From Xanthobacter dioxanivorans (GTDB lineage Bacteria; Pseudomonadota; Alphaproteobacteria; Rhizobiales; Xanthobacteraceae), in contig NZ_CP063362.1 of NCBI RefSeq assembly GCF_016807805.1, positions 3,266,501 through 3,330,500 on the forward strand: a stretch of DNA of 64,000 nt, written 5' to 3'. The notes under the pieces were generated by a model, which did not search any database, was not told the DNA's origin, and saw only the letters and a program-made list of their open reading frames with translations. The translations under genes were made by a program, and so were the position numbers. How positions within the stretch are numbered: position 1 is the first letter of the stretch; every line of letters starts with the position of its first letter. Shown here piece after piece: positions 1 to 64,000 of the stretch.

Positions 1-414
1 GCCCGACAGGGCGCTGGGCCGGCGCGCCAGCAATGGTGCGAGGCCGAGGATGTCCGCCACCTGCGCCACCCGCCGGTCGATCTCCGCACCGGGAAGGCTG
101 CGCCGGCGCAGGCCGAATGCGAGGTTCTCCGCCACGCTCATGTGCGGATAGAGGGCGTAGGACTGGAACACCATGGCGATGTCCCGGTCCTTGGCCGGCA
201 CGTCGTTCACCACCCGCCCGTCGATGGAGAGGGTGCCGCCGGAGATGGTCTCCAGCCCGGCGATCATGCGCAGCGTGGTGGACTTGCCGCAGCCGGACGG
301 GCCGAGCAGCACCATGAACTCGCCGTCGTTCACGGTGAGGTCCACGTTCTCCACCACGGTCGGTCCGCCGCCGCCATAGCGCTTGACGATGCGGTCGAGT
401 TTCACGACGGCCAT
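1..414 (-). CDS. ABC importer ATP-binding subunit, N-terminal part (MalK/UgpC type), cut by window edge
   Basis: This is the ATPase that would power the sugar-type importer encoded just upstream on the same strand. The first 138 codons are present. Walker A (GPSGCGKS) is at residues 38-45 and the Q-loop glutamine (MVFQSYALYP) at about 84. The sequence leaves the window inside the signature motif (it ends ...SALSG), so Walker B, the H-loop and any C-terminal TOBE domain cannot be seen. The ATG lies 7 nt past the stop of the permease gene, which fits one operon. Membership of the CUT1 ATPase group is inferred from motif spelling and context; the substrate is unknown. Confidence 0.93.
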   Translation of the reverse strand, partial: MAVVKLDRIVKRYGGGGPTVVENVDLTVNDGEFMVLLGPSGCGKSTTLRMIAGLETISGGTLSIDGRVVNDVPAKDRDIAMVFQSYALYPHMSVAENLAFGLRRRSLPGAEIDRRVAQVADILGLAPLLARRPSALSG

Positions 415-421
415 GGCTGCC

Positions 422-1279
422 TCACTTGATGGCGCCCGCGGTCATGCCGCGGATGAGTTTCTCGGAGAAGAAGACGTAGGCGATGATGACCGGGATGACC
501 GAGATCATCACCCCGGTGGCGATCATGCCGATGTCCTGGAAATGATCGCCCATGAAGGCACGGATGCCGATGGGCAGGGTGCGCTTGTCGGGATCGGTGA
601 TGAGCACCACGGCGAACAGGAACTCGTTCCACAGCTGGATGAAGTTCAGGATCAGCGTGGTGGCGATGGCCGGCATGCCCACCGGCAGGACGATGCGCCA
701 GAAGATCTCCAGGTCGCCGTAGCCGTCGATCTTGGCCGCGTCGAACAGGTCCTGCGGGATGCGGGCGAAGAAGCCTTCCAGCAGATAGACGGTGAGTGGC
801 AGCTGGAGCGAGATGTAGACCAGGGAGAGGCCAAGAAGGCTGTTGTACAGATTGTAGTCTACCAGGATCTGGTACAACGAGATCAAGGTGATCTGCGGCG
901 GGAAGATGATGGACGAGAACAAGATGCCGTAGATCAGCCGGTTGCCGCGGAAGCGGTAGCGCGCCAAAGCGTGGGCCGCGCCCGCGCCGATGAGCGTGAC
1001 CACCGCCACCGCGCCCACCACCACGAGGGTGGAGTTCCAGAAATAGGTTGCGAAGTCGGAATCCACCCAGGCGCTGCGGAACTGCTCCCAGTGGAAGGGC
1101 TTGGGCCAGGCATAGTGATCGGCGCTGATCTCCGCCGTGGTGCGCACCGACATGGTGGCGAGCCACAAAAACGGGCCGAGCGTGTAGACGGTGTAGACGC
1201 CCAGAACCAGGGCGAGCATGCCCCGGCCGAACAGGCGCGGCAGGGGCGCGGGGCCTTCGCGGGCGGCGATGGTGGCCAT
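422..1279 (-). CDS. Carbohydrate ABC transporter permease (MalG/UgpE type)
   Basis: A 285-residue inner-membrane permease of the CUT1 family. It has an N-terminal membrane span (LALVLGVYTVYTLGPFLWL) and further spans through the rest. The EAA-type coupling loop, AAKIDGYGDLEIFWRIVLP, sits near residue 190 and docks on the ATPase. Length is typical for MalG-like subunits. Its ATG is separated from the stop of the other permease by a single base, so the two are probably translationally coupled. It pairs with the second permease to form the channel for the substrate brought by the binding protein. Substrate specificity cannot be read from the sequence; the neighbouring dehydratase suggests a sugar or sugar acid. 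Confidence 0.93.
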   Translation of the reverse strand: MATIAAREGPAPLPRLFGRGMLALVLGVYTVYTLGPFLWLATMSVRTTAEISADHYAWPKPFHWEQFRSAWVDSDFATYFWNSTLVVVGAVAVVTLIGAGAAHALARYRFRGNRLIYGILFSSIIFPPQITLISLYQILVDYNLYNSLLGLSLVYISLQLPLTVYLLEGFFARIPQDLFDAAKIDGYGDLEIFWRIVLPVGMPAIATTLILNFIQLWNEFLFAVVLITDPDKRTLPIGIRAFMGDHFQDIGMIATGVMISVIPVIIAYVFFSEKLIRGMTAGAIK

Positions 1280-1280
1280 C

Positions 1281-2246
1281 TCAATACTCCAGCCGCTCGC
1301 GCGAGCCGAGCACGCGGTTGAGGATGATGACGGAGGCGCAGACCACCAGGAACCAGACCGTGGCGATGGCCGAGGGATAGCCGAGGTCGAAGGTGTTCCA
1401 GTTGAAGGCGCGCTTGTAGACGTAGGTGGAGACCGTCTCGGTGGCCCAGAGCGGCCCGCCCTGCGTCATGATCCAGACCAGGTCGAAGATCTTCATCTTG
1501 CCGATGAAGGCAAGGATGTAGAGGCTGAGCAACGTCGGTCGCAGCATGGGGATGATGATGAAGCGCAACTTGGCTCCCCAGCCGCAATTGTCGAGGTCGG
1601 CCGCCTCCAAGACTTCCTTTGGCAGCGAGTGGATCGCCGCGAGGCACACCACCATGTTGAACCCCGCCCATTTCCAGGCATGGGTGACGATGAGCGAGGC
1701 CAGCGCGAGCTTGGGGTCGCCGAGCCAGGAGGAGGCGAGGGCGTCGAGGCCGACGGTGCGCAGCAGCACGTTCAGCACGCCCCAATCGTAATTGTAGATC
1801 CACATCCACAGGATCGCGACGACCACGTAGGAGAGCAGCACCGGGGTGAACCACGCCACCCGCAGGAAGCGGGCGAACGGCACGCCGGCATAGAGCGCCA
1901 GCGCCAGCAGAAGGCCGGTGGCCACGTCGAGCACGGGGGCCACGAACGACCAGATGAAGGTGTTGCGCACCGCGATCCAGAAGGTCTCGTCGCCCATCAG
2001 ATCGCGATAGTTGGCAAGGCCGACGAAGGTGGCGTCCATGCCCTCGATGGTGAAGAAGCTGTCATAGATGGTGCGGAAGGCGGGGTAGGCGGTGAGCCCG
2101 CCATAGACCAGCAGGCCCGGCCCAAGGAAGACGGCGAGCACCAGGCGGCTGGCGCGGCGCGGATCGGCGAGGGAGGAGGAGGCGGAGGAGGAGGCTTGCG
2201 CCTCCCCGCTCCTGGACTTGCCCTGCAAGGCGGCGGCGTCGGGCAT
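1281..2246 (-). CDS. Carbohydrate ABC transporter permease (MalF/UgpA type)
   Basis: A 321-residue permease, partner of the MalG-type subunit. The first about 30 residues are a polar, Ser/Ala-rich cytoplasmic tail (SSSASSSLADPRRASR). A first membrane span follows (LVLAVFLGPGLLVYGGL), then a periplasmic stretch and five more hydrophobic segments. The coupling loop is around LPKEVLEAADLDNCGWGAK. The ATG is 3 nt after the stop of the binding-protein gene. The order binding protein, MalF-type, MalG-type, ATPase is the standard CUT1 operon layout. High confidence in family, none in substrate. Confidence 0.92.
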   Translation of the reverse strand: MPDAAALQGKSRSGEAQASSSASSSLADPRRASRLVLAVFLGPGLLVYGGLTAYPAFRTIYDSFFTIEGMDATFVGLANYRDLMGDETFWIAVRNTFIWSFVAPVLDVATGLLLALALYAGVPFARFLRVAWFTPVLLSYVVVAILWMWIYNYDWGVLNVLLRTVGLDALASSWLGDPKLALASLIVTHAWKWAGFNMVVCLAAIHSLPKEVLEAADLDNCGWGAKLRFIIIPMLRPTLLSLYILAFIGKMKIFDLVWIMTQGGPLWATETVSTYVYKRAFNWNTFDLGYPSAIATVWFLVVCASVIILNRVLGSRERLEY

Positions 2247-2249
2247 GGG

Positions 2250-3536
2250 TCAGTTCTTCAGGCAGGCGGCGTCCATCTTCTCCGCCGCCTCCTGCACGCT
2301 GATCAGGCCGGCGGGGAATGCGCTGTTCATCACCTGCACATAGGTGTCGGCGCACTTGGCCCGATAGTAGAGAAGCGGGGTGCCGAAGAAGTAGTTCACG
2401 TTCGTGTTGCGGGCGTTCAGGTCGGCGAAATATGCCTTGTGCGGGCTCTCGATCTTGGCGGGATCGGATTTGAGGCCGCTCTGCAGCGACACCTGGCTGA
2501 TCCACTTGGTGCCGTTTTCGGCGGTGGCCATGGACTTGAGGAGCGCGCCGGCGCAGTCCTTGTTCTTGCCCTTGGAATACATCACGAAGCTGCCGGCCAC
2601 GGCGAGGGTCTTGCAATCCGGGCAGGCGCCCTTGTCCATGGCGGGGAACTGCATGATGCCGAGCGGGAAATTGTCCGGCATGCCGCCTTTCTCCGGCGGG
2701 GCGAAGGCGCGGCCGGTGAACCAGCTGGGATCGGGGAAGGTCAACGCGCCGGGCGTATTGTAGAAGTAGAAGTGGCTCTCGCCGAGCTTCAGGGTGGAGA
2801 AGCTTTTGGGATAGGCGCCGGCGTCCACCAGCCCCTTGAACCAGGTCATCACTTCGGCGACCCGCGGGTCCTTGAACGACAATTCGCCGGTGAGCAGCTT
2901 GCCGTAGTCGTCCTTGCCGAGCTTGCGCAGCAGGGATTCGAACAGCAGCAGCCCGCCCGGGAACGGCCGGTCGCCGACCCCCTGCGCCACCGGGGTGATG
3001 CCGGCGGCGGCGCCCTTCTTCACCAGGTCGGCGAACTGCGCCTGGGTGAGCTGGCCGGAGGCGGGAACGTCGATGCCGACTTTCTTGACCAGGTCCTTGT
3101 TGTAGTAGAGCTCGACCGTATAGGCCTCCACCGGCACGCCATAGACCTTGCCCTTGGAGGTCCAGGCGGGCTTTGCCCAGTCTTCGAGGCCGGCAAGGTC
3201 GATGTAGCCGTCGAGCGGTTCGAGGAAGCCGCCGGCGAGGAATTCCGGCTGGTCGGGCTCCATGTAGAAGATGTCCGGCGCCTGGCCGGTGCGCACGGCG
3301 GATTTGGCCTGGGTGTAGATGTCCGCCTTGGGGATGAAGCTCAGCTTCACCGTGCACTGCTTGTTGGCCGCCTCGAAGTCCTTGACCCGCGCGGTCACCC
3401 AATCCTTCTTCGCCGGCTCGTCCGGCCAGTTGCTCCACATGGTGATCTGGGTCGGCTCCTGCGCCAGCGCGGGGCCCGCTCCCCCTGCCGCGGCGGCCAG
3501 TATCGCTGCGATGCCGATCCTCCGAATGCTCTTCAT
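2250..3536 (-). CDS. Extracellular sugar-binding protein of an ABC importer (family 1)
   Basis: A 428-residue periplasmic binding protein, first gene of the importer operon. A Sec signal peptide is clear: positive start MKSIRR, hydrophobic core, then cleavage after ALA at about residue 25. The mature protein begins QEPTQITMWSNWPDEP, the usual family-1 beta-strand. Near the C-terminus is PAGLISVQEAAEKMDAAC, a pattern common at the end of these proteins. Five cysteines in the mature part (e.g. ACPDCK) are unusual for the family and could form disulfides in the periplasm. It faces the divergent promoter shared with the dehydratase gene, so uptake and catabolism are probably co-regulated. Confidence 0.92.
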   Translation of the reverse strand: MKSIRRIGIAAILAAAAGGAGPALAQEPTQITMWSNWPDEPAKKDWVTARVKDFEAANKQCTVKLSFIPKADIYTQAKSAVRTGQAPDIFYMEPDQPEFLAGGFLEPLDGYIDLAGLEDWAKPAWTSKGKVYGVPVEAYTVELYYNKDLVKKVGIDVPASGQLTQAQFADLVKKGAAAGITPVAQGVGDRPFPGGLLLFESLLRKLGKDDYGKLLTGELSFKDPRVAEVMTWFKGLVDAGAYPKSFSTLKLGESHFYFYNTPGALTFPDPSWFTGRAFAPPEKGGMPDNFPLGIMQFPAMDKGACPDCKTLAVAGSFVMYSKGKNKDCAGALLKSMATAENGTKWISQVSLQSGLKSDPAKIESPHKAYFADLNARNTNVNYFFGTPLLYYRAKCADTYVQVMNSAFPAGLISVQEAAEKMDAACLKN

Positions 3537-3596
3537 TGGCGTTGCTCCCTGTGGATGCCTGTTCTGATTTTGGCGGGAGAGTGCGGGCGGGGCATT

Positions 3597-3673
3597 TTAT
3601 TGTCAATAATGAAACGCAGTTGCGCGTTAAATTTCGCATTATTCGCCAATCGCGCATTCATATTATTGACAAT
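3597..3673. promoter_or_regulatory. Paired inverted operator-like sites in the divergent importer/dehydratase promoter
   Basis: Two exact 12-bp inverted copies, ATTGTCAATAAT (3599-3610) and ATTATTGACAAT (3662-3673), face each other across 51 bp in the 199-bp gap between the binding-protein and dehydratase genes. The left copy lies in a 13-bp palindrome TTATTGTCAATAA (3597-3609); the right has the core ATTGACAAT. The region is AT-rich compared with its surroundings. The shape is that of dimeric operators, for example of GntR/FadR-type regulators, but no regulator gene is adjacent inside the window, so the cognate factor is unknown. Confidence 0.6.
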
Positions 3674-3735
3674 CAAATGGCTGGCGCGGATTGTCCGGAC
3701 CCAGTCGGCGATGATCGACGCGAGGGAAGGCGAGG

Positions 3736-5448
3736 ATGGCCCGAGGACTGCGAAAGGGACTGACGAGCTATGGGGATGACGGCTTCGCGCTGTTCCTGCG
3801 CAAGGCGTTCATCAAGGCGATGGGCTATTCCGACGATGCCCTCGACCGCCCCATCGTCGGCATCACCAACACCTACAGCGACTACAATCCCTGCCACGGC
3901 AACGCCCCGGCGCTGATCGAGGCGGTGAAGCGCGGCGTCATGCTCGCCGGCGCCATGCCCATGGTGTTCCCCACCATCTCCATCCACGAGAGCTTTGCCC
4001 ACCCGACCTCCATGTTCCTGCGCAACCTCATGGCCATGGACACGGAGGAGATGATCCGCGCCCAGCCCATGGATGCGGTGGTGGTGATCGGCGGCTGCGA
4101 CAAGACCCTTCCCGCCCAGATCATGGCGGCGGCCAGCGTGGACCTGCCCACTGTCGTGGTGCCGGTGGGGCCCATGGTGGTCGGCCATCACCGCGGCGAG
4201 GTGCTGGGTGCCTGCACCGACTGCCGGCGCCTGTGGAGCGCGCACCGGGCGGGCGAGATCGACGAAGGGGAGATCGAGACGGTCAACGGGCGCCTCGCCC
4301 CCTCCGTCGGCACCTGCATGGTCATGGGCACCGCCAGCACCATGGCCTGCATCACCGAGGCCATGGGCCTGTCGCTGCCCATGAGCGCGACGATCCCGGC
4401 CCCTCATGCGGAGCGCGTCCGCCTCGCCGAGGCGAGCGGCAAGGTCGCCGCGCGCCTTGCGGTGGACGGCGGGCCACGGCCCTCCGCGCTGCTCACCCCG
4501 GCCGCGTTCCGCAACGCCATGGTGGTGCTGCAGGCCATCGGCGGCTCGACCAACGGCATCGTCCACCTCACCGCCATCGCCAACCGCACCGAACACCGCT
4601 TCACCCTCGACACCCTGGACGCCATCGGCCGCGACGTGCCGGTGCTGGTGGACCTGAAGCCCTCCGGCGCCCACTACATGGAGCACTTCCACCATGCCGG
4701 CGGCGTGCCCAAGCTGCTCGCCCAGCTCGGCGACCTGATCGACCTCGACGCGCCCTCCGTCGCCGGCGGGACCCTGCGCGAGGTGGTGGCCGCCGCAGAG
4801 GACGTGCCTGGGCAGGATGTGATCCGGCCGCGCGGGCGGCCAATCAAGGCGCAGGGCTCCATGGTGGTGCTCACGGGCAACCTCGCGCCGCGTGGCGCCA
4901 TCCTCAAGCAGGCGGCCGCCACCGAGCGGCTGCTCCAGCACACCGGCCGCGCGGTGGTGTTCGAATCCGTCGGCGACATGGCGGCGCGGATCGACGATCC
5001 CGACCTCGACGTCACCGCCGACGACGTGCTGGTGCTGCGCAACACCGGCCCCAAGGGCGCGCCGGGCATGCCGGAGGCGGGCTACCTGCCCATCCCGAAG
5101 AAGCTCGGCCGCCAGGGCGTGAAGGACATGGTGCGCATTTCCGACGCGCGGATGAGTGGCACGGCCTTCGGCACCATCGTGCTGCACATCACCCCGGAAT
5201 CGGCCATCGGCGGCCCGCTGGCTCTGGTGGTGAGCGGCGACATGATCCGTCTCGACGTGGCCGGCCGCCGCATCGATCTCCTGGTCGGCGAGGACGAGCT
5301 CGCCAGAAGGCGCGCCGCCCTGTCGGCGGAACTCGCGCCGCCCTTGCCGGAGCGCGGCTATGCCCGCCTGTTCCAGCAGAGCGTGACCCAGGCCGACGAA
5401 GGCTGCGACTTCGACTTCATGGTCCGCCATCCCGGCGAGGCGCCTTGA
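3736..5448 (+). CDS. IlvD/Edd family dehydratase, probably a sugar-acid (aldonate) dehydratase
   Basis: A 570-residue iron-sulfur dehydratase that removes water from a dihydroxy acid to give a 2-keto-3-deoxy acid. The three family cysteines are in place: Cys53 (NPCHGN), Cys121 (GGCDKTLPAQ) and Cys194 (VGTCMVMG). The C-terminal domain has the conserved DARMSGTAFG segment near residue 470. Length matches the aldonate dehydratases (arabonate, xylonate, galactonate) and also dihydroxy-acid dehydratase. Because it is divergent from a CUT1 sugar importer and followed by a lactonase-like amidohydrolase, a sugar-acid role is favoured over branched-chain amino acid synthesis. The ATG at 3736 has a purine-rich GGAAGG at a normal distance. 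Confidence 0.88.
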   Translation: MARGLRKGLTSYGDDGFALFLRKAFIKAMGYSDDALDRPIVGITNTYSDYNPCHGNAPALIEAVKRGVMLAGAMPMVFPTISIHESFAHPTSMFLRNLMAMDTEEMIRAQPMDAVVVIGGCDKTLPAQIMAAASVDLPTVVVPVGPMVVGHHRGEVLGACTDCRRLWSAHRAGEIDEGEIETVNGRLAPSVGTCMVMGTASTMACITEAMGLSLPMSATIPAPHAERVRLAEASGKVAARLAVDGGPRPSALLTPAAFRNAMVVLQAIGGSTNGIVHLTAIANRTEHRFTLDTLDAIGRDVPVLVDLKPSGAHYMEHFHHAGGVPKLLAQLGDLIDLDAPSVAGGTLREVVAAAEDVPGQDVIRPRGRPIKAQGSMVVLTGNLAPRGAILKQAAATERLLQHTGRAVVFESVGDMAARIDDPDLDVTADDVLVLRNTGPKGAPGMPEAGYLPIPKKLGRQGVKDMVRISDARMSGTAFGTIVLHITPESAIGGPLALVVSGDMIRLDVAGRRIDLLVGEDELARRRAALSAELAPPLPERGYARLFQQSVTQADEGCDFDFMVRHPGEAP

Positions 5449-6319
5449 GCGCGGGCGCGCCGCTCTGCCTGCCGCCGCGTCCCCTCGCCACCACCGGGAC
5501 CGGGCGGGTGCTGGCGCCGGGCACCTGCGACACGCACATGCATGTGTTCGGCCCGGCGGCGCGCTACCCCCTCGCCGGGGGCGCAGCTACACGCCGCAGC
5601 CGGTCACGCTGGAGGACTACCGACCCGTCATGGCGGCACTGGGCATCGACCGGGCCGTGCTGGTGCAACCCAGCGTCTACGGCACCGACAATTCGGCCCT
5701 GCTGGATGCCCTGCGGCAGATGCCGGACCGCCTGCGCGGCGTGGTGGTGGTGCGCCCCGACATGGCCGACCACGACCTCATGGCGCTGCATAAAACCGGC
5801 GTGCGGGGCATCCGGGTGAACCGCCGCAATCCGGGAGGCCTGGCGCTGGAGGATGTGGCGGGGCTGGCGCGGCGGGTGGCGCCCCTCGGCTGGCACATCC
5901 AGCTCCAGGTGGAATTGTCCCGTGGGGCGGATCTCGCCGCACTGGCGCAGGACTGCCCGGCGCCACTGGTGCTCGACCATTTCGGCTTTCTGGACCCGCG
6001 CTGGTCGGTCACGAGCGCGGCCTTCACCGGGCTCCTGCGTCTTCTGGCCGGCGGCGGCCTCTGGCTGAAGCTCTCCGCGCCCTACCGGATCAGCCGGCAG
6101 GGTCCTCCTTATGCGGACCTGCGCCCCTTCGTCGATACCCTGCTCGCCCACCGGCCGGATCGCCTGCTCTGGGCCACCGACTGGCCCCATACGGAATTGT
6201 GGGCGGGCATGCCGGACGATGGGGAGCTTGCCGGCGCCCTGGGCCTGACCGAGACGCCGCGTGAGCTGCAATCCCTGGTGTTCGTGGACAACCCCGCGCG
6301 CCTCTACGGCTTCGACTGA
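5445..6319 (+). pseudogene. Amidohydrolase family 2 (LigI-like lactonase), frameshifted
   Basis: The gene can be rebuilt as about 291 codons from a TTG at 5445 that overlaps the dehydratase stop (TTGA). The first frame carries the metal-binding start CDTHMHVFGPAARYPLA. At 5578-5586 a run of five G's breaks the frame, and the next frame continues sensibly as GRSYTPQPVTLEDYRPVMAAL to the C-terminus, with the second metal-site motif TDWPHTEL near 6180. One missing G (six instead of five) restores a full-length protein, so this is either a real one-base deletion or a sequencing error. The longest ATG-started intact piece is 5630-6319 (229 aa), which lacks the HxH motif and would be inactive. The family includes 2-pyrone-4,6-dicarboxylate hydrolase and sugar lactonases. 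Confidence 0.75.
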
Positions 6320-6378
6320 GAAGCTTGCATCCCCATCCACACGGCGCCGCTTCCGCCGGTCTGCACCTGCGCATCCAT

Positions 6379-6402
6379 GCCGCCCGGACCCTTCCGGGCG
6401 GC
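6379..6402 (+). terminator. GC-rich hairpin after the dehydratase/amidohydrolase operon
   Basis: A perfect 10-bp stem, GCCGCCCGGA and TCCGGGCGGC, with a 4-nt loop, starts 60 nt past the amidohydrolase stop. No clear T tract follows, so termination is plausible rather than certain. Confidence 0.5.
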
Positions 6403-6598
6403 GCATGTTGCGGCCTCATCAGCGTGAGAGCCCGGCAGGCTGGTCCCGCGCCTTCCCCATCAAGGCGATTTCCGGAACGCTGGATATGATGGGTATCAAC
6501 GTGTCGGAGCGATTTTTCGCTAAATTACTTATCGTTGTGATAAAAGGACTTAGATGATGTCCGCGAAAGTTCCTCGCGAAGCGGGCAGATGAGAAACA

Positions 6599-9500
6599 AT
6601 GCCGAAGTTGCCAGCCCGCGCGGCCCGAGGGAACGCGCCAAGATCAAAGGGACCTCCCTTGGCGGCAGCCCCGGCTCGCTGGTCCCGAGACTTTCCCGTC
6701 GTCGGGGTGGGGGCTTCAGCCGGTGGTCTGGAGGCCTGCAAGAAGCTGCTTGACGCCCTTCCCGGCGACCACGGGATGGCGCTCATTCTCGTCCTGCACC
6801 TCGACCCCACCCACGAAAGCATGATGGCGGATCTTCTGGCCACCCACACCTCGATGGTGGTGCAGCAGGCCGCGGACGGCATGCCGATCGAGCCCGATCA
6901 CCTCTACATCATCCCGCCGGGATTCTATCTGTCGGTCGATGCCGGCCATCTGCGTCTCTCCGCACCCGAAGAACCGCATGGCGCGCGGCTGCCGTTCGAC
7001 TTTCTCCTGAAGTCGCTGGTGGACGATTATGGCCCCGACGCCATCGGCGTGATCCTTTCGGGCACCGGGGCGGACGGCACCGCCGGCCTGAAGGCGGTAA
7101 AGGAGAAGGGCGGCTTCACCCTCGCCCAGGACCCGGAGGAGGCCGACTACGACGGCATGCCGCGCAGCGCCATTGCCGCCGGCGCCGTGGATCTCGTGCT
7201 GCCGGTGGGGAAGATCCCCGCAGCGCTGCTGACGCACGGCCGGCAGCCGGACGACGGACCGGCGAATGTCGCCCTGGCGCAGATCGTCGATCTCCTGCGG
7301 GCCAGCACGGCGTTCGACTTCACCCTCTACAAGCCCGGGACGCTGCAGCGCCGGACCGAACGGCGCATGGCCCTGGCGTCCATGGGTGGCAGCGACATGG
7401 AGCGTTACCTGGAGCTGCTGCGGAAAAATCCGGCCGAGCTCGATCTTTTGGCCAAGGACCTGCTCATCAACGTCACCGGCTTCTTCCGCGATCCCCAGGT
7501 GTTCGAGTTTCTCGCCAGGGACATCATCCCCGAGCTGGTGCGCGAGCATCCCCTCGATCGCCCGTTTCGCATCTGGGTGCCGGGTTGCAGCACCGGGGAG
7601 GAAGCCTATTCCCTCGCCATGCTGTTCTTCGAGGCCATCACCGCCGCCAGGCGCAACGTCCGGGTCCAGGTGTTCGCCTCGGATATCGATCCGGATGCCG
7701 TCGCGAAGGCGCGGGAGGGCTTTTATCCCGAGACCATTGCAGGCACCATGTCGCCCGAGCGGCTCGAACGCTTCTTCACCAAGGACGCGCACGGCTTCAG
7801 GATCACGCCGGACCTGCGCGCCGCGGTGGTGTTCACGGTGCAGAACGTGCTGGCGGACCCGCCGTTTTCGCGCCTCGATCTGATTTCGTGCCGCAACCTC
7901 CTGATCTATCTGGGGCCCGAGGCGCAGGCCAGGATCGTTTCGCTGTTCCACTTCGCGCTGATCGAGGGCGGGCTTCTGCTGCTTGGAACGTCGGAGGAGG
8001 TCGGGAGCGCCGATGCCCGGTTCGAGGTCGTCTCCAAGCCCGCGCGGGTCTACCGGCGCACTGGGCAGCGCCGGCCGGGTGATCTGAGCTTCTCGATCGG
8101 CGCCTCGGGCGGGGTGAGCCTTTCCGCGCGTCCCGCACAGGTCTCTTCGCCATCCCGCCAAACCGCGCTCGCCGAGCTCTGCCGGAGGCTCGTTCTGGAG
8201 ACCTATGCGCCGGCGGCGGTGTTGATCAACCGCAACTACGAGTGCCTGTATTCCCTGGGATCGACCGACGCCTATCTGAGGCTGGCCCCGGGGCAGCCGA
8301 CCCTTGATCTGCTCTCCATGGCGCGGGAGGGCGTGCGCACCAAGCTCAGGGCGGGGATCCAGCGGGCCACCCAGGACAAGACGCGCGTCGTGGTGGAGGG
8401 TGGCAGGACCCACCGGGACGGCAAGGCCGTCGCCTTCAGCATCGCCGTGCACCCGGTGCTGAGCCAGGGTGAAGAGCTGCTGCTGGTCTGCTTTCTCGAC
8501 AGTCCCGTAGTCTCCGGCGGCCGCTCCGACCGGCCGATGCCCGAGCGTGAGCTGCGGCGCGTGGCCGAACTCGAACAGGAGCTGGCATCCACGCGCACCG
8601 AGCTCGAGAGCGCCATCCGCAATCTCGAGCTGTCCACCGAGGAGCAGAAGGCGGTCAACGAGGAGGCGCTCTCCGTCAACGAGGAGTTCCAGTCCACCAA
8701 CGAGGAGCTCCTGGCCTCCAAGGAGGAGCTGCAATCCCTCAACGAGGAACTCACCGCCCTCAACGGCCAGCTCCAGGAGACGCTGGAGCGGCAGCGCACC
8801 ACCTCCAGCGACCTTCAGAACGTGCTCTACAGCACCGACGTGGCGACCCTGTTCCTCGACACCCAGTTGAAGATCCGCTTCTTCACCCCGGCCACCCGGT
8901 CGCTCTTCAGCGTCATCCCGAGCGATGTGGGCCGGCCCCTGTCCGACCTCAATTCGCTGGCCGCCGACGAGACGCTGATGCCGGACATCCAGGCGGTGCT
9001 GGCGGGTTCCGTGGCGCACGAGCGGGAGATCGGGACGCGGAACGGGGCGTGGTATGTCCGCCGTATCCTGCCCTACCGAACCCAGGATGACGGCGTCGAC
9101 GGCGTCGTCATCACCTTCGTCGATGTCACCGAGCGTCGGCGGGCCGCCGACGCGCTGGAGACCGCGAGGCGGGATGCGGAGCTGGCCAACAGCGCCAAGT
9201 CGCGCTTCCTGGCCGCCGCGAGCCACGACCTGCGCCAACCGCTGCAGTCGCTCGTTCTGCTCCAGGGGCTCCTGGCGAAGGCGGCGGAGGGCGAGAAGGC
9301 GGAACGGCTGGTCAAGCGGCTGGATGAAACCATCAGCGCCATGTCGGGCATGCTGAACGCGCTGCTCGACATCAACCAGATCGAGGCCGGCACCATCCGG
9401 GCAGACGTCGTCGGCTTCCCGATCAACGACGTGCTCGACCGCATGCGGGAAGAGCTGACCTATCACGCGCGCGCCAAGAAGCTGACCCTGCGGGTGATCC

Positions 9501-10990
9501 CATGCGGGCTTTCGGTGGAAAGCGACCCGCGCCTGCTGGAGCAGATGCTGCGAAACCTCATCTCGAACGCGTTGAAATACACCCCGCGCGGCCGCGTGCT
9601 GGTGGGCTGCCGCAGGCATGGACCGCGGCTGCGCATCGAGGTGTGGGACACCGGGATCGGCATTCCCGAAACCGAGCTGCAGGCGATCTTCGATGAGTAC
9701 CACCAGCTCCACAACGCGGCCCGCGAGCGCAATCTCGGCCTCGGGCTCGGCCTCTCCATCGTGCAGCGGCTCGGGCTCCTGCTCGGTCATCCTGTCAAGG
9801 TGCGCTCGCGTCCCGGCCATGGCTCGGTCTTCTCGGTCGACGTCAGGCTCTCGCCCGGCGTCCCGGCGCGCCAGGGCGTGGCCCCGCCGGTCGACGTCCC
9901 CGGCCTGATCGACGCGCCGGCGGGGCGGAAGGCGGCGATCCTGGTGATCGAGGACGATCCCGACGTCCGCTCCCTTTTGGAACTCCTCCTCGCCGGCGAG
10001 GGACACACGGTCTCAGCCGCGCCCGACGGCGATGTGGCGCTTGGCCTGGTGGACCGCAGCGCCATCCGGCCTGACCTCATCCTCGCCGACTACAACCTGC
10101 CCAACGGCATGACCGGTCTCGAAGCCGCGGCGCGGCTGCGCGCCAGGCTGTGCAGCCCGGTTCCCGTGGTGATCGTGACCGGCGACATATCGACGAACGC
10201 CCTGCGCGATATCGCGGCCCATGACTGCGTGCAGCTCAACAAGCCGGTGAAGTCGGACGAGCTGGCGCGGATCATCCAGGAGCAACTCGGCGATCATCCG
10301 CCGGGCATGACGCGAAGCGCGCCGCCCTCGGCGGGAGATTTCGGGCCCGCGGCACCGCCGGTCATCTTCATCGTGGATGACAACGATCATGTCCGGCAAA
10401 GCATGCGCAGCGTGCTGGAGGAAGACGGGCGGACGGTCGAGGACTACGACAGCTGCGAAGCCTTTCTGGCCGTCTATCGGGCGGGCCGCGAAGGCTGTCT
10501 CCTCATCGACGCCTACCTGCCCGGCATGAAGGGCCTGGAATTGCTGCGGCGGCTCCACGACGGCGGCGACGGCCTGCCTGCCATCATGATCACCGGCAAC
10601 AGTGATGTGCGCATGGCGGTTCAGGCCATGAAGGCCGGCGCGTTCGATTTCATCGAGAAGCCGGTCGGCCGCGAGGAACTGCTCGCCTGCGTCGAGCAGG
10701 CCCTCGAACAGGCGCGCGGCGCGGACAGGCGGCCGGTGTGGCACGCGACCGCTGCGGAACAGCTGGCGTCCCTCACGGATCGCCAGCGCGAGATCCTTGA
10801 TCTTGTGCTGGCCGGGCATCCCAGCAAGAACATCGCCGCCGACCTCGGCATCAGCCAGCGCACGGTGGAGAACCATCGCGCGGCGATCATGAAGAAGACC
10901 GGCGCGAAATCACTGCCGGCACTGGCTCGCCTTGCGCTCGCCGCCACCTGGACGGGGATCGGAAACTACTCAGAGGCACGGGTGCGCTAA
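6599..10990 (+). CDS. CheB-CheR-PAS-histidine kinase-REC-REC-LuxR hybrid (one-polypeptide sensor to DNA-binding output)
   Basis: A 1,463-residue hybrid. Domains in order: CheB methylesterase (about 33-215; Ser40 in GVGASAGG, His67, Asp159 in GTGADGT). CheR methyltransferase (about 220-488; GCSTGEEAYS at 329, NVTGFFRD at 291). A PAS-like region (about 530-635). A long coiled coil (about 652-740) with repeated NEE heptads. A second PAS (about 740-845). HisKA with His876 in SHDLRQPLQS. HATPase (N box 986-995, G boxes near 1018 and 1047). REC1 with Asp1164. FixJ-type REC2 with Asp1304, and a LuxR helix-turn-helix (about 1390-1450). All CheB catalytic residues are retained. No CheA/CheW genes are nearby, so the stimulus and the use of the methylation domains are unknown. 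The protein could run a complete phosphorelay from sensor to promoter. Shine-Dalgarno is weak (gatgag). Confidence 0.93.
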   Translation: MPKLPARAARGNAPRSKGPPLAAAPARWSRDFPVVGVGASAGGLEACKKLLDALPGDHGMALILVLHLDPTHESMMADLLATHTSMVVQQAADGMPIEPDHLYIIPPGFYLSVDAGHLRLSAPEEPHGARLPFDFLLKSLVDDYGPDAIGVILSGTGADGTAGLKAVKEKGGFTLAQDPEEADYDGMPRSAIAAGAVDLVLPVGKIPAALLTHGRQPDDGPANVALAQIVDLLRASTAFDFTLYKPGTLQRRTERRMALASMGGSDMERYLELLRKNPAELDLLAKDLLINVTGFFRDPQVFEFLARDIIPELVREHPLDRPFRIWVPGCSTGEEAYSLAMLFFEAITAARRNVRVQVFASDIDPDAVAKAREGFYPETIAGTMSPERLERFFTKDAHGFRITPDLRAAVVFTVQNVLADPPFSRLDLISCRNLLIYLGPEAQARIVSLFHFALIEGGLLLLGTSEEVGSADARFEVVSKPARVYRRTGQRRPGDLSFSIGASGGVSLSARPAQVSSPSRQTALAELCRRLVLETYAPAAVLINRNYECLYSLGSTDAYLRLAPGQPTLDLLSMAREGVRTKLRAGIQRATQDKTRVVVEGGRTHRDGKAVAFSIAVHPVLSQGEELLLVCFLDSPVVSGGRSDRPMPERELRRVAELEQELASTRTELESAIRNLELSTEEQKAVNEEALSVNEEFQSTNEELLASKEELQSLNEELTALNGQLQETLERQRTTSSDLQNVLYSTDVATLFLDTQLKIRFFTPATRSLFSVIPSDVGRPLSDLNSLAADETLMPDIQAVLAGSVAHEREIGTRNGAWYVRRILPYRTQDDGVDGVVITFVDVTERRRAADALETARRDAELANSAKSRFLAAASHDLRQPLQSLVLLQGLLAKAAEGEKAERLVKRLDETISAMSGMLNALLDINQIEAGTIRADVVGFPINDVLDRMREELTYHARAKKLTLRVIPCGLSVESDPRLLEQMLRNLISNALKYTPRGRVLVGCRRHGPRLRIEVWDTGIGIPETELQAIFDEYHQLHNAARERNLGLGLGLSIVQRLGLLLGHPVKVRSRPGHGSVFSVDVRLSPGVPARQGVAPPVDVPGLIDAPAGRKAAILVIEDDPDVRSLLELLLAGEGHTVSAAPDGDVALGLVDRSAIRPDLILADYNLPNGMTGLEAAARLRARLCSPVPVVIVTGDISTNALRDIAAHDCVQLNKPVKSDELARIIQEQLGDHPPGMTRSAPPSAGDFGPAAPPVIFIVDDNDHVRQSMRSVLEEDGRTVEDYDSCEAFLAVYRAGREGCLLIDAYLPGMKGLELLRRLHDGGDGLPAIMITGNSDVRMAVQAMKAGAFDFIEKPVGREELLACVEQALEQARGADRRPVWHATAAEQLASLTDRQREILDLVLAGHPSKNIAADLGISQRTVENHRAAIMKKTGAKSLPALARLALAATWTGIGNYSEARVR

Positions 10991-11003
10991 GTAGTTTCCG
11001 ATC
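10957..11003. promoter_or_regulatory. 14-bp perfect inverted repeat over the hybrid's stop codon, resembling paired FixJ boxes
   Basis: GATCGGAAACTACT (10957-10970) and AGTAGTTTCCGATC (10990-11003) are exact reverse complements separated by 19 nt. The TAA stop of the kinase hybrid lies at 10988-10990. The right arm extends as TAAGTAGTTTCCG, which agrees at 11 of 12 defined positions with one in-vitro-selected FixJ site class as I recall it (TANGYAGTTTCCC); the left arm, read on the minus strand, agrees at 10 of 12. The upstream gene ends in a FixJ-type REC-LuxR output, and a small membrane-protein gene starts 173 bp downstream. A transcription-terminator role is the alternative, though no T tract follows. 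Confidence 0.5.
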
Positions 11004-11175
11004 CTGCCGCCTCGCTCTCTACGGGATCATATTGGGCTTGAGGCGACGCCCGGCGGGACCGGACGAAGTGCGGCCACGGCGCGATGCCTCACGCATCGGA
11101 TGCTTCCGTAGCGTCCGTGTGATCGAGCGGCAAAGACAGGCCTCGGCTGAAGCCTCAGTCCATGGAGATCCAAAC

Positions 11176-11352
11176 GTGTCCACCTTATTGCTCATCGTCA
11201 TTCTGATCTTGCTGTTCGGCGGCGGAGGCTATTACGGCTTCAATCGCTATGGCGGCCGCGGCCTCGGCGGCGTGCTCGGCCTTCTGTTGCTCATCATCGT
11301 CGTGCTGTGGCTGGTGGGCGGCCTCCAGGGGCTGAATCTCGGCCGCATGTAA
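11176..11352 (+). CDS. Small glycine-rich double-span membrane protein (58 aa)
   Basis: A 58-residue protein: one hydrophobic segment (TLLLIVILILLFGGGG), a short Tyr/Gly/Arg link (YYGFNRYGGRG), then a second segment (LLLLIIVVLWLVGGL). This is like the tiny DUF3309-type membrane proteins frequent in Hyphomicrobiales. The frame is open upstream, but the GTG at 11176 is chosen because a GGAG lies 8 nt before it and the upstream residues look like shadow coding. The gene follows the FixJ-like palindrome and may be controlled by the preceding hybrid. Function unknown. Confidence 0.6.
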   Translation: MSTLLLIVILILLFGGGGYYGFNRYGGRGLGGVLGLLLLIIVVLWLVGGLQGLNLGRM

Positions 11353-11588
11353 GCTGAGGTTCTCCGCCGCGACGGTGAACGGGCAGGGCGAATGACGGCA
11401 ACCGTCGCGCAGTGAGCGGTGCGCCGGCGCCGGGGGTCATCTTCACCGCATCGAGATCAGGCGGCGGCTGCCGCCGATATCACCGACCCATGCGCCGGTA
11501 TCCCGGGTGCCTTGATCTGTCGGCCGGCCGTCGTTTCGGCCTGCCCGCCGCCGATGTCAGGCGAACAGCGTGGATCTCAGGGCGTGGC

Positions 11589-11957
11589 TCAGGGCGTGGC
11601 CATGCCGTCGATGACACGCTGGATGACGCGGGCGAGGACTTCCTCCCGAAACGGCTTTTCCACGACGACGGCCGTCGGCAGGATCGCCTTGACGCTCGCC
11701 GCGTCACCACTGACGAACACGTGGGGCACAGGCCTGCTTCGACATATGCTCTCGACCGCGGAAATGCCGCTGCCGTTTCGCAGCCATGCGTCCACGATCA
11801 TGAGGTCCGGCATGCAGCGTTCCGCGGCTGCGACCGCGTCGGCTTCGGTCGCTTCGACGGCGCAGACCTCATGACCCATCTCCTCGAGCACTTCGGCAAG
11901 ATGCATGCCGATCATGGCGTCGTCCTCGACGATGAGAATCCGGAGGCCCTTCTTCAT
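11589..11957 (-). CDS. Single-domain response regulator (CheY-like receiver)
   Basis: A 122-residue stand-alone receiver. It has the acidic pair in ILIVEDDAMIG (residues 11-13), phospho-acceptor Asp56 (LMIVDAWLRNG), the switch serine at about 83 (FVSGD) and the conserved Lys101 (VVEKPF). There is no output domain. It resembles the short receivers encoded beside HWE/hybrid kinases in alphaproteobacteria, and could exchange phosphate with the CheB-CheR hybrid on the opposite strand. The start is set at MKKGLRILIV; the long open frame upstream has no domain-like content. Confidence 0.85.
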   Translation of the reverse strand: MKKGLRILIVEDDAMIGMHLAEVLEEMGHEVCAVEATEADAVAAAERCMPDLMIVDAWLRNGSGISAVESICRSRPVPHVFVSGDAASVKAILPTAVVVEKPFREEVLARVIQRVIDGMATP

Positions 11958-12336
11958 TGCCTGGCGTGCCGATCGATGGTGGCCGCAAGGTGCTTGTTCG
12001 GCAGCTCGACCGATTGGACGCGGATGTTCGCCGACTGCGTATCGTGCATGAACACCATGTCTGGGTCTCCCGGTTGGAGCAGCCGAAAAGTCAACCGGCG
12101 GCAGAACGCTGCCGCCGGCAGGGCGCGATCGCGGCATGCCGCGGCGGGGGGAACCGCACCATCTGCACGTTAGCGCACCGGAAAGACGAAAGAGCAGGGT
12201 CGGAAAATACTCACCTGCATGGCCAGCCGTCGGCCGGGTCGGGAACACCGCTGAAGGCGCAGGGGTTTTGCGGGATCGCGGAGGTGTCCGCCTGGCGACA
12301 GCGGCATTCCCTTTGCGTCGCCTGAACGCCGGCGCC
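11958..12336. other. Intergenic stretch, 379 bp
   Basis: No convincing gene is seen. Open frames here are Arg/Pro-rich shadows on either strand. The promoter of the minus-strand receiver gene should lie here, but no clear -35/-10 could be assigned. Confidence 0.4.
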
Positions 12337-12483
12337 CTACTTCTCCTCGATGGAGATGCCGCCTTTTCCGATATTGATCTCGATGCCGGACGGCTTTTGC
12401 CGTTCTTTGTAAAGCTGGTAGCCGACAACAGCGACGGCGGCCACGAGTACGCCGATGGCGAGGTAAAGAATATTCCGGTTCAT
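12337..12483 (-). CDS. Small conserved single-span membrane protein (48 aa)
   Basis: A 48-residue protein too short for most ORF cut-offs. It starts MNRNILYLAIGVLVAAVAVV, a single membrane span, then GYQLYKERQKPSG and the tail IEINIGKGGISIEEK. The pattern (N-terminal anchor, YQLYKERQ, short beta-like acidic tail) matches, from memory, a small protein repeated across rhizobial genomes. An AAGG lies upstream of the ATG. It is minus-strand like the receiver. Function unknown; the compact span plus beta-like tail suggests an envelope or stress peptide. Confidence 0.65.
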   Translation of the reverse strand: MNRNILYLAIGVLVAAVAVVGYQLYKERQKPSGIEINIGKGGISIEEK

Positions 12484-12951
12484 CTCATTCGACCTTCGTG
12501 CAGTGCCCGGGAGCAGACGCTCCAGTACATTCCGAAATTCCCTTCGATTTCACATGCGGGGCCGCGGCGGGTTCACGGGCCGGGGTGGCCGAGCATGCGG
12601 ATCCCCTTTGATGCCGGAGGAGCCCCGTCGCCGCGGGTGGCAAACAGACGCGGGCCCGATTGCAACCCGTCCCAATTGTCGTCGGCTCGCCCCGATGAAC
12701 GCGTCGCGGCTGTCTCCCGGGCATGCGACATGCCGCCGTGAAGCCGAAGCATAAGCGTAAGGCAAACATTCGCCTGAACCAAGCGGCTTACCCCCGGATG
12801 GCGGCGTCCCGCGTTGGGCGCGGAAGCCTTGCCTCCGCCTACTGGGACGCGGCCTCTTGACCCGTGACGCGAGCGTGGGTGACGCTGCCGCGGGCCCCAC
12901 GTCCCGCGTGGCGTGCCGCGGGGTCGATCTGGCGTTTCCTGGATGGTTCTG
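12484..12951. other. Intergenic stretch, 468 bp
   Basis: This lies between the divergent 48-aa protein and the BacA/YddA-like gene. Only GC-rich shadow frames are seen. It includes short repeats of GCCGCGGG flanking CACGTCCCGCGTG near 12890-12930, which may be part of a promoter, but nothing firm. Confidence 0.35.
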
Positions 12952-14112
12952 ATGTCTCTTGATCCGTACCTTCCTCCAGATCAAAGGCGCCTGATCTCCC
13001 GCTTCTGGGAAAGCGCATCGGGGTTCTGGCGCGGCCGCGCGGCCTGGCGCGCCTGGCTCCTGGTGGCGGTGATGGTGATCACGGTTTTTCTGCAATTGTG
13101 GACTCAGTATCGGCTGAATTTTTGGAACCGTGATTTCTTCGATGCCGTCGGGAGAAAGGACGGCATGGAACTCTGGAGGCAGGCGCAGCACTTCGTGCCG
13201 CTGGCCGCCGCCAGCATCGCGCTCGTCATCATCTCGGTCTGGGTGCGCATGACGACGCAGCGCGAATGGCGCAAATGGCTCAGTAGCCACCTTTATGATT
13301 TCTGGCTGGGAGGCGGTCGCCACCGCCGGCTGAGGTTCATGCTGGGGGAGCATCAAACGCCGGAGTATCGGATCGCCGAGGACGCCAAGGTCGCAACCGA
13401 CGTGCCCGTGGACCTGGTGGTCGGGCTGCTTTCGTCGGTGCTCAACGCGATCACCTTCATTGGCGTCCTCTGGAGCGTCGGGGGCTCACTCGTCCTCCCG
13501 GTCTTCGGGCGGCATGTCTCCATCCCCGGATATCTTGTGCTCGCGGTTGTCGCCTACTCCGTGCTGGTTACGGCCGCGATGATGTTCATCGGCCGTCACC
13601 TGATGCGCGTGTTGGCGGAAAGCAAACGCGCCGAAGCCGATCTGCGGGCGATCGGGTCCCATTTGCGCGAGAGCGGCGAAGGGCCTGTGCATCCAGATGC
13701 AAGGCGAGACGGACGACAGGTCATCGGCGAGGCGCTGGCGAAGGTGATTGCCCAATGGCGCGCGCTCTGCTGGCAGCTTATGCGGATGACGCTGGTTTCG
13801 CAGACCAATCTGCTGCTGACGCCGGTGATCGGATTGCTGCTCTGCATGCCGAAATATCTCGTCGGGCTGATGAGCCTCGGCGAGGTCGTCCAGGCTGCCG
13901 CGGCGTTCACCATCGTGCAGGGGGCATTCAACTGGATCACCGACAGTTATGCCCGTCTCGCGGAGTGGAGGTCTTCCGCGAACCGGGTTGCGTCCCTCCT
14001 GCTCGCGCTGGATCAGGTCGACCAATCCGAGCGGCCCGCGAACCTCGAGATGACCGCGGGAAACCGAAACAACGGCCCCAAGGCTCAGGCCGGTGGTGGT
14101 CCGCGGGACTAG
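12952..14112 (+). CDS. BacA/YddA-like ABC transmembrane protein without an ATPase domain
   Basis: About 386 residues, a membrane protein of the SbmA/BacA and ABC_membrane_2 type. Early spans include LLVAVMVITVFLQLW, followed by the family hallmark LNFWNRDFFDAV. The middle has EYRIAEDAKVATDVPVDL and the later part SQTNLLLTPVIGLLLCMPKYL and WITDSYARLAEWRSSANRV. In YddA-like exporters this last segment leads into a nucleotide-binding domain. Here the frame stops about 35 residues later in a polar tail, so no Walker motifs exist. BacA itself also lacks an ATPase and is proton-driven, so the protein may be functional. ATGs at 12943 and 12913 are also possible; 12952 has a GGATGG nearby. Confidence 0.72.
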   Translation: MSLDPYLPPDQRRLISRFWESASGFWRGRAAWRAWLLVAVMVITVFLQLWTQYRLNFWNRDFFDAVGRKDGMELWRQAQHFVPLAAASIALVIISVWVRMTTQREWRKWLSSHLYDFWLGGGRHRRLRFMLGEHQTPEYRIAEDAKVATDVPVDLVVGLLSSVLNAITFIGVLWSVGGSLVLPVFGRHVSIPGYLVLAVVAYSVLVTAAMMFIGRHLMRVLAESKRAEADLRAIGSHLRESGEGPVHPDARRDGRQVIGEALAKVIAQWRALCWQLMRMTLVSQTNLLLTPVIGLLLCMPKYLVGLMSLGEVVQAAAAFTIVQGAFNWITDSYARLAEWRSSANRVASLLLALDQVDQSERPANLEMTAGNRNNGPKAQAGGGPRD

Positions 14113-14442
14113 GCTCGATCCACGGAACGATGGCCCCTGCAGGCCGCCCGTGCAGCTTTGTCGATGCGCATGGAGTGCGTTCTGGCGGGATGAGCCTTTA
14201 AAAAACGCTCGCGTCTTTCCACCCGCGGTGACACGTCAACGCAACGGGATCTTTGCCGTCAAGAATATTATTGCAATTTTCTGCATTCAGGGTCATATTA
14301 TTTTCGTCGATAGAAAGTCGGATAACTTGGCTTTGCGCGGGATTTATCTCGGCGCCCAACCAATATCTCTCGCCAGAAACAAGCGATTTCGACGACCGGG
14401 CGAGGCTCGGCAAGCTATATCTCGAAAATGAAAGGGTTTCCC
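14113..14442. promoter_or_regulatory. AT-rich leader region before the cold-shock gene
   Basis: The 330 bp before the csp gene contain no gene. The stretch 14250-14330 is markedly AT-rich for this genome (runs such as aatattattgcaattttctg). A promoter and a long structured 5' leader, as is known for csp genes, would fit. This is inference from composition and position only. Confidence 0.35.
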
Positions 14443-14655
14443 ATGATTGAGGGAACCGTCAAGTGGTTCAACAGCCAGAAGGGCTTTGGATTTATCGCCC
14501 CCGACGCGGGCGGCAGCGATGCATTCGTCCATATCAGCGCGGTGGAACGGGCGGGCCTGAGCGATCTGCGCGAAGGCCAGAAGGTGAGCTTCGAGCTCGT
14601 CACCGACAGCAAGAGCGGCAAGCTTTCGGCTGAAAAACTTCAGGATCTGAGCTGA
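14443..14655 (+). CDS. cspA: Cold-shock domain protein (CspA family)
   Basis: A 70-residue single cold-shock domain that binds single-stranded RNA/DNA. RNP1 is visible as KGFGFIAPD and RNP2 as DAFVHISAV. The typical start [12 protein letters not shown] picks the second ATG at 14443, which has a GAAAGGG at good distance; the upstream ATG at 14428 adds only MKGFP. Length and sequence are standard for the family. It could act as an RNA chaperone during stress or growth change; which cue applies is not visible. Confidence 0.92.
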
Positions 14656-14659
14656 TCCC

Positions 14660-14694
14660 GCCGGTCGGCTCCGTGTCTTTCGGAACCGGCCGGC
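14660..14694 (+). terminator. Imperfect GC hairpin after the cold-shock gene
   Basis: Arms at 14660-14673 and 14681-14694 pair at 12 of 14 positions around a TGTCTTT loop, just past the csp stop. No trailing T run. Confidence 0.35.
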
Positions 14695-14776
14695 CGCCGC
14701 ATCGCCCTCGCGCGGCTGGCCGCGGATGTACCGGCAGCTTCGACCGGGGCGATGCGGATTCGACAGGAGAAATATC

Positions 14777-15052
14777 ATGATGATCAGAACTCACGAAACG
14801 ATGGTCACGTTCGATCATCCCTTCCGGATGAGCGGGGCCGATGGCGTCCTGCCCGCGGGAACCTATCGCGTGGCGATCGATGAGGAGGAGCTTCTCGGCC
14901 TCTCCTTCACGGCCTACCGCCGCGTGGCGACCATGCTGCACACGCCGGCGGTTTCGGCGCCTCAGGGCCGAAGCGCGTGCCTCGCCATCGAGGCAGTCGA
15001 GCTGGACGCCGCGTTGATGAAGGATCGGCAGCAGTCGGTCGAGAGCCATTAG
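14777..15052 (+). CDS. Small conserved protein of unknown function (91 aa)
   Basis: A 91-residue soluble protein starting MMIRTHETMVTFDHPFRM. The segment ADGVLPAGTYRVAIDEEELL suggests a short beta-rich domain that reads 'maximal/minimal property then value', seen in several rhizobial small proteins. No catalytic motif, signal peptide or membrane span. The start is supported by AGGAG at 14764-14768. Sits between the csp and DUF1488 genes in the same direction, part of a run of small genes. Confidence 0.6.
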   Translation: MMIRTHETMVTFDHPFRMSGADGVLPAGTYRVAIDEEELLGLSFTAYRRVATMLHTPAVSAPQGRSACLAIEAVELDAALMKDRQQSVESH

Positions 15053-15108
15053 GTCCCTTTTTCCCGTCACGGCCGAGCGGATGGACGTGACCATCACGGG
15101 GAATTCCA

Positions 15109-15372
15109 ATGTCGCTCCAGTTTCTCAACGCAAGCCGGGTCTACGACCCGACCAGACGCTGCGTCACCTTTTGGGGCCACGATTCCACGTTCGAGATCTC
15201 GTTTCATGTGGACGTGGATGTCCTGCATAAGTTCAGCCCCGGGGCAGAGCAGGGTGAAACCGCGTCGCTGCGGGCTTTCGACGTAAACCGGACACGGATC
15301 GAGCGTGTCGCCGGCGGCATCTATGCGCGGCGGCGACAGAATTTCAATCGGCTCTCCGTTTCCGATTTCTAG
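15109..15372 (+). CDS. DUF1488 family protein (87 aa)
   Basis: An 87-residue protein with the typical DUF1488 start FLNASRVYDPTRRCVTFWGH, then EISFHVDVDVL and a C-terminal part FDVNRTRIERVAGGIYARRR. The family is small, soluble and common in alphaproteobacteria, with no known function. The ATG is preceded by CGGGGAA at a suitable distance. The palindromic repeat directly after the stop may end its transcript. Confidence 0.8.
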   Translation: MSLQFLNASRVYDPTRRCVTFWGHDSTFEISFHVDVDVLHKFSPGAEQGETASLRAFDVNRTRIERVAGGIYARRRQNFNRLSVSDF

Positions 15373-15423
15373 AGCACGCGACGATCGACTTGCATCGCAA
15401 GCCGATCGGAAAACGCGTTCTCT
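15371..15423. repeat. Two-tier palindromic intergenic repeat
   Basis: Outer arms AGAGCACGCG and CGCGTTCTCT pair 9 of 10; inner arms GATCGACTTGC (15383-15393) and GCAAGCCGATC (15397-15407) pair 10 of 11. The layout matches the palindromic repeats scattered in Hyphomicrobiales genomes. It begins 2 nt before the end of the DUF1488 stop codon and could act as a terminator. Confidence 0.55.
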
Positions 15424-15445
15424 ATCTTTAGGCAGATCGCGATCC

Positions 15446-15468
15446 GCTCAGGCGGAAGCAGCCTGAGC
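15446..15468. terminator. Short perfect hairpin in the DUF1488/small-gene gap
   Basis: GCTCAGGC and GCCTGAGC pair perfectly (8 bp) around a 7-nt loop. It may be part of the same repeat element as 15371-15423. Confidence 0.35.
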
Positions 15469-15545
15469 CGCGACGCGTGGGTCCGATGTGGAGGGGCATT
15501 TGACTTGTGCCGCACTTGCCCGGACGCACCGCCAGAGAGGTCCAC

Positions 15546-15767
15546 ATGAATAAAGGCCTCAACATCATCTTCCAGTCGCTCGACGCCGATCACGTCCTCG
15601 CCCGGATCATCTGGCGCGAACGGGATGTCGGCGGCGGCTGCCTCACGCTCGAAATTCCTGTCCGCAACGCCTCCGTCGCGCCGAAGCCCCATGCGGAGCT
15701 TGAGGCCGATGCCCGGGCTCTGGCGGTGCGGTTCGCCCGTGCTTTCGCCGACACGATCGAGGGGTGA
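15546..15767 (+). CDS. Small protein of unknown function (73 aa)
   Basis: A 73-residue protein, MNKGLNIIFQSLDADHVLAR followed by IWRERDVGGGCLTLEIPVRN and an Ala-rich helix ARALAVRFARAFADTIEG. No signal peptide or known motif. It looks like another DUF1488-like tiny alpha/beta protein but cannot be named. The ATG at 15546 has AGAGG 6-10 nt before it, better than the upstream GTG/ATG choices. Its stop overlaps the GTG of the glucan synthase frame (GTGA). Confidence 0.5.
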   Translation: MNKGLNIIFQSLDADHVLARIIWRERDVGGGCLTLEIPVRNASVAPKPHAELEADARALAVRFARAFADTIEG

Positions 15768-18700
15768 GCGGATGGCGAGCGCGGGGGCGACCCGCGCGGC
15801 CTTGGAAACACGCTCGTTCAGGTCCACCGCGCGCCGGAAAGCGCGGCAGAAAGGTTCATTTGCTCTCTCTCCTCCTCACCACCATCGGGCGCTCACCTGC
15901 GTCTTCTCCCTGGAATGACCGAGAACCCATCCGCCAGGAACTGTTCAGCGTCGAGCGGCTGGAGGAGCATGCCCGCAGTCTCGCCGCAGCCCAGCTCGTG
16001 GAGCCCCGGCTGGCCAGGGGGCATGCGCTCTCGGGCCGCCTCGCCGACAACGGTGTCGTTCTGCTGGAGGCCTACCGGGCGATCGCCGATGCCATCACCG
16101 AGGGCGGCGCCATCACCCCCTCGGCGGAATGGCTGATCGACAATTACCATCTGGTGGAAAAGCAGATCCGGCAGATCCGCTCCGATCTGCCGCCGGGCTA
16201 TTATCGCCAACTGCCAAAGCTCGCCGCCGGGCCGTTCGTCGGCTATCCGCGCGTGTTCGGAGTGGCATGGGCGTTCGTGGCCCATACCGACAGCCGCTTC
16301 GATCCGGAGATGCTGGCGCGCTATCTGCGCGCCTATCAGAGCGTCCAGCCGCTTACCATCGGCGAGCTGTGGGCGGTGTCCATCACCTTGCGGATCGTTC
16401 TCATCGAAAATTTGAGGCGCATGGCCGAGCGGATCGTGGAGGATCGCGTTGCGCGGCGCGATGCCGATGCCTTGGCCGATCGCCTGCTCGGGCTGAGCGG
16501 GCGCCCGCCCGAGCCGGTCGCGTCGGTGCTTGTCGCTCACGAACAGGGCCCGATCGCCGATGCGCTCGCGGTGCAGCTGGTCCATCGGCTGCGCGACCAG
16601 GACCCGAGGATCACGCCCGCCTTGACATGGCTGGACCAGCGCCTCGCGCTGCAGGGTGCCAACGCCGATGCGGTCGTGCGCGACGTGCACCGCAGCCAGG
16701 GCGCCGCGAACGTCACGGTCCGCAACATCATCACCAGCCTGCGGCTGATCTCCGATCTGGACTGGAAGGGGATGTTCGAGCGCACAAGCCTTGTAGACGG
16801 GATGCTCACCGCGGGCAGTGCCTTCACGGCCATGGACTTTGCCACCCGCAATCTCTACCGCAACGCCATCGAGCAGCTCGCGCGCGGCTCGCACCTCACG
16901 GAGCTTCAGATCGCCGAGGCCGCCATCGCGGCGACCACGCGTGTCCCGGAGCCCGGCGACAGCGCCCCGATCCGGCGGGAGAGCGATCCCGGCTACCACT
17001 TCATCGGAGGTGGGCGGCGGGCGTTCGAGCAGGAGATCGGCTTTCGCCTGCCGCTCGGAAACATTTCCACGCGCCTGAACCGGGCCTTCGGTGTCGGCGG
17101 CTATGTGGGGGCGATCGCCATCGCCGCCGCCGGGCTCCTGGCCCTGCCGTTGCTGGCGCTCGGCCATGCCGGCGTGGGTGGGGTCCAGCTCGTCCTGCTC
17201 ACGCTGCTCGGAACGGTTCCGGCCCTCGATGCCGCAGTGGCTCTGGTCAACCGTGCCATGAGCTTCGGTTTCGGAGCGACCGCGTTGCCGGCGTTGGAGC
17301 TGCGTGACGGCGTTCCCTCCCACCTGCGCACGCTGGTGGCGGTGCCGACGCTGCTGGCCAGTCCGGCTTCGATCGAGGAGAATATCGAACACCTGGAGAT
17401 TCACCACCTCGCCAGCCCCGAAGGCGACCTTCATTTCGCGCTCCTGTCCGACTGGACCGATGCCGATGCGGAGCATGCGGCGGACGACGACGCCCTGGTC
17501 GCCGCCGCTGCGGCGGGGATCGCCCGGCTCAATGCGCGCTATGGACCGGCGCCCGGCGGCGCGCGGTTCCTGCTGCTGCATCGTCGCCGCGTGTGGAACG
17601 AAAGCGAGCGGCGGTGGATCGGCTGGGAGCGCAAGCGCGGCAAGCTGCACGAGCTGAACCGCCTCCTGCGCGGCGCCGCCGACACCACCTTCACGGACAT
17701 CGAAGGGCACCCGCCCACGGTACCCGCGGATGTGCGCTACGTGGTGACGCTCGACGCGGATACACGGCTGCCGCGCGATACGGTCCGCCGGCTGATCGGC
17801 AAGATGGCCCATCCCCTCAACCGACCACGGTTCGATGTGGCGTCCGGGCGAGTGGTGGAAGGCTATGGGATCCTCCAGCCGCGCGTGACGCCGTCGCTGC
17901 CCATGGGCCGGGAGGGCTCGCTGTTCCAGCGCACCTTCTCCAGCATGAGCGGCATCGATCCCTACGGCTCGGCCGTGTCCGACGTCTACCAGGACCTGTC
18001 CGGCGAGGGCTCATATGCCGGCAAGGGCATCTATGACGTGGACGTGTTCGAGGCGTCGCTGGCCGGGCGGGTGCCCGACTCGACCCTGCTCAGCCACGAT
18101 CTGTTCGAGGGCGTGTTCGCGCGCGCCGGCCTTGCTTCCGACGTGGAGGTGGTGGAGGAGTTCCCCGCCCGCTACGACGTCAGCGCCTTCAGGCGCCATC
18201 GCTGGGCACGGGGGGACTGGCAGCTTCTGCCCTGGATCGTCGGGTGCGGCCCCCAGCCGGATCATGCGGCTCACGGCTTCGGCGACATTCCGGCCATGGG
18301 GCGCTGGAAGATGCTGGACAACCTGCGCCGTTCCCTTTCCGCGCCCCTTGCCGTCGCCGCCCTGATTGCGGGCTGGACCCTGCCATGGACCGCCGCGCTG
18401 ATCTGGACCGCGTTCGTGCTGGTCACCCTCGCGCTGCCGAATCTCATTCCTGTCCTCGGCGCGATCGTGCCCTGCCAGCGGGGGATTGCCGTTGCGAGCC
18501 ACCTGCGCGCGCTGATGGGGGATCTCCGCCTCGCGCTGCTCCAGTCGGCGCTCATGGTGGTGTTCCTGGCGCATGAGGCGTGGCTGATGGGCGACGCCAT
18601 CGTGCGCACCCTCTGGCGCCTGCTGGTCACAAGGCGGCATCTGCTGGAATGGGTTCCCGCCGCTGCGGCCACCTCGACCCGGCGCCTGGATCTCATGGCG

Positions 18701-21700
18701 TTCTATCGGCGGATGGCGGGTGCTCTCGTCATCGCCGCGGTTGCGCTGGTCGTCTCGGGGGCCGGCGGGCATGGCGCCTGGCTTTTGGCGGTCGCATTCG
18801 CCGCAGTGTGGGCCGCCTCGCCGGCGGTGGCGCGCCTCGTCAGCCGATCGCCCCGGCCGGCGGCCCGGCTGGAGATGTCCGACGCGGATGCCCACACCCT
18901 GCGGCTGACGGCTCGCCGCACATGGCGGTTCTTCGAGGCCTTCGTGACCGACGCGGATCACAATCTGCCACCGGACAATTTCCAGGAAGATCCCGCACCT
19001 GCGCTGGCGCGCCGGACCTCCCCCACCAATATGGGGCTCTACCTGCTCTCGGTGGCGAGCGCCCACGACTTCGGCTGGCTGGGAACCCGCGAGGCCGTGG
19101 ACCGGCTGGACGCGGCGCTGACCACCATGGCCTGCCTCAGCCGCTTCCGCGGTCATTTCTACAACTGGTACGACACCGGCGACCTGCGCCCGCTGGAGCC
19201 GAAATACATCTCGACCGTCGACAGCGGAAATCTGGCCGGGCATCTCATTGCCCTCGCCAACGCACTGAAGGAATGGCGTACCGGTGCGCGCTCGCCGTCC
19301 CAATGCCTCGCCGGGATCGCCGACGCGCTGGACCTCACCCGCGCGGAGGCCGTCGGCCTGCGCGACGGGCGCCGCACGCAGACCGTGACCCTGCGCCAGC
19401 TGGATGAAGCCCTCGCCGCGCTGGCGAGCGACGTGCGGCGGATGCCGTTGCCCGAGGAAAATCTGTCACGGCGGCTGGACCACCTCGCTGCCGCGGCGGA
19501 CACCATGCTCGATATCGCGCGCGCGCTGGCCACCGAGCGTGGCGATCCGGCGGGTTCGGACATGCTGTTCTGGGCCCAGGCGAGCCTCGACGCCATCGAT
19601 AGCCATCGCCGCGATCTCACATCGGATGCCGCCGCGGGCGCCGAACTGGCGGCCCGCCTCGCGGCGCTCGAGGACACCGCCCGGTCCATGGCGTTGGAGA
19701 TGGAGTTCGGATTCCTGCTCGACGAGGACCGCAACCTCCTGTCCATCGGCTATCTGATGTCGGAGGGCACGCTCGATTCGAACTGCTACGACCTCCTGGC
19801 GTCCGAAGCGCGGCTCGCCAGCTTCTTCGCCATCGCCAAGGGGGATGTCCCCGCCCGCCACTGGTTCCGCCTCGGGCGTTCGGTCACCGCGGTCGCGCAC
19901 GGCGCCGCGCTGATCTCATGGTCGGGCTCCATGTTCGAGTATCTGATGCCGTCGCTGATCATGCGCGCGCCGGCCGGCAGCCTGCTGGATCAGACCAACC
20001 GGCTGGTGGTGCGCCGGCAGATCGATTATGGCGCGAGCCGGCGGGTGCCGTGGGGGATTTCCGAATCCGCCTACAACGCCCGCAACCTGGAGCTGACGTA
20101 TCAATACTCCAACTTCGGCATCCCGGATCTGGGGCTGAAGCGCGGGCTGGGCGACAATCTGGTGGTCGCCCCCTATGCGACGGCGCTGGCCGCCATGGCG
20201 GACCCGGCCGCGGCCTGTGCCAATCTCGCGCGCCTCGGTGCCGCCGGAGCCCGCGGCCGCTACGGCTTCTATGAGGCGCTGGACTATACCGCGAGCCGTA
20301 TTCCCGCAGGCGAGAGCCTCGCTGTCGTGCGGGCCTTCATGGCGCACCATCAGGGCATGAGCATCGTCGCCATCGCCGACGCGCTGATGGGCGGGGTCAT
20401 GCGCGCGCGCTTCCATGCCGAACCGATGATCCAGGCCACCGAGCTCTTGCTGCAAGAGCGCACGCCCCGCGATGTGGCGGTCGTCCGGCCCTGGTCGGCG
20501 CAGGTGCGCTCGGCCGCCCGCGTGCTGGATCTTGAGCCGGCCGCGGAGCGGGTTTTCACCTCGTGCCGACAGGCGACACCTGCGACCCATCTGCTCTCAA
20601 ACGGCCGCTATGCCACCATGCTCACCGCAGCGGGCTCCGGCTACAGCCGCTGGGGCGACTTCGCCGTCACCCGCTGGCGCGAGGACCCGACGTGCGATGA
20701 TTCCGGTTCCTACGTCTTCGTGCGCGACGTGCGCAGCGGCGACGTCTGGTCGGCCGGCTTCCAGCCGAGCGGCGTGGAGCCCGACGCCTGCCTTGTGACA
20801 TTCCACGAGGACCGGGCCGAATTCGCCCGCCGCGACGGCACGCTGGAGACCACGCTGGACGTGCTCGTCTCCGCCGAGGACGATGCCGAGGTCCGCCGGG
20901 TTTCCATCACCAACACCGGCCCCCGCGTGCGGGAGGTGGAGATCACCTCCTACGCCGAGCTGGCGCTGGCTCCGCAGGCGGCGGACATCGCCCATCCCGC
21001 CTTCTCCAAACTGTTCGTCGAAACCGAATACCTCGCCGACATCGGCGCCATCCTCGCCACGCGGCGGCGGCGTTCGCCGTCCGAGCCGGAGATCTGGGCC
21101 GCCCATTTCAGCGTGCTCGAAGGCCAGGGCGTGGGCGGCCCCGAGATCGAAACCGACCGGGCCCGCTTCCTTGGACGCGGCCATGGTGTCCGCGCGCCCA
21201 TCGCCGTGAGCAACGGCGGCCCGCTCTCCAACACGGTCGGCACCGTGCTCGACCCGGTCTTCGCCCTGCGGCGGCGCGTGCGGATCGAGCCGGGCGGCAT
21301 GGCGCGCATCGCCTTCTGGACCATGGCCGCCGCCACCCGCGAGGCGTTGCTGGATGGCATGGACAAGCATCGCGACACCGCCGCCTACGGGCGCGCGGCA
21401 ACGCTTGCCTGGACGCAGGCCCAAGTGGAACTCTACCATCTGGGCGTCACGGCGGGCGAGGCGGCCGTGTACCAGCGGCTCGCCGGATACGCGATCTATG
21501 CCGCGCCGACGCTGCGTCCGGCCTCGGAGACAATCCTGCGCGGCGGCGGCCCCCAGTCCGGCCTCTGGGGGCAGAGCCTTTCCGGCGACCTGCCCATCGT
21601 GCTGCTGCGCATCGCCGACATGGACAATCTCAACGTCGCGCATGAAGTGCTGAAGGCGCACGAATACTGGCGCATGAAGCAGCTCGCGGTGGATCTGGTG

Positions 21701-24418
21701 ATCATGAACGAGCGCCAGTCCTCCTACGTGCAGGATCTGCAGACCGCGCTCGAAACCCTGGTCCTCACCAGCCAGTCGCGGCCGCAGATCGGGCGAGCCG
21801 GGACGGCGGGGCGGGTGTTCGTGATGCGCGCCGACCTCATCCCGGCAGAGACGCGCGCCCTGCTCACCGCGGCGGCGCGCATCGTGCTCGTCGCCCAACG
21901 CGGAAGCCTTGCTGAGCAATTGGAGCGGATCGTCGAAGCGGCGGGCGCCGCCAAATCCCATCCCAGACGCCTCGCGGTGGTTCCGGAGCCGCCTGCGGTC
22001 GCACCGGAGCTCGAGTTCTTCAACGGCCTGGGAGGCTTCGCCGACGGTGGGCGGGAATATGTGAGCGTGCTCGGGCCGGGCCGGTCGACCCCGGCGCCTT
22101 GGATCAACGTCATCGCCAACCCCGGCTTCGGCTTCCAGGTGGCGACCGAAGGCAGCGGCTACACATGGTCCCTGAATGCCCGTGAAAACCAGATCACGCC
22201 CTGGTCCAACGATCCCGTCACCGACCATGCCGGAGAAGTCTTCTACCTGCGCGACGAGGATACCGGGGCGGTGTGGACGCCCACGGCCCTGCCGGTCCGC
22301 GACGAGGCGGGGACCTATGTGTGCCGCCACGGGCGGGGCTATAGCCTCTTCACGCATACGGCGCACGGCGTCGCCGCTGAGCTTGTCCAGTATGTCCCGG
22401 TGGAAGGGGCCATCAAGATCTCGCGCCTCACCCTGCGCAATCTGACGAACCGCCCGCGGCGCATCTCGCTCACCGCCTATGCGGAATGGGTGCTCGGCCC
22501 GTCCCGGGCCGCCACGGCGCCCTTCGTGACGAGCGAGATCGATGGCGAAACCGGCGCCCTGTTCGCGCGCAATCCCTGGAACCCCGATTTCGGATCGCGC
22601 GTCGCCTTCCTGGACATGGCCGGGCGGCAGACCGGCTGGACCGGGGACCGTCGGGAATTCATCGGCCGCAACGGGACGCTGGCCGATCCGGCCGCGCTGA
22701 GGGGCGCGGTGCCGCTCTCCGGACTGGTGGGCGCGGGCCTCGACCCGTGCGGAGCCATGCGCACCCAGATCGAATTGCCCCCGCATGGCAGCGTGGAGCG
22801 TGTCGTCTTCCTGGGCGAGGCGGCGGATGGCGAGGAGGCGCGCGGCCTCCTATCCCGCTTCCGCGCTGCCGATCTTGGTGCGGCCCTGTCCGAGGTGACC
22901 CGGAGCTGGGACGACATCCTCGGCGCCGTGGAGGTTCGCACCCCCGATCGCGCCATGGACATCATGCTGAACGGCTGGCTGCTCTACCAGACGCTCGCCT
23001 GCCGGGTCTGGGCGCGCGCCGCCTTTTATCAGGCGAGTGGCGCCTATGGCTTCCGTGACCAGCTCCAGGACGGCATGGCGCTCGCCGCGCTCCGTCCGGA
23101 CATGACCCGCGCCCACCTGCTGCGCGCCGCCGCGCGGCAGTTCGTGGAGGGCGATGTCCAACATTGGTGGCTGCCCCATTCCGGCCGGGGCGTGCGCACC
23201 CGCATTTCCGATGATCGCGCCTGGCTCGCTTATGCCACCGCCCATTATGTGAAAGTGAGCGGGGACGCCGGTGCCCTTGATGAACGGGTCCCCTTCCTGG
23301 AAGGCCAGAGGCTCAACGTGGGCGAGCACGACAGCTTCTTCCCGCCCACCGTCTCCGACGAGACCGCATCCCTGTTCGAGCATTGCGCCCGCGCCCTGGA
23401 CCAGAGCCTCGCCCTGGGCGGCCACGGCCTGCCGCTGATCGGCACCGGCGACTGGAACGACGGCATGAACCGCGTGGGCGAGCGGGGCGAGGGCGAAAGC
23501 GTCTGGCTCGGCTGGTTCCTGCATGCCGCCTTGAGCGCCTTCGCTCCCCTTGCGGACAAGCGGGGTGAGACCGAGCGCGCGATCCGATGGCGGCGGCATG
23601 CGGAGGGACTCGCCGCGGCGATCGAAGGCGAGGCCTGGGACGGCGAGTGGTATCGCCGTGCGTTCTTCGACGATGGTGCTCCGCTCGGTTCGGCCGTGAA
23701 CGGGGAATGCCGCATCGATTCCATCGCGCAGTCATGGGCGGTGCTGTCGGGCGCCGCTGACCCTGCGCGAGCGGGGCGGGCCATGGCGGCGGTCGAGCGG
23801 GAACTGATCCGCCCCAGCGACGGGCTGGCGCTGCTGTTCACGCCGCCGTTCGACAGGACGGCGCTCGATCCGGGCTACATCAAGGGCTATCCGCCGGGCA
23901 TCCGCGAGAATGGCGGCCAGTACACCCATGCCGCCTTGTGGTCGGTGATGGCATTCGCGGCGTTGGGCGAGGGCGACAAGGCGACCGCTTTGTTCGCGAT
24001 GATCAACCCCATCAATCACGCCCGGACACGCTCGGACGTTCTGCGCTACAAGGTGGAGCCCTATGCGCTCGCCGCCGATGTTTACGCCGAGCCGCCCCAT
24101 GTGGGACGCGGCGGCTGGACCTGGTACACCGGCTCCGCCGGCTGGATGCAGCGGGCGGGGATCGAGAGCATTCTCGGGTTGCGGAAGGAAGGCGACATGC
24201 TGCGCCTCGATCCGTGCATTCCCAAGGACTGGCCGGGCTTTGAGCTGACGATCCGCCGCGCGGGCGCGCGATACAGCATCGTCGTCGAGAACCCGAACGG
24301 GGTGAGCCGCGGGATTGCTTCCGCCACCCTCGATGGAACGACACTGGCAACGGACCCGCTCCTGATCGCCCTTGAGGATCGAAGCGGAGATCATGTCATC
24401 CACGTCCGGCTCGGCTAG
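15764..24418 (+). CDS. ndvB: Cyclic beta-1,2-glucan synthase (NdvB/ChvB)
   Basis: A 2,884-codon inner-membrane enzyme that builds, trims and circularises beta-1,2-glucan for the periplasm (osmoadaptation, host interaction). Visible parts: membrane spans near residues 446-490, 865-895 and 985-1020; the GT84 glycosyltransferase core with VTLDADTRLPRD near 662 and RHRWARGDWQ near 810; the glycoamylase-like segment FMAHHQGMSIVAIADAL near 1530; and a C-terminal GH94 phosphorylase-like region with GTGDWNDGMNRVGE near 2560 and YTHAALWSVMAFAAL near 2720. Length matches NdvB/ChvB. Family homology begins around PWNDREPIRQELFSVERLEE (about 15905), so the first 45 codons from the GTG may not be translated and the true start is uncertain. 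No exporter NdvA/ChvA gene lies in the window. Confidence 0.93.
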   Translation: MSGWRARGRPARPWKHARSGPPRAGKRGRKVHLLSLLLTTIGRSPASSPWNDREPIRQELFSVERLEEHARSLAAAQLVEPRLARGHALSGRLADNGVVLLEAYRAIADAITEGGAITPSAEWLIDNYHLVEKQIRQIRSDLPPGYYRQLPKLAAGPFVGYPRVFGVAWAFVAHTDSRFDPEMLARYLRAYQSVQPLTIGELWAVSITLRIVLIENLRRMAERIVEDRVARRDADALADRLLGLSGRPPEPVASVLVAHEQGPIADALAVQLVHRLRDQDPRITPALTWLDQRLALQGANADAVVRDVHRSQGAANVTVRNIITSLRLISDLDWKGMFERTSLVDGMLTAGSAFTAMDFATRNLYRNAIEQLARGSHLTELQIAEAAIAATTRVPEPGDSAPIRRESDPGYHFIGGGRRAFEQEIGFRLPLGNISTRLNRAFGVGGYVGAIAIAAAGLLALPLLALGHAGVGGVQLVLLTLLGTVPALDAAVALVNRAMSFGFGATALPALELRDGVPSHLRTLVAVPTLLASPASIEENIEHLEIHHLASPEGDLHFALLSDWTDADAEHAADDDALVAAAAAGIARLNARYGPAPGGARFLLLHRRRVWNESERRWIGWERKRGKLHELNRLLRGAADTTFTDIEGHPPTVPADVRYVVTLDADTRLPRDTVRRLIGKMAHPLNRPRFDVASGRVVEGYGILQPRVTPSLPMGREGSLFQRTFSSMSGIDPYGSAVSDVYQDLSGEGSYAGKGIYDVDVFEASLAGRVPDSTLLSHDLFEGVFARAGLASDVEVVEEFPARYDVSAFRRHRWARGDWQLLPWIVGCGPQPDHAAHGFGDIPAMGRWKMLDNLRRSLSAPLAVAALIAGWTLPWTAALIWTAFVLVTLALPNLIPVLGAIVPCQRGIAVASHLRALMGDLRLALLQSALMVVFLAHEAWLMGDAIVRTLWRLLVTRRHLLEWVPAAAATSTRRLDLMAFYRRMAGALVIAAVALVVSGAGGHGAWLLAVAFAAVWAASPAVARLVSRSPRPAARLEMSDADAHTLRLTARRTWRFFEAFVTDADHNLPPDNFQEDPAPALARRTSPTNMGLYLLSVASAHDFGWLGTREAVDRLDAALTTMACLSRFRGHFYNWYDTGDLRPLEPKYISTVDSGNLAGHLIALANALKEWRTGARSPSQCLAGIADALDLTRAEAVGLRDGRRTQTVTLRQLDEALAALASDVRRMPLPEENLSRRLDHLAAAADTMLDIARALATERGDPAGSDMLFWAQASLDAIDSHRRDLTSDAAAGAELAARLAALEDTARSMALEMEFGFLLDEDRNLLSIGYLMSEGTLDSNCYDLLASEARLASFFAIAKGDVPARHWFRLGRSVTAVAHGAALISWSGSMFEYLMPSLIMRAPAGSLLDQTNRLVVRRQIDYGASRRVPWGISESAYNARNLELTYQYSNFGIPDLGLKRGLGDNLVVAPYATALAAMADPAAACANLARLGAAGARGRYGFYEALDYTASRIPAGESLAVVRAFMAHHQGMSIVAIADALMGGVMRARFHAEPMIQATELLLQERTPRDVAVVRPWSAQVRSAARVLDLEPAAERVFTSCRQATPATHLLSNGRYATMLTAAGSGYSRWGDFAVTRWREDPTCDDSGSYVFVRDVRSGDVWSAGFQPSGVEPDACLVTFHEDRAEFARRDGTLETTLDVLVSAEDDAEVRRVSITNTGPRVREVEITSYAELALAPQAADIAHPAFSKLFVETEYLADIGAILATRRRRSPSEPEIWAAHFSVLEGQGVGGPEIETDRARFLGRGHGVRAPIAVSNGGPLSNTVGTVLDPVFALRRRVRIEPGGMARIAFWTMAAATREALLDGMDKHRDTAAYGRAATLAWTQAQVELYHLGVTAGEAAVYQRLAGYAIYAAPTLRPASETILRGGGPQSGLWGQSLSGDLPIVLLRIADMDNLNVAHEVLKAHEYWRMKQLAVDLVIMNERQSSYVQDLQTALETLVLTSQSRPQIGRAGTAGRVFVMRADLIPAETRALLTAAARIVLVAQRGSLAEQLERIVEAAGAAKSHPRRLAVVPEPPAVAPELEFFNGLGGFADGGREYVSVLGPGRSTPAPWINVIANPGFGFQVATEGSGYTWSLNARENQITPWSNDPVTDHAGEVFYLRDEDTGAVWTPTALPVRDEAGTYVCRHGRGYSLFTHTAHGVAAELVQYVPVEGAIKISRLTLRNLTNRPRRISLTAYAEWVLGPSRAATAPFVTSEIDGETGALFARNPWNPDFGSRVAFLDMAGRQTGWTGDRREFIGRNGTLADPAALRGAVPLSGLVGAGLDPCGAMRTQIELPPHGSVERVVFLGEAADGEEARGLLSRFRAADLGAALSEVTRSWDDILGAVEVRTPDRAMDIMLNGWLLYQTLACRVWARAAFYQASGAYGFRDQLQDGMALAALRPDMTRAHLLRAAARQFVEGDVQHWWLPHSGRGVRTRISDDRAWLAYATAHYVKVSGDAGALDERVPFLEGQRLNVGEHDSFFPPTVSDETASLFEHCARALDQSLALGGHGLPLIGTGDWNDGMNRVGERGEGESVWLGWFLHAALSAFAPLADKRGETERAIRWRRHAEGLAAAIEGEAWDGEWYRRAFFDDGAPLGSAVNGECRIDSIAQSWAVLSGAADPARAGRAMAAVERELIRPSDGLALLFTPPFDRTALDPGYIKGYPPGIRENGGQYTHAALWSVMAFAALGEGDKATALFAMINPINHARTRSDVLRYKVEPYALAADVYAEPPHVGRGGWTWYTGSAGWMQRAGIESILGLRKEGDMLRLDPCIPKDWPGFELTIRRAGARYSIVVENPNGVSRGIASATLDGTTLATDPLLIALEDRSGDHVIHVRLG

Positions 24419-24992
24419 GGCGTTTCCCGTCCTAGAGCTGGAGCGCGATCCGACCCGTTCGGCTCACGGCATGTCAGATGCGCGAAGGGTGCGCGCGGCC
24501 CACCGGTGGCAGGCATCACCGTCGGCGGGACATCGGTCAGGAGGCCGTCCAGGAGCCGCTCCAGGTCGAGCCGCGCGCTGGCGGACGTCTCTTCGTCCAG
24601 GCGCCGAAGCCGGGCAGTGCCGCTTCGACGCGGCCGACATCGGGGCGGAGGAGGGCGCCGAAGAAATGGCCGGCGCCCGACGGCCCGTAAGCCACGTAGG
24701 GCGTCACCCGCGCGAGCGCGCCGGCGGCGAGGATATTGCCGACGGGGTCCTGTATGACGGCGGTGTTGAAGGCGGCGGCCTCGTGGGGCGACAACTGTGG
24801 GCAGAGCCGCGTCTTGGTGCGGCCTGCCACAGAGGCCTTCGCCGTGATGGCGATGGCGCAAGAGGAAACGCTGGAAAAAGAAACGCCGTCTGTTCAGTCA
24901 TCGCAAGCCGCCGCGCCGTGGTGTCGTTGGTCTGGAATTCGCCCGGCGCGGGCCGCGCGTTACACGCCTCACGAAGAGTGAACGCGTATCCT
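24419..24992 (-). pseudogene. Degraded coding-like remnant, minus strand
   Basis: The 574-bp gap after ndvB has no intact gene, but minus-strand pieces look coding-like in more than one frame: MTEQTAFLFPAFPL (about 24900), then EAAAFNTAVIQDPVGNILAA and TPYVAYGPSGAGHFFGALL (24830-24620), then RLDLERLLDGLLTDVPP (about 24590-24540). Joining them needs at least two frameshifts. The start TAFLFP and the later YVA-x-G pattern faintly recall acyl-carrier-protein acyltransferases, but this is a guess. Also note CTAGGGCGTTTCCC at 24415, like the repeat at 31111. Confidence 0.3.
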
Positions 24993-25670
24993 TCAGCCAG
25001 CGTGGTCGCCGTCCTTCCCGGCCCTGTCCGCACCGGCGTCGAGCCGCGCGCGCAGGTCCGCGACCTCCGCCTCCAGCGCCGCGATGCGGTCGTCGCGCGC
25101 CTGGAGCGCCGCGGCGACGAGGGGGGCGTCGATCTTCTGCGGGATGTGCTGCGGGCAGTTGATGTCCCAGGCGCGCACGCGAAACAGCAGCGCGCGCTCC
25201 GGCCGGGCGTCGTAGCCTTCCGGCATCAGGCGGGCGAGGAGCGCCGGGTCGTCTTCCACCGCCTCGAGCTCGCCCCAGATCTTGATGCGGCGGCGGTGGG
25301 CGTAGTCCATGAGGAACAAGAAGGCTTTCCTGTTCTCGCTCAGGTTTCCCAGTGTCACATACTGGCGATTGCCGCTGAAGTCGGCGAAGCCGAGGGTTCC
25401 TTCGTCCACGACGCGGATGAAGCCTTTCGGACCCCCGCGATGCTGCACGTAGGGCTGCCCGGTCGCGTTGGCCGTGGCGAGATAGGCCGTATCCACCTCG
25501 CCGAGAAAGGCGACGAGATCCGGCGTGATGCGGGTGCGGAAGCCGCCGCGCGCCTCGACGCGGGCGTACATGGCGCGCGAGCCGCGCTCGGCCTGCGCGG
25601 CTTTCACCGCGGGTGTGAAGGCGATATCGCTGGCGGGCACCGGATGAAGCGGGTCTGACGGATCGGGCAC
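24993..25670 (-). CDS. Pyridoxamine 5'-phosphate oxidase-like flavin-binding protein
   Basis: A 225-residue PPOX-fold protein, likely binding FMN or F420 in the cytoplasm. The barrel shows DTAYLATANATGQPYVQHRG near residue 80 and FADFSGNRQYVTLGNLSENR near 120, followed by AFLFLMDYAHRRRIKIWGE. The last 35 residues form a coiled helix (DDRIAALEAEVADLRARLD) typical of this subgroup. It lies 60 nt downstream of the AhpD-like gene on the same strand and probably shares its promoter; a redox or detoxification role is inferred from the pair. Substrate unknown. Confidence 0.87.
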   Translation of the reverse strand: MPDPSDPLHPVPASDIAFTPAVKAAQAERGSRAMYARVEARGGFRTRITPDLVAFLGEVDTAYLATANATGQPYVQHRGGPKGFIRVVDEGTLGFADFSGNRQYVTLGNLSENRKAFLFLMDYAHRRRIKIWGELEAVEDDPALLARLMPEGYDARPERALLFRVRAWDINCPQHIPQKIDAPLVAAALQARDDRIAALEAEVADLRARLDAGADRAGKDGDHAG

Positions 25671-25730
25671 GGGAATCCCTCCACGAGTGGGTGAGGTCGG
25701 GACCGGATGACGGTCCTGGCGGATGCGGGG

Positions 25731-26282
25731 TCAGGCGGCGCGCGGGGCGCCGGAGCGCACCACCGGGAAGTCGCTCTCGGTTTCCGCGACGCTGTTGAGG
25801 TAATTGGTGAAGATGTTCATGGCGACCAGCGCCACGATCTCCACGATATCGCCGTCACCCAGCCCGGCCTGGTGGGCGTGGGCGAGGTCCCCATCGCTCA
25901 CCTTGCCGCGGCTTGCGACCACCGCGCGGGCGAAGGAAAGCGCCGCCTCGGCCTTGCTGTCGGCGGCGCGGCCGGAGCGGGCGAGGCTGATGTCGGCGTC
26001 GCTGAGGCCGGCGCCCTTGCCCATGAGCGAATGCGCGGAGAGGCAATAGTCGCAGCCATTCACTTCGGCCACCGCGATGGCGAGGCTCTCGCGGATCCTG
26101 GCCGGGAGCGCGCCGCCGCCGAGGGCGCCGGACAGGCCGATGAGGGCTTCGAGAACGGCCGGGGACTGGGCCGCAACCTTGAACAGGTTGGGGGTCGAGC
26201 CGAACTCTGCCGCGACGGCGGCGAGAAGGTCTTTCGCCCTGCCGGTGGCGGCGGTGGGATCGAGGGCGGGAATGCGGCTCAT
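25731..26282 (-). CDS. Carboxymuconolactone decarboxylase / AhpD-like protein
   Basis: A 183-residue protein with the redox motif CDYC followed by a conserved His (GCDYCLSAHSLMGKGAGLSD), as in alkylhydroperoxidase AhpD. The first half (TPNLFKVAAQSPAVLEALIG) is also typical. Family members reduce peroxides through the Cys pair; the name 'decarboxylase' need not apply when CxxC is present. Upstream and divergent is a LysR gene, a common pairing in which the regulator controls the peroxidase-like gene. Good SD: GGAGG at 26290-26294 before the ATG on the minus strand. Confidence 0.88.
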   Translation of the reverse strand: MSRIPALDPTAATGRAKDLLAAVAAEFGSTPNLFKVAAQSPAVLEALIGLSGALGGGALPARIRESLAIAVAEVNGCDYCLSAHSLMGKGAGLSDADISLARSGRAADSKAEAALSFARAVVASRGKVSDGDLAHAHQAGLGDGDIVEIVALVAMNIFTNYLNSVAETESDFPVVRSGAPRAA

Positions 26283-26413
26283 GGGTTGATCCTCCTTCGG
26301 AGTCCCCGCTTCAGGGCAGAGACGGAGGGCGCGATGAAGCCGCTGTGGCCTCTTCGGGCCCGGCTCTTGATGGGCGCCGCTCCGGAAAGCTAGGTCTTCC
26401 CGTTGTTGTGCAG

Positions 26414-26437
26414 AATGATTAGAGTTTGAAAGTCATT
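26414..26437. promoter_or_regulatory. Candidate LysR operator between ahpD-like and lysR genes
   Basis: AATGA and TCATT are inverted across 14 nt in the divergent gap, within an AT-rich block (26411-26455) ahead of the LysR ATG. This is the usual site for LysR autoregulation. Short arms, so tentative. Confidence 0.35.
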
Positions 26438-26460
26438 ATTCCGAAAAGTGAAATCATGGC

Positions 26461-27390
26461 ATGGACCGGATCGACGCCATGACCGCCTTCGTCACGGCCC
26501 TCGACGCGGGCAGCCTCGCCCGCGCCGCCCGTCGGCTCGGCCGCTCGCCGGCGGCGATCACGCGCGCCGTGGCGCAGCTGGAGGAGCATCTCGGCACGCG
26601 CCTCCTCCACCGCACCACGCGCGCCCTGCACCTGACCCAGGCGGGCGAGCTTTATCTGGCCTCCTGCCGCGCCATCCTTGCCGATCTCGCCCAGGCGGAC
26701 CTGCTTGCCGCCGGCGAGCGCACCGATCCAAGGGGCGTCCTGTCCGTCACCGCGCCGGCCACGTTCGGCCGCCTGCACGTGGCACCCGTGATCGAGGATC
26801 TCATCGAGGCGCACCCGGCGCTGGAGGCGCGGCTGCTGCTGGTGGACCGGGTGGTCAACCTGATCGACGAGGGCCACGACGTGGCGGTGCGCATCGGCCG
26901 TCTGCCGGACTCGAGCCTTGTCGCCGCGCGGGTGGGCGAGGTGCGGCGCGTGGTGTGCGCGAGCCCGGACTATCTCGCTGCCCGCGGCACGCCCACCGTG
27001 CCGGCGGACCTGTCGACGCATCAGGTCGTCTCGTTCTCGCAGATCACCGAGAATGCGGTCTGGACCTTCGCCCCGGGGCCTTCGGGCGGGGCGCGCAAGC
27101 AGGTGGGCGTGCATGCGCGCTTCACCGTCAACAGCGCCGATGCGGCCATCGCGGCGGCGGCGCGGGGCCGCGGTGTCACCCGCGTGCTGTCCTATCAGGT
27201 GGAGGACGCGGTGGCCGCCGGGCGCCTGCGCCTGGTGCTGGAGGATTTCGAAGGCGAGCCGCTGCCGGTGCACGTGGTCTATCCGGGGGCGCGGCTCCAG
27301 GCGGCAAAGCTGCGCGCCTTCGTCGACTTCGCGGTGCCCCGCCTGAGGGCGCGGCTCGCGGCCCTGCCGGTCTCCTCGCGGCGGGCCTGA
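26461..27390 (+). CDS. LysR-family transcriptional regulator
   Basis: A 309-residue LysR regulator. The winged helix-turn-helix is at residues 1-60 (MDRIDAMTAFVTALDAGSLA, then LGRSPAAITRAVAQLEEHLG), followed by the substrate-binding domain with GVLSVTAPATFGRLHVAPVI near 95. The 'GHDVAVRIGRLPDSSLVA' segment is typical of the subgroup often found beside oxidoreductase genes. It is divergent from the AhpD-like/PPOX pair and is probably their regulator; the inducer is unknown. Confidence 0.92.
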   Translation: MDRIDAMTAFVTALDAGSLARAARRLGRSPAAITRAVAQLEEHLGTRLLHRTTRALHLTQAGELYLASCRAILADLAQADLLAAGERTDPRGVLSVTAPATFGRLHVAPVIEDLIEAHPALEARLLLVDRVVNLIDEGHDVAVRIGRLPDSSLVAARVGEVRRVVCASPDYLAARGTPTVPADLSTHQVVSFSQITENAVWTFAPGPSGGARKQVGVHARFTVNSADAAIAAAARGRGVTRVLSYQVEDAVAAGRLRLVLEDFEGEPLPVHVVYPGARLQAAKLRAFVDFAVPRLRARLAALPVSSRRA

Positions 27391-27440
27391 ATGGCGTGAC
27401 GCCGGGCCAGGGCCGCCGCCTGCGCTGCGGACAACCCGGC

Positions 27441-28031
27441 TCAGCGCGGCTCCAGCGCGGCAAGGGCAGGACGCAGGACGCCTTCCAGCAGCGCCCGCTC
27501 GGGCCGGATGCGGGACAGGACGCGGATGCCGAGCAGCACGCCGAGCAGCATGCGCGCGAAGTCCTCGGGCGACAGGTCGGCGGCGATGGCGCCGTCCTTC
27601 TGGCCCGCCGCCACGCGACGGCGGAAGAAGGCCTCGATCTCGCCGAGGGTCCGGCCTGCGGCGGCGCGCATGTCGGGATCGTGGGGGCCGAGCTCCACGG
27701 CGGCATTGACCATCATGCAGCCCTTCATGTCCGGATCGTCCAGCGAGCGCTCCACCACCTCGTCGAAGAAGGCGCCGATGGCCGCGCGCGGACCGATGGC
27801 GGGATCCTCGAGGCGACGGATGCGGTCGGCCACGCTCTCATCCACATAGCGCTGAAGCGCGCGCTCATAGAGCGCGTGCTTGTCGCCGAAGGCGTTGTAG
27901 AGGCTGGCGCCGGTGAGCCCCATGCTGGACGCGAGGTCGCGCACCGAGGTGGCCTCGTAGCCGCGCATCCAGAAGCAGCGGATCGCCGCGTCCAGAACCT
28001 CGTTTTCGTCGAACGCCCGTGGCCGTGCCAT
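27441..28031 (-). CDS. TetR/AcrR-family transcriptional regulator
   Basis: A 196-residue TetR-type regulator. The N-terminal DNA-binding domain is clear: RAFDENEVLDAAIRCFWMRG, then YEATSVRDLASSMGLTGASL and YNAFGDKHALYERAL. The C-terminal helical ligand domain includes KGCMMVNAAVEL, typical of the subgroup related to YdeS-like regulators. It lies 125 nt downstream of the GST gene on the same strand, so it may control that gene and itself; no operator could be seen with confidence. Confidence 0.92.
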   Translation of the reverse strand: MARPRAFDENEVLDAAIRCFWMRGYEATSVRDLASSMGLTGASLYNAFGDKHALYERALQRYVDESVADRIRRLEDPAIGPRAAIGAFFDEVVERSLDDPDMKGCMMVNAAVELGPHDPDMRAAAGRTLGEIEAFFRRRVAAGQKDGAIAADLSPEDFARMLLGVLLGIRVLSRIRPERALLEGVLRPALAALEPR

Positions 28032-28156
28032 GTCGCGCGTCGTCTTTCATTGTCGTGGGCAATGCGGGCGCGCCTGACGCCCGCCCCTGAGCTTTCGGAA
28101 AGAGATCGCATTATCCCATCGGCTTGCGGTGCGATGGGCGCGTGCTCCGGCTTCCG

Positions 28157-28870
28157 TCACCCGGCGCGTCGCGCGGTTTGCCCGAAGAGGATCTTCTTGC
28201 CTTCCTCCGTCACGGTCGGGCGGTTGGAATAGGGTTCGCCCCTGGCATAGGCGGCGATGGTCGCCGGCCGCGCCGCCACGGCTTCGAACCAGCGCCTGAG
28301 ATGGGGGAAATCGGCAAGATCCTGGCCCTGGCGCTGGTGGGGCACGATCCAGGGATAGATGGCCATGTCAGCGATGGAATAGTCCGGACCCGCCACATAG
28401 GCGCCCCCGGCCTCGGCGTTTGCCGCCAGCCGGCGGTCCAGCACGCCGTAGAGCCGGTTTGTCTCCTTCACGTAGCGCTCGATGGCGTAGGGGATCTTCT
28501 CCGGCGCATACTGACTGAAATGGTGGTTCTGTCCGGCCATGGGGCCAAGCCCGCCCATCTGCCAGAACAGCCATTGCATGACGCTCGTGCGGGCGCGCGG
28601 TTCGGAGGGAATGAAGCGCCCCGTCTTCTCGGCGAGATAAAGCAGGATCGCGCCGGATTCGAACACCGGGATCGGCGCGCCCTTGTCGCTGGGGTCGAGG
28701 TCGACGATCGCCGGCATGCGGTTGTTGGGGGCGATCGCAAGAAAGTCCGGCTTGAATTGGTCGCCCGCACTGATATCCACCGGGATGATCCGGTAGTCGA
28801 TCCCTGATTCTTCCAGGAAGAGCGTGATCTTGTGGCCGTTCGGAGTCGGCCAATAATAAAGATCGATCAT
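28157..28870 (-). CDS. Glutathione S-transferase (YghU/Ure2p-like group)
   Basis: A 237-residue GST. The thioredoxin-fold N-terminus starts MIDLYYWPTPNGHKITLFLE and continues to the cis-Pro and GSH-binding segment NNRMPAIVDLDP and FESGAILLYLAEKTG. The all-helical C-terminal domain includes GPDYSIADMAIYPWI. The TPNGHK motif places it with the Ure2p/YfcG/YghU group, which use GSH or glutathione disulfide and have disulfide-reductase activity. The ATG at 28870 gives the exact family start; a longer open frame upstream (to 28963) is not supported. Confidence 0.9.
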   Translation of the reverse strand: MIDLYYWPTPNGHKITLFLEESGIDYRIIPVDISAGDQFKPDFLAIAPNNRMPAIVDLDPSDKGAPIPVFESGAILLYLAEKTGRFIPSEPRARTSVMQWLFWQMGGLGPMAGQNHHFSQYAPEKIPYAIERYVKETNRLYGVLDRRLAANAEAGGAYVAGPDYSIADMAIYPWIVPHQRQGQDLADFPHLRRWFEAVAARPATIAAYARGEPYSNRPTVTEEGKKILFGQTARRAG

Positions 28871-29152
28871 CTTCAGCCTCGCTGATGCGCCGAACGCCAC
28901 GCGAGAACACCCGCATCGCGCAAAAATCGCCCGAAGGGAGCTTGTGGCCCCCGCCTCGGGCACATTCTATATCGGTCGATCTAAAACGCAAAATCCGGCC
29001 GGCCGTGGTCATATCCCAGTTTGAAAGCCATGCGTTGCCGCCCCTTTTCCCGCTTGCGGGGGAGGGCCGGGGAGGGGCAGCCGCCCGTCCCGGTTTGCCG
29101 ATCGGGCCAATTCGCATTTGCGAATGGCTCGCGCAGTGTTGCAAAATGAGGC

Positions 29153-29689
29153 ATGCCTCCTTCCGCGCCACCGCCCGGCTCCTCATCCGATACCCGCCCT
29201 GGGGCGCGTACCTTTCTTGGCAGAGACGGGCGCACGCTCCTGCTCTGGTGCTGGCAGGGGCTGGGCGGGACGCTGGCGGTCGCCGCCATGGAAATCGCGG
29301 CCTATTTTGGTGAGACGCCGCTGGCCCTCATTCCGTTCGCCACCTCCATCGTCCTGGTTCTGGGCATGCCGGAGGCAGAGGCGGCCCAGCCCCGGGCGCT
29401 GGTGGGAGGCCATCTGGTCTCGACGCTGGTGGGCCTGGCCATGCTCGCCGTTTTCGGCCGCTCCGAACCGGCCGCGGCGGCGGCGGTGGGGCTCGCCATG
29501 GTCGCCATGCGGGCCACCGGCACCATGCATCCCCCGGCGGCCATCAATCCCATCATCGTGGTGATGGAGGCCATGAAGCCCGGCTTCCTGCTGGTCCCGG
29601 TGGGTTTCGGCGCGGTGCTGTTGTCGCTGTATGCGTTCGGCTGGCACAACCTGGCGCGGCGGGGAAGCTGGCCGTCGCGCTGGTGGTAA
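29153..29689 (+). CDS. HPP-family integral membrane protein
   Basis: A 178-residue membrane protein with about four hydrophobic segments. The family signature is present as GTMHPPAAINPIIV near residue 125, with an earlier SIVLVLGMPEAEAAQPRALV near 65. The N-terminus is a polar Pro/Ser tail of about 25 residues. HPP proteins are small bundles, some involved in nitrite transport in plants; bacterial roles are mostly unknown. It stands alone, divergent from GST with a 282-bp gap. Confidence 0.87.
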   Translation: MPPSAPPPGSSSDTRPGARTFLGRDGRTLLLWCWQGLGGTLAVAAMEIAAYFGETPLALIPFATSIVLVLGMPEAEAAQPRALVGGHLVSTLVGLAMLAVFGRSEPAAAAAVGLAMVAMRATGTMHPPAAINPIIVVMEAMKPGFLLVPVGFGAVLLSLYAFGWHNLARRGSWPSRWW

Positions 29690-29781
29690 GCCCTGCATGA
29701 GATGGGCGTCCGCGACCGCCTCCGGATGAGCGCATGTCGGGATCAGCCATCGGGCTCACCGTGCGCGATTTTCCCACCATC

Positions 29782-30159
29782 TCAGGCAAATTGCTGGAGG
29801 CCGTGGCCAACGGACCAATTTTCCTTCGCGGCATCGGCGATGACCACGAACACGTTTTCCGGCCGGATGCCCGGGTTCTCGCCGAGCAGCTCCGCAATGC
29901 GCTTGAAGAGCGTCTTCTTCTGCTCCCCCGTGCGGGTATTGAAGACGGTGATCCCGATATAGACGAGATCGTCGCTCCGCGTGACACCGAAGGCCGCACC
30001 GTAGCGGAAGTTCGCGGCGTCATGCTCGCTGATGGTCATGAACTGGTCGTCTTCGGGCACGCCGAGCGTCTCGCGCAGGGCGCGGTAGAGGCTGTCGAAC
30101 ATGGCCTGCCGGTAGGCTTCGGGCTTTCCGGCGCGCATGGAGATGTGAATGAGCGGCAT
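29782..30159 (-). CDS. Tautomerase superfamily protein (125 aa)
   Basis: A 125-residue protein starting MPLIHISMRAGKPEAYRQAM: after Met removal, Pro1 would be the catalytic base, as in 4-oxalocrotonate tautomerase relatives. The second half continues DLVYIGITVFNTRTGEQK and ENVFVVIADAAKENWSVGHG, and the C-terminal Asn-Trp-Ser pattern is typical of the longer tautomerase_2 members. It is divergent from a LysR gene that probably controls it. Substrate unknown. Confidence 0.87.
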   Translation of the reverse strand: MPLIHISMRAGKPEAYRQAMFDSLYRALRETLGVPEDDQFMTISEHDAANFRYGAAFGVTRSDDLVYIGITVFNTRTGEQKKTLFKRIAELLGENPGIRPENVFVVIADAAKENWSVGHGLQQFA

Positions 30160-30255
30160 CGCGACCCCTTTGCTTCTGTGACCCGCTTCGAGGTTAGACG
30201 CCGCTCTATCATTTTGGTATTATATGGATGCTGATATCAATAATAACGACTGAAA

Positions 30256-31113
30256 ATGATTGGGCGCCCCCTCGACCTGGACTCCGTCCGGGCTTTCATC
30301 TGCATCGCCGAGCTTGGCAACTTCACCCGCGCGGCTGAGGCGATGGGGACGACGCAGGCTGCGATCAGCCTGAAGCTGAAGCGGCTTGAAGAGCGGGTGG
30401 GCTGCCGGCTCGTCGAGCGGACGCCCCGGTATGTGCAGCTTTCGGCGCGGGGTGATGCCTTCCTGGAACATGCCCGCGCGCTGCTGGAAGCGCACGACCG
30501 CGCGCTCGCCCTCTTTGTCCAAACCCGGGAACGCCTCACCATCGGCATCAGCGACCATGTGGCGGGGCCTGAGCTTCCCGCCTTGATCGCGCGCATGAAC
30601 GCGCAAGACCCGCAGCTGTTGATCGAAATCCGTATCGGATCATCGGGCGATCTGCTTCAAAGCTTCGACCGGCGCGAGCTCGACACGGTGATCGTCCGCC
30701 TGCATGCCGGGCGGAGCGACGGGGAGATGCTCACGGAAGAAAAGTTCGGCTGGTTCGCGTCACCAGGCTGGCAGCACCGCGCGGGCGAGCCCCTGCCGCT
30801 GGCCACGATGGCCGAACCGTGCGGCGTGCGTGCCATGGCGGGGCAGCTCCTCGATGCGGCGGGCGTGCCCTGGACGGAGATTTTCGTCGGCGGGGGCGTC
30901 ACGGCGGTCGCGGCCGCCGTCATGGCCGGGCTCGGCGTTGCTGCGTTGGCTCCGCGCATGCTGCCCTTCGGCGCCGTCGAAGTCGGCCGCAGGCTCGGCC
31001 TTCCGGACCTTCCGCGCTTGCCGGTGCTGCTTCACACGAGGATCAGGGACGGCCGCCCGCGCGATGCGCTCGCCGCGCTTTCGGCCGCCTTCAGGAGCGC
31101 GGTGCGTGGCTAG
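30256..31113 (+). CDS. LysR-family transcriptional regulator
   Basis: A 285-residue LysR regulator with N-terminal HTH (LDSVRAFICIAELGNFTRAA, TQAAISLKLKRLEERVGCRL) and a periplasmic-binding-like C-terminal domain. It is 96 bp from the divergent tautomerase gene, and the AT-rich gap includes TATCA near 30207 and TGATATCA near 30230, possible arms of the LysR site. Length is on the short side but complete. The stop codon TAG at 31111 lies inside a palindromic repeat. Confidence 0.92.
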   Translation: MIGRPLDLDSVRAFICIAELGNFTRAAEAMGTTQAAISLKLKRLEERVGCRLVERTPRYVQLSARGDAFLEHARALLEAHDRALALFVQTRERLTIGISDHVAGPELPALIARMNAQDPQLLIEIRIGSSGDLLQSFDRRELDTVIVRLHAGRSDGEMLTEEKFGWFASPGWQHRAGEPLPLATMAEPCGVRAMAGQLLDAAGVPWTEIFVGGGVTAVAAAVMAGLGVAALAPRMLPFGAVEVGRRLGLPDLPRLPVLLHTRIRDGRPRDALAALSAAFRSAVRG

Positions 31114-31148
31114 GGCGTTCCCCCGTTTCACGGAATCGGGGAAACGCC
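31111..31148 (+). terminator. Hairpin at the LysR stop codon, repeat-like
   Basis: Arms GGCGTTCCCCCGTTTC (31114-31129) and GAATCGGGGAAACGCC (31133-31148) pair at 14 of 16 positions around a 3-nt loop. The same CTAGGGCGTT start occurs at the ndvB stop (24415), so this is likely a mobile or amplified palindromic element serving as a terminator. Confidence 0.5.
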
Positions 31149-31159
31149 TATATCTCTGC

Positions 31160-31212
31160 GTGATCGCGTTTTCTTCACGCGAATCGGTCTCCACTTCGCT
31201 CGAAAACGCTCT
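31160..31212. repeat. Rhizobial-type palindromic repeat
   Basis: Outer arms GCGTTTTC (31166-31173) and GAAAACGC (31202-31209), inner arms GCGAA (31179-31183) and TTCGC (31195-31199). Read on the minus strand it starts AGAGCGTTTTCGAGCGAAGT, the wording of a palindromic repeat I know as common across Rhizobiales intergenic regions. Confidence 0.6.
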
Positions 31213-31950
31213 GGGCACAGGGGCCCCACCCCAAATGCGCCCGGGCGAGAGGCCGAGGTCGACACCGTCCGTCTCCCGCGACCGGGTTGCCTCGGTTTCT
31301 GGCCTGACGGTAGGGCAGAAATTCGCTGGACGGCGAAAAGCGCATACCGTCGCGCGCACGGCCGGAGCCCATCGTTTCAGGGCGATAGGCTCCGATAGGG
31401 AGTGCTTGATTTTTTGTTTGATTTCAGCTGGTTATTAGGGTGTGGCAATCGTTCGCGAGAGGCCGCGAACGTGCATCTTTCATTCCCGTTCGATGGCCAA
31501 CAAGCTTGATTTCGCAATGTAGTTATTGAGATTTCCGCCTGCGGTGCAAGTCTATACCAAGTCCGATACCTTTCGTTGAACAGCGGTGTATTTGCGGATC
31601 CGATATAGTGGTTCTTCTCGCCACAAACGTGGGCGCATCATAAACGAGGTCCGCGAGAATGCAGGCCCCAGGGGTGATGGCTCAACACCTGATCGCTACT
31701 GGCGCACACCCCGCACCTCGGATTGCGCGGATCTGCACCCAGCTTGATCTGTTCGCCCTCGGCCCCGGTGGCGCCGATGGTCGCGACCGTTTCGATGCCG
31801 GAGCGCCGAAAGACGACAGGGCGCATCACCAGTTCTGCCGATGCGCCTCCAAGGCGGTGGAGATAATTCCTTGGCACTCGGGTCCGCAAAGGGGCCCTTG
31901 GTGCGGGCTGCGATCTTCGAGGCCCGGGATGTCTCACCGCGAGTGATCCC
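31213..31950. other. Long intergenic stretch, 738 bp
   Basis: No gene could be supported. The first 230 bp are mixed composition; 31400-31640 is AT-rich for this genome and may be acquired or regulatory DNA. Between 31660 and 31930 weak frames exist on both strands (e.g. minus-strand ETVATIGATGAEGEQIKLGA) with no recognisable family and no good start. The promoter of the secreted repeat protein should lie near its right end. Confidence 0.35.
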
Positions 31951-32289
31951 ATGCGAAACACCTTTCGACTGGTTTCCGGCTTGTGGCTCGGCACGCTGGC
32001 GGCGTTGCCGGCTTCGGCGATGCCCCTTGCCCCATCCCCTGTACCGGCGACCGCCTCCACGACACTGGTCGCCCAGGGCTGTGGCCCGGGCTGGTGGCGC
32101 GGGCCCTGGGGCCATTGCCGCGACACTCCCTATACCGGCCGCGTGCCGGGCGGCGGGTGGGTCTACGACCTGCCCCCCGCCTATGGCTATTTCGGCAATG
32201 GCTGCCCACCCGGCTACTGGCATGGGCCCTGGGGGCATTGTCGCGATACCCCCTATCACGGCCGGCTGCCCGGCGGCGGATGGCAGTGA
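31951..32289 (+). CDS. Secreted small protein with two GCG...HCRDTPY repeats
   Basis: A 112-residue exported protein. The signal peptide (MRNTFRLVSGLWLGTLAALP, cleavage after ASA near residue 23) is followed by two tandem copies of about 28 residues. Copy one contains GCGPGWWRGPWGHCRDTPYT and copy two GCPPGYWHGPWGHCRDTPYH, each ending GRxPGGGW; a link VYDLPPAYGYFGN separates them. The build matches the rhizobial 'GCG_CRPN' group of Gly/Pro/Trp-rich cell-surface proteins, though here CRDTP replaces CRPNP. Each copy has two (or one) Cys, so disulfides are possible. Function unknown. Confidence 0.75.
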   Translation: MRNTFRLVSGLWLGTLAALPASAMPLAPSPVPATASTTLVAQGCGPGWWRGPWGHCRDTPYTGRVPGGGWVYDLPPAYGYFGNGCPPGYWHGPWGHCRDTPYHGRLPGGGWQ

Positions 32290-32339
32290 CGGTGACGACC
32301 GTCTCCCGCTCAGATCCAATGAGACAAGAGATATTGATC

Positions 32340-32840
32340 ATGAACCGCACTCTCATGGCCGCCCTGATGGGTGCGCTTGTCATCGCGGCGCCCACAGCGC
32401 AGGCCCAGACGGCGCTGCCGGCGGGCGCACTGCCGGAGCCCCCCGCCGTGGAGCTCTACAGCGGGGCGGATGCCCAGGCCGTGCTCGAGGCGCGCCTTCT
32501 CGCGCTGAAGACGGTGATGACCCTCACCCCGGAGCAGCAGAAGCTCTGGCCGCCGGTGGAAGCCGCCATCCGCGCGGTGGCGAAGTTGTCCGCCGAGCGC
32601 CGGGCCGAGCGGGCCAAGGCGCCGCCGCCGGCTGATTTCGTAGCGATCCTGGAGCGCACCGCCGATGCCGAGGCGCTGCGCGCGCGGGACCTGAAGAGCG
32701 TGACGGCCGCGCTGAAGCCTCTCGTCGCGTCTCTCACGCCGGAGCAGCAGCGGCGCATTCCCGCCTTCCTCGGCCTGCGCGAAAGCTCCGGCCTGCCCCA
32801 GCCCACCGCCGAGATCTGGCTGTTCGAAGAAGAAAACTAG
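32340..32840 (+). CDS. Periplasmic LTxxQ-type (Spy/CpxP-like) protein
   Basis: A 166-residue exported protein. The signal peptide MNRTLMAALMGALVIAAPTA ends before QTALPAG (cleavage after AQA). Two TPEQQ motifs, MTLTPEQQKLWPPVEAAI and ASLTPEQQRRIPAFLGL, flank a helical middle, as in Spy/CpxP family chaperone-like proteins. It follows the secreted repeat protein by 50 nt and is in the same direction, perhaps co-transcribed. Envelope stress role is inferred from the family only. Confidence 0.8.
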   Translation: MNRTLMAALMGALVIAAPTAQAQTALPAGALPEPPAVELYSGADAQAVLEARLLALKTVMTLTPEQQKLWPPVEAAIRAVAKLSAERRAERAKAPPPADFVAILERTADAEALRARDLKSVTAALKPLVASLTPEQQRRIPAFLGLRESSGLPQPTAEIWLFEEEN

Positions 32841-32889
32841 GGTCAAAACAATATCATCTCGCCAACTTACGCGCCTTAAGGAGGCTTCC

Positions 32890-33372
32890 ATGTCCATATC
32901 CTTCCTGCATTCCAAGGGAACAGAAGCGCCCATCAAGATCCCCGCCATTGGGCTCGATCTGTTCGTGCGCATGCCGCCGGCGGCGAGCTCGGGCGAGTTC
33001 TGCTTCATCGAGACCATCAATGCCCCGGGCGCCGGTCCCCCCCGCCATCGCCACCGCGAAGCCGAGATCTTCCGCGTCATCGAGGGCCGATATCTTTATG
33101 AGGCGGACGGCCGACGCTTTTATGCCGAGGCGGGCGACGTGGTCAGCATTCCCGGCGGGGTCGAGCACGGCTTCTGCAACGTGACCGACAAGCCCGCCCG
33201 CCAATACATCCTGATGGCGCCGGCCCTCGATGCGGCTGCCTTCTTCACCGAGCTCGCCGGCGTGATGCACGACGGCATCCCCGACCAGGCTGCGCTCAAT
33301 GCCTTCGGTCTGAAGTGGCACGTGGAGTTCCTCGGTCCGCCGGTGAGCAAGAACGACCAGCCCACGGATTGA
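32890..33372 (+). CDS. Cupin-domain protein (quercetin dioxygenase-like)
   Basis: A 160-residue single cupin. Metal-binding motif 1 is PPRHRHREAEIFRVIEG (two His and Glu) and motif 2 is GDVVSIPGGVEHGFCNV (His). A strong SD AAGGAGG precedes the ATG at 32890. Members are often dioxygenases or small-molecule binding proteins. It lies 78 nt before an aromatic FAD monooxygenase gene on the same strand, so a shared role in an aromatic or phenolic pathway is plausible. Confidence 0.85.
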   Translation: MSISFLHSKGTEAPIKIPAIGLDLFVRMPPAASSGEFCFIETINAPGAGPPRHRHREAEIFRVIEGRYLYEADGRRFYAEAGDVVSIPGGVEHGFCNVTDKPARQYILMAPALDAAAFFTELAGVMHDGIPDQAALNAFGLKWHVEFLGPPVSKNDQPTD

Positions 33373-33450
33373 GGCGGGTACGGCCGCCCCCATCGACCCA
33401 AACCACGGCCCGCGGCGCGGGCCGACCCATGAGACATTCGGGAGGACATC

Positions 33451-34917
33451 GTGACTGATCGCGTTCTCATCGTCGGCGCGGGACCGGTCGGACTGACCAT
33501 GGCTCTGGAGCTGGCGCGCTACGGCGTGCAGGCCCGTATCATCGACAAGATCCCGGACGCGGAGCACACGTCGCGTGCGGTCGCGGTATGGCCGCGCACG
33601 CTGGAGCTTCTCGACCGCTCCGGTGCGGCAGCCGACCTGATTTCTCTGGGGAACAAGGTGACCGTCGCCAACCTCTTGTCGGGTGGCCGGCGCGTGGCGG
33701 CGTTGTCTCTCGATCAGGTGCCCTCACCCTATCCTTTCGTGCTCATGGTGCCGCAGTACGACACCGAATCCGTGCTGCGGCGTCATCTCGCGGCCCACGG
33801 GGTCGCGCCTGACCTCGGCATCGAGCTGCTCGATTTTGAACAGGATGCGGACGGCGTCTCGGCCCGCCTGCGCGGCAGCGATGGTGCCGAGAGCACCGAG
33901 CGCTTCGCCTTTCTGGTCGCCTGCGACGGGGCGCACAGCGTGGTGCGCCACCGCCTCGGCCTCGACTTCAAGGGCGACACCATGGGCCTCGACTGGACCC
34001 AGGGCGACTTTCACCTGAGCGGATATCCCTTCCCGCCGTCGCAGATGTCCATCTTCTGTCACGAGGACGGGCCGATGCTGTTCTTCCCCATGGGGCCCGA
34101 TCGCGCCCGCATCATCACCAGCCTCGGCCCGACGACCGGAAAGCCAGCGGTGCCGCTGGACCAGGACGCCTTCCAGAAAGTGCTGGATGTGCGTGGCCCC
34201 GGCGGCATCACGCTCACCGGGACGGTCTGGATCAGCGCCTTCCACATCAACGAGCGGCAGGTGGACAGCTATCGGACCGGACGGGTCTTCCTCGCCGGCG
34301 ACGCGGCCCACATCCACAGCCCGGCTGGCGGGCAGGGCATGAACACCGGCATGCAGGATGCGATCAATCTCGCCTGGAAGCTGGCGCTGGTGAGCCGCGG
34401 CATCGCCACCGCCCCGGCGCTTCTGGACAGCTATGACCCCGAGCGCCGCCCGGTGGGCGCACAGGTGATCGAGGCATCCGGGCGGATGACCCGGATGGCG
34501 ACGCTGGCCAACCCCATCCTGGAGCATCTGCGCGACGTGGCCGTCCATCTGCTGCTGGGGCTCGCGCCGGTGCAGCGGGCCATGACCGGGCTGATGGCGG
34601 AAGTCTCCATCGGCTATCCCCATAGCCCGCTCAACGGCCCATCCCGGGGCGAAGCGGCTGCGGGGTCGCGGGTGCGGCCGGTGGTGGGGGAGGTGCCGTT
34701 CGGCTCGGGCGACACGCCGCTGTTCGCCGCGTGCGGCGGAGCCGGCGCGACCGAACTCGCCTCCCGCTTTCCCCGGCTCGTGGCGTCGTCGCCTCGATCC
34801 GACGGCGGAGCTTTCATCTCGCTGGTCCGTCCGGACGGCTACCTCGCAGCCCAGGTGGAGGATGCGGACTGGCAGGCTCTCGTCCCCTATCTCCACCAGA
34901 TCGAGGCGGAGCGCTGA
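33451..34917 (+). CDS. FAD-dependent aromatic monooxygenase (PheA/TfdB group)
   Basis: A 488-residue class A flavin monooxygenase. It has the N-terminal dinucleotide fold VLIVGAGPVGLTMALELARY, the DG motif VACDGAHSVVRHRLGLD near residue 160 that touches FAD and NAD(P)H, and the GD motif GRVFLAGDAAHIHSPAGGQG near 280. Such enzymes hydroxylate phenols or related aromatics. The GTG start follows GGGAGGA at a normal distance. Length fits the family without the long C-terminal thioredoxin-like domain. Partner cupin upstream, decayed hydantoinase pair downstream. Substrate unknown. Confidence 0.88.
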   Translation: MTDRVLIVGAGPVGLTMALELARYGVQARIIDKIPDAEHTSRAVAVWPRTLELLDRSGAAADLISLGNKVTVANLLSGGRRVAALSLDQVPSPYPFVLMVPQYDTESVLRRHLAAHGVAPDLGIELLDFEQDADGVSARLRGSDGAESTERFAFLVACDGAHSVVRHRLGLDFKGDTMGLDWTQGDFHLSGYPFPPSQMSIFCHEDGPMLFFPMGPDRARIITSLGPTTGKPAVPLDQDAFQKVLDVRGPGGITLTGTVWISAFHINERQVDSYRTGRVFLAGDAAHIHSPAGGQGMNTGMQDAINLAWKLALVSRGIATAPALLDSYDPERRPVGAQVIEASGRMTRMATLANPILEHLRDVAVHLLLGLAPVQRAMTGLMAEVSIGYPHSPLNGPSRGEAAAGSRVRPVVGEVPFGSGDTPLFAACGGAGATELASRFPRLVASSPRSDGGAFISLVRPDGYLAAQVEDADWQALVPYLHQIEAER

Positions 34918-34962
34918 GCGCTCATTGCTTAAGACAGATCCCGAACGGTCTTGGCGGTCGGA

Positions 34963-35307
34963 ATGACAGCCCGCCGCACCGAGGGCTTCCTGCGCGGATC
35001 CCTCAACCTGGCGGGCCTCGGTGACGATGCCGGCGCGTCCTTCGACATCGCCTTCCAGAACGAGTTCACCATCGGCCGTCGCGACGGCGCGGTGATCGTC
35101 ACCACGCCCGACCTGATCTGCGTGCTCGACAGCATCTCGGGAGAGGCCATCGGCACGGAGAGCTTGCGCTACGGTCAGAGGGTCACGGTCATCGCCCTAC
35201 CGTCGCAGCCGATACATCGGAGCGTGGAGGGGCTGCGCCACGTCGGTCCGCGCGCCTTCGGCCCCGACGTCGAATTTCGCAGCGTCTTCGGGGAGGAGCC
35301 GGCATGA
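34963..35307 (+). pseudogene. DUF917 family protein, C-terminal remnant
   Basis: Only about 115 codons remain of a protein family usually about 360 residues. The piece keeps the C-terminal pattern TEGFLRGSLNLAGL, DFIAFQ-like DIAFQNEFTIGRRDG, VTTPDLICVLDSISGEAIGT and VGPRAFGPDVEF. The N-terminal two thirds, which should precede it, are absent; the monooxygenase gene ends only 45 bp upstream. Its stop overlaps the ATG of the hydantoinase fragment (ATGA), the original operon overlap. Decay by deletion is the simplest reading. Confidence 0.65.
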
Positions 35308-35682
35308 GCCGCATCGGAATCGACGTCGGCGGCACCAATACCGATGCCGTTCTGCTCGAGGGCGGCAAGGTGCTCGCCGCGCTGAAGCGGCCGACCACCG
35401 TCGATGTCGCGGACGGCGTGCGCCAGGCGCTGGTCGATCTGGTCGCCGCGGCCGCCGGCCGTCCGGCGCTGGGGCGGATCGAAGCGGTGATGATCGGCAC
35501 CACGCATTTCACCAATGCCGTGGTAGAGCGCCGCCATCTGGATCGCGTCGCGGCGCTGCGCATCGGCCTGCCCACCCGTGCAGACGCTCGACATGGAGGA
35601 CATTCCGATCGCCTATCTGCCCGGCAATGCGCGGCGCGTCCGCGTGCGGGTCATCGGGGATGTCGCACGGCTCACTGCCTAG
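35304..35682 (+). pseudogene. Hydantoinase/oxoprolinase A, N- and C-terminal ends only
   Basis: The N-terminus is intact for about 90 codons: MSRIGIDVGGTNTDAVLLEG, the ATP-binding sugar-kinase-like start, then AVMIGTTHFTNAVVERRHLD and VAALRIGLP. The reading then jumps frame near 35577 to TLDMEDIPIAYLPGNARRVR and VIGDVARLTA with a stop at 35682, which I read as the family's C-terminal end. About 400 central codons are missing. With the truncated DUF917 upstream, it is a collapsed DUF917-HyuA operon. Confidence 0.6.
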
Positions 35683-35812
35683 CGGGTCCCCCGGATGGCG
35701 GCGGAATATCCGGCGCCATCCGATGCATCGCCCGGCGGTCCAGCGGCCGCGTGGGTTCATTTCATCCCTTGTTCCGGATCCAGCGACGTTCGGGCCCTTT
35801 CCTCCCGAGCCG

Positions 35813-37504
35813 CTATTTCTGCTTTGCGGTGAGCGGCACGTAGCAAGGCGTCCAGATCTTGGCGCGGATACGCTCCTCGATCTGATCGACGCTCACGCCG
35901 GGAGCATGGCCTTCCTTGTGCGTCTGCATCGCGACCGCGAGCGCGACATTCGCCGCGACCTCGCGCAGCGCGCTGACCGGGGGCAAGAGATTGTGCTTCG
36001 GGTTGTCGCGCGCAGGCGACGCATCGGCCAGCGCCTTCGCTGCCGCCATGAACATGCCGTCCGTGACGCGGCTCGCGCCGACCGCCAGAACGCCGAGGCC
36101 AACACCTGGGAATATGTAGGAATTGTTGGTCTGGTCCACCTTGAAGCGGGCGCCGTCGCGCATGAGCGGGGGAAACGGGCTACCGACACCCATCAGCGCC
36201 CGTCCTCCGGTCCAGGCTTCCATATCCGCCGGCGTCGCTTCCGCGCGCGAGGTCGGATTCGACAGCGGAAAGATCACCGGCCGCTGGTTGCACTCGGCCA
36301 TGGCGCGGACCACCGGCTCGCCGAAGGCGCCGGCCTGGCCGGAGACGCCGATCAGCACCGTTGGTCGCGCATTGCGCACCACGTCGAGAAGCTCGATCCT
36401 GTCGGGATGGCCCAGCGTCCAGCCGTCGATCGCCTGCCGCTTCTGCACGAAGGGGACCTGGAACGGGGCGAGGCCGTCCATGCCTTCGACCAGGAGGCCG
36501 TTACGATCGACCATGAAGAAGCGCGCCGCCGCCTCGCTCTCCGACAGGCCGGCGTCGCACATGGCCGCGCGGATCAGGCCGGCGATGCCGCAGCCGGCCG
36601 AGCCTGCGCCAAAGACGGCCACACGCTGTTGGGTCAGCGGCACGCCGGTGACAGTGATGGCCGCCAGCAAGGTGCCGGTCGCTACCGCGGCCGTGCCCTG
36701 TATGTCGTCGTTGAAGGTGCAAAGCCGGTCGCGATAGCGCTCGAGCAGGCGCGTCGCATTGTCCTTCGCAAAGTCTTCCCATTGCAGCAGGACCCGTGGC
36801 CAGCGCCGGATGACGGCCGAGACGAAGGCCTCGATGAAGTCGTCATAGTCCTGGCCCCGCACCCGCTCGTGGCGCCAGCCCACATAGAGCGGGTCTGCGA
36901 GGCAGTCTGTATTGTCGGTCCCCACGTCGAGCAGGATCGGCAAAGTCGTCGCGGGATGCAGTCCGCCGCAGCCGGAATAGAGCGCGAGCTTGCCGATGGG
37001 GATGCCCATGCCGCCCGCCCCCTGGTCTCCCAGCCCCAGGATGCGCTCCCCGTCGGTCACGACGATCGCCTCCACCGCGTCGAAGCGCGGCTGCGCGAAG
37101 ATCTGATCGAGCCTTGACTGGTGCGGAATGCTGAGGAAGAGGCCGCGCGGCTTGTGGTAGAGGCGGCTGAACTGCCGGCAGCCGGCACCGACCGTGGGCG
37201 TGTAGACGATGGGCAGCAGCTCTTCCAGGTTCCCGACCAGCGTCGCGTAGAACAGGGTTTCGTTGGTGTCCTGAAGCTCGCGGAGGAAGGCGTAGCGTTC
37301 GAGATCGGTCTCGAACTGGCGCAGCGACTGGAGTGCGCGGGAGATCTGCTCGTCCAGGGTCGAGACGTGCGGCGGCAGCAATCCGTGCAGATGGAAGGCG
37401 TCGCGCTCGGCTTCGGAGAACGCAGTACCCTTGTTGAGCTGGGGATCGGCCAGCAGTTCGTATCCGCTCAGCGCGGTGGCCATTGATGCCGTCGCCTCAG
37501 ACAT
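35813..37504 (-). CDS. maeA: NAD(P)-dependent malic enzyme
   Basis: A 563-residue malic enzyme: malate + NAD(P)+ to pyruvate + CO2. The N-terminal domain has the catalytic Tyr101 in IVYTPTVG and Lys172 in GGMGIPIGKLALY. The metal-binding acidic pair is in CTFNDDIQGTAAV, and the NAD fold in RVAVFGAGSAGCGIAGLIRA. Length about 560 fits the NAD-type MaeA/SfcA group rather than the longer phosphotransacetylase-fused form. A strong SD TAGGAGAG sits before the ATG, 11 nt past the CocE stop, so it ends the long minus-strand array and would supply pyruvate or NAD(P)H. Confidence 0.92.
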   Translation of the reverse strand: MSEATASMATALSGYELLADPQLNKGTAFSEAERDAFHLHGLLPPHVSTLDEQISRALQSLRQFETDLERYAFLRELQDTNETLFYATLVGNLEELLPIVYTPTVGAGCRQFSRLYHKPRGLFLSIPHQSRLDQIFAQPRFDAVEAIVVTDGERILGLGDQGAGGMGIPIGKLALYSGCGGLHPATTLPILLDVGTDNTDCLADPLYVGWRHERVRGQDYDDFIEAFVSAVIRRWPRVLLQWEDFAKDNATRLLERYRDRLCTFNDDIQGTAAVATGTLLAAITVTGVPLTQQRVAVFGAGSAGCGIAGLIRAAMCDAGLSESEAAARFFMVDRNGLLVEGMDGLAPFQVPFVQKRQAIDGWTLGHPDRIELLDVVRNARPTVLIGVSGQAGAFGEPVVRAMAECNQRPVIFPLSNPTSRAEATPADMEAWTGGRALMGVGSPFPPLMRDGARFKVDQTNNSYIFPGVGLGVLAVGASRVTDGMFMAAAKALADASPARDNPKHNLLPPVSALREVAANVALAVAMQTHKEGHAPGVSVDQIEERIRAKIWTPCYVPLTAKQK

Positions 37505-37515
37505 GAAGATCTCTC

Positions 37516-39309
37516 CTACCCCTGACCGGTACGCCGCAGCTCGATGAAGGTGTCCGGCCCGTAATGCAGGGTGTTGCGGGCGTAATAGGGCGGCACCTGC
37601 ACGTCGAACTGGGCGTGCCCGTGGCTCACGTCGCTGCGCAGGAGATCGGTGCGGCTGGCGATGTCGAGGCGCAGCCGCTCGCCCGGCATCAGCACCACGG
37701 GTTGGGGCGTGAGGCTGAAGCGCAGCGTCACCGGCACGCCGGGTGTCAGGGGCTCGGGCGTGTCGATGTCGATGGCGATCTCGGTCATGGTGGAGCGCGC
37801 CACATCGATCCTGCGGCAGGCAGGTCGGATCGCGCCCATGGAAAGGATCTGGTAGCCGCCGTCCGCCGAGACGAGGCCAGTGCGGGCCACCACGTAGGAA
37901 TCGATCTCGTTGCAACTGAAAGAAAGGCTCACGGTCACCGGGCCGGTCAGTTCCATCTCCTCTTCGATCGGCAGCTCGAAGGTGAGGCGCTGGCTCTCCA
38001 CCTCGTCGAAGCCCGCCGTCACGATGGCGCCGAGCGGCACCGCCGCCCATCGGTTCGTCCCGCCTTCGCCAGGCGCGCGGTCGAGGCGATGGGTTGCGGC
38101 GTCGGCGCCATTGGAGGCCGGGTAGAGGCGGAGCGCCGTGCTGCCCGGAAGGGGCCAATCCGAAGCGCTGCGATAGTCCTTCGCGCCTTCCGTCCAGTAT
38201 CGCACCCGCGGCTGGGCAGCATAGCCGTTGTCCGCGCCGTAGACGAGATGGTCGAAGAAGGCGAGCGCCTCCAGCTGCCACGCATAGACCGGCAGGTCAT
38301 AGGTCGCAGGGCCGACGATCAGCCAGCATTGATCCTTCGGCGTGCCGGCATTCTCGAACAGATCGTAGGCGCCGAACTGGTGCAGGTTGAGGTACCCGGC
38401 GTTCTGTACCACCACGAACGGCACCTCGATGTCGCCCAGCGCGCCGGACGGGCCGGCCGGTAGCACGCTGGTCGCCCGGGTCTTGCCGTCGAGCATGAGG
38501 CCGGCGAACAGCTGACGCGTCCGCGGCGTCGGCACCTGCCGCTGGAACGCCTTCATGATCCGCGCCATGCGCTTCTTCAGCTGCGGCCACCACACGTGCT
38601 TCAGGGCTGAGTTGGTGATGTGGCTCACCACCGCCCGCAGCAGCGGCGGCACGCGCAGCCGGAACTGCAGGGGCGTGAAGTTCGCGCCCATCCAGAGCGC
38701 GAAGAAATCGGGCTGCGGCGCACCGCCGAACATGGCGATGTGGCGGAAGTAGTCCGTGCACATCTCGTTGGTGAAGAAGCCCTTCAGGGCCGGCGGGCGA
38801 AGCCGCGCCACCTGTGGCTGGGTCAGCCCGTAATAGGAGGTGCCGAACAGCACCACCTGCCCGTCGCACCAGGGCTGGGCGGCCGCCCACTGGATGACTT
38901 TGGCGTGGTCCTCCACGTCCGTGTCGTTGAGGTAGACGGCCTCGGCGCCGCCCGAGCGGCCCATGCCACGGCGGGTGACGATCACATGCGCATAGCCGCG
39001 ATCGGTGAAGACCGGCGGGCTGCCGGTCTCGTTGTTGCCGGCAGGCACGCCGGCGGCCTGCAATTCCTTGGAATAGGCGGCGAAGGCGATGACCGCCGGA
39101 TAGCGGCCGGGTGCCTTGGGCACATAGACATCGGCGGCGAGCGCGATGGACGGAGCGACCTCGACCATCTGGTCCGCGAGGACGCGGCATCCGAGCCCGG
39201 ACTTCGCGGCGGGTCCCGGCGTCCAGCCGGCGAGCTGCGCGCCGAACAGGCCGCCCTTCGGCGCGATGAGATTGTCCCAGAAGCCGGGCTTCCCGTTCTT
39301 GTCCGCCAT
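37516..39309 (-). CDS. CocE/NonD family hydrolase (X-Pro dipeptidyl-peptidase fold)
   Basis: A 597-residue alpha/beta hydrolase. The nucleophile Ser158 is in VVLFGTSYYGLTQPQ; an early loop HVIVTRRGMGRSGGAE matches the family. The C-terminal half is the beta-sandwich domain of CocE and X-Pro peptidases (PVTVSLSFSCNEIDSYVVAR). No signal peptide, so cytoplasmic. Family members cleave esters or X-Pro peptides. It lies 51 nt downstream of the second NHLP-type gene. A peptidase/esterase acting on those small proteins or on an amide/ester substrate is possible but is inference only. Confidence 0.85.
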   Translation of the reverse strand: MADKNGKPGFWDNLIAPKGGLFGAQLAGWTPGPAAKSGLGCRVLADQMVEVAPSIALAADVYVPKAPGRYPAVIAFAAYSKELQAAGVPAGNNETGSPPVFTDRGYAHVIVTRRGMGRSGGAEAVYLNDTDVEDHAKVIQWAAAQPWCDGQVVLFGTSYYGLTQPQVARLRPPALKGFFTNEMCTDYFRHIAMFGGAPQPDFFALWMGANFTPLQFRLRVPPLLRAVVSHITNSALKHVWWPQLKKRMARIMKAFQRQVPTPRTRQLFAGLMLDGKTRATSVLPAGPSGALGDIEVPFVVVQNAGYLNLHQFGAYDLFENAGTPKDQCWLIVGPATYDLPVYAWQLEALAFFDHLVYGADNGYAAQPRVRYWTEGAKDYRSASDWPLPGSTALRLYPASNGADAATHRLDRAPGEGGTNRWAAVPLGAIVTAGFDEVESQRLTFELPIEEEMELTGPVTVSLSFSCNEIDSYVVARTGLVSADGGYQILSMGAIRPACRRIDVARSTMTEIAIDIDTPEPLTPGVPVTLRFSLTPQPVVLMPGERLRLDIASRTDLLRSDVSHGHAQFDVQVPPYYARNTLHYGPDTFIELRRTGQG

Positions 39310-39360
39310 GTGCGTTCTCCCCCGTCTCAGGACCGGCGCGCCAGATCGCGGCCTGGCTTC

Positions 39361-39729
39361 CTACAATTGCGAGATGTCGAGGCCGGTCTTCTTCTGCGCG
39401 GCCAGCCGCATCTCGCGCACGACCCATTTCTGCTTGTCATCCGGAATGAAAAAGCCGCCGATTCCGGACGAGAACAAAAGATCGAAGACACGCTCCGTCA
39501 CCTCGGTGAGTGCCTGCTCCAGATCCGTCTCGGCCTCGGGCTTCGGCGGAACCACGATGACGATGGTGTCTTCCGCCTGCTCGATGATCTCGATCCTGAA
39601 ATCCGGATCGGGCGTGTAGCCGAACTCGGCGCAGACCACCCCGACCGGGTCGGCGAGGAGCTTCGCGCGGTAATGGGGATCGGTGGCGATGCGCTCGTAA
39701 TTCTTCTCGACGAAATCGGCATTGCTCAC
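39361..39729 (-). CDS. NHLP-type (nitrile-hydratase-leader-like) small protein 2, possible RiPP precursor
   Basis: A 122-residue protein. Residues 11-63 follow the NHLP leader plan: YERIATDPHYRAKLLADPVG, then EFGYTPDPDFRIEIIEQAED and TIVIVVPPKP. The leader is followed by a helical acidic part (EAETDLEQALTEVTERVFDL), a SSGIGG end with Gly-Gly at 91-92, and a 30-residue tail FFIPDDKQKWVVREMRLA and onward. NHLP leaders normally direct heterocycle or lanthipeptide modification of the tail, but no YcaO, LanM or NHLM exporter gene is seen here. The GTG overlaps the stop of NHLP protein 1 (GTGA). Its single Cys is at residue 33, inside the leader. Confidence 0.72.
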   Translation of the reverse strand: MSNADFVEKNYERIATDPHYRAKLLADPVGVVCAEFGYTPDPDFRIEIIEQAEDTIVIVVPPKPEAETDLEQALTEVTERVFDLLFSSGIGGFFIPDDKQKWVVREMRLAAQKKTGLDISQL

Positions 39730-40061
39730 GGCTGATCTCCCTCGGTGCGGGCCGCGTTGCGCAGGGCCAGCAGCTTGAATTTGGCGGCCACGGGCACGAG
39801 CCAGATGAACAGGCCCTGGCTGGACCACAGGTCCATCTGGTTGAGCGGCGCCGGTGGCGGGGGCGATTGCGGTGCGCGGGCGGGCGGGATGGTGAAGTAG
39901 ACCCGGTCGCGCCGCTGCACCACCACCTTCACCTTGACGCCGGCCGGCACCTCGACGCCCATGGTCTTGAGCGCCTCGACGGGATCGCTCTCCACCTGCG
40001 CAGCGAAGGCGTCGTCGGTCCAGACGCGCTTGGTCAGCTCTTTCTCGAAATCTCCGGACAT
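39726..40061 (-). CDS. NHLP-type (nitrile-hydratase-leader-like) small protein 1, possible RiPP precursor
   Basis: A 111-residue protein with the NHLP leader pattern almost throughout residues 10-60: KRVWTDDAFAAQVESDPVEA, then LKTMGVEVPAGVKVKVVVQR and VYFTIPPA, the wording of the nitrile hydratase alpha N-terminus. A Pro-rich link (QSPPPPAP) leads to a hydrophobic tail, SSQGLFIWLVPVAAKFKLLA, which has no Cys and only a few Ser/Thr, so classic thiazole or lanthionine chemistry looks unlikely. It is 68 nt after the Dld stop. No nitrile hydratase genes are nearby. Either an orphan RiPP precursor or an adaptor that uses the leader fold for a new purpose. Confidence 0.72.
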   Translation of the reverse strand: MSGDFEKELTKRVWTDDAFAAQVESDPVEALKTMGVEVPAGVKVKVVVQRRDRVYFTIPPARAPQSPPPPAPLNQMDLWSSQGLFIWLVPVAAKFKLLALRNAARTEGDQP

Positions 40062-40129
40062 GAACGTCTCCCTGCTTGGGTTGCTTTACGCGGCCTGTTC
40101 CAGCGCCCAGCCGCTGCGGGCGACCGCGG

Positions 40130-41929
40130 TCAGCCGTCGCAGCGCAGCGCGGGCTTGGCGGACGCCTGTCCGCGCGGCATCCAGTGTGCGCACTTCGTGG
40201 TGCGGCCGATCCCCGGATTGAACGCGTTGCAGGGATCGAGCGCCTTGAAATGGTCGACCATGGCGGGCTTCGCAAAATAAAGGTGCCCCACATTGTGCTC
40301 GGCGGGATATTCCGCGCCGCGCGCATCGAGGAGCTTCCACATGGCGTGCTCGATCTCCTCGCAATTGCCGCCCTTGGCCACGATATAGTCCTGGTGGAAG
40401 ACGTGGCAGAAGAAGTGGCCGCAATAGAGCTTGCGGATCATGTGCTTGTCGATCTCTTCGGGCAGCGTCTCGAACCAGTTCTCGTCGTTGCGGCGGAGCG
40501 CGATGTCGAGCGCCACGATATCCTCCACCTCCTTGTCGTGGACCGCGCGATAGCGGATGGCGGCGCCGGCGGCGGCGAAGCGGTGCAGGAAGGCCTTGTC
40601 GCCTTCGTCCCGCGTGCACTCGAAATAGTCCCCGGACTTCGAAGGGAAGATCGACTTCAGATAGGCGCGGGCTTCCGCGATGCCGTCGTCCCCCATCTTC
40701 AGGAGCAGATAGTGTTCGAAGCGGTCGCGGTAGTCCGTCATGCGCCTGGGCAGATGCTTCGGGAAGAGGTGGCTCAAGGCCTGCAGCATCTTGGCGCTGA
40801 GATTTTTCGGCAGGAACGCGATCCGCCGGCAGAAATTGTCGAATGCCGCCTGAAGGGCGAACAGGCGCGGGATCATGTCGGTGCCGAGATAATGGATCAC
40901 CACGAAGGTGTCCTTGCCGTAGACCTCCGCGCAATTGAAGGAGTCCCGGTGCATGTACTCGCCTTCGATCGGCAGCTCCTTGAAGCTTCCGAGGATATGG
41001 CGGCGGATGCCTTCGAGCTCGCTGGTGTCATTCGAGCCGATGTAGAAGACGACCTGTTCCTTCTCCTTCAGGAAGGTGTCGAGCCGCACCGCCATCAGCA
41101 TCACCTTGCCGGCGCTGCCGGAGGCCTCGAACAGGCGGCGTGGATCGGCGTTGAAGCGGGAGGGGGTTGGCGCCTCGATGTCACGTACATGGTCGGCATA
41201 GTCATGGTCCGAGGCGGCGCGGGAGGGGTCGTTGACGATGTCGGCGGGGGTGAAATCGCCGCTCTCGATCCGCCGAAGGATCGTCTCCGGGTCGTTGCCC
41301 AGCGCGATGCCCAGGTGATTGACGAGATGCAGCCCGCCCGCCTCATCCAGCCGGGCGAACAGGGCAAGCTGGGTGAAGGCCGGACTACGATGGATCAGGG
41401 CGCCGCCGGAATTGTTGCAGACGCCGCCGAACACCGATGCGCCGATGCAGGACGAGCCGATTTCCGAGTGCGGCGCGCGGCCGATCCTGTCCAGCGCCTT
41501 CTCCAGATGGAACAGGGTCGTGCCCGGCAGGCACACCACCTGTGTTCCATCGTTGATCAGATGCAGGCCCTCAATACGCATGGTGTTGATGAGCACCACG
41601 CCACGGTCATAGTCGTCGCCGTCAGGGGTCGATCCGCCGGTGACGCCGGTGTTGGCCGACTGCAGGATGATGATCTTGTTTGCCGAGATGCAGGCCTTCA
41701 GCACCCGCCACTGCTCCACCAGCGACCCCGGCCGCACCACGGCAACCACCGGCCCGTTGCCGAACCGGATGCCGGTGCGAAAGCGCCGCGTCGCCTCGGG
41801 GCTTGTCAGGACATGCGATCGACCGACGATGTCCTGAAGGTGCCCGATGAGGGCCGCGTCATCGTCGAGCGTCTTTTGTCCAACTGCATCACGCGCCGGA
41901 ACGGTCAGATCGAGAAATGCGCCATCCAT
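40130..41929 (-). CDS. dld: FAD D-lactate dehydrogenase, quinone type (D-2-hydroxy acid oxidation)
   Basis: A 599-residue flavoprotein of the Dld type. The FAD-binding half shows KIIILQSANTGVTGGSTPDG, VLINTMRIEGLHLINDGTQV and GSSCIGASVFGGVCNNSGG; the C-terminal membrane-facing half ends AEHNVGHLYFAKPAMV and FNPGIGRTTK. Length and motifs match E. coli Dld (about 570 aa), which passes electrons to quinone. Here it sits directly after benzoylformate decarboxylase, so the true substrate may be D-mandelate or another bulky D-2-hydroxy acid. ATG at 41929 has GGAGCGG before it; a TTG/ATG further up is unlikely. Confidence 0.9.
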   Translation of the reverse strand: MDGAFLDLTVPARDAVGQKTLDDDAALIGHLQDIVGRSHVLTSPEATRRFRTGIRFGNGPVVAVVRPGSLVEQWRVLKACISANKIIILQSANTGVTGGSTPDGDDYDRGVVLINTMRIEGLHLINDGTQVVCLPGTTLFHLEKALDRIGRAPHSEIGSSCIGASVFGGVCNNSGGALIHRSPAFTQLALFARLDEAGGLHLVNHLGIALGNDPETILRRIESGDFTPADIVNDPSRAASDHDYADHVRDIEAPTPSRFNADPRRLFEASGSAGKVMLMAVRLDTFLKEKEQVVFYIGSNDTSELEGIRRHILGSFKELPIEGEYMHRDSFNCAEVYGKDTFVVIHYLGTDMIPRLFALQAAFDNFCRRIAFLPKNLSAKMLQALSHLFPKHLPRRMTDYRDRFEHYLLLKMGDDGIAEARAYLKSIFPSKSGDYFECTRDEGDKAFLHRFAAAGAAIRYRAVHDKEVEDIVALDIALRRNDENWFETLPEEIDKHMIRKLYCGHFFCHVFHQDYIVAKGGNCEEIEHAMWKLLDARGAEYPAEHNVGHLYFAKPAMVDHFKALDPCNAFNPGIGRTTKCAHWMPRGQASAKPALRCDG

Positions 41930-41988
41930 GGCATCCGCTCCCTTGCACAAGCTGTGATTTCAGCGTCGAGAGAAGAAGTTCCGGATGC

Positions 41989-43641
<1,653 letters not shown>

Positions 43642-43821
43642 TTATTCGATGCCATTCGGGGGATACATCTACAGAAGTGGTGATGCGCCCTGCTTCTTCT
43701 CCCGGCCCTTCCTGCCGCCGCCTCGTCCGACACCCGCATAGCGCCCTGCCCGTCGCACCAAATGCCTTGCTTGGCGGAGCTGCCGGCAAGACCGGGCCGA
43801 CTCGTGGAGGCCGGAAAGCAA

Positions 43822-46128
43822 TCATCCGATGGCGGAGCGAACGGCGTCCGGCGTGATGGGAATGTGCCGCAGCCGCGCACCGACGGCGTTGAAGATGGCA
43901 TTGCCGATGGCCGGCCCCACCACCGTCGTGGCCGGCTCTCCCAGCCCGACCGGGACCTCGATACTGTCGACGAAGCCGGTGTCCATCTGCGGAATGTCGC
44001 TGATGCGCAACGGCATGTAGCTGTTGAGATTGGTATCTTTCACCTGGCCGCGCTCGAAAACGGTCCCCTCGTGCAGGGCCATGCTGAGGCCCCACAATGC
44101 GGCGCCCTCGACCTGCGCGCGCGCGCCGTCGGGATCGACCACGGTGCCGGCATCAGCGACGAGCGTCAGCTTCTCCACCCGGACGGCGCCTGTGGGCCGG
44201 TCGACGTGGACCCGCGCCACGCAGGCGATCCAGGTCGGCATGGTCCGTTCCTGCCCGAAGCTGGTGGCCAGCCCGAGGGCGGTATCGGCCGGGAGCGGAG
44301 CGCCCCAGCCGGCCCGCGCGGCCGCCCGGCGGACGACCTCAGCCTGCCGCAGCGCACCGCCCACCGCGTTCGGCGCCGAGCCGGCGTTGCGACCCTTCGC
44401 GTCGAGCAGCTTCAGCCGGAAGGCGACAGGGTCCTCCTTGGCATGGTGGGCGGCCTCGTCCATGAAGCTTTCCAGCGCCCAGTTGGTCCAGCCCGGCCCC
44501 ACCGAACGCAGCCAGCCCGGACGGAAAGCGGCGTTCGCCAGATCGTTCGAGATGGCGCGCACCTTCTGCGCGCCGACACTGTACCAATGGTCGGCACCGG
44601 AGATGGAGAACGGATCGTAGAGAACGCCGTTCGCGCCCTTCGGCATCAAGGATGGCGTCATGACCTGCGACGGCCACCCGGCGGCCGCGTCGTGCTCCAT
44701 CGCGGTCACCTCGCCGCCCGCACCGAATGCCATGCGCAGCCGCTGCACCGAGGGCGAGCGGGGGGAATCAAAGCGGGCATCGTCCTCCCGCGTGAGCACC
44801 ATTTTCACCGGCTTGGCGAGCGCCTTCGCCGCCAGCGCGGCCGGCACTGCGTAATCGCCGTTCAGCCGGCGGCCGAAACCGCCGCCGATCAGGTAGGTGC
44901 GCAGGATGATGCCGGTCTCGGGTCGCCCGAGCGCCTTGGCCAGCGTCGGCAGGATCAGGCTCTGCCACTGGTTGCCGGTGTGGATCTCGAACACGCCGTC
45001 CTTCTCGAATGCGAGCGCGTTGACGGGCTCGAGCTGGAAATGCAGCACGGTCGCGGTGGTGTAGGTCTGCTCCAGCGTCGACTGCGCCGCCTTGAACGCC
45101 GCCGCCGTGTCACCGCCCCCGGTGTCGAGCACGGCGCCGGCGTCCGGCTGGGCGATCAACTGGGCGGCGTGATCCTGGATATCCTTCTCGGACACGGCGG
45201 ACGTCGGCCCAGGAGTCCAGTCCACCCGGACGAGATCGGCGGCGCGGATGGCGGCGGGATAGCTTTGCGCAATCACCATCACCCAGCCCGGCACGGTGCC
45301 CGAGGGATCATCGAGCACGAGACTGCCGACATAGCCCTTCACCGCTTTGGCCGCGCTGTCGTCGACCCCGTTGACCTTCGCGCCGTTCCGCGTCGGGGGG
45401 ATCTTCGGCCGGGCATAGACCATGCCGGGGACCTTGGCGTCGATGCCATAGCGTGCCGTGCCGTCGGTCTTCGGCGGGATGTCGAGGGCCTGAACCGGCC
45501 GGCCGACCAGGCGCCGCTCGGAGGCCGGCTTGATGGGCAACTTCTCGAGTTCGTCCGCAGAAAATCGACGCACGGGGACGCCCTGCCGGGCGATCTCGCC
45601 GAAGGTGAGGGAAGCGCCACCCGCAACCACGGTGCCATTCTCGACCCGGCATGCCGACGGGTCGACGCCGAGGCGCTTCGCGCCCTGCTCGATCAGCGCG
45701 ATGCGCCCGGCCGCTCCGGCCCGGCTGAACAGGGGGAAGCTCTGCCACACCGACCAGCTGCCGCCCGTGACCATCAGACCCCATTTCGGATCGGTGTCCA
45801 CATGGAGGATGCGCACCTTGTCCCAGTCGGCGCCAAGCTCGTCCGCAAGGATGCGGGCGAGCGCGGTGCCCACATGCTGGCCCATCTCGGCGCGGATGAT
45901 GTTGATGCTCACCCAACCCTCACCGTCGATGGCGAACCACAGCGTGGGCTCGAACAGGGGCCCGGCCTCGGCCGGTGGCATGCCGCCCGGCACGGCGGGA
46001 TCCATCGCCGCCGCGGCACCGCGGGGAAAGCCGAAGGCGAGGCTCGCACCGACACCCGCGCCGACGCTGGCGACCAGGAAGCCGCGCCGGGTCAACACGG
46101 GCGCGCCCGGATTCATCCCTCTAGCCAT
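43822..46128 (-). CDS. Molybdopterin subunit of an aldehyde-oxidoreductase-type enzyme (IorB/AldH-like)
   Basis: A 768-residue large subunit of the xanthine oxidase family. A Tat signal is present ([20 protein letters not shown]), so the mature enzyme is periplasmic or membrane-bound. Mo-binding pieces include [54 protein letters not shown] and [20 protein letters not shown]. It is the IorB-like type, separate from the FeS subunit. The ATG overlaps the FeS subunit stop by 8 nt (ATGGCTAG), so the two are coupled. With the three-haem cytochrome it matches the AldFGH aldehyde dehydrogenase of acetic-acid bacteria; isoquinoline oxidation is the alternative. Confidence 0.9.
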
Positions 46129-46579
46129 GGTTCGCCTCGGCTGCCTTCCTGATCGCTGCGCGGATGCGCACATAGGTCATGCAGCGGCAGAGATTGCCGG
46201 TCATGACGGCGTCGATCTCCCCATCCGTGGGGTGCGGGAAGTCCTTGAGCAGGGCGACCGCCTGCATGATCTGGCCGGACTGGCAGTAGCCGCATTGGGG
46301 CACCTGCAAGTCTTTCCAGGCCGTCTGCACCGGGTGGGCGCCATGGGGGTCCAGTCCCTCTATGGTCGTGACCTCCGCCCCCTCCACCGTGCCCACCGCA
46401 GTGATGCAGGAGCGCGTTGCCCGACCGCCCACATGGACGGTGCAGGCCCCGCACATGCCGATGCCGCAGCCGAACTTGGTGCCGGTCAGCCCAATCTCGT
46501 CGCGCAGGACCCAGAGGAGCGGCGTGTCGTCGTCGACATCCACCGTCGTGGCGCGACCGTTGAGGGTGAAGCGGGTCAT
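46121..46579 (-). CDS. [2Fe-2S] subunit of the aldehyde-oxidoreductase-type enzyme (IorA/AldG-like)
   Basis: A 152-residue electron-transfer subunit with two [2Fe-2S] clusters. The plant-type cluster is [12 protein letters not shown] plus a later Cys in RSCITAVG; the second is the helical CGYCQSG with [12 protein letters not shown]. It lacks a signal peptide and would be exported with its Tat-tagged partner, as is known for this family. ATG at 46579; ends by overlapping the Mo subunit. It sits 30 nt after the cytochrome gene stop. Confidence 0.92.
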
Positions 46580-46609
46580 GGCTGCGCGGCTCCGGATATC
46601 TTCATGGCC

Positions 46610-47911
46610 TCACTCCTGTCCGCGACCCTGGGCGCGGACGGCGGCAACGGTCTTTTCGAGATCCGGCCACGCCGGATGGGACGTGCGGGTGGCGCGCAGA
46701 TAGGCGGCGATGCGGGCGATGTCGGCATCGCTCAGGGCCGGCGCGAAGCCTGGCATCACGATGCCAGGGGCACCTTCGCGCGCGGTCACGCCGTACAGCA
46801 TCACCCGGATCAGATTGGTGGGGTCCGACAGGGAGACCGCACTGTTCAGGGCCAGATCGGGCCGTAGTGCGTTGACCTGCCCGCCGCCGTTGAAGTGGCA
46901 GGAGGCGCAGGCCGCCGCATAGAGGCGTGCTGTCGGATCGTAGGGAAGCCCGGGGTCGTGCGCATTCATCGCCAGCGCCCGTTCGATCGCCGGCTGCGCC
47001 TCGGCGGCCCGCGCCGCCGCCTGCCCGACATCGGCGAAATAGAGGCCGAGCGCGGCGATGTCCGCGTCGGGAAGGCGGGCGAGGCCATCGTGGACGACGG
47101 GCGACATCGGACCGGCCGCGACGCCGTGAAACCGGCTGACGCCGCGGCGGAGATAGGTGACGAGCTCATCCTGGCTCCACGGCACCGGCGAAGGGTTCGC
47201 CTTCGTCAGGGGCGGCGCCACCCAATGGTCGATCGGCGCGCCCGCGAAGGCGTTCCCACGCTCCTCCGCGCCCAGCGCGTTGCGGGGCGTGTGGCAGGCG
47301 CCGCAATGGCTGATGCCCTCTGCCAGATAGGCGCCTCGGTTCCAGACCTCGCCGCGCGCGGGCTGCTCGACATAGCGCCCCGGCTGGAAGAATAGCAGCT
47401 TCCATCCCGCCTGAAGCGGGCGCAGGTTGAGCGGGAACGGCAGGCCGTTTTCAAGGGGTGCCGCCCGCACGGGGGTACGCGTCATCATGTAAGCGTAGAG
47501 CGCGGCGACGTCTGCGTCGGTCAGCTTGGTGAAGTGGTCATAGGGAAAAGCCGGAAACAGATGCGAGCCGTCGCGCGACACGCCCGAATGCATGGCCCGC
47601 CGGAAGGCGGCCTCCGACCAGCTGCCGATGCCCGTCTCCACTTCGGGGGTGATGTTGGTGGAATAGATGGTGCCGAAGCCGGTCTGCATCGCATAACCGC
47701 CGGCATAGGGCGCGCCGCCCGGCGCGGTGTGGCAGGTGGCGCAATAGCCGGCGCCGGCCAGCACCGCGCCGCGGGCGACGAGGTCCGGAGCGAAGCTTGA
47801 GACTGCGGGCGGCGTGATGGGCGCGATCGCCGGGCGCCAGGCCAGGGCTGCGAACCCTCCGACCCCGATCACAAGGAGTGACATCAAGCCGATGAGCGTT
47901 CGCTTGAGCAA
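46610..47911 (-). CDS. Three-haem cytochrome c subunit (AldF/alcohol-dehydrogenase type)
   Basis: About 433 residues, with three c-type haem motifs: CATCH (GYCATCHTAPGG), CGACH (SHCGACHTPRNALG) and CASCH (AACASCHFNGGG). An N-terminal signal/anchor (LIGLMSLLVIGVGGFAALAW) places it in the periplasm or on the membrane. It would take electrons from the Mo/FeS subunits and pass them to the respiratory chain. The start is put at a TTG (47911) because AGGGGAG lies 8 nt before it and the protein then starts at its anchor; an ATG at 47968 adds 19 unlikely residues. Confidence 0.85.
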   Translation of the reverse strand: MLKRTLIGLMSLLVIGVGGFAALAWRPAIAPITPPAVSSFAPDLVARGAVLAGAGYCATCHTAPGGAPYAGGYAMQTGFGTIYSTNITPEVETGIGSWSEAAFRRAMHSGVSRDGSHLFPAFPYDHFTKLTDADVAALYAYMMTRTPVRAAPLENGLPFPLNLRPLQAGWKLLFFQPGRYVEQPARGEVWNRGAYLAEGISHCGACHTPRNALGAEERGNAFAGAPIDHWVAPPLTKANPSPVPWSQDELVTYLRRGVSRFHGVAAGPMSPVVHDGLARLPDADIAALGLYFADVGQAAARAAEAQPAIERALAMNAHDPGLPYDPTARLYAAACASCHFNGGGQVNALRPDLALNSAVSLSDPTNLIRVMLYGVTAREGAPGIVMPGFAPALSDADIARIAAYLRATRTSHPAWPDLEKTVAAVRAQGRGQE

Positions 47912-48100
47912 TTGCAACACTCCCCTGCTGGCCTGCCGTCCGCGATCGAGAACTCCTGAGGCCGGCACCTGAATCCAGCTTGGCAGGGCGCCGGTGTATT
48001 GAGCATAAGGCGAGAAGCCCGTGACAAAGACCTATTTTGTCGTAGGAGCCGGGTTTACCTTCAGCCGCTCCGCAAATGTTTTTTCCGTCCTATGAATCGG

Positions 48101-48775
48101 TCAGGCAAGCGCAGCGCCTACCTCACGTCTGCTCTTCAGGAGCGCTTCGATGAAGATCGGCTCCCAAGTCAGGATGTGGCTTGTCATGAGAGCCTTGATC
48201 CCTTCTACGTCACCTGACTCAGCGAGGCTCACAAGGCGGTAGTGCTCCGCGACAGAAGAGGCCTGACGCTCCATGCCGCTGCGGGAGGAGATGCCGTGCA
48301 GCCGCATCTTGTCCCGCAGGCCCATGGCCATCTCTGTCAGCAGGGAATTCTCGGCAGCGCTGATGAATGCGAGATGAAAATTGCGGTCACTCTCCAGATA
48401 TCCGTAGAGGTCATCCTCTTCTACAGCCGCCCTGACGGCATCGGCGAGGCCGGTGAGGTGCTCAAGGGTCTTCTTTTTTTTGCGCGACTTCAGCGCGAAC
48501 AGCTCGGCCGCTCGCACCTCCAGCAGATTTCGCATCTCGAACAGGTTGCGCAGATCGTCCACGGTCGGCTCGACCACCTTGAAGCCGCGGTTGCGCATGG
48601 GTTCGATGAGGCCGGTGCGCGCCAGCTCCAGCAGCGCCTCGCGCACCGGGGTGGTGGACACGCCGAGGTCGGCGGCAAGGGTCGGCACGGAGTACATTTT
48701 CCCCGGCCCGCTCTGGCCAGAGATGATCTCCGACCTCACATGCCGCAACACCTGCTCACGCAAATTCTGATCCAT
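48101..48775 (-). CDS. GntR-family regulator (FCD/FadR subgroup)
   Basis: A 224-residue regulator. The winged HTH is at the N-terminus (VPTLAADLGVSTTPVREALL, LARTGLIEPMRNRGFKVVEP) and the all-helical FCD ligand domain follows (FEMRNLLEVRAAELFALKSR, SDRNFHLAFISAAENSLLTE). It is the first gene of the minus-strand array and divergent from the rubredoxin operon, so it probably governs both. Start at MDQNLREQV; a longer open frame to 48841 has weak content. A KSRKKKK run lies in the middle (residues about 95-101) and is unusual. Confidence 0.92.
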   Translation of the reverse strand: MDQNLREQVLRHVRSEIISGQSGPGKMYSVPTLAADLGVSTTPVREALLELARTGLIEPMRNRGFKVVEPTVDDLRNLFEMRNLLEVRAAELFALKSRKKKKTLEHLTGLADAVRAAVEEDDLYGYLESDRNFHLAFISAAENSLLTEMAMGLRDKMRLHGISSRSGMERQASSVAEHYRLVSLAESGDVEGIKALMTSHILTWEPIFIEALLKSRREVGAALA

Positions 48776-48950
48776 CGGCCATCCAATGCCTGCGCTCCCC
48801 TCCACGTCGGAGGAGAGTGGCGCTTTACAATAGCGCGCCACAGCGCCTCAAGCAAGCCCCGCCCGAGTGCATGGCGTTTGAAAAAGATAATATATTCCGC
48901 AGGATATGCGGACCAGAAGGGCGTGCGCAAATTTTCATCTTGAAGCTTGT

Positions 48951-48985
48951 AGTGCGTCAATATAAAACGTGACGTGTGACGCGCT
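48951..48985. promoter_or_regulatory. Candidate operator/promoter between GntR and rubredoxin genes
   Basis: AGTGCGTCA (48951-48959) and TGACGCGCT (48977-48985) are inverted at 8 of 9 positions around 17 nt. They end 21 nt before the rubredoxin ATG. The direct repeat GTGACGTGTGACG lies in the spacer and right arm. A separate AT-rich patch with ATATTCCGCAGGATAT is at 48892-48907. Plausible sites for the adjacent GntR regulator. Confidence 0.45.
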
Positions 48986-49006
48986 ACTATAGCGTGGGAG
49001 GAAGCG

Positions 49007-49222
49007 ATGGAAACGCCCCTGACGCGGTGGCTCTGCCTTGGATGCGGCTTCTCGTATGACGAGGCCCTCGGCCTTCCGGAGCACGGCTTGCCGCCGGGCA
49101 CCCGCTGGGCCGACGTGCCCGACGACTGGGTCTGCCCCGATTGCGGCACCCCAAAGGGCCAGTTCGAGATGGTGGAGATGGGCTATTCGGAAGGCGGCGC
49201 CGATCTGGCGCGCATCGCCTGA
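49007..49222 (+). CDS. Rubredoxin
   Basis: A 71-residue iron protein with the two rubredoxin knuckles: Cys10-x2-Cys13 in [15 protein letters not shown] and Cys43-x2-Cys46 in [14 protein letters not shown]. The family's WxxVPDDWxCP pattern is complete. The 20-residue C-terminal tail is slightly longer than classic. SD GGGAGGAAG lies before the ATG. As first gene of the plus-strand array it may pass electrons to an oxygenase or to the fused molybdoenzyme. Confidence 0.93.
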
Positions 49223-49248
49223 GCCGACCGGAACCAAGGGAGGCAACC

Positions 49249-50058
49249 ATGAGCAAGTCTTTCGTGCTTCGGGCGGGCGAGCGCGGCCACGATGTCATCT
49301 ATTCAGACGGCAGCGCCTCGTCCTACGTGGCCGGACATCCGGGCAGCCACATCAGCCGCGAGTCCAGCTTCAACTTCCATCAATACCAGGATGGCCGCCC
49401 CGGCTTCGGCACCGTCCGCGTGTTCGGTGATGAAGTCTTCAATGGCGCCGGGTGCGGCTACAACATGCATCCGCACCACAATTTCATCATCTGCGCCTTT
49501 GTGCTGGAAGGCGAGCTGACCCACATCAACACCGCCGGCCGCGGCATGGTCGACCAGCTTCGGCAGGGCGATTACTACGTGTTTTCGGCGGGCTCTGGCG
49601 GGAAGCACTGCGAGCTTTCCATCAGTCCTGAGAACATGAACGCGATCTATCTGTGGCTCATGCCCGGCCAGCTCTATCTGCCGCCGAGCTACCATCGCGC
49701 CCATTTCGACATCCGCACGCGGCGCAACCGCATCGTCCAGCTGGTGGGCGACGCCGACGGCGCGCTGCCGGTGGCGCAGGATCTGCGTGTCTCGCGTCTG
49801 GTGACCGACCGCGCCGGCCGCTTCACCTACACCCCGCGTACCCCGGAGCATGGGGTGTATGTGTTCGTCGCGGAGGGCGGCGCCACCGTAAACGGGGCGG
49901 CGCTGGCGCGTCGCGACAGCATGGGCATCACCGGCGCCGGGGCTCTCGCGCTCGATGTTCCCGACAGCTCCGACATCTTCTTCGTCGAGACCGCCATGCT
50001 CGACGACGCCCGCATCCGCGCCTGGGAAAAGGCGAATGGCGCCGACCTCCTCGACTGA
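49249..50058 (+). CDS. Pirin-like bicupin protein
   Basis: A 269-residue protein of the pirin/YhhW kind. The N-terminal cupin has the metal ligands in YNMHPHHNFIICAFVLEGEL plus a following His (THINTAG); the C-terminal cupin is degenerate (GVYVFVAEGGATVNG, then DSMGITGAGALAL), as usual. Such proteins bind iron and some have quercetinase activity. AAGGGAGG precedes the ATG, 26 nt after the rubredoxin stop. A role in oxidation of an aromatic substrate is inferred from the group. Confidence 0.85.
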   Translation: MSKSFVLRAGERGHDVIYSDGSASSYVAGHPGSHISRESSFNFHQYQDGRPGFGTVRVFGDEVFNGAGCGYNMHPHHNFIICAFVLEGELTHINTAGRGMVDQLRQGDYYVFSAGSGGKHCELSISPENMNAIYLWLMPGQLYLPPSYHRAHFDIRTRRNRIVQLVGDADGALPVAQDLRVSRLVTDRAGRFTYTPRTPEHGVYVFVAEGGATVNGAALARRDSMGITGAGALALDVPDSSDIFFVETAMLDDARIRAWEKANGADLLD

Positions 50059-50095
50059 AGGCGCGCCGGGCGATCCGTCCCCAAGGGAGATGACA

Positions 50096-50674
50096 ATGCC
50101 GATCATGGACGTGCGTTATGCCGCCGGGACGCTCGATGCGGCGGCGAAAGCCGATCTTGCCGCGCGCCTCACCGACGTGCTCATCAAAATGGAGGGCGGC
50201 GCCAACACGCCCGGCGGGCGGGCCTTCGCCTGGGTGTTCTTCACCGCCTTCGCCGCGGATGACTGGTGGATCGGCGGCCACACCGACGGAACCTACGTGA
50301 CCGGTCCGGGCAAGTTCCTGGTCAACGTCTTCATCCCCGAAGGCTACATGAACGTCACGCACAAGAACGAGGTTCATGCCTGGGTGGCGGAAGCGATCGC
50401 CGGGGCGACGGGCTGCACCGATCCGGCCGGCAGCCTGCTCACCGTCATCAACGAGGTGACCGAGGGCAATTGGGGCGACGGCGGCCAGCCCATCAGCCTG
50501 GAATCCATCGCCAGGACGGTGGGCCAGGACGGTGGCCCCCGACCGCTCTGGTCGCGCGCCTATTTCGAGGCCAAGGCGCGGTCCATGGTGGCGGCGGGCT
50601 ATCCCGCCGATACCGGCGGAATGCTGCCCTCGCTGCGGCCGCGGCTGCTAGCCGCGACCGCAGACCCGGCCTGA
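50096..50674 (+). CDS. Long tautomerase-family protein (192 aa)
   Basis: A 192-residue protein beginning MPIMDVRYAAGTLDAAAKAD, so Pro1 would be exposed after Met removal, as in 4-oxalocrotonate-type tautomerases. The core is DWWIGGHTDGTYVTGPGKFL and VNVFIPEGYMNVTHKNEV. The C-terminal 60 residues (EAKARSMVAAGYPADTGGML) are an extension. ATG at 50096 is preferred over 50090 because it exposes the Pro and has AAGGGA 7 nt upstream. Likely isomerises an unsaturated keto acid or similar intermediate. Confidence 0.78.
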   Translation: MPIMDVRYAAGTLDAAAKADLAARLTDVLIKMEGGANTPGGRAFAWVFFTAFAADDWWIGGHTDGTYVTGPGKFLVNVFIPEGYMNVTHKNEVHAWVAEAIAGATGCTDPAGSLLTVINEVTEGNWGDGGQPISLESIARTVGQDGGPRPLWSRAYFEAKARSMVAAGYPADTGGMLPSLRPRLLAATADPA

Positions 50675-50776
50675 TAACCGGCGCCGGGAACGGCGCGCCT
50701 TCCCACAACCGGCCGAAGCGCGGAGACACGCGCACGGCCTCCTGCCACAATCCAGAGAAGAAGTGAGGGGAACTTC

Positions 50777-51838
50777 GTGACCGATCAAACCATTCTGGGC
50801 CCTGCGCTGGATCGCAGGCGTCTCCTCGCTGGCGCAGCCGTCCTCGGCACCGCCGCCCTGCTCCCCGGCGCCAGCCGCGCGCAGAGCGGCGAGCTCGTCG
50901 TCTCCAACTGGGGCGGCGACTGGAACGAGCGCATCGCCAAGGGGTTCGAGGAACCGGCCTTCGCCGCCTCGGCCATGCGCATCATCCATGATCTTGCCCC
51001 GGTGCCGGAGCGCAAGGCGAAGCTGCTGGCGGAGCGGCGCCTGCCGCGCTCCAGCGTCGACGTGACCTGGCTGAGCGACGCCGACGCCTACGAGATGAGC
51101 GCCCAGGGCGTGCTCGAAACCCTCGACATGTCCCGAATTCCGAGCGCCGGCCACATCATCGAGAAACTGCGCCGGCCCTATTTCATTCCCGCGGCCTATG
51201 GCGGCGTGGTCCTGCTCTACAATCCGGCCAGGATTCCGCAGCCGCCCACAAGCTTCGCCGATCTGTGGAACCCGAAATATGCCGGCCGCGTCGGCATCAT
51301 CGATCAGCTCTACTTCAACTACATCTATGCCGCGGCGCTTTCCCACGGCGGTTCCATGAGCGACGTGAGCAAGGCCTTTCCGGCGCTGATGGAGATGAAG
51401 AAGCAGGTCCAGCCGCGGCTCTATCCCTCCCACCAGGCACTGGCCGCGGCCTTCAAGGCCGAGGAGATCTGGATCTCGGCAAACTACAGCGCCCGCGCCA
51501 TCCAGTGGGAGAAGGAAGGCCTGCCCCTGCGCTGGTCCTATCCGAAGGAGGGCGCCGTCGCGATCTCGTTCGGCGCGGGCATCCCGAAGCGGGCGCGCAA
51601 CGTGGATGGCGCCTACGCCTATCTGGAAGCGATGCTCCAGCCCAAGGCCATGGGCGCCATCTCCCTCGCCACCTCCTATGCCGTCGCCACCGACAATGCC
51701 GACGTCCCCGTGGAGGATCGCAAGCGCCTCGAATTCACCGCAGACCAGATCGCGAAGCTCAATTTCGTCGACTACCCTTATGCGGCGAAGAGCGACGCCC
51801 AATGGATCGAGTGGTGGAACAAGGAATTCAAGGCGTGA
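50777..51838 (+). CDS. ABC importer substrate-binding protein (spermidine/putrescine type)
   Basis: A 353-residue periplasmic binding protein. The signal region DRRRLLAGAAVLGTAALLPG resembles a Tat signal (RRR-LL) and ends before QSGELVVSNWGGDWNERIA. The middle has YGGVVLLYNPARIPQPPTSF, as in PotD-type proteins. GTG start with GAGGGGAAC before it. It starts the importer cassette: its stop overlaps the first permease's GTG (GTGA). Substrate unknown; given the array, perhaps an amino or aromatic acid. Confidence 0.9.
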   Translation: MTDQTILGPALDRRRLLAGAAVLGTAALLPGASRAQSGELVVSNWGGDWNERIAKGFEEPAFAASAMRIIHDLAPVPERKAKLLAERRLPRSSVDVTWLSDADAYEMSAQGVLETLDMSRIPSAGHIIEKLRRPYFIPAAYGGVVLLYNPARIPQPPTSFADLWNPKYAGRVGIIDQLYFNYIYAAALSHGGSMSDVSKAFPALMEMKKQVQPRLYPSHQALAAAFKAEEIWISANYSARAIQWEKEGLPLRWSYPKEGAVAISFGAGIPKRARNVDGAYAYLEAMLQPKAMGAISLATSYAVATDNADVPVEDRKRLEFTADQIAKLNFVDYPYAAKSDAQWIEWWNKEFKA

Positions 51839-52758
51839 GCGCGCTGGCCACCACCGGGGAGGGCAGCCTGACCGGCGGACGGCCTGCGCCGGGCGGCACC
51901 GACCGCCGGCGCAGGCGCTCCACCGCCGGCTGGCTGCTGTTTCCCAGCCTGACGCTGGTGCTGGCAGGCCTGATCCTGCCGCTTGCCCTCATGGCCCGTA
52001 CCAGCGTCGCCCATTTCGATGCCGCGTCGCCGGACCTCGTGGGCTTCACGCTGGAAAACTATGCCCGCTTCTTCGGCGAGCCGTTCTATCTGATGATCCT
52101 CGCCCGCACGCTGTTGGTCGCGCTGAGTTGCACGGCCATCTGCCTGGTCCTCGGCGTCCCCGCAGCGTTCGTCATCAGCCGGGTCGAGAGCCGCACGCTG
52201 AAGACAGCGCTCATCCTCGCCACCATCATTCCGCTCTTGATGGGCAACGCGGTGCGCGCGGCGGGCTGGATGGTGCTGCTCGCCGACAAGGGGCTGATCA
52301 ATTCCGCCTTGCTTTCTGCAGGCCTCATCGCCGAGCCGGTCCGCATCCTCTACACCGGATCCGCGGTGGTGATCGGCCTCATCGCCGTGCTGCTGCCGTT
52401 CATGGTGATCTCGCTCGAGAGCGTGTTCGAGAACATCGGCACGGCCTATGAGGAAGCCGCCCAGACCATGGGGGCGCCACCGTGGACGGCATTCTTCCGC
52501 GTGACCCTTCCGCTCGCCATGCCCGGCGTCTTCTCCGGTTGCCTGCTGTGCTTCGTGCTGGCGATGAACGCCTATGCGACGCCGGTCCTCATCGGTGGCC
52601 CGTCGTTCCAGATGATGGCGCCGAAGGTCTTCGAGCAGGCGATCAAGGTGTACAACTGGCCGTTCGCCGCCACCATCGCTCTGGTGCTGATGGCCGTGAC
52701 GCTGGTGCTGAGCGTCGCCTCCAGCCTTGCGCTGCAAAAGCGCTACGGAGTGCTGTGA
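51835..52758 (+). CDS. ABC importer permease (PotB type)
   Basis: A 307-residue permease. It starts at a GTG overlapping the binding-protein stop. A polar, Arg-rich N-terminus (about residues 1-30) leads to WLLFPSLTLVLAGLILPLAL and five further spans. The EAA loop is AYEEAAQTMGAPPWTAFFRV, the coupling site for the ATPase. Typical length for PotB/PotH-like subunits. Confidence 0.92.
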   Translation: MSALATTGEGSLTGGRPAPGGTDRRRRRSTAGWLLFPSLTLVLAGLILPLALMARTSVAHFDAASPDLVGFTLENYARFFGEPFYLMILARTLLVALSCTAICLVLGVPAAFVISRVESRTLKTALILATIIPLLMGNAVRAAGWMVLLADKGLINSALLSAGLIAEPVRILYTGSAVVIGLIAVLLPFMVISLESVFENIGTAYEEAAQTMGAPPWTAFFRVTLPLAMPGVFSGCLLCFVLAMNAYATPVLIGGPSFQMMAPKVFEQAIKVYNWPFAATIALVLMAVTLVLSVASSLALQKRYGVL

Positions 52759-52760
52759 CC

Positions 52761-53600
52761 ATGACCGGCTCGCGCTCCCCCTTCCCGCGCTTCTTGTCGG
52801 ACGGATCGTTCCGGCCGGTCATGGTCGGCGGCTGCATCGCGGCCTTCATCATGGTGCTCTCGCCGTTGGCGGCGATCATCTGGGTCAGCTTCTTCGAGAA
52901 CAAGATCATCAGCTTTCCACCGACCGGCTACAGCTTCGACTGGTATCGGGCCGCAGCGGCGATGCCCCAGTTCCGCGACGGCTTCTTCACCAGCCTGGAA
53001 CTGGGCGTCGTCGCGACGCTGGTGAGCCTTATCGTCGGCGTGCCGGCGGCCCTCGTGCTGGCCAGGGGGCGATTCCCCGGACGCGAGGCGATCCAGTCGC
53101 TGCTGCTGGCTCCGCTCATTGTGCCCGGCATCGTCGCCGGGGCGGCGCTCTACATGTTTCTGATCGAGGTGGAACTGGCGAGCGGCGTTCAGGTGGCCAT
53201 GACCTTTACCGGCCTCGCCATCGCCCACAGCCTGATCGCGCTGCCCTGGACGGTTCGGCTGGTGACGGCCTCGCTGGTGGGCCTGGATCCCCAACTGAAG
53301 GAAGCCGCGCTCACCATGGGCGCGCGGGAATTCACCGCCTTCCGGCTGGTGACGTGGCCTCTCATCCGGCCCGGAGTGGTGGCGGGAGCGCTGTTCGCCT
53401 TCATCGCATCCTTCGTGGACCTCGAGAAATCGCTGTTCCTGGTGGGGCCGGGAATGACGACGCTGCCCATCGTCATCGTCAACTATCTGGAGTGGAGCAT
53501 CGACCCGACCATTGCCGCGGTCGCAACCGTCCAGATCGCCATCATTTCGGCGGGTCTCGTCCTGACCGACCGCTACTTCAAGCTTGCGCGCGCATTCTGA
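52761..53600 (+). CDS. ABC importer permease (PotC type)
   Basis: A 279-residue permease, second half of the importer channel. Its spans include VGGCIAAFIMVLSPLAAIIW near the N-terminus and LLLAPLIVPGIVAGAALYMF. The EAA loop reads QLKEAALTMGAREFTAFRLV. ATG two bases after the PotB-type stop. Typical PotC/PotI length. Confidence 0.92.
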   Translation: MTGSRSPFPRFLSDGSFRPVMVGGCIAAFIMVLSPLAAIIWVSFFENKIISFPPTGYSFDWYRAAAAMPQFRDGFFTSLELGVVATLVSLIVGVPAALVLARGRFPGREAIQSLLLAPLIVPGIVAGAALYMFLIEVELASGVQVAMTFTGLAIAHSLIALPWTVRLVTASLVGLDPQLKEAALTMGAREFTAFRLVTWPLIRPGVVAGALFAFIASFVDLEKSLFLVGPGMTTLPIVIVNYLEWSIDPTIAAVATVQIAIISAGLVLTDRYFKLARAF

Positions 53601-53609
53601 GGAACGAAG

Positions 53610-54668
53610 ATGTCGAGCATCCTCATCCAGGGCCTCGTGAAGCGCCACGGTGCGCAGGTGACTGTCGACCGCGTCTCCCTGGAGATCGGCCAGGGCGAGT
53701 TCATCGCCTTTCTTGGCCCCTCCGGCTGCGGCAAGACGACAACCCTGCGCATGATCGCGGGCCTCACCGAGGCGAGTGCCGGCTCGATCCACTTCGGCGG
53801 GCGCGAGGTCACCCACCTGCCACCCTATCTGCGCAACGCCGGCCTTGTGTTCCAGGGCTATGCCCTGTTCCCGCATATGAGCGTCGCGGAGAATGTCGCC
53901 TTCGGACTCCAGATGCGCAAGGTGGGCCACGAGGAAGAGCGGCGCAGGGTGGAGGAGGCGCTCTCCCTCGTGAAGCTCGCGCACCTCGCCGGACGCCTGC
54001 CGAAAGAGCTCTCCGGCGGCCAGCAGCAGCGCGTCGCGCTGGCGCGGGCCATCGTCTACAAGCCGGAGGTGCTGCTGCTGGACGAGCCGCTCTCCGCTCT
54101 CGACGCCAAGCTGCGCACAGAGGTGCGCACCGAGCTGAGGCGGCTCCAGTCGGCGCTGGGGCTCACCACCATCTTCGTCACCCATGACCAGGACGAGGCG
54201 TTGAGCGTCGCCGACCGCATCGTGGTGATGTCAGCGGGACGGGTGGAGCAGGTGGGCACGCCGCGCGAGATCTACCAGCGGCCGGCGACGCGCTTCGTCG
54301 CGGAGTTCATTGGCCTCACCAACCTGTTCCCGGGTGGACTGGAGGGCCATGGCCGATTCCGCTGCGAGGATGGGGAGTGCTTCGCGGTCACCACCACGGA
54401 CGCGCCGTCGAACGCGTCGGTGCTTGCGATCCGCCCCGAGCACGTCCGCCTGGTGCGCGGGGTTCCCGCGCCGGATGGCGAAAGCGCGGTGGAGGCGACC
54501 GTAGAGGACGTGATCTATCGCGGCGCCCTGACCGAGTTCGTCGTGCGCACCGCCTCGGGCGCCAAGCTCGCCGCGCATCTGCAGAATGCCGGCCTCGGCC
54601 GCTACGAACTGCGGCCGGGAGACCGGGTGATCGCCTCCTGGCCGGCGGATGCGTCCATGCTGTTCTGA
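53610..54668 (+). CDS. ABC importer ATP-binding subunit (PotA type)
   Basis: A 352-residue ATPase with Walker A GPSGCGKT (36-43), Q-loop LVFQGYALFPHMSV, signature LSGGQQQRVALARA, Walker B VLLLDEPLSALD, and H-loop FVTHDQDEALSVADR. A C-terminal TOBE-like regulatory domain (SNASVLAIRPEHVRLVRGVP) ends the protein, as in PotA. It begins 9 nt after the PotC-type gene and closes the importer cassette. Confidence 0.94.
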   Translation: MSSILIQGLVKRHGAQVTVDRVSLEIGQGEFIAFLGPSGCGKTTTLRMIAGLTEASAGSIHFGGREVTHLPPYLRNAGLVFQGYALFPHMSVAENVAFGLQMRKVGHEEERRRVEEALSLVKLAHLAGRLPKELSGGQQQRVALARAIVYKPEVLLLDEPLSALDAKLRTEVRTELRRLQSALGLTTIFVTHDQDEALSVADRIVVMSAGRVEQVGTPREIYQRPATRFVAEFIGLTNLFPGGLEGHGRFRCEDGECFAVTTTDAPSNASVLAIRPEHVRLVRGVPAPDGESAVEATVEDVIYRGALTEFVVRTASGAKLAAHLQNAGLGRYELRPGDRVIASWPADASMLF

Positions 54669-54773
54669 GCCTTGAACCCGCGCCGTCGCAGGCGCCCGAA
54701 CCCCTCGATCGATGTAACGGCTGTTCCGACGGCCGCAGAACCCGCGCGCCCTGCGACGCGCGAAAGACGGACC

Positions 54774-57700
54774 ATGGCTGAACGACACCAAGGCTACTGC
54801 ACCCTCTGCCGCTCGCGCTGCGGCTCCATCACGCTGGTGGAGAACGGGCGGATGGTCGGTGTCGAGCCGCGCCCGGGCCATCCCACCGGCGGGGCGCTGT
54901 GCGCCAAGGGCCGCGCCGCGCCGGAGCTGGTGCACAGCCCCAACCGCCTCACCACGCCGCTGCGCCGCATCGGGCCGAAGGGCGAGGGCGCGCGCTGGGA
55001 GGAGATCGGCTGGGACGAGGCGCTGGACGAGATCGCAGGCCGCCTCGTCGCCATCCGGGACGAATCCGGCGCGGAGGCGGTGGCTTTCGCCGCCACGACC
55101 TTCAGCGGCTCGCCCATCGTCGACAGCTACGAGTGGGTCGAGCGCTTCGTGCGCTGCTTCGGCAGCCCGAACCTCATCTATGCCATCGAGATCTGCGGCT
55201 GGCACAAGGACTATGCCCACGCGCTCACGTTCGGGCGCGGGCTCGGCGTGCCGGACTACGACCACGCCGATGTGATCGTCCTGTGGGGGCACAATCCGGC
55301 GCGGACCTGGCTGGCCCAGGCGAGCCGGGTGGCGGAGGCCCGCCGGCGCGGCGCGAAGGTGGTGGTGATCGATCCCAAACCGGATGGATCGGGCCAGCAG
55401 GCAGACCTGTGGCTGCGGATGCGGCCGGGTGCGGACGCGGCCCTCGCCATGGGTGCCATCCACCATCTGATCGCGAGCGGGCGCTTCGCAGACGACTTCG
55501 TGCGGCGCTGGACCAATGCGCCATTGCTGGTGGATATCCGCACCGGCCGCCCGATGCGTGCCGACGCGGTGGGCCTGGGCAGCGCGGAGTGCTTCCTCGT
55601 GCTCGACGCGGCAGGCGAGCCGCAGCCCTGCGACACGACCCGGGTTCTGGAGCATGCCGAAGGCGTCCGGCTGGACGGGCAGGCGCACCTCGCCGGAACG
55701 GATGGCCGCGCGATCGAGGCGGAGACTGTCTTCCGCCGCCTCGCCGAGCGCGCCCGGCAATATCCGCTGTCCCACGTCTGCGAGTTGACGGGGCTCGGCC
55801 CGGCGGAGGTCGAGGCCTTCTACGCGCTGCTGGAAGGCGCCCCGCGCGCCGCCTATTACGCCTGGACCGGCGTCGGCCAGCACACCAACGCCACCCAGAC
55901 CGAGCGTGCCATTGCCACCCTGTTCGCTCTCGTCGGCTCCTGCGACCGGGAGGGCGGCAACATCTGGACCGTCCCGCCGCCGGCCAACGCGCTGAACGAC
56001 CTGTCCCTGCTGCCGCCGGGCCAGAAGGAGAAAGCGCTCGGCCTCGCGGAGCTGCCGCTCGGTCCGCCTGCTCATGGCTGGATCACCGCCCGCGACTTCG
56101 CACGCGCTGCCATCGACGGCGTGCCCTACAAGGTGCGTGCGCTGATGAGCTTCGGCACCAATTTCGCGGTCTCGCAGGCCGACACGGCCCGCAACCTCGC
56201 GGCGCTGCAAGCCCTCGAGTTCCATGTCCACGCCGACATGTTCATGAACCCCACCGCCGCATGCGCGGACATCGTGCTGCCGGTGAACATGCCGTGGGAG
56301 CGCGACGCCTTGCGCATCGGCTTCGAGATCACCCAGGCGGCGGTGGAGACGATCCAGTTCCGCCGGAAAGTACTGGAGCCCCTCGGAGAAGGCAGGGCGG
56401 ACCATGAGATCGTGATGGCTTTGGCGACGCGCCTCGGGATGGCAGCCGAATTCTTCGGCGGCGACATCGAGGCTGGCTGGAACTACCAGTTGGCGCCCCT
56501 CGGCCTCACCGTCGAAGACCTGCGTGACACGCCGGACGGGGTGCGCGTGCCGCAGCCTTTCGCCCATGCGAAGTTCGCTACGCAGGAGGCTGATGGCACC
56601 GTGCGCGGCTTCGACACCCCGACCCGCCGGGTGGAGCTCTACAGCGCGCGCCTGCTGGAGCATGGCCACGACCCGCTGCCCGATTTCGTGCCGCCCTATG
56701 CCGACGAGGACAAGGCGCTGCCGCTCATCCTCACCACCGCCAAGAGCGGCTGGTTCGTCCACACCTCCCATCGCCATGTGGCTTCGCTGCGCCGCAAGGC
56801 GCCGGATCCTGCGGTCGAGATCAGCCCGGACCTCGCCGCCGCCCGCAGCCTTGCGGCCGGGGACTGGGCCCAGGTGCGCACGCGGGATGGGGCAGCGCGC
56901 CTTCGGGTGCGCATCAACACGGCGCTCGATGATGCGACCGTGGTGGCCGACTTCGGCTGGTGGGAGGCGTGCGTGCCCCTCGGCCGGCCCGGCACCGGCA
57001 GCCATGGGCCGGACACCGCGAACATCAACGCCGCCCTCAGCGATGCCGCCCGCGATCCGGTCAGCGGGTCGGTGCCGCTCAGGGCGGTGCGCTGCGAGAT
57101 CATGCCGCTGCCCGAGGCCAATCGCGGCCGATGGCAGGGTGAGCGCCGCTTCATCGTCGCCGCCGCGCATGCGGCGGATGCGCAGACCCGCGCCCTGACG
57201 CTGGTGCCAGAGGATGGCGACGCGCTGCCGGGCTTCCTGCCTGGTCAGCATGTGGTGGTACGCCTGCAGCAGGGCGGTCCGGCGCGGGCCTATTCCTTGA
57301 CCGGGCCGCCCGCCGCGCCCCGGACCTTCTCCATCGCCGTGCGACGCAATCCGGCCTGTGCGGATGGCGAGGAGGCCGGCTTTCTCTCTCACCGCATCCA
57401 GGAGCTTGAGGCCGGCGACGCTTTGCTGCTGGAACCGCCCGCCGGCGTGTTCACTCCCCCGGTGGACGGCACCCGCCCGCTCCTCCTGATCGCCAACGGC
57501 ATCGGCATCACCCCGTTCGCATCGCTTCTTGAAGCGTTGGCGGAGGCGCCGGCCGGCCGCGCCGGAGATGTACTGCTGCTGCACGGCTGCCGCTGCCGCG
57601 CTGAACACCCGCTCGCCGACCGGCTTGATGCCCTCGCAGTGCGCATTCCATCGCTGCGCAGGATCACGGCCTATTCACGGCCCGATGCGCAGGACCGCGC

Positions 57701-58166
57701 CGCGCACCGGTTCGTGGAGGGGCGCCTCGACATCGACGCCCTGTGCGCCAGCGGTGCCCTGCCCGATGCGCCGGTGGGCAGGCCGATCGCCTACATCTGC
57801 GGAACTCCGGATTTCATCGCCACCATGCGGCAGGGGCTGATGCGATGGGGTGTGCCGGGCTTCGACATCTTCACCGAGGCCTTTTCCATCGCGGCCGAGA
57901 TGCCGCGCCGGCTCGCACCGAGGCGCGTGACCGTGGCGGGAGCCAACCAGTCTTTCGTGTGGACGCCGCAAGCCGGTTCGCTGCTCGATGCGGCGCAGGC
58001 GGCGGGGATCCAGCTGCGCAGCGGTTGCCGGGTGGGTCAATGCGAAAGCTGCGCCGTCGCGCTGGTGGACGGCCAGGTCGCCCACCTCGTGCCGGTGGAG
58101 GCGGATGCCGGCACCTGCCTCGCCTGTCAGGCGGTGCCCCTCACCGATCTGACCATATCTCCGTGA
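54774..58166 (+). CDS. Molybdopterin oxidoreductase fused to FAD/NAD reductase and [2Fe-2S] ferredoxin domain
   Basis: A 1,130-residue enzyme that joins a DMSO-reductase-family catalytic part with its own electron supply. The N-terminal [4Fe-4S] ligands are Cys9, Cys12, Cys16 and Cys43 (YCTLCRSRCGS; GALCAKGR). The Mo-bisMGD part extends to about residue 775 and includes GHNPARTWLAQASRVAEAR and the C-terminal barrel (AKSGWFVHTSHRHVASL). From about 780 an FAD/NAD reductase follows (PGQHVVVRLQQGGPARAYSL; IANGIGITPFASLLEAL). The end is a plant-type [2Fe-2S] domain with Cys1085, 1090, 1093 and 1115 or 1118 (CRVGQCESC; CLACQ), like VanB-type reductases. No signal peptide: cytoplasmic. Start chosen at MAERHQGY; SD weak. 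Substrate unknown; the order implies NAD(P)H-driven reduction. Confidence 0.9.
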   Translation: MAERHQGYCTLCRSRCGSITLVENGRMVGVEPRPGHPTGGALCAKGRAAPELVHSPNRLTTPLRRIGPKGEGARWEEIGWDEALDEIAGRLVAIRDESGAEAVAFAATTFSGSPIVDSYEWVERFVRCFGSPNLIYAIEICGWHKDYAHALTFGRGLGVPDYDHADVIVLWGHNPARTWLAQASRVAEARRRGAKVVVIDPKPDGSGQQADLWLRMRPGADAALAMGAIHHLIASGRFADDFVRRWTNAPLLVDIRTGRPMRADAVGLGSAECFLVLDAAGEPQPCDTTRVLEHAEGVRLDGQAHLAGTDGRAIEAETVFRRLAERARQYPLSHVCELTGLGPAEVEAFYALLEGAPRAAYYAWTGVGQHTNATQTERAIATLFALVGSCDREGGNIWTVPPPANALNDLSLLPPGQKEKALGLAELPLGPPAHGWITARDFARAAIDGVPYKVRALMSFGTNFAVSQADTARNLAALQALEFHVHADMFMNPTAACADIVLPVNMPWERDALRIGFEITQAAVETIQFRRKVLEPLGEGRADHEIVMALATRLGMAAEFFGGDIEAGWNYQLAPLGLTVEDLRDTPDGVRVPQPFAHAKFATQEADGTVRGFDTPTRRVELYSARLLEHGHDPLPDFVPPYADEDKALPLILTTAKSGWFVHTSHRHVASLRRKAPDPAVEISPDLAAARSLAAGDWAQVRTRDGAARLRVRINTALDDATVVADFGWWEACVPLGRPGTGSHGPDTANINAALSDAARDPVSGSVPLRAVRCEIMPLPEANRGRWQGERRFIVAAAHAADAQTRALTLVPEDGDALPGFLPGQHVVVRLQQGGPARAYSLTGPPAAPRTFSIAVRRNPACADGEEAGFLSHRIQELEAGDALLLEPPAGVFTPPVDGTRPLLLIANGIGITPFASLLEALAEAPAGRAGDVLLLHGCRCRAEHPLADRLDALAVRIPSLRRITAYSRPDAQDRAAHRFVEGRLDIDALCASGALPDAPVGRPIAYICGTPDFIATMRQGLMRWGVPGFDIFTEAFSIAAEMPRRLAPRRVTVAGANQSFVWTPQAGSLLDAAQAAGIQLRSGCRVGQCESCAVALVDGQVAHLVPVEADAGTCLACQAVPLTDLTISP

Positions 58167-58238
58167 TCGCACGAGGATGACGTCACGTTCAACGCCGCCC
58201 CCAGTCCATGCCCTGCCGCACCGAAGGAAGGAAAGGTC

Positions 58239-58511
58239 ATGCACGAGAGAACCTCATCCCGCCGCGCCATGCTCCGTCTTGCCAGCATCGCCGCCGGCGC
58301 CGCCGTGGCGGCAGCTTCCGCTCAAAGCGCGAAGGCGTACCAGGGCAATATGGAGCGCGCCATCGGCGAACTCGAGATCGCCCTGCGCTCGCTGCGCGAG
58401 GCGACGCCCGACAAGGGCGGCCACCGGGAGCGCGCGATGGAACTGATCCGTCAGGCGATGCACGAGGTGCAGTCGGGCATCGACTATGCCGCCCGCAAGT
58501 TCGGCGACTGA
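58239..58511 (+). CDS. Small exported Tat-type protein (90 aa)
   Basis: A 90-residue protein with an N-terminal Tat-like signal (TSSRRAMLRLASIAAGAAVA, cleavage near SAKA) and a short helical mature part: NMERAIGELEIALRSLREAT, then RERAMELIRQAMHEVQSGID. No Cys or His cluster. Good SD GGAAAGG before the ATG. It follows the fusion oxidoreductase by 72 nt and may be periplasmic. Similar small helical Tat proteins occur in alphaproteobacteria; function unknown. Confidence 0.7.
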   Translation: MHERTSSRRAMLRLASIAAGAAVAAASAQSAKAYQGNMERAIGELEIALRSLREATPDKGGHRERAMELIRQAMHEVQSGIDYAARKFGD

Positions 58512-58703
58512 GGCGGAAGCACTCACCCGTGCAGCTGTGGTTCCATCGACTTGCGGCCGACAATCCACAAGCTCGTCGTTTGGGTTGAAAGAAGAGCGGC
58601 GGACCAGGGTCGAGCCGCCTCAGCCGCATCCCGGCAGGTCGGGATGCGTTGAACGGGCTGGGATTCTCTGCCATCTTCCGGCTACTTTCGGGGCTGTCCG
58701 AGC

Positions 58704-59876
58704 GTGAAAGACACGGAGCGCGAACTCGCCGATTGCGTCGGCGCCATCTATCAGGCCGGCGCCGGGGACGGCAGCTGGTTCGACGTTGGCGACCGCATCT
58801 GCCGGATCATGGATGCCCGGCGCGCTTTGCTGAACCTCGGCGGCCCCGGGGGGCCTCGCAACTTGCTGATGCCTGCCGACGGCAGCGAGAGCGCATATTC
58901 GGACTATTTCCACGCCAGAGACCCCTATGCTGCCAAGGCCCGCTACGACTTTGCGACAGCGCGGGCCTACCACCTCGGCAACGCGAAGCTCGGCGCCGAG
59001 CTGGTCGCCGAAACCGAACTCCTCCGCAGCGAATATTACTTCGACTTCGCCCGGCATCACGAGCGTCGCCATGTGATCGGCGGCATGGCCGGCCTCACGG
59101 AGGCGACGCCCATATTGGTGTCCCGCGGCGACGACACGGGCGCATTCGACGAAACCCATGTCCGCTTGCTCAAGACCCTGATGCCGCACGTCCAGCGCGC
59201 CATCGAGCTGCGCGCACGGCTGGGGCGGGATGACGAGGCGGTCGCCCTGACGCGGGCCGCCCTGGACGCGCTTCCCGTGGGCGTGGGCGTCGTCGATGCG
59301 GGGCTGAAGATCCGCTTCATCAACGATCTCGCCCGCAGGTATCTGGCCGGGCCCGATTCCGGCCTGTTCTCCATGCGCTCGGGCCCTTATGCCGGCAGTG
59401 GCGTGTACCTCGCGGCCATGTCCCGCGGAGAGGCCGGCGTGCTCCGCAAACTCGTTGCATCCGCCACGTCGGGAGGCTCCGGAGGTGCTATGCGTGTCAC
59501 CTCGCGCAACGGCGCAATCGCGGCGCTGACGGTCGCCCCGGCGCCGCTAGGCCTTGCCAATGACGTGAGAGGGCGGGACGAAGGCGATACCAGGGACCCT
59601 TTGGCTCTCATCCTCCTGCGGCCGCTCAACCGCAAGGTGGTGCCGCAGGCGGACATGCTGTGCGAGATGTTCGGCCTCAGCCGGGCCGAAGCGGAGGTCG
59701 CCGTCGCGCTTACCGGCGGCGCCAGCGCCGAGGATGTGGCGCGCGGACGCGGGGTCTCGCTCATGACCGTCCGCAGCCAGATCCGATCGATCCTGGGCAA
59801 GTCGGAAGCAGAGAATTTGCGCGACTTCGAGCGCACCATGGCGACCCTCGGCGCACTCGTGCCGCAGCTGCGCTGA
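58704..59876 (+). CDS. LuxR-type HTH regulator with N-terminal sensory region
   Basis: A 390-residue regulator. The LuxR helix-turn-helix is at the C-terminus (LSRAEAEVAVALTGGASAED, VSLMTVRSQIRSILGKSEAE, about residues 325-375). The N-terminal about 210 residues look like a GAF/PAS-like sensor; a second PAS-like part is DALPVGVGVVDAGLKIRFIN. It lacks a receiver domain, so it responds directly to a ligand. GTG start; SD weak. It lies between the molybdoenzyme array and ubiX/ubiD in the same direction and may regulate one or both. Confidence 0.87.
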   Translation: MKDTERELADCVGAIYQAGAGDGSWFDVGDRICRIMDARRALLNLGGPGGPRNLLMPADGSESAYSDYFHARDPYAAKARYDFATARAYHLGNAKLGAELVAETELLRSEYYFDFARHHERRHVIGGMAGLTEATPILVSRGDDTGAFDETHVRLLKTLMPHVQRAIELRARLGRDDEAVALTRAALDALPVGVGVVDAGLKIRFINDLARRYLAGPDSGLFSMRSGPYAGSGVYLAAMSRGEAGVLRKLVASATSGGSGGAMRVTSRNGAIAALTVAPAPLGLANDVRGRDEGDTRDPLALILLRPLNRKVVPQADMLCEMFGLSRAEAEVAVALTGGASAEDVARGRGVSLMTVRSQIRSILGKSEAENLRDFERTMATLGALVPQLR

Positions 59877-59991
59877 AGGGTGTTCGGCCGGCCCGTCGGT
59901 CGGCTCGCGTCCCGCATAGACAGTTCTGACGATGAGGCGTCGCGCCCGGCTGGCTAGGCTGCGTCCATTCGAACCGGACCGAATGTGCGCC

Positions 59992-60615
59992 ATGCAACAG
60001 CACGTCACCCCTGCGCCCCGCCCTCGGATGATCGTCGGGATCAGCGGCGCCACCGGGATCATCTTCGGGCTGTGCATCCTGGAGGTGCTGCGGCGCCTCG
60101 GCATCGAGACCCATCTCGTCATGTCGAAGCCGGGTGAGCGCACGCTCGCCTGCGAGACGGATTTGAAGGTGCGCGACGTGCGCGCCATGGCGGACTTCTC
60201 CTATGCGGATGCCGACATCGGCGCCGCAATTGCCTCGGGCTCGTTCCGAACCATGGGCATGATCGTTGCGCCGTGCTCGGCGAGGAGCCTGTCGGCCATC
60301 GCCACCGGCAACACCGATGGCCTGCTCACGCGCGCGGCCGACGTCTGCCTGAAGGAGCGTCGCCGGGTCGTTCTCATGTTCCGCGAGACGCCCCTGCATG
60401 CGGGCCACATCCGCGCCATGGCGCAGGCCACCGAGAACGGCGCCATCGTCTTCCCGCCTGTTCCGGCCTTCTACGACCGGCCCGCCTCGCTTTCCGACAT
60501 GGTGAACCACACCGTCGGGCGCGTGCTCGACCTGTTCGACGTGGATGCGGGCCTGGTGCGCCGCTGGAGCGGCAAGCCGACCGCCAGCACTCCCACCGCT
60601 GGCACGGTGGCCTAG
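59992..60615 (+). CDS. ubiX: UbiX-type flavin prenyltransferase
   Basis: About 207 residues. It makes prenylated FMN, the cofactor of UbiD decarboxylases. The flavoprotein fold starts MIVGISGATGIIFGLCILEV; further family segments are MIVAPCSARSLSAIATGNTD and VLMFRETPLHAGHIRAMAQA. Two Met codons upstream (59983, 59932) are possible starts; 59992 gives a typical length. It stops 11 nt before ubiD, so the pair is co-transcribed. Confidence 0.92.
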   Translation: MQQHVTPAPRPRMIVGISGATGIIFGLCILEVLRRLGIETHLVMSKPGERTLACETDLKVRDVRAMADFSYADADIGAAIASGSFRTMGMIVAPCSARSLSAIATGNTDGLLTRAADVCLKERRRVVLMFRETPLHAGHIRAMAQATENGAIVFPPVPAFYDRPASLSDMVNHTVGRVLDLFDVDAGLVRRWSGKPTASTPTAGTVA

Positions 60616-60626
60616 GAGCACCCGTC

Positions 60627-62108
60627 ATGCCCCTGCTCGATCTACGCCAATATATCGAGGCCTTGCGCAACCTGGGAGAAGTTCAGGACGTTGCGGCTCC
60701 GGTCTCGCTGAACCTGGAACTCGGCGCCATCATCCGACACTGCGCGGAGACGGGCTCGCCCGCGCCGCTCTTCCGTGCGTTTTCTGATCATCCCACAGGC
60801 TTCCGCATTCTCGGCGCGCCCGCCGCGGCCAGCGCCCAGCGGAGCCTCGAGATGGTTCGTGCGGCGACATCGCTCGAACTGCCTCCGACATCCAGCGGGA
60901 CCGATATCGCCGAGGCCGTCGCAGCCAGCCTCGATCTGCCCGCCATCGACCCGGAGATTGTCGATAGCGCGCCCTGCTTCGAGAACATATCGACCGGCGA
61001 CGATGTGGATCTGAACCGCCTGCCGGTGCCGATGCTGCATGACGGCGACGGCGGGCGATATGTCAACACCTTCGGCTGCATCGTCGCGCGCACGCCGGAC
61101 GGTGCGTGGACCAACTGGTCGATCGCCCGCATCATGGTGGTCGACGGCAAGCGCATGACCGGGCTCGTCTCGCCCCAGCAGCATATCGGCATGGTGGCCA
61201 AGGCCTGGGCCGACAAGGACGAGCCCATGCCTTTCGCCCTGGCGCTCGGCGTCGAGCCATCCATTCCCTTCATCTGCGCCATGCCGCTGCCGGCCAACGT
61301 GGACGAGAGCGGCCGGCTCGGCGCCCTGATGCGTCGGCCGATCCGGACCGTGCGCTGCCGGACCGTCGACCTCGAAGCTCCGGCGAGCGCGGAAATCCTC
61401 ATCGAGGGCCATCTGCATCTCGGCGAGAAGGCAATGGAAGGGCCCATGGGGGAGTATCCGGGCTACATCCCGATCGGACCCGCCGAGGACGGCCCGGTCT
61501 ACCATGTCTCGGCGATCAGCCATCGCGACGATGCCATCCTGCCGGTCGTCGCTGCCGGGGAGCCGGCGGAGGAGAACCACACCGTCTGGGGGACCATGAC
61601 TTCGGCCCAGATTCTGCACGATCTCAGGGCCGCCGGGATCGCCGCGACCACGGCGTGGATCCCACTGCAGAGCGCACTGCACTGGCTGGTGGTGACGGTT
61701 CCGCGCGACTGGCGCCGTCGCACCGGCATCGACACCGCGCACGCGCTGTGTCGGCGCATTGGCGAAGTCATGTTCTCGACCAAGGCTGGCGTCATCGTCC
61801 CCAAAGTGGTCGTGCTGAGCGACGACATCGATCCGAACGATCTCAAGGAACTGGTCTGGGCCTTCGCCACGCGCTGCCACCCGCTGCTCGGCCATGCCAT
61901 CTTCCGCCACGAGCCCGAGGACCCGCTGGTCGGCTATCGGCGCACCAACGAGAAGGTGGCCGCCAGCACCGGCAAGATCGTCTACAATTGCCTTGCCCCG
62001 GACGAATGGGGCGAAGCCCTGCCGGTGCGGGCCTCGTTCCGTCATGGCTATCCGGCGGAGATCGTCGACCGCGTGCGTCGGCGCTGGAGCGAGTACGGGT
62101 TCACGTAA
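60627..62108 (+). CDS. ubiD: UbiD-family decarboxylase
   Basis: A 493-residue prFMN-dependent (de)carboxylase. The family's catalytic region is visible: ANVDESGRLGALMRRPIRTV near residue 225 and GEYPGYIPIGPAEDGPVYHV near 270, with the Glu-Arg-Glu triad expected in this area. The N-terminus MPLLDLRQYIEALRNLGEVQ is also typical. An AGGAG sits 7 nt before the ATG. UbiD enzymes act on aromatic or unsaturated acids. Whether this one works in ubiquinone synthesis or in aromatic catabolism is not visible; its place after the oxidative array favours catabolism. Confidence 0.93.
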   Translation: MPLLDLRQYIEALRNLGEVQDVAAPVSLNLELGAIIRHCAETGSPAPLFRAFSDHPTGFRILGAPAAASAQRSLEMVRAATSLELPPTSSGTDIAEAVAASLDLPAIDPEIVDSAPCFENISTGDDVDLNRLPVPMLHDGDGGRYVNTFGCIVARTPDGAWTNWSIARIMVVDGKRMTGLVSPQQHIGMVAKAWADKDEPMPFALALGVEPSIPFICAMPLPANVDESGRLGALMRRPIRTVRCRTVDLEAPASAEILIEGHLHLGEKAMEGPMGEYPGYIPIGPAEDGPVYHVSAISHRDDAILPVVAAGEPAEENHTVWGTMTSAQILHDLRAAGIAATTAWIPLQSALHWLVVTVPRDWRRRTGIDTAHALCRRIGEVMFSTKAGVIVPKVVVLSDDIDPNDLKELVWAFATRCHPLLGHAIFRHEPEDPLVGYRRTNEKVAASTGKIVYNCLAPDEWGEALPVRASFRHGYPAEIVDRVRRRWSEYGFT

Positions 62109-62318
62109 GCGTCCCCCACCCCACCACACGTCAACAGCCGGCGGTCGAGAATGCGCGGCGCAGGTCTTGAACACCGAAGCTCTGAAAACCCGGGTCATCC
62201 TCGCGGATGCGCTCCACGACGGCGTCGATCACGCGATTGAGCGTCGCGTTTCCGCTATAGTTCGAGTGCGCCGTGGTGGTGGCGCGACCGTCAGACTTTT
62301 CTCACGGAGGACACCACC
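62109..62318. other. Gap after ubiD, 210 bp
   Basis: No gene is supported. The SD-like CACGGAGG at 62304-62311 belongs to the mini-ORF that follows. Confidence 0.35.
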
Positions 62319-62396
62319 ATGATCATCCTCGAAATACTCGCACCCGTCGGCCTGCTTCGCTGGCTGTCTTCGCACTGCCGACGTTCGTCGGCGTGA
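62319..62396 (+). CDS. Possible 25-residue mini-ORF ahead of a terminator
   Basis: ATG at 62319 has a strong SD (CGGAGGACACCACC). It encodes 25 residues: MIILEILAPVGLLRWLSSHC then RRSSA, a hydrophobic start and basic end. A hairpin with a short T run follows 14 nt after the stop. This could be a small membrane peptide or a transcript leader. No homologue is known to me. Confidence 0.3.
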   Translation: MIILEILAPVGLLRWLSSHCRRSSA

Positions 62397-62410
62397 CAGC
62401 AGAGGCCTGG

Positions 62411-62441
62411 GCCCGCGCCCTGCATCGGACGCGGGCATTTT
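62411..62441 (+). terminator. Hairpin with short T run between convergent ubiD and MBL genes
   Basis: Arms GCCCGCG (62411-62417) and CGCGGGC (62430-62436) pair perfectly around a 12-nt loop and are followed by ATTTTG. It ends plus-strand transcription before the minus-strand MBL gene. Confidence 0.55.
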
Positions 62442-62442
62442 G

Positions 62443-63432
62443 TCAGATCCGGTAGTCCCAGGGGGCCGAGACGAAGGCATAGCCCTGTTTTGCGCGTTCG
62501 ACATAGCCAAAGCCGGGGAAATCGAGATGCATGCCGGCGACCATCACGCCATCCGTCGCCGCCATGTCCAGCACCTTTTTCCGCGTTGCCGCCGCCGCCG
62601 CCTTGTCGTTGTCCAGCGCAAAGGCCCAATCGGGGTTGGCGAACTGATAGGCCGGCGCGATCACCAGATCGCCCCAGATCAGCAGGTTCTCGCCGCCGCT
62701 CTCTACCCGCAGCCCCATGTGCCCCGGAGTGTGGCCGGGCATCGGCACCGTCGTCAGGCCCGGCGCAATTTCGGCTCCCGGCGTGATCAGCGTTTTCCTT
62801 GTCTCATAGGGAGCGATCATCGCGCGCGTGACATCGAAGCCGCCTTGCACCTCCTTGGGCGACGACGCGTAGACCGCCACGTCGAAGGTAAAGGCCCAGT
62901 CCGTTTCGGACGTGATCACATGGGCCTTGGGAAGCCGCACCGCGCCGCTCTTCAGGTCGGCCATGCCGCCGACGTGGTCGGGGTGCGGATGGGTCAGGAA
63001 CACCGTGTCGATCTGCTCCGGCGCGATCCCCGCCGCCGCCAGCGCGGTGTGCCAGCCGCCCAGCGTGGGTGCCAGGCCGGCCGGCGACCCGGTATCCACG
63101 GCGATCACCCGATCCACCATGCGGATGACATAGCCATTGATGCCCAGCGTCATCCCTTCAGGGTCGTGCGGCCGGTGCGCCAGTTTGGCGGCCGCCCTTG
63201 CCTTGGCTTCGTCATAGCCTGGCATCATTGCCGGCGGGCGCCGGATCATCCCGTCCATCAGCGCGATGACCTCGATCTCGCCGACCATCCGGCTCTGGAA
63301 GTGCGGCGTCGCTGCCGCGCCGGTGCCCTCGGCCTCGGCCACGTCGGTGAAACGCAAGAGCGCTGGGGTCGCCAAAGCGGCAGGCGCCAATACCGCGCTA
63401 CGCATGAAAATCCGTCTGGAAACGGTCATCAT
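62443..63432 (-). CDS. Tat-exported MBL-fold metallo-hydrolase
   Basis: A 329-residue periplasmic hydrolase. The twin-arginine signal (VSRRIFMRSAVLAPAALATP) is followed by a metallo-beta-lactamase domain with the zinc motif FLTHPHPDHVGGM near residue 150, a later His in PMPGHTPGHMGL and Asp in LIWGDLVIAP. Members of this group include lactonases and quorum-quenching enzymes, but the substrate here is not identified. It is divergent from the LysR gene at the window end. Confidence 0.9.
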   Translation of the reverse strand: MMTVSRRIFMRSAVLAPAALATPALLRFTDVAEAEGTGAAATPHFQSRMVGEIEVIALMDGMIRRPPAMMPGYDEAKARAAAKLAHRPHDPEGMTLGINGYVIRMVDRVIAVDTGSPAGLAPTLGGWHTALAAAGIAPEQIDTVFLTHPHPDHVGGMADLKSGAVRLPKAHVITSETDWAFTFDVAVYASSPKEVQGGFDVTRAMIAPYETRKTLITPGAEIAPGLTTVPMPGHTPGHMGLRVESGGENLLIWGDLVIAPAYQFANPDWAFALDNDKAAAAATRKKVLDMAATDGVMVAGMHLDFPGFGYVERAKQGYAFVSAPWDYRI

Positions 63433-63531
63433 CAGATCCTTCCGTTGAACCCATTGTTCAGATCGATAAGTAACGCTAATGATAGACAGACGGTATCACT
63501 GAGACTTTTATGGATAATATAAGCAGGCCTT
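63433..63531. promoter_or_regulatory. Divergent promoter region of the MBL and LysR genes
   Basis: The 99-bp AT-rich gap must contain both promoters. CTTTTAT and ATATAAG around 63505-63523 form an imperfect inverted pair, a possible LysR site. Tentative. Confidence 0.35.
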
Positions 63532-64000
63532 ATGGAAAATATCGCCGCCATTCGATCGCTTGTAGCCGCTTGTGAAGCCGGATCGCTGTCGGCCGCCGCC
63601 CGTCGTCTCGGCATCAGCCAACCGGCGGTCAGCCAGCAGATCGCCGCCTTGGAACAATCGCTTGGGGTGGCCCTGGTCGTGCGTGGCCGCAACGGCGTTC
63701 GTCCGACCGAGGCGGGCCGCCTCGCCGTCCACCACGGGGCAGAAGTGCTGGATCGCCTGTCGCAGATGCAGGATGCGTTGGCCGCTCTGAGTACCGAGCC
63801 TGAGGGGCGACTGGGCCTCTGGTGTGCGCTCTTGATGGCGCAAAGCCTGCTGGTTCCGGTGCTGGCCGATCTGCGCCTCGGCTATCCCAAGCTGAAGATC
63901 GATCTGCACGCCAGCGACGAACAGGTCGATCTTGCCGACGCCGGGCTCGATCTGGCGATCCAGGCCGGCACCGGCGGGGCTGGCAGCGGCACGGTGCGCA
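63532..64000 (+). CDS. LysR-family regulator, 5' part, cut by window end
   Basis: The first 156 codons are present. The helix-turn-helix is MENIAAIRSLVAACEAGSLS then LGISQPAVSQQIAALEQSLG, followed by the start of the ligand domain (EGRLGLWCALLMAQSLLVPV). It is divergent from the MBL hydrolase and probably controls it. The ATG at 63510 is out of frame; 63532 gives the normal family start. Confidence 0.9.
   Translation, partial: MENIAAIRSLVAACEAGSLSAAARRLGISQPAVSQQIAALEQSLGVALVVRGRNGVRPTEAGRLAVHHGAEVLDRLSQMQDALAALSTEPEGRLGLWCALLMAQSLLVPVLADLRLGYPKLKIDLHASDEQVDLADAGLDLAIQAGTGGAGSGTVR

Follow-up and report, generated by a model that had tools for sequence, protein, structure and literature searches.

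In the stretch of Xanthobacter dioxanivorans DNA analyzed here (64,000 nucleotides; "the window"), two small genes on the reverse strand are flanked on one side by a gene for a Dld-type FAD D-2-hydroxyacid dehydrogenase (dld; 40130..41950, −) and on the other by a gene for a CocE/NonD-type (Peptidase_S15 plus PepX_C) alpha/beta-hydrolase-fold protein of 597 aa (CocE; 37516..39309, −). As the first-pass annotation had described, the pair comprises open reading frames of 111 and 122 codons, NHLP1 (39726..40061, −; ATG start) and NHLP2 (39361..39729, −; GTG start), and the end of the former overlaps the start of the latter by four bases, GTGA. This exact overlap was found in 22 of 26 loci examined, with start codons picked by script. 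Both proteins open with a domain resembling NHLP and nitrile hydratase alpha (NHase alpha) sequences and end in a conserved tail motif. In NHLP1 the domain spans residues ∼4 to 61 and the motif, NQMDLWSSxxxFxWxxPxxxKxxLLxxR, residues ∼74 to 101; in NHLP2 the domain spans residues ∼5 to 71 and the motif, YDxLFSSGIGGxxIPDDxxKWxxRxMR, residues ∼82 to 108, with the Gly-Gly at 91-92 correctly placed by the first reading.

Beyond dld lie genes for a benzoylformate decarboxylase of the mdlC type (BFD; 41989..43575, −), present in 8 of 18 named loci, and for the large subunit of a molybdopterin aldehyde oxidoreductase (43822..46173, −), which occurs in fewer than 3 of the 18 and is not a constant partner. 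On the CocE side, a malic enzyme (35813..37489, −) recurs in 8 of the 18, and a cupin protein (32890..33372, +) and an FAD-dependent (FAD_binding_3) monooxygenase (33451..34917, +) are each found near the pair in 15. Further module genes encode a pirin-family protein (49141..50058, +) and a tautomerase-family protein (49955..50674, +), the starts of both probably lying further in. A regulator-like protein (58704..59876, +), without Pfam or NCBIfam match and LuxR-type by eye, also recurs with the module. It is followed by a protein matching Pfam Flavoprotein (59932..60615, +), called UbiX-type by eye because of its placement before a UbiD-family decarboxylase ORF (60273..62108, +), whose true start is further in. 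Two other features of the window were observed. Short ORFs at 34951-35843 (+), one of 118 aa matching S-methyl thiohydantoin desulfurase and one of 179 aa of which about half matches hydantoinase, look like remnants, the genes of relatives at the same place coding for 366 to 379 aa and 516 aa. At 15764-24418 (+), a 2,884-aa ORF has glycoamylase and GH94 domains, and we take it to be a probable cyclic beta-1,2-glucan synthase.

The window order of 2-hydroxyacid dehydrogenase, BFD and aldehyde oxidoreductase would fit a mandelate-type pathway, which consists of mandelate dehydrogenase, MdlC and aldehyde dehydrogenase, and we infer that these three enzymes would suit an aromatic 2-hydroxy acid. 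However, Dld and BFD are not constant, being absent or swapped in other loci, and UbiD, the cupin, the flavin monooxygenase, CocE and the NHLP pair are no part of the mandelate pathway.

The NHLP leader pattern noted in the first pass reflects real homology, although both proteins stay under the curated cut-off of TIGR03793 (50.9 bits), NHLP1 scoring 41.9 bits (E 7e-11) and NHLP2 25.0 bits (E 1e-5). Scores against Pfam NHase_alpha (17.8 bits for NHLP1, 25.5 bits for NHLP2) were likewise below the cut-off of 27.2. In profile searches of the PDB, the NHLP leader 8tb1 was matched with E 3.4e-9 (NHLP2) and 6.8e-6 (NHLP1), and many NHase alpha chains were also matched by both families. Chance does not account for these matches, since single-sequence searches yielded 112 homologues of NHLP1 and 142 of NHLP2, NHLP1 precedes NHLP2 in the same order in all 18 named loci, and the four-base overlap is retained in 19 of 21 close loci. 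The cysteine claw of NHase alpha is of the CxLCSC type; no such claw is present in the 111 and 122 residues of the window proteins, both of which have the claw-less NHase-alpha-like leader domain.

The NHase alpha chains 4zgj, 4zgd and 1v29 appear to contain two NHLP-like stretches each, as from an internal duplication. In 4zgj these lie at 46-96 and 117-165 and are singly weak (i-E 0.015 and 0.054). What we take to be the position of the claw is flanked by the two stretches in several NHase alpha chains. Each member of the pair is similar to NHase alpha and thiocyanate hydrolase gamma (PF02979, TIGR01323, TIGR03887) in matching these stretches; unlike NHase alpha, the pair lacks the claw and the remaining subunit and has family-specific tails. 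Beyond the pair, the X. dioxanivorans genome holds two NHLP-like matches; their frames, at 215 and 223 codons, are about as long as NHase alpha.

Among the matches listed for both proteins (for NHLP2 the best 120 of 142), most were full length. When divergent members served as queries, 152 homologues were obtained, and the best 120 of these included sequences from Pseudovibrio, Bradyrhizobium, Agrobacterium, Acetobacteraceae, Streptomyces, Nocardia and Acidimicrobiia; Bordetella occurs among the NHLP1 homologues and Thiocapsa among those of NHLP2. Because homologues are found in these proteobacterial and actinobacterial groups, the pair is, judged by sequence similarity, a cross-phylum family of at least two phyla, reaching from Alpha- and Gammaproteobacteria and Bordetella to Actinobacteria. 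It is rare in surveys of the order, class and phylum. In the order, NHLP2 was matched at 1e-6 in 11 of 397 genomes, one of which (G134) carries RiPP-type precursors by its ORFs and another (G318) the same weak kind of match (39.6 bits); three loci (L024, L025 and L027) were left out of this ORF reading. In the class, NHLP1 was matched in 4 of 385 genomes, full length in X. dioxanivorans only and over 56 to 67 positions in the other three, and 2 of 398 genomes of the phylum gave a match. Within the genus, 8 of 14 members listed have the pair. X. dioxanivorans has one copy of each gene; plasmid-borne pairs occur in Methylocystis, Neorhizobium and Streptomyces, with two plasmid copies in Methylocystis parvus. 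A phage origin was considered and rejected: 53 viral-contig stretches fit a pattern, and none encodes a relative. No description of the pair or of its combination with the module was found in the open-access literature searched, and on these searches alone the pair is undescribed.

The order dld-NHLP-NHLP-CocE, proposed earlier for testing across genomes, proved to be conserved in part. Among the large partners of the pair, CocE is the most constant, being the next gene within 100 bases downstream in 17 of the 18 named loci, whereas dld is not constant: a full-length copy lies within 4 kb of the pair in 9 of the 18, and besides the window only L008 and L017 among the named loci have it directly upstream of NHLP1. 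The thiamine pyrophosphate (TPP) enzyme varies as well, BFD in 8 loci (one cut at a contig end) being replaced by a different TPP enzyme in 9, with neither in L013. Since contig ends cut some flanks, the locus counts for flavin monooxygenase, cupin, malic enzyme, Dld and TPP enzymes are lower bounds. On two plasmids of M. parvus the order is NHLP1-NHLP2-rubredoxin-pirin-tautomerase-CocE-x-GST-mdlC, which places CocE ∼2.0 kb downstream of the pair. Four plasmids of Streptomyces goshikiensis/Mg1 carry CocE-NHLP1-NHLP2-mdlC, with CocE directly upstream and the first three genes overlapping by 4 bases in 4 of 4; these plasmids count as one event, because their NHLP2 copies are 94 to 97% identical to one query.

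The pair is also found without an adjacent CocE gene in L034/L035, S. anthocyanicus, Neorhizobium and Methylocapsa (L016). In the Pseudovibrio-type loci L034/L035 (type assigned by nearest homologues), it stands after a gene for an APH-like kinase, and apart from the pair itself no match to ten module queries was found in the 15 kb fetched. In Neorhizobium, genes for a nitrilase-family protein and an alpha/beta hydrolase precede NHLP1 and NHLP2, and in Methylocapsa a PHB-type esterase gene follows the pair in the place of CocE.

The association with CocE was further evident in surveys of the family of X. dioxanivorans, for which the sample sizes differed slightly. NHLP2 was present in 13 of 248 genomes (partial in G1155), NHLP1 in 12 of 218 and CocE with at least 73% identity in 13 of 238, and the 13 genomes with NHLP2 were the same 13 as those with CocE. 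In one of them (G271, Bradyrhizobium-type by the homologue P0237), the pair (1344550-1345216) and CocE (1307638-1309407; 73% identity) are ∼35 kb apart. Near this CocE are homologues of BFD (88%), the flavin monooxygenase (57%), the cupin (65%), UbiD (49%) and the regulator (57%); pirin and tautomerase genes lie between CocE and the pair; and adjoining the pair are a malic enzyme (85%), a PapA-type acyltransferase (70%) and an 84% identical gene without Pfam match, alpha/beta-hydrolase-like by eye. This layout indicates that the module keeps to one region as a gene set even if it is split. Evolutionary distances correlated between NHLP1 and NHLP2 (r 0.93), NHLP2 and CocE (0.93) and NHLP1 and CocE (0.89), and the cupin tracked the pair as well as CocE did (r 0.92 and 0.94, the latter with NHLP2). 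The values for NHLP2 were 0.80 with the flavin monooxygenase and 0.15 with the TPP enzyme, for which two families were mixed. Part of this correlation reflects the common descent of linked genes, and genomes of a single family do not give phylogenetically independent evidence of co-occurrence. Nor is the pair always required by CocE, since relatives with 59 to 62% identity occur in 5 genomes outside the 13 carriers.

The tails had been described in the first pass as completely different. This description is right only in part. Each tail is strongly conserved, and the two may be homologous: a match between them can be drawn by eye (D-L-x-S-S-G ... P ... K ... L ... R), and in hhalign comparisons with column-shuffled alignments, the score was reached by 2 of 200 shuffles in one set-up and, with more diverse sequences, by 12 (local) and 26 (global) of 250. 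This possible homology forms no part of the interpretation given below. Among six divergent sequences (Xanthobacter, Bradyrhizobium, Pseudovibrio, Neorhizobium and two Streptomyces types), the tail motif exceeded the NHLP part in identity in all 15 pairwise comparisons for each protein, with medians of 57 versus 44% for NHLP1 and 63 versus 41% for NHLP2. Median dN/dS values, estimated by a Nei-Gojobori type method with our own script from 20 closer orthologues each, were 0.073 (NHLP1) and 0.044 (NHLP2) for the tail motifs, compared to 0.141 and 0.176 for the NHLP parts; the bounds of the motifs underlying these comparisons were fixed after the alignments had been seen. For whole tails the values were 0.140 (NHLP1) and 0.105 (NHLP2), and the whole NHLP1 tail is therefore constrained like its NHLP part, not above it. 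Invariant residues are N, D, W, S, K and R in the NHLP1 tail and D, GxGG, P, W, R and R in that of NHLP2. In the six loci the motifs, 28 to 30 residues long, contain 0 to 1 Cys and 1 to 5 Ser plus Thr.

According to Haft et al. 2010 (PMC2887384), the conserved part of NHLP precursors ends at a Gly-Gly and is followed by a hypervariable core rich in Cys, Ser and Thr; the same authors describe large paralogous families and a correlation with an ABC exporter. NHLP1 and NHLP2 resemble these precursors, proteusins included, as small proteins that open with a claw-less NHase-alpha-like domain. In contrast to them, the pair has conserved rather than hypervariable tails with hardly any Cys, and neither tail forms a Cys/Ser/Thr-rich core. 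No Gly-Gly box ends either leader: the window NHLP1 has no GG, and the GxGG of NHLP2 is inside its most conserved segment. With single copies in X. dioxanivorans, the pair forms no large paralogous family there. The three tandem precursor ORFs of another locus of the same order (L037:6839-8308), called RiPP-type by their EL..L..V.GG-like Gly-Gly boxes and having variable tails, show the reverse of the pair's pattern, with leader identities of 43 to 53% and core identities of 7 to 21%.

The first-pass annotation had also suggested orphan precursors served by remote YcaO, LanM or NHLM genes. The X. dioxanivorans genome contains neither a YcaO nor a LanC-like gene, and NHLM_ABC2 matches were found in it only below the cut-off. 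Among the 19 pair-carrying genomes (X. dioxanivorans and 18 others), YcaO was present in 3, LanC-like in none and NHLM_ABC2 above its cut-off in none (TIGR03797 being the one export model searched); sub-threshold NHLM_ABC2 matches occurred in all 19 and in 14 of 14 controls alike. A Peptidase_C39 domain was found in 5 of the 19 (X. dioxanivorans and 4 of the other 18) and was absent from 14. In X. dioxanivorans it is part of a 741-aa ABC frame (contig C1, 2292808-2294895) that also holds the best NHLM_ABC2 match of the genome, scoring 413 bits against a cut-off of 709.4. Because the tails are conserved across phyla, the leader lacks a Gly-Gly end and no YcaO, LanC-like or NHLM_ABC2 partner is shared, the precursor reading is unsupported, and most likely NHLP1 and NHLP2 are not natural-product precursors. 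The name "NHLP leader peptide family natural product," commonly given to small NHase-like genes and carried by several NHLP1 homologues, is probably wrong for the cross-phylum pair family.

By its domain, the window CocE belongs to the CocE/NonD hydrolases (TIGR00976, 180.2 bits against a cut-off of 66.3; cocaine esterase 1ju3/3pui; 3ib3), and it keeps the nucleophile Ser158 in GTSYYG (GxSYxG motif), a Ser that is found in 25 of 25 aligned rows. For the other triad members we took Asp259 (GWYD) and His287 (GPWSH) of cocaine esterase as reference positions. Unlike in cocaine esterase, these positions are lost in the window CocE, which is tied to the NHLP pair; its His position was placed by eye. 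Neither GWYD nor GPWxH occurs in any of the 25 rows. S. goshikiensis CocE has Asn at the Asp259 position and a gap at the His287 position (counted on the alignment), and in the other 24 rows the corresponding stretches read QNxGY[LF]NLH and [GA][PS]xx[YF][DE]LP. The four relatives fetched from the five non-carriers (L066 to L069; ∼61% identity) share the altered positions, L068 and L069 having a His one place earlier (APxHY), and their fetched stretches gave no match to the other module queries. Since the solved relative 3ib3 deviates at the Asp and His positions too, the altered triad may belong to a wider CocE branch. Other residues could substitute for Asp and His; judged from its sequence, the protein has a predicted hydrolase fold, and activity is not to be assumed. 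The earlier suggestion that CocE might act as the processing peptidase of the NHLP tails is unsupported and doubtful, since the protein differs at the positions where the catalytic Asp and His usually stand.

Given tails nearly unchanged in distant bacteria and recurring enzyme genes beside them, parts of an undescribed protein machine are likelier than precursors. We consider it reasonably probable that the NHLP pair is a heteromeric accessory subunit working with the CocE-type protein in a mobile oxidation and decarboxylation module. The NHLP domains of NHLP1 and NHLP2 would pair with each other to form this subunit, with both conserved tails docking on a partner enzyme's active site or completing it. 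In this lineage the main partner would be the CocE-type protein; in others, different alpha/beta-hydrolase-fold or oxidative enzymes may take its place. Together with a TPP decarboxylase and the flavin monooxygenase, the CocE-type unit would serve an oxidative or decarboxylating pathway for small molecules, transferred between genomes as a module. Family membership, pairing, tail constraint and CocE co-occurrence are what the sequences show, whereas the complex itself, the docking of the tails, the pathway and its substrate are what we infer. The loci without an adjacent CocE gene, the cupin's equally close tracking of the pair, the motif bounds set after alignment, the higher dN/dS of the whole tails and the CocE relatives of non-carriers count against this reading. 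A docking subunit agrees with PMC12455567, in which the NHLP leaders of RiPPs are rigid folded proteins bound by enzymes via several surfaces. The first-pass alternative of a leader fold reused as an adaptor or subunit for neighboring enzymes also fits the CocE co-occurrence and the Streptomyces gene overlap; dld, which it had counted among the partners, is not a constant one. The pair is a variant within the NHase-alpha/NHLP superfamily whose subunit role is plausible but unproven. In S. anthocyanicus, a "RidA family protein" (L046:8154-9008), encoded after a flavin monooxygenase gene, is a RidA-NHLP1 fusion with NHLP1 as its C-terminal half; this single example suits a subunit role.

A bolder version of the subunit reading, which we offer tentatively and hold to be rather doubtful, is that the pair and the triad-altered CocE constitute a new three-component enzyme, in which the tails supply the missing part of the active site and which acts on the product or substrate of the TPP decarboxylase. 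CocE-NHLP1-NHLP2-MdlC would be its minimal unit. If this were true, the NHLP "leaders" of RiPPs would be one branch of a wider enzyme-docking family.

Other explanations have to be weighed against the accessory-subunit reading. NHLP1 and NHLP2 might be the two precursors of a two-component RiPP, with the conserved tails as the cores from which an invariant product, for instance a redox cofactor, is made. The cores of PQQ and mycofactocin are likewise conserved, and an invariant product would also give conserved tails. The genuine homology to TIGR03793, the flavin, TPP and molybdenum redox enzymes among the genomic partners, the invariant G-x-G-G of NHLP2 and the presence of Peptidase_C39 in the same ABC frame as the best sub-cut-off NHLM_ABC2 match all point this way. 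We nevertheless regard such a product as quite improbable: no modifying enzyme is constant, the YcaO, LanC-like, NHLM_ABC2 and Peptidase_C39 counts given above speak against common machinery, the tail motifs are nearly devoid of Cys, the GxGG lies within a conserved segment instead of at its end, and the RiPP-type precursors of L037 show the opposite conservation. It is unlikely, though slightly less so, that the pair is an enzyme in its own right, derived from NHase alpha but claw-less, with an active site built from the invariant tail residues. Polar and aromatic side chains prevail among these residues, as they would at a catalytic or ligand site, both proteins are similar to the stretches of NHase alpha that look NHLP-like, and the Neorhizobium operon opens with a nitrilase-family gene and ends with the pair; on the other hand, the Cys claw is absent, no NHase beta gene was found beside the pair in annotated loci (by annotation), and an interface could use the same invariant residues.

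The least probable explanation, to which we give very little credence, is that the pair is a passenger or regulatory bystander of a catabolic operon, retained through linkage. Its occurrence among accessory, mobile gene sets, in only part of the genus members listed and on plasmids of Methylocystis, Neorhizobium and Streptomyces, would be expected of a passenger, but the two genes are under strong purifying selection, are strictly paired, persist in two phyla and are inherited together with CocE even at a distance of ∼35 kb, all of which argues against it.

In its overall interpretation the first-pass annotation was thus partly supported, and the interest of the pair lies more in its being a non-RiPP family than in its being an orphan precursor. 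Our findings suggest that the NHLP fold would work outside RiPPs as a protein-docking partner, for which CocE-NHLP1-NHLP2-BFD, with its unusual CocE, is a small testable unit. The pair also bears on the kinship of RiPP leaders and NHase alpha, which seemingly holds two such stretches. As a separate observation, a gene for a PapA5-like acyltransferase recurs beside the module in 6 of the 18 named loci and in G271 (examples at L007:13959-15221 and L036:5772-7208), which hints that the module may make, not break down, a compound.
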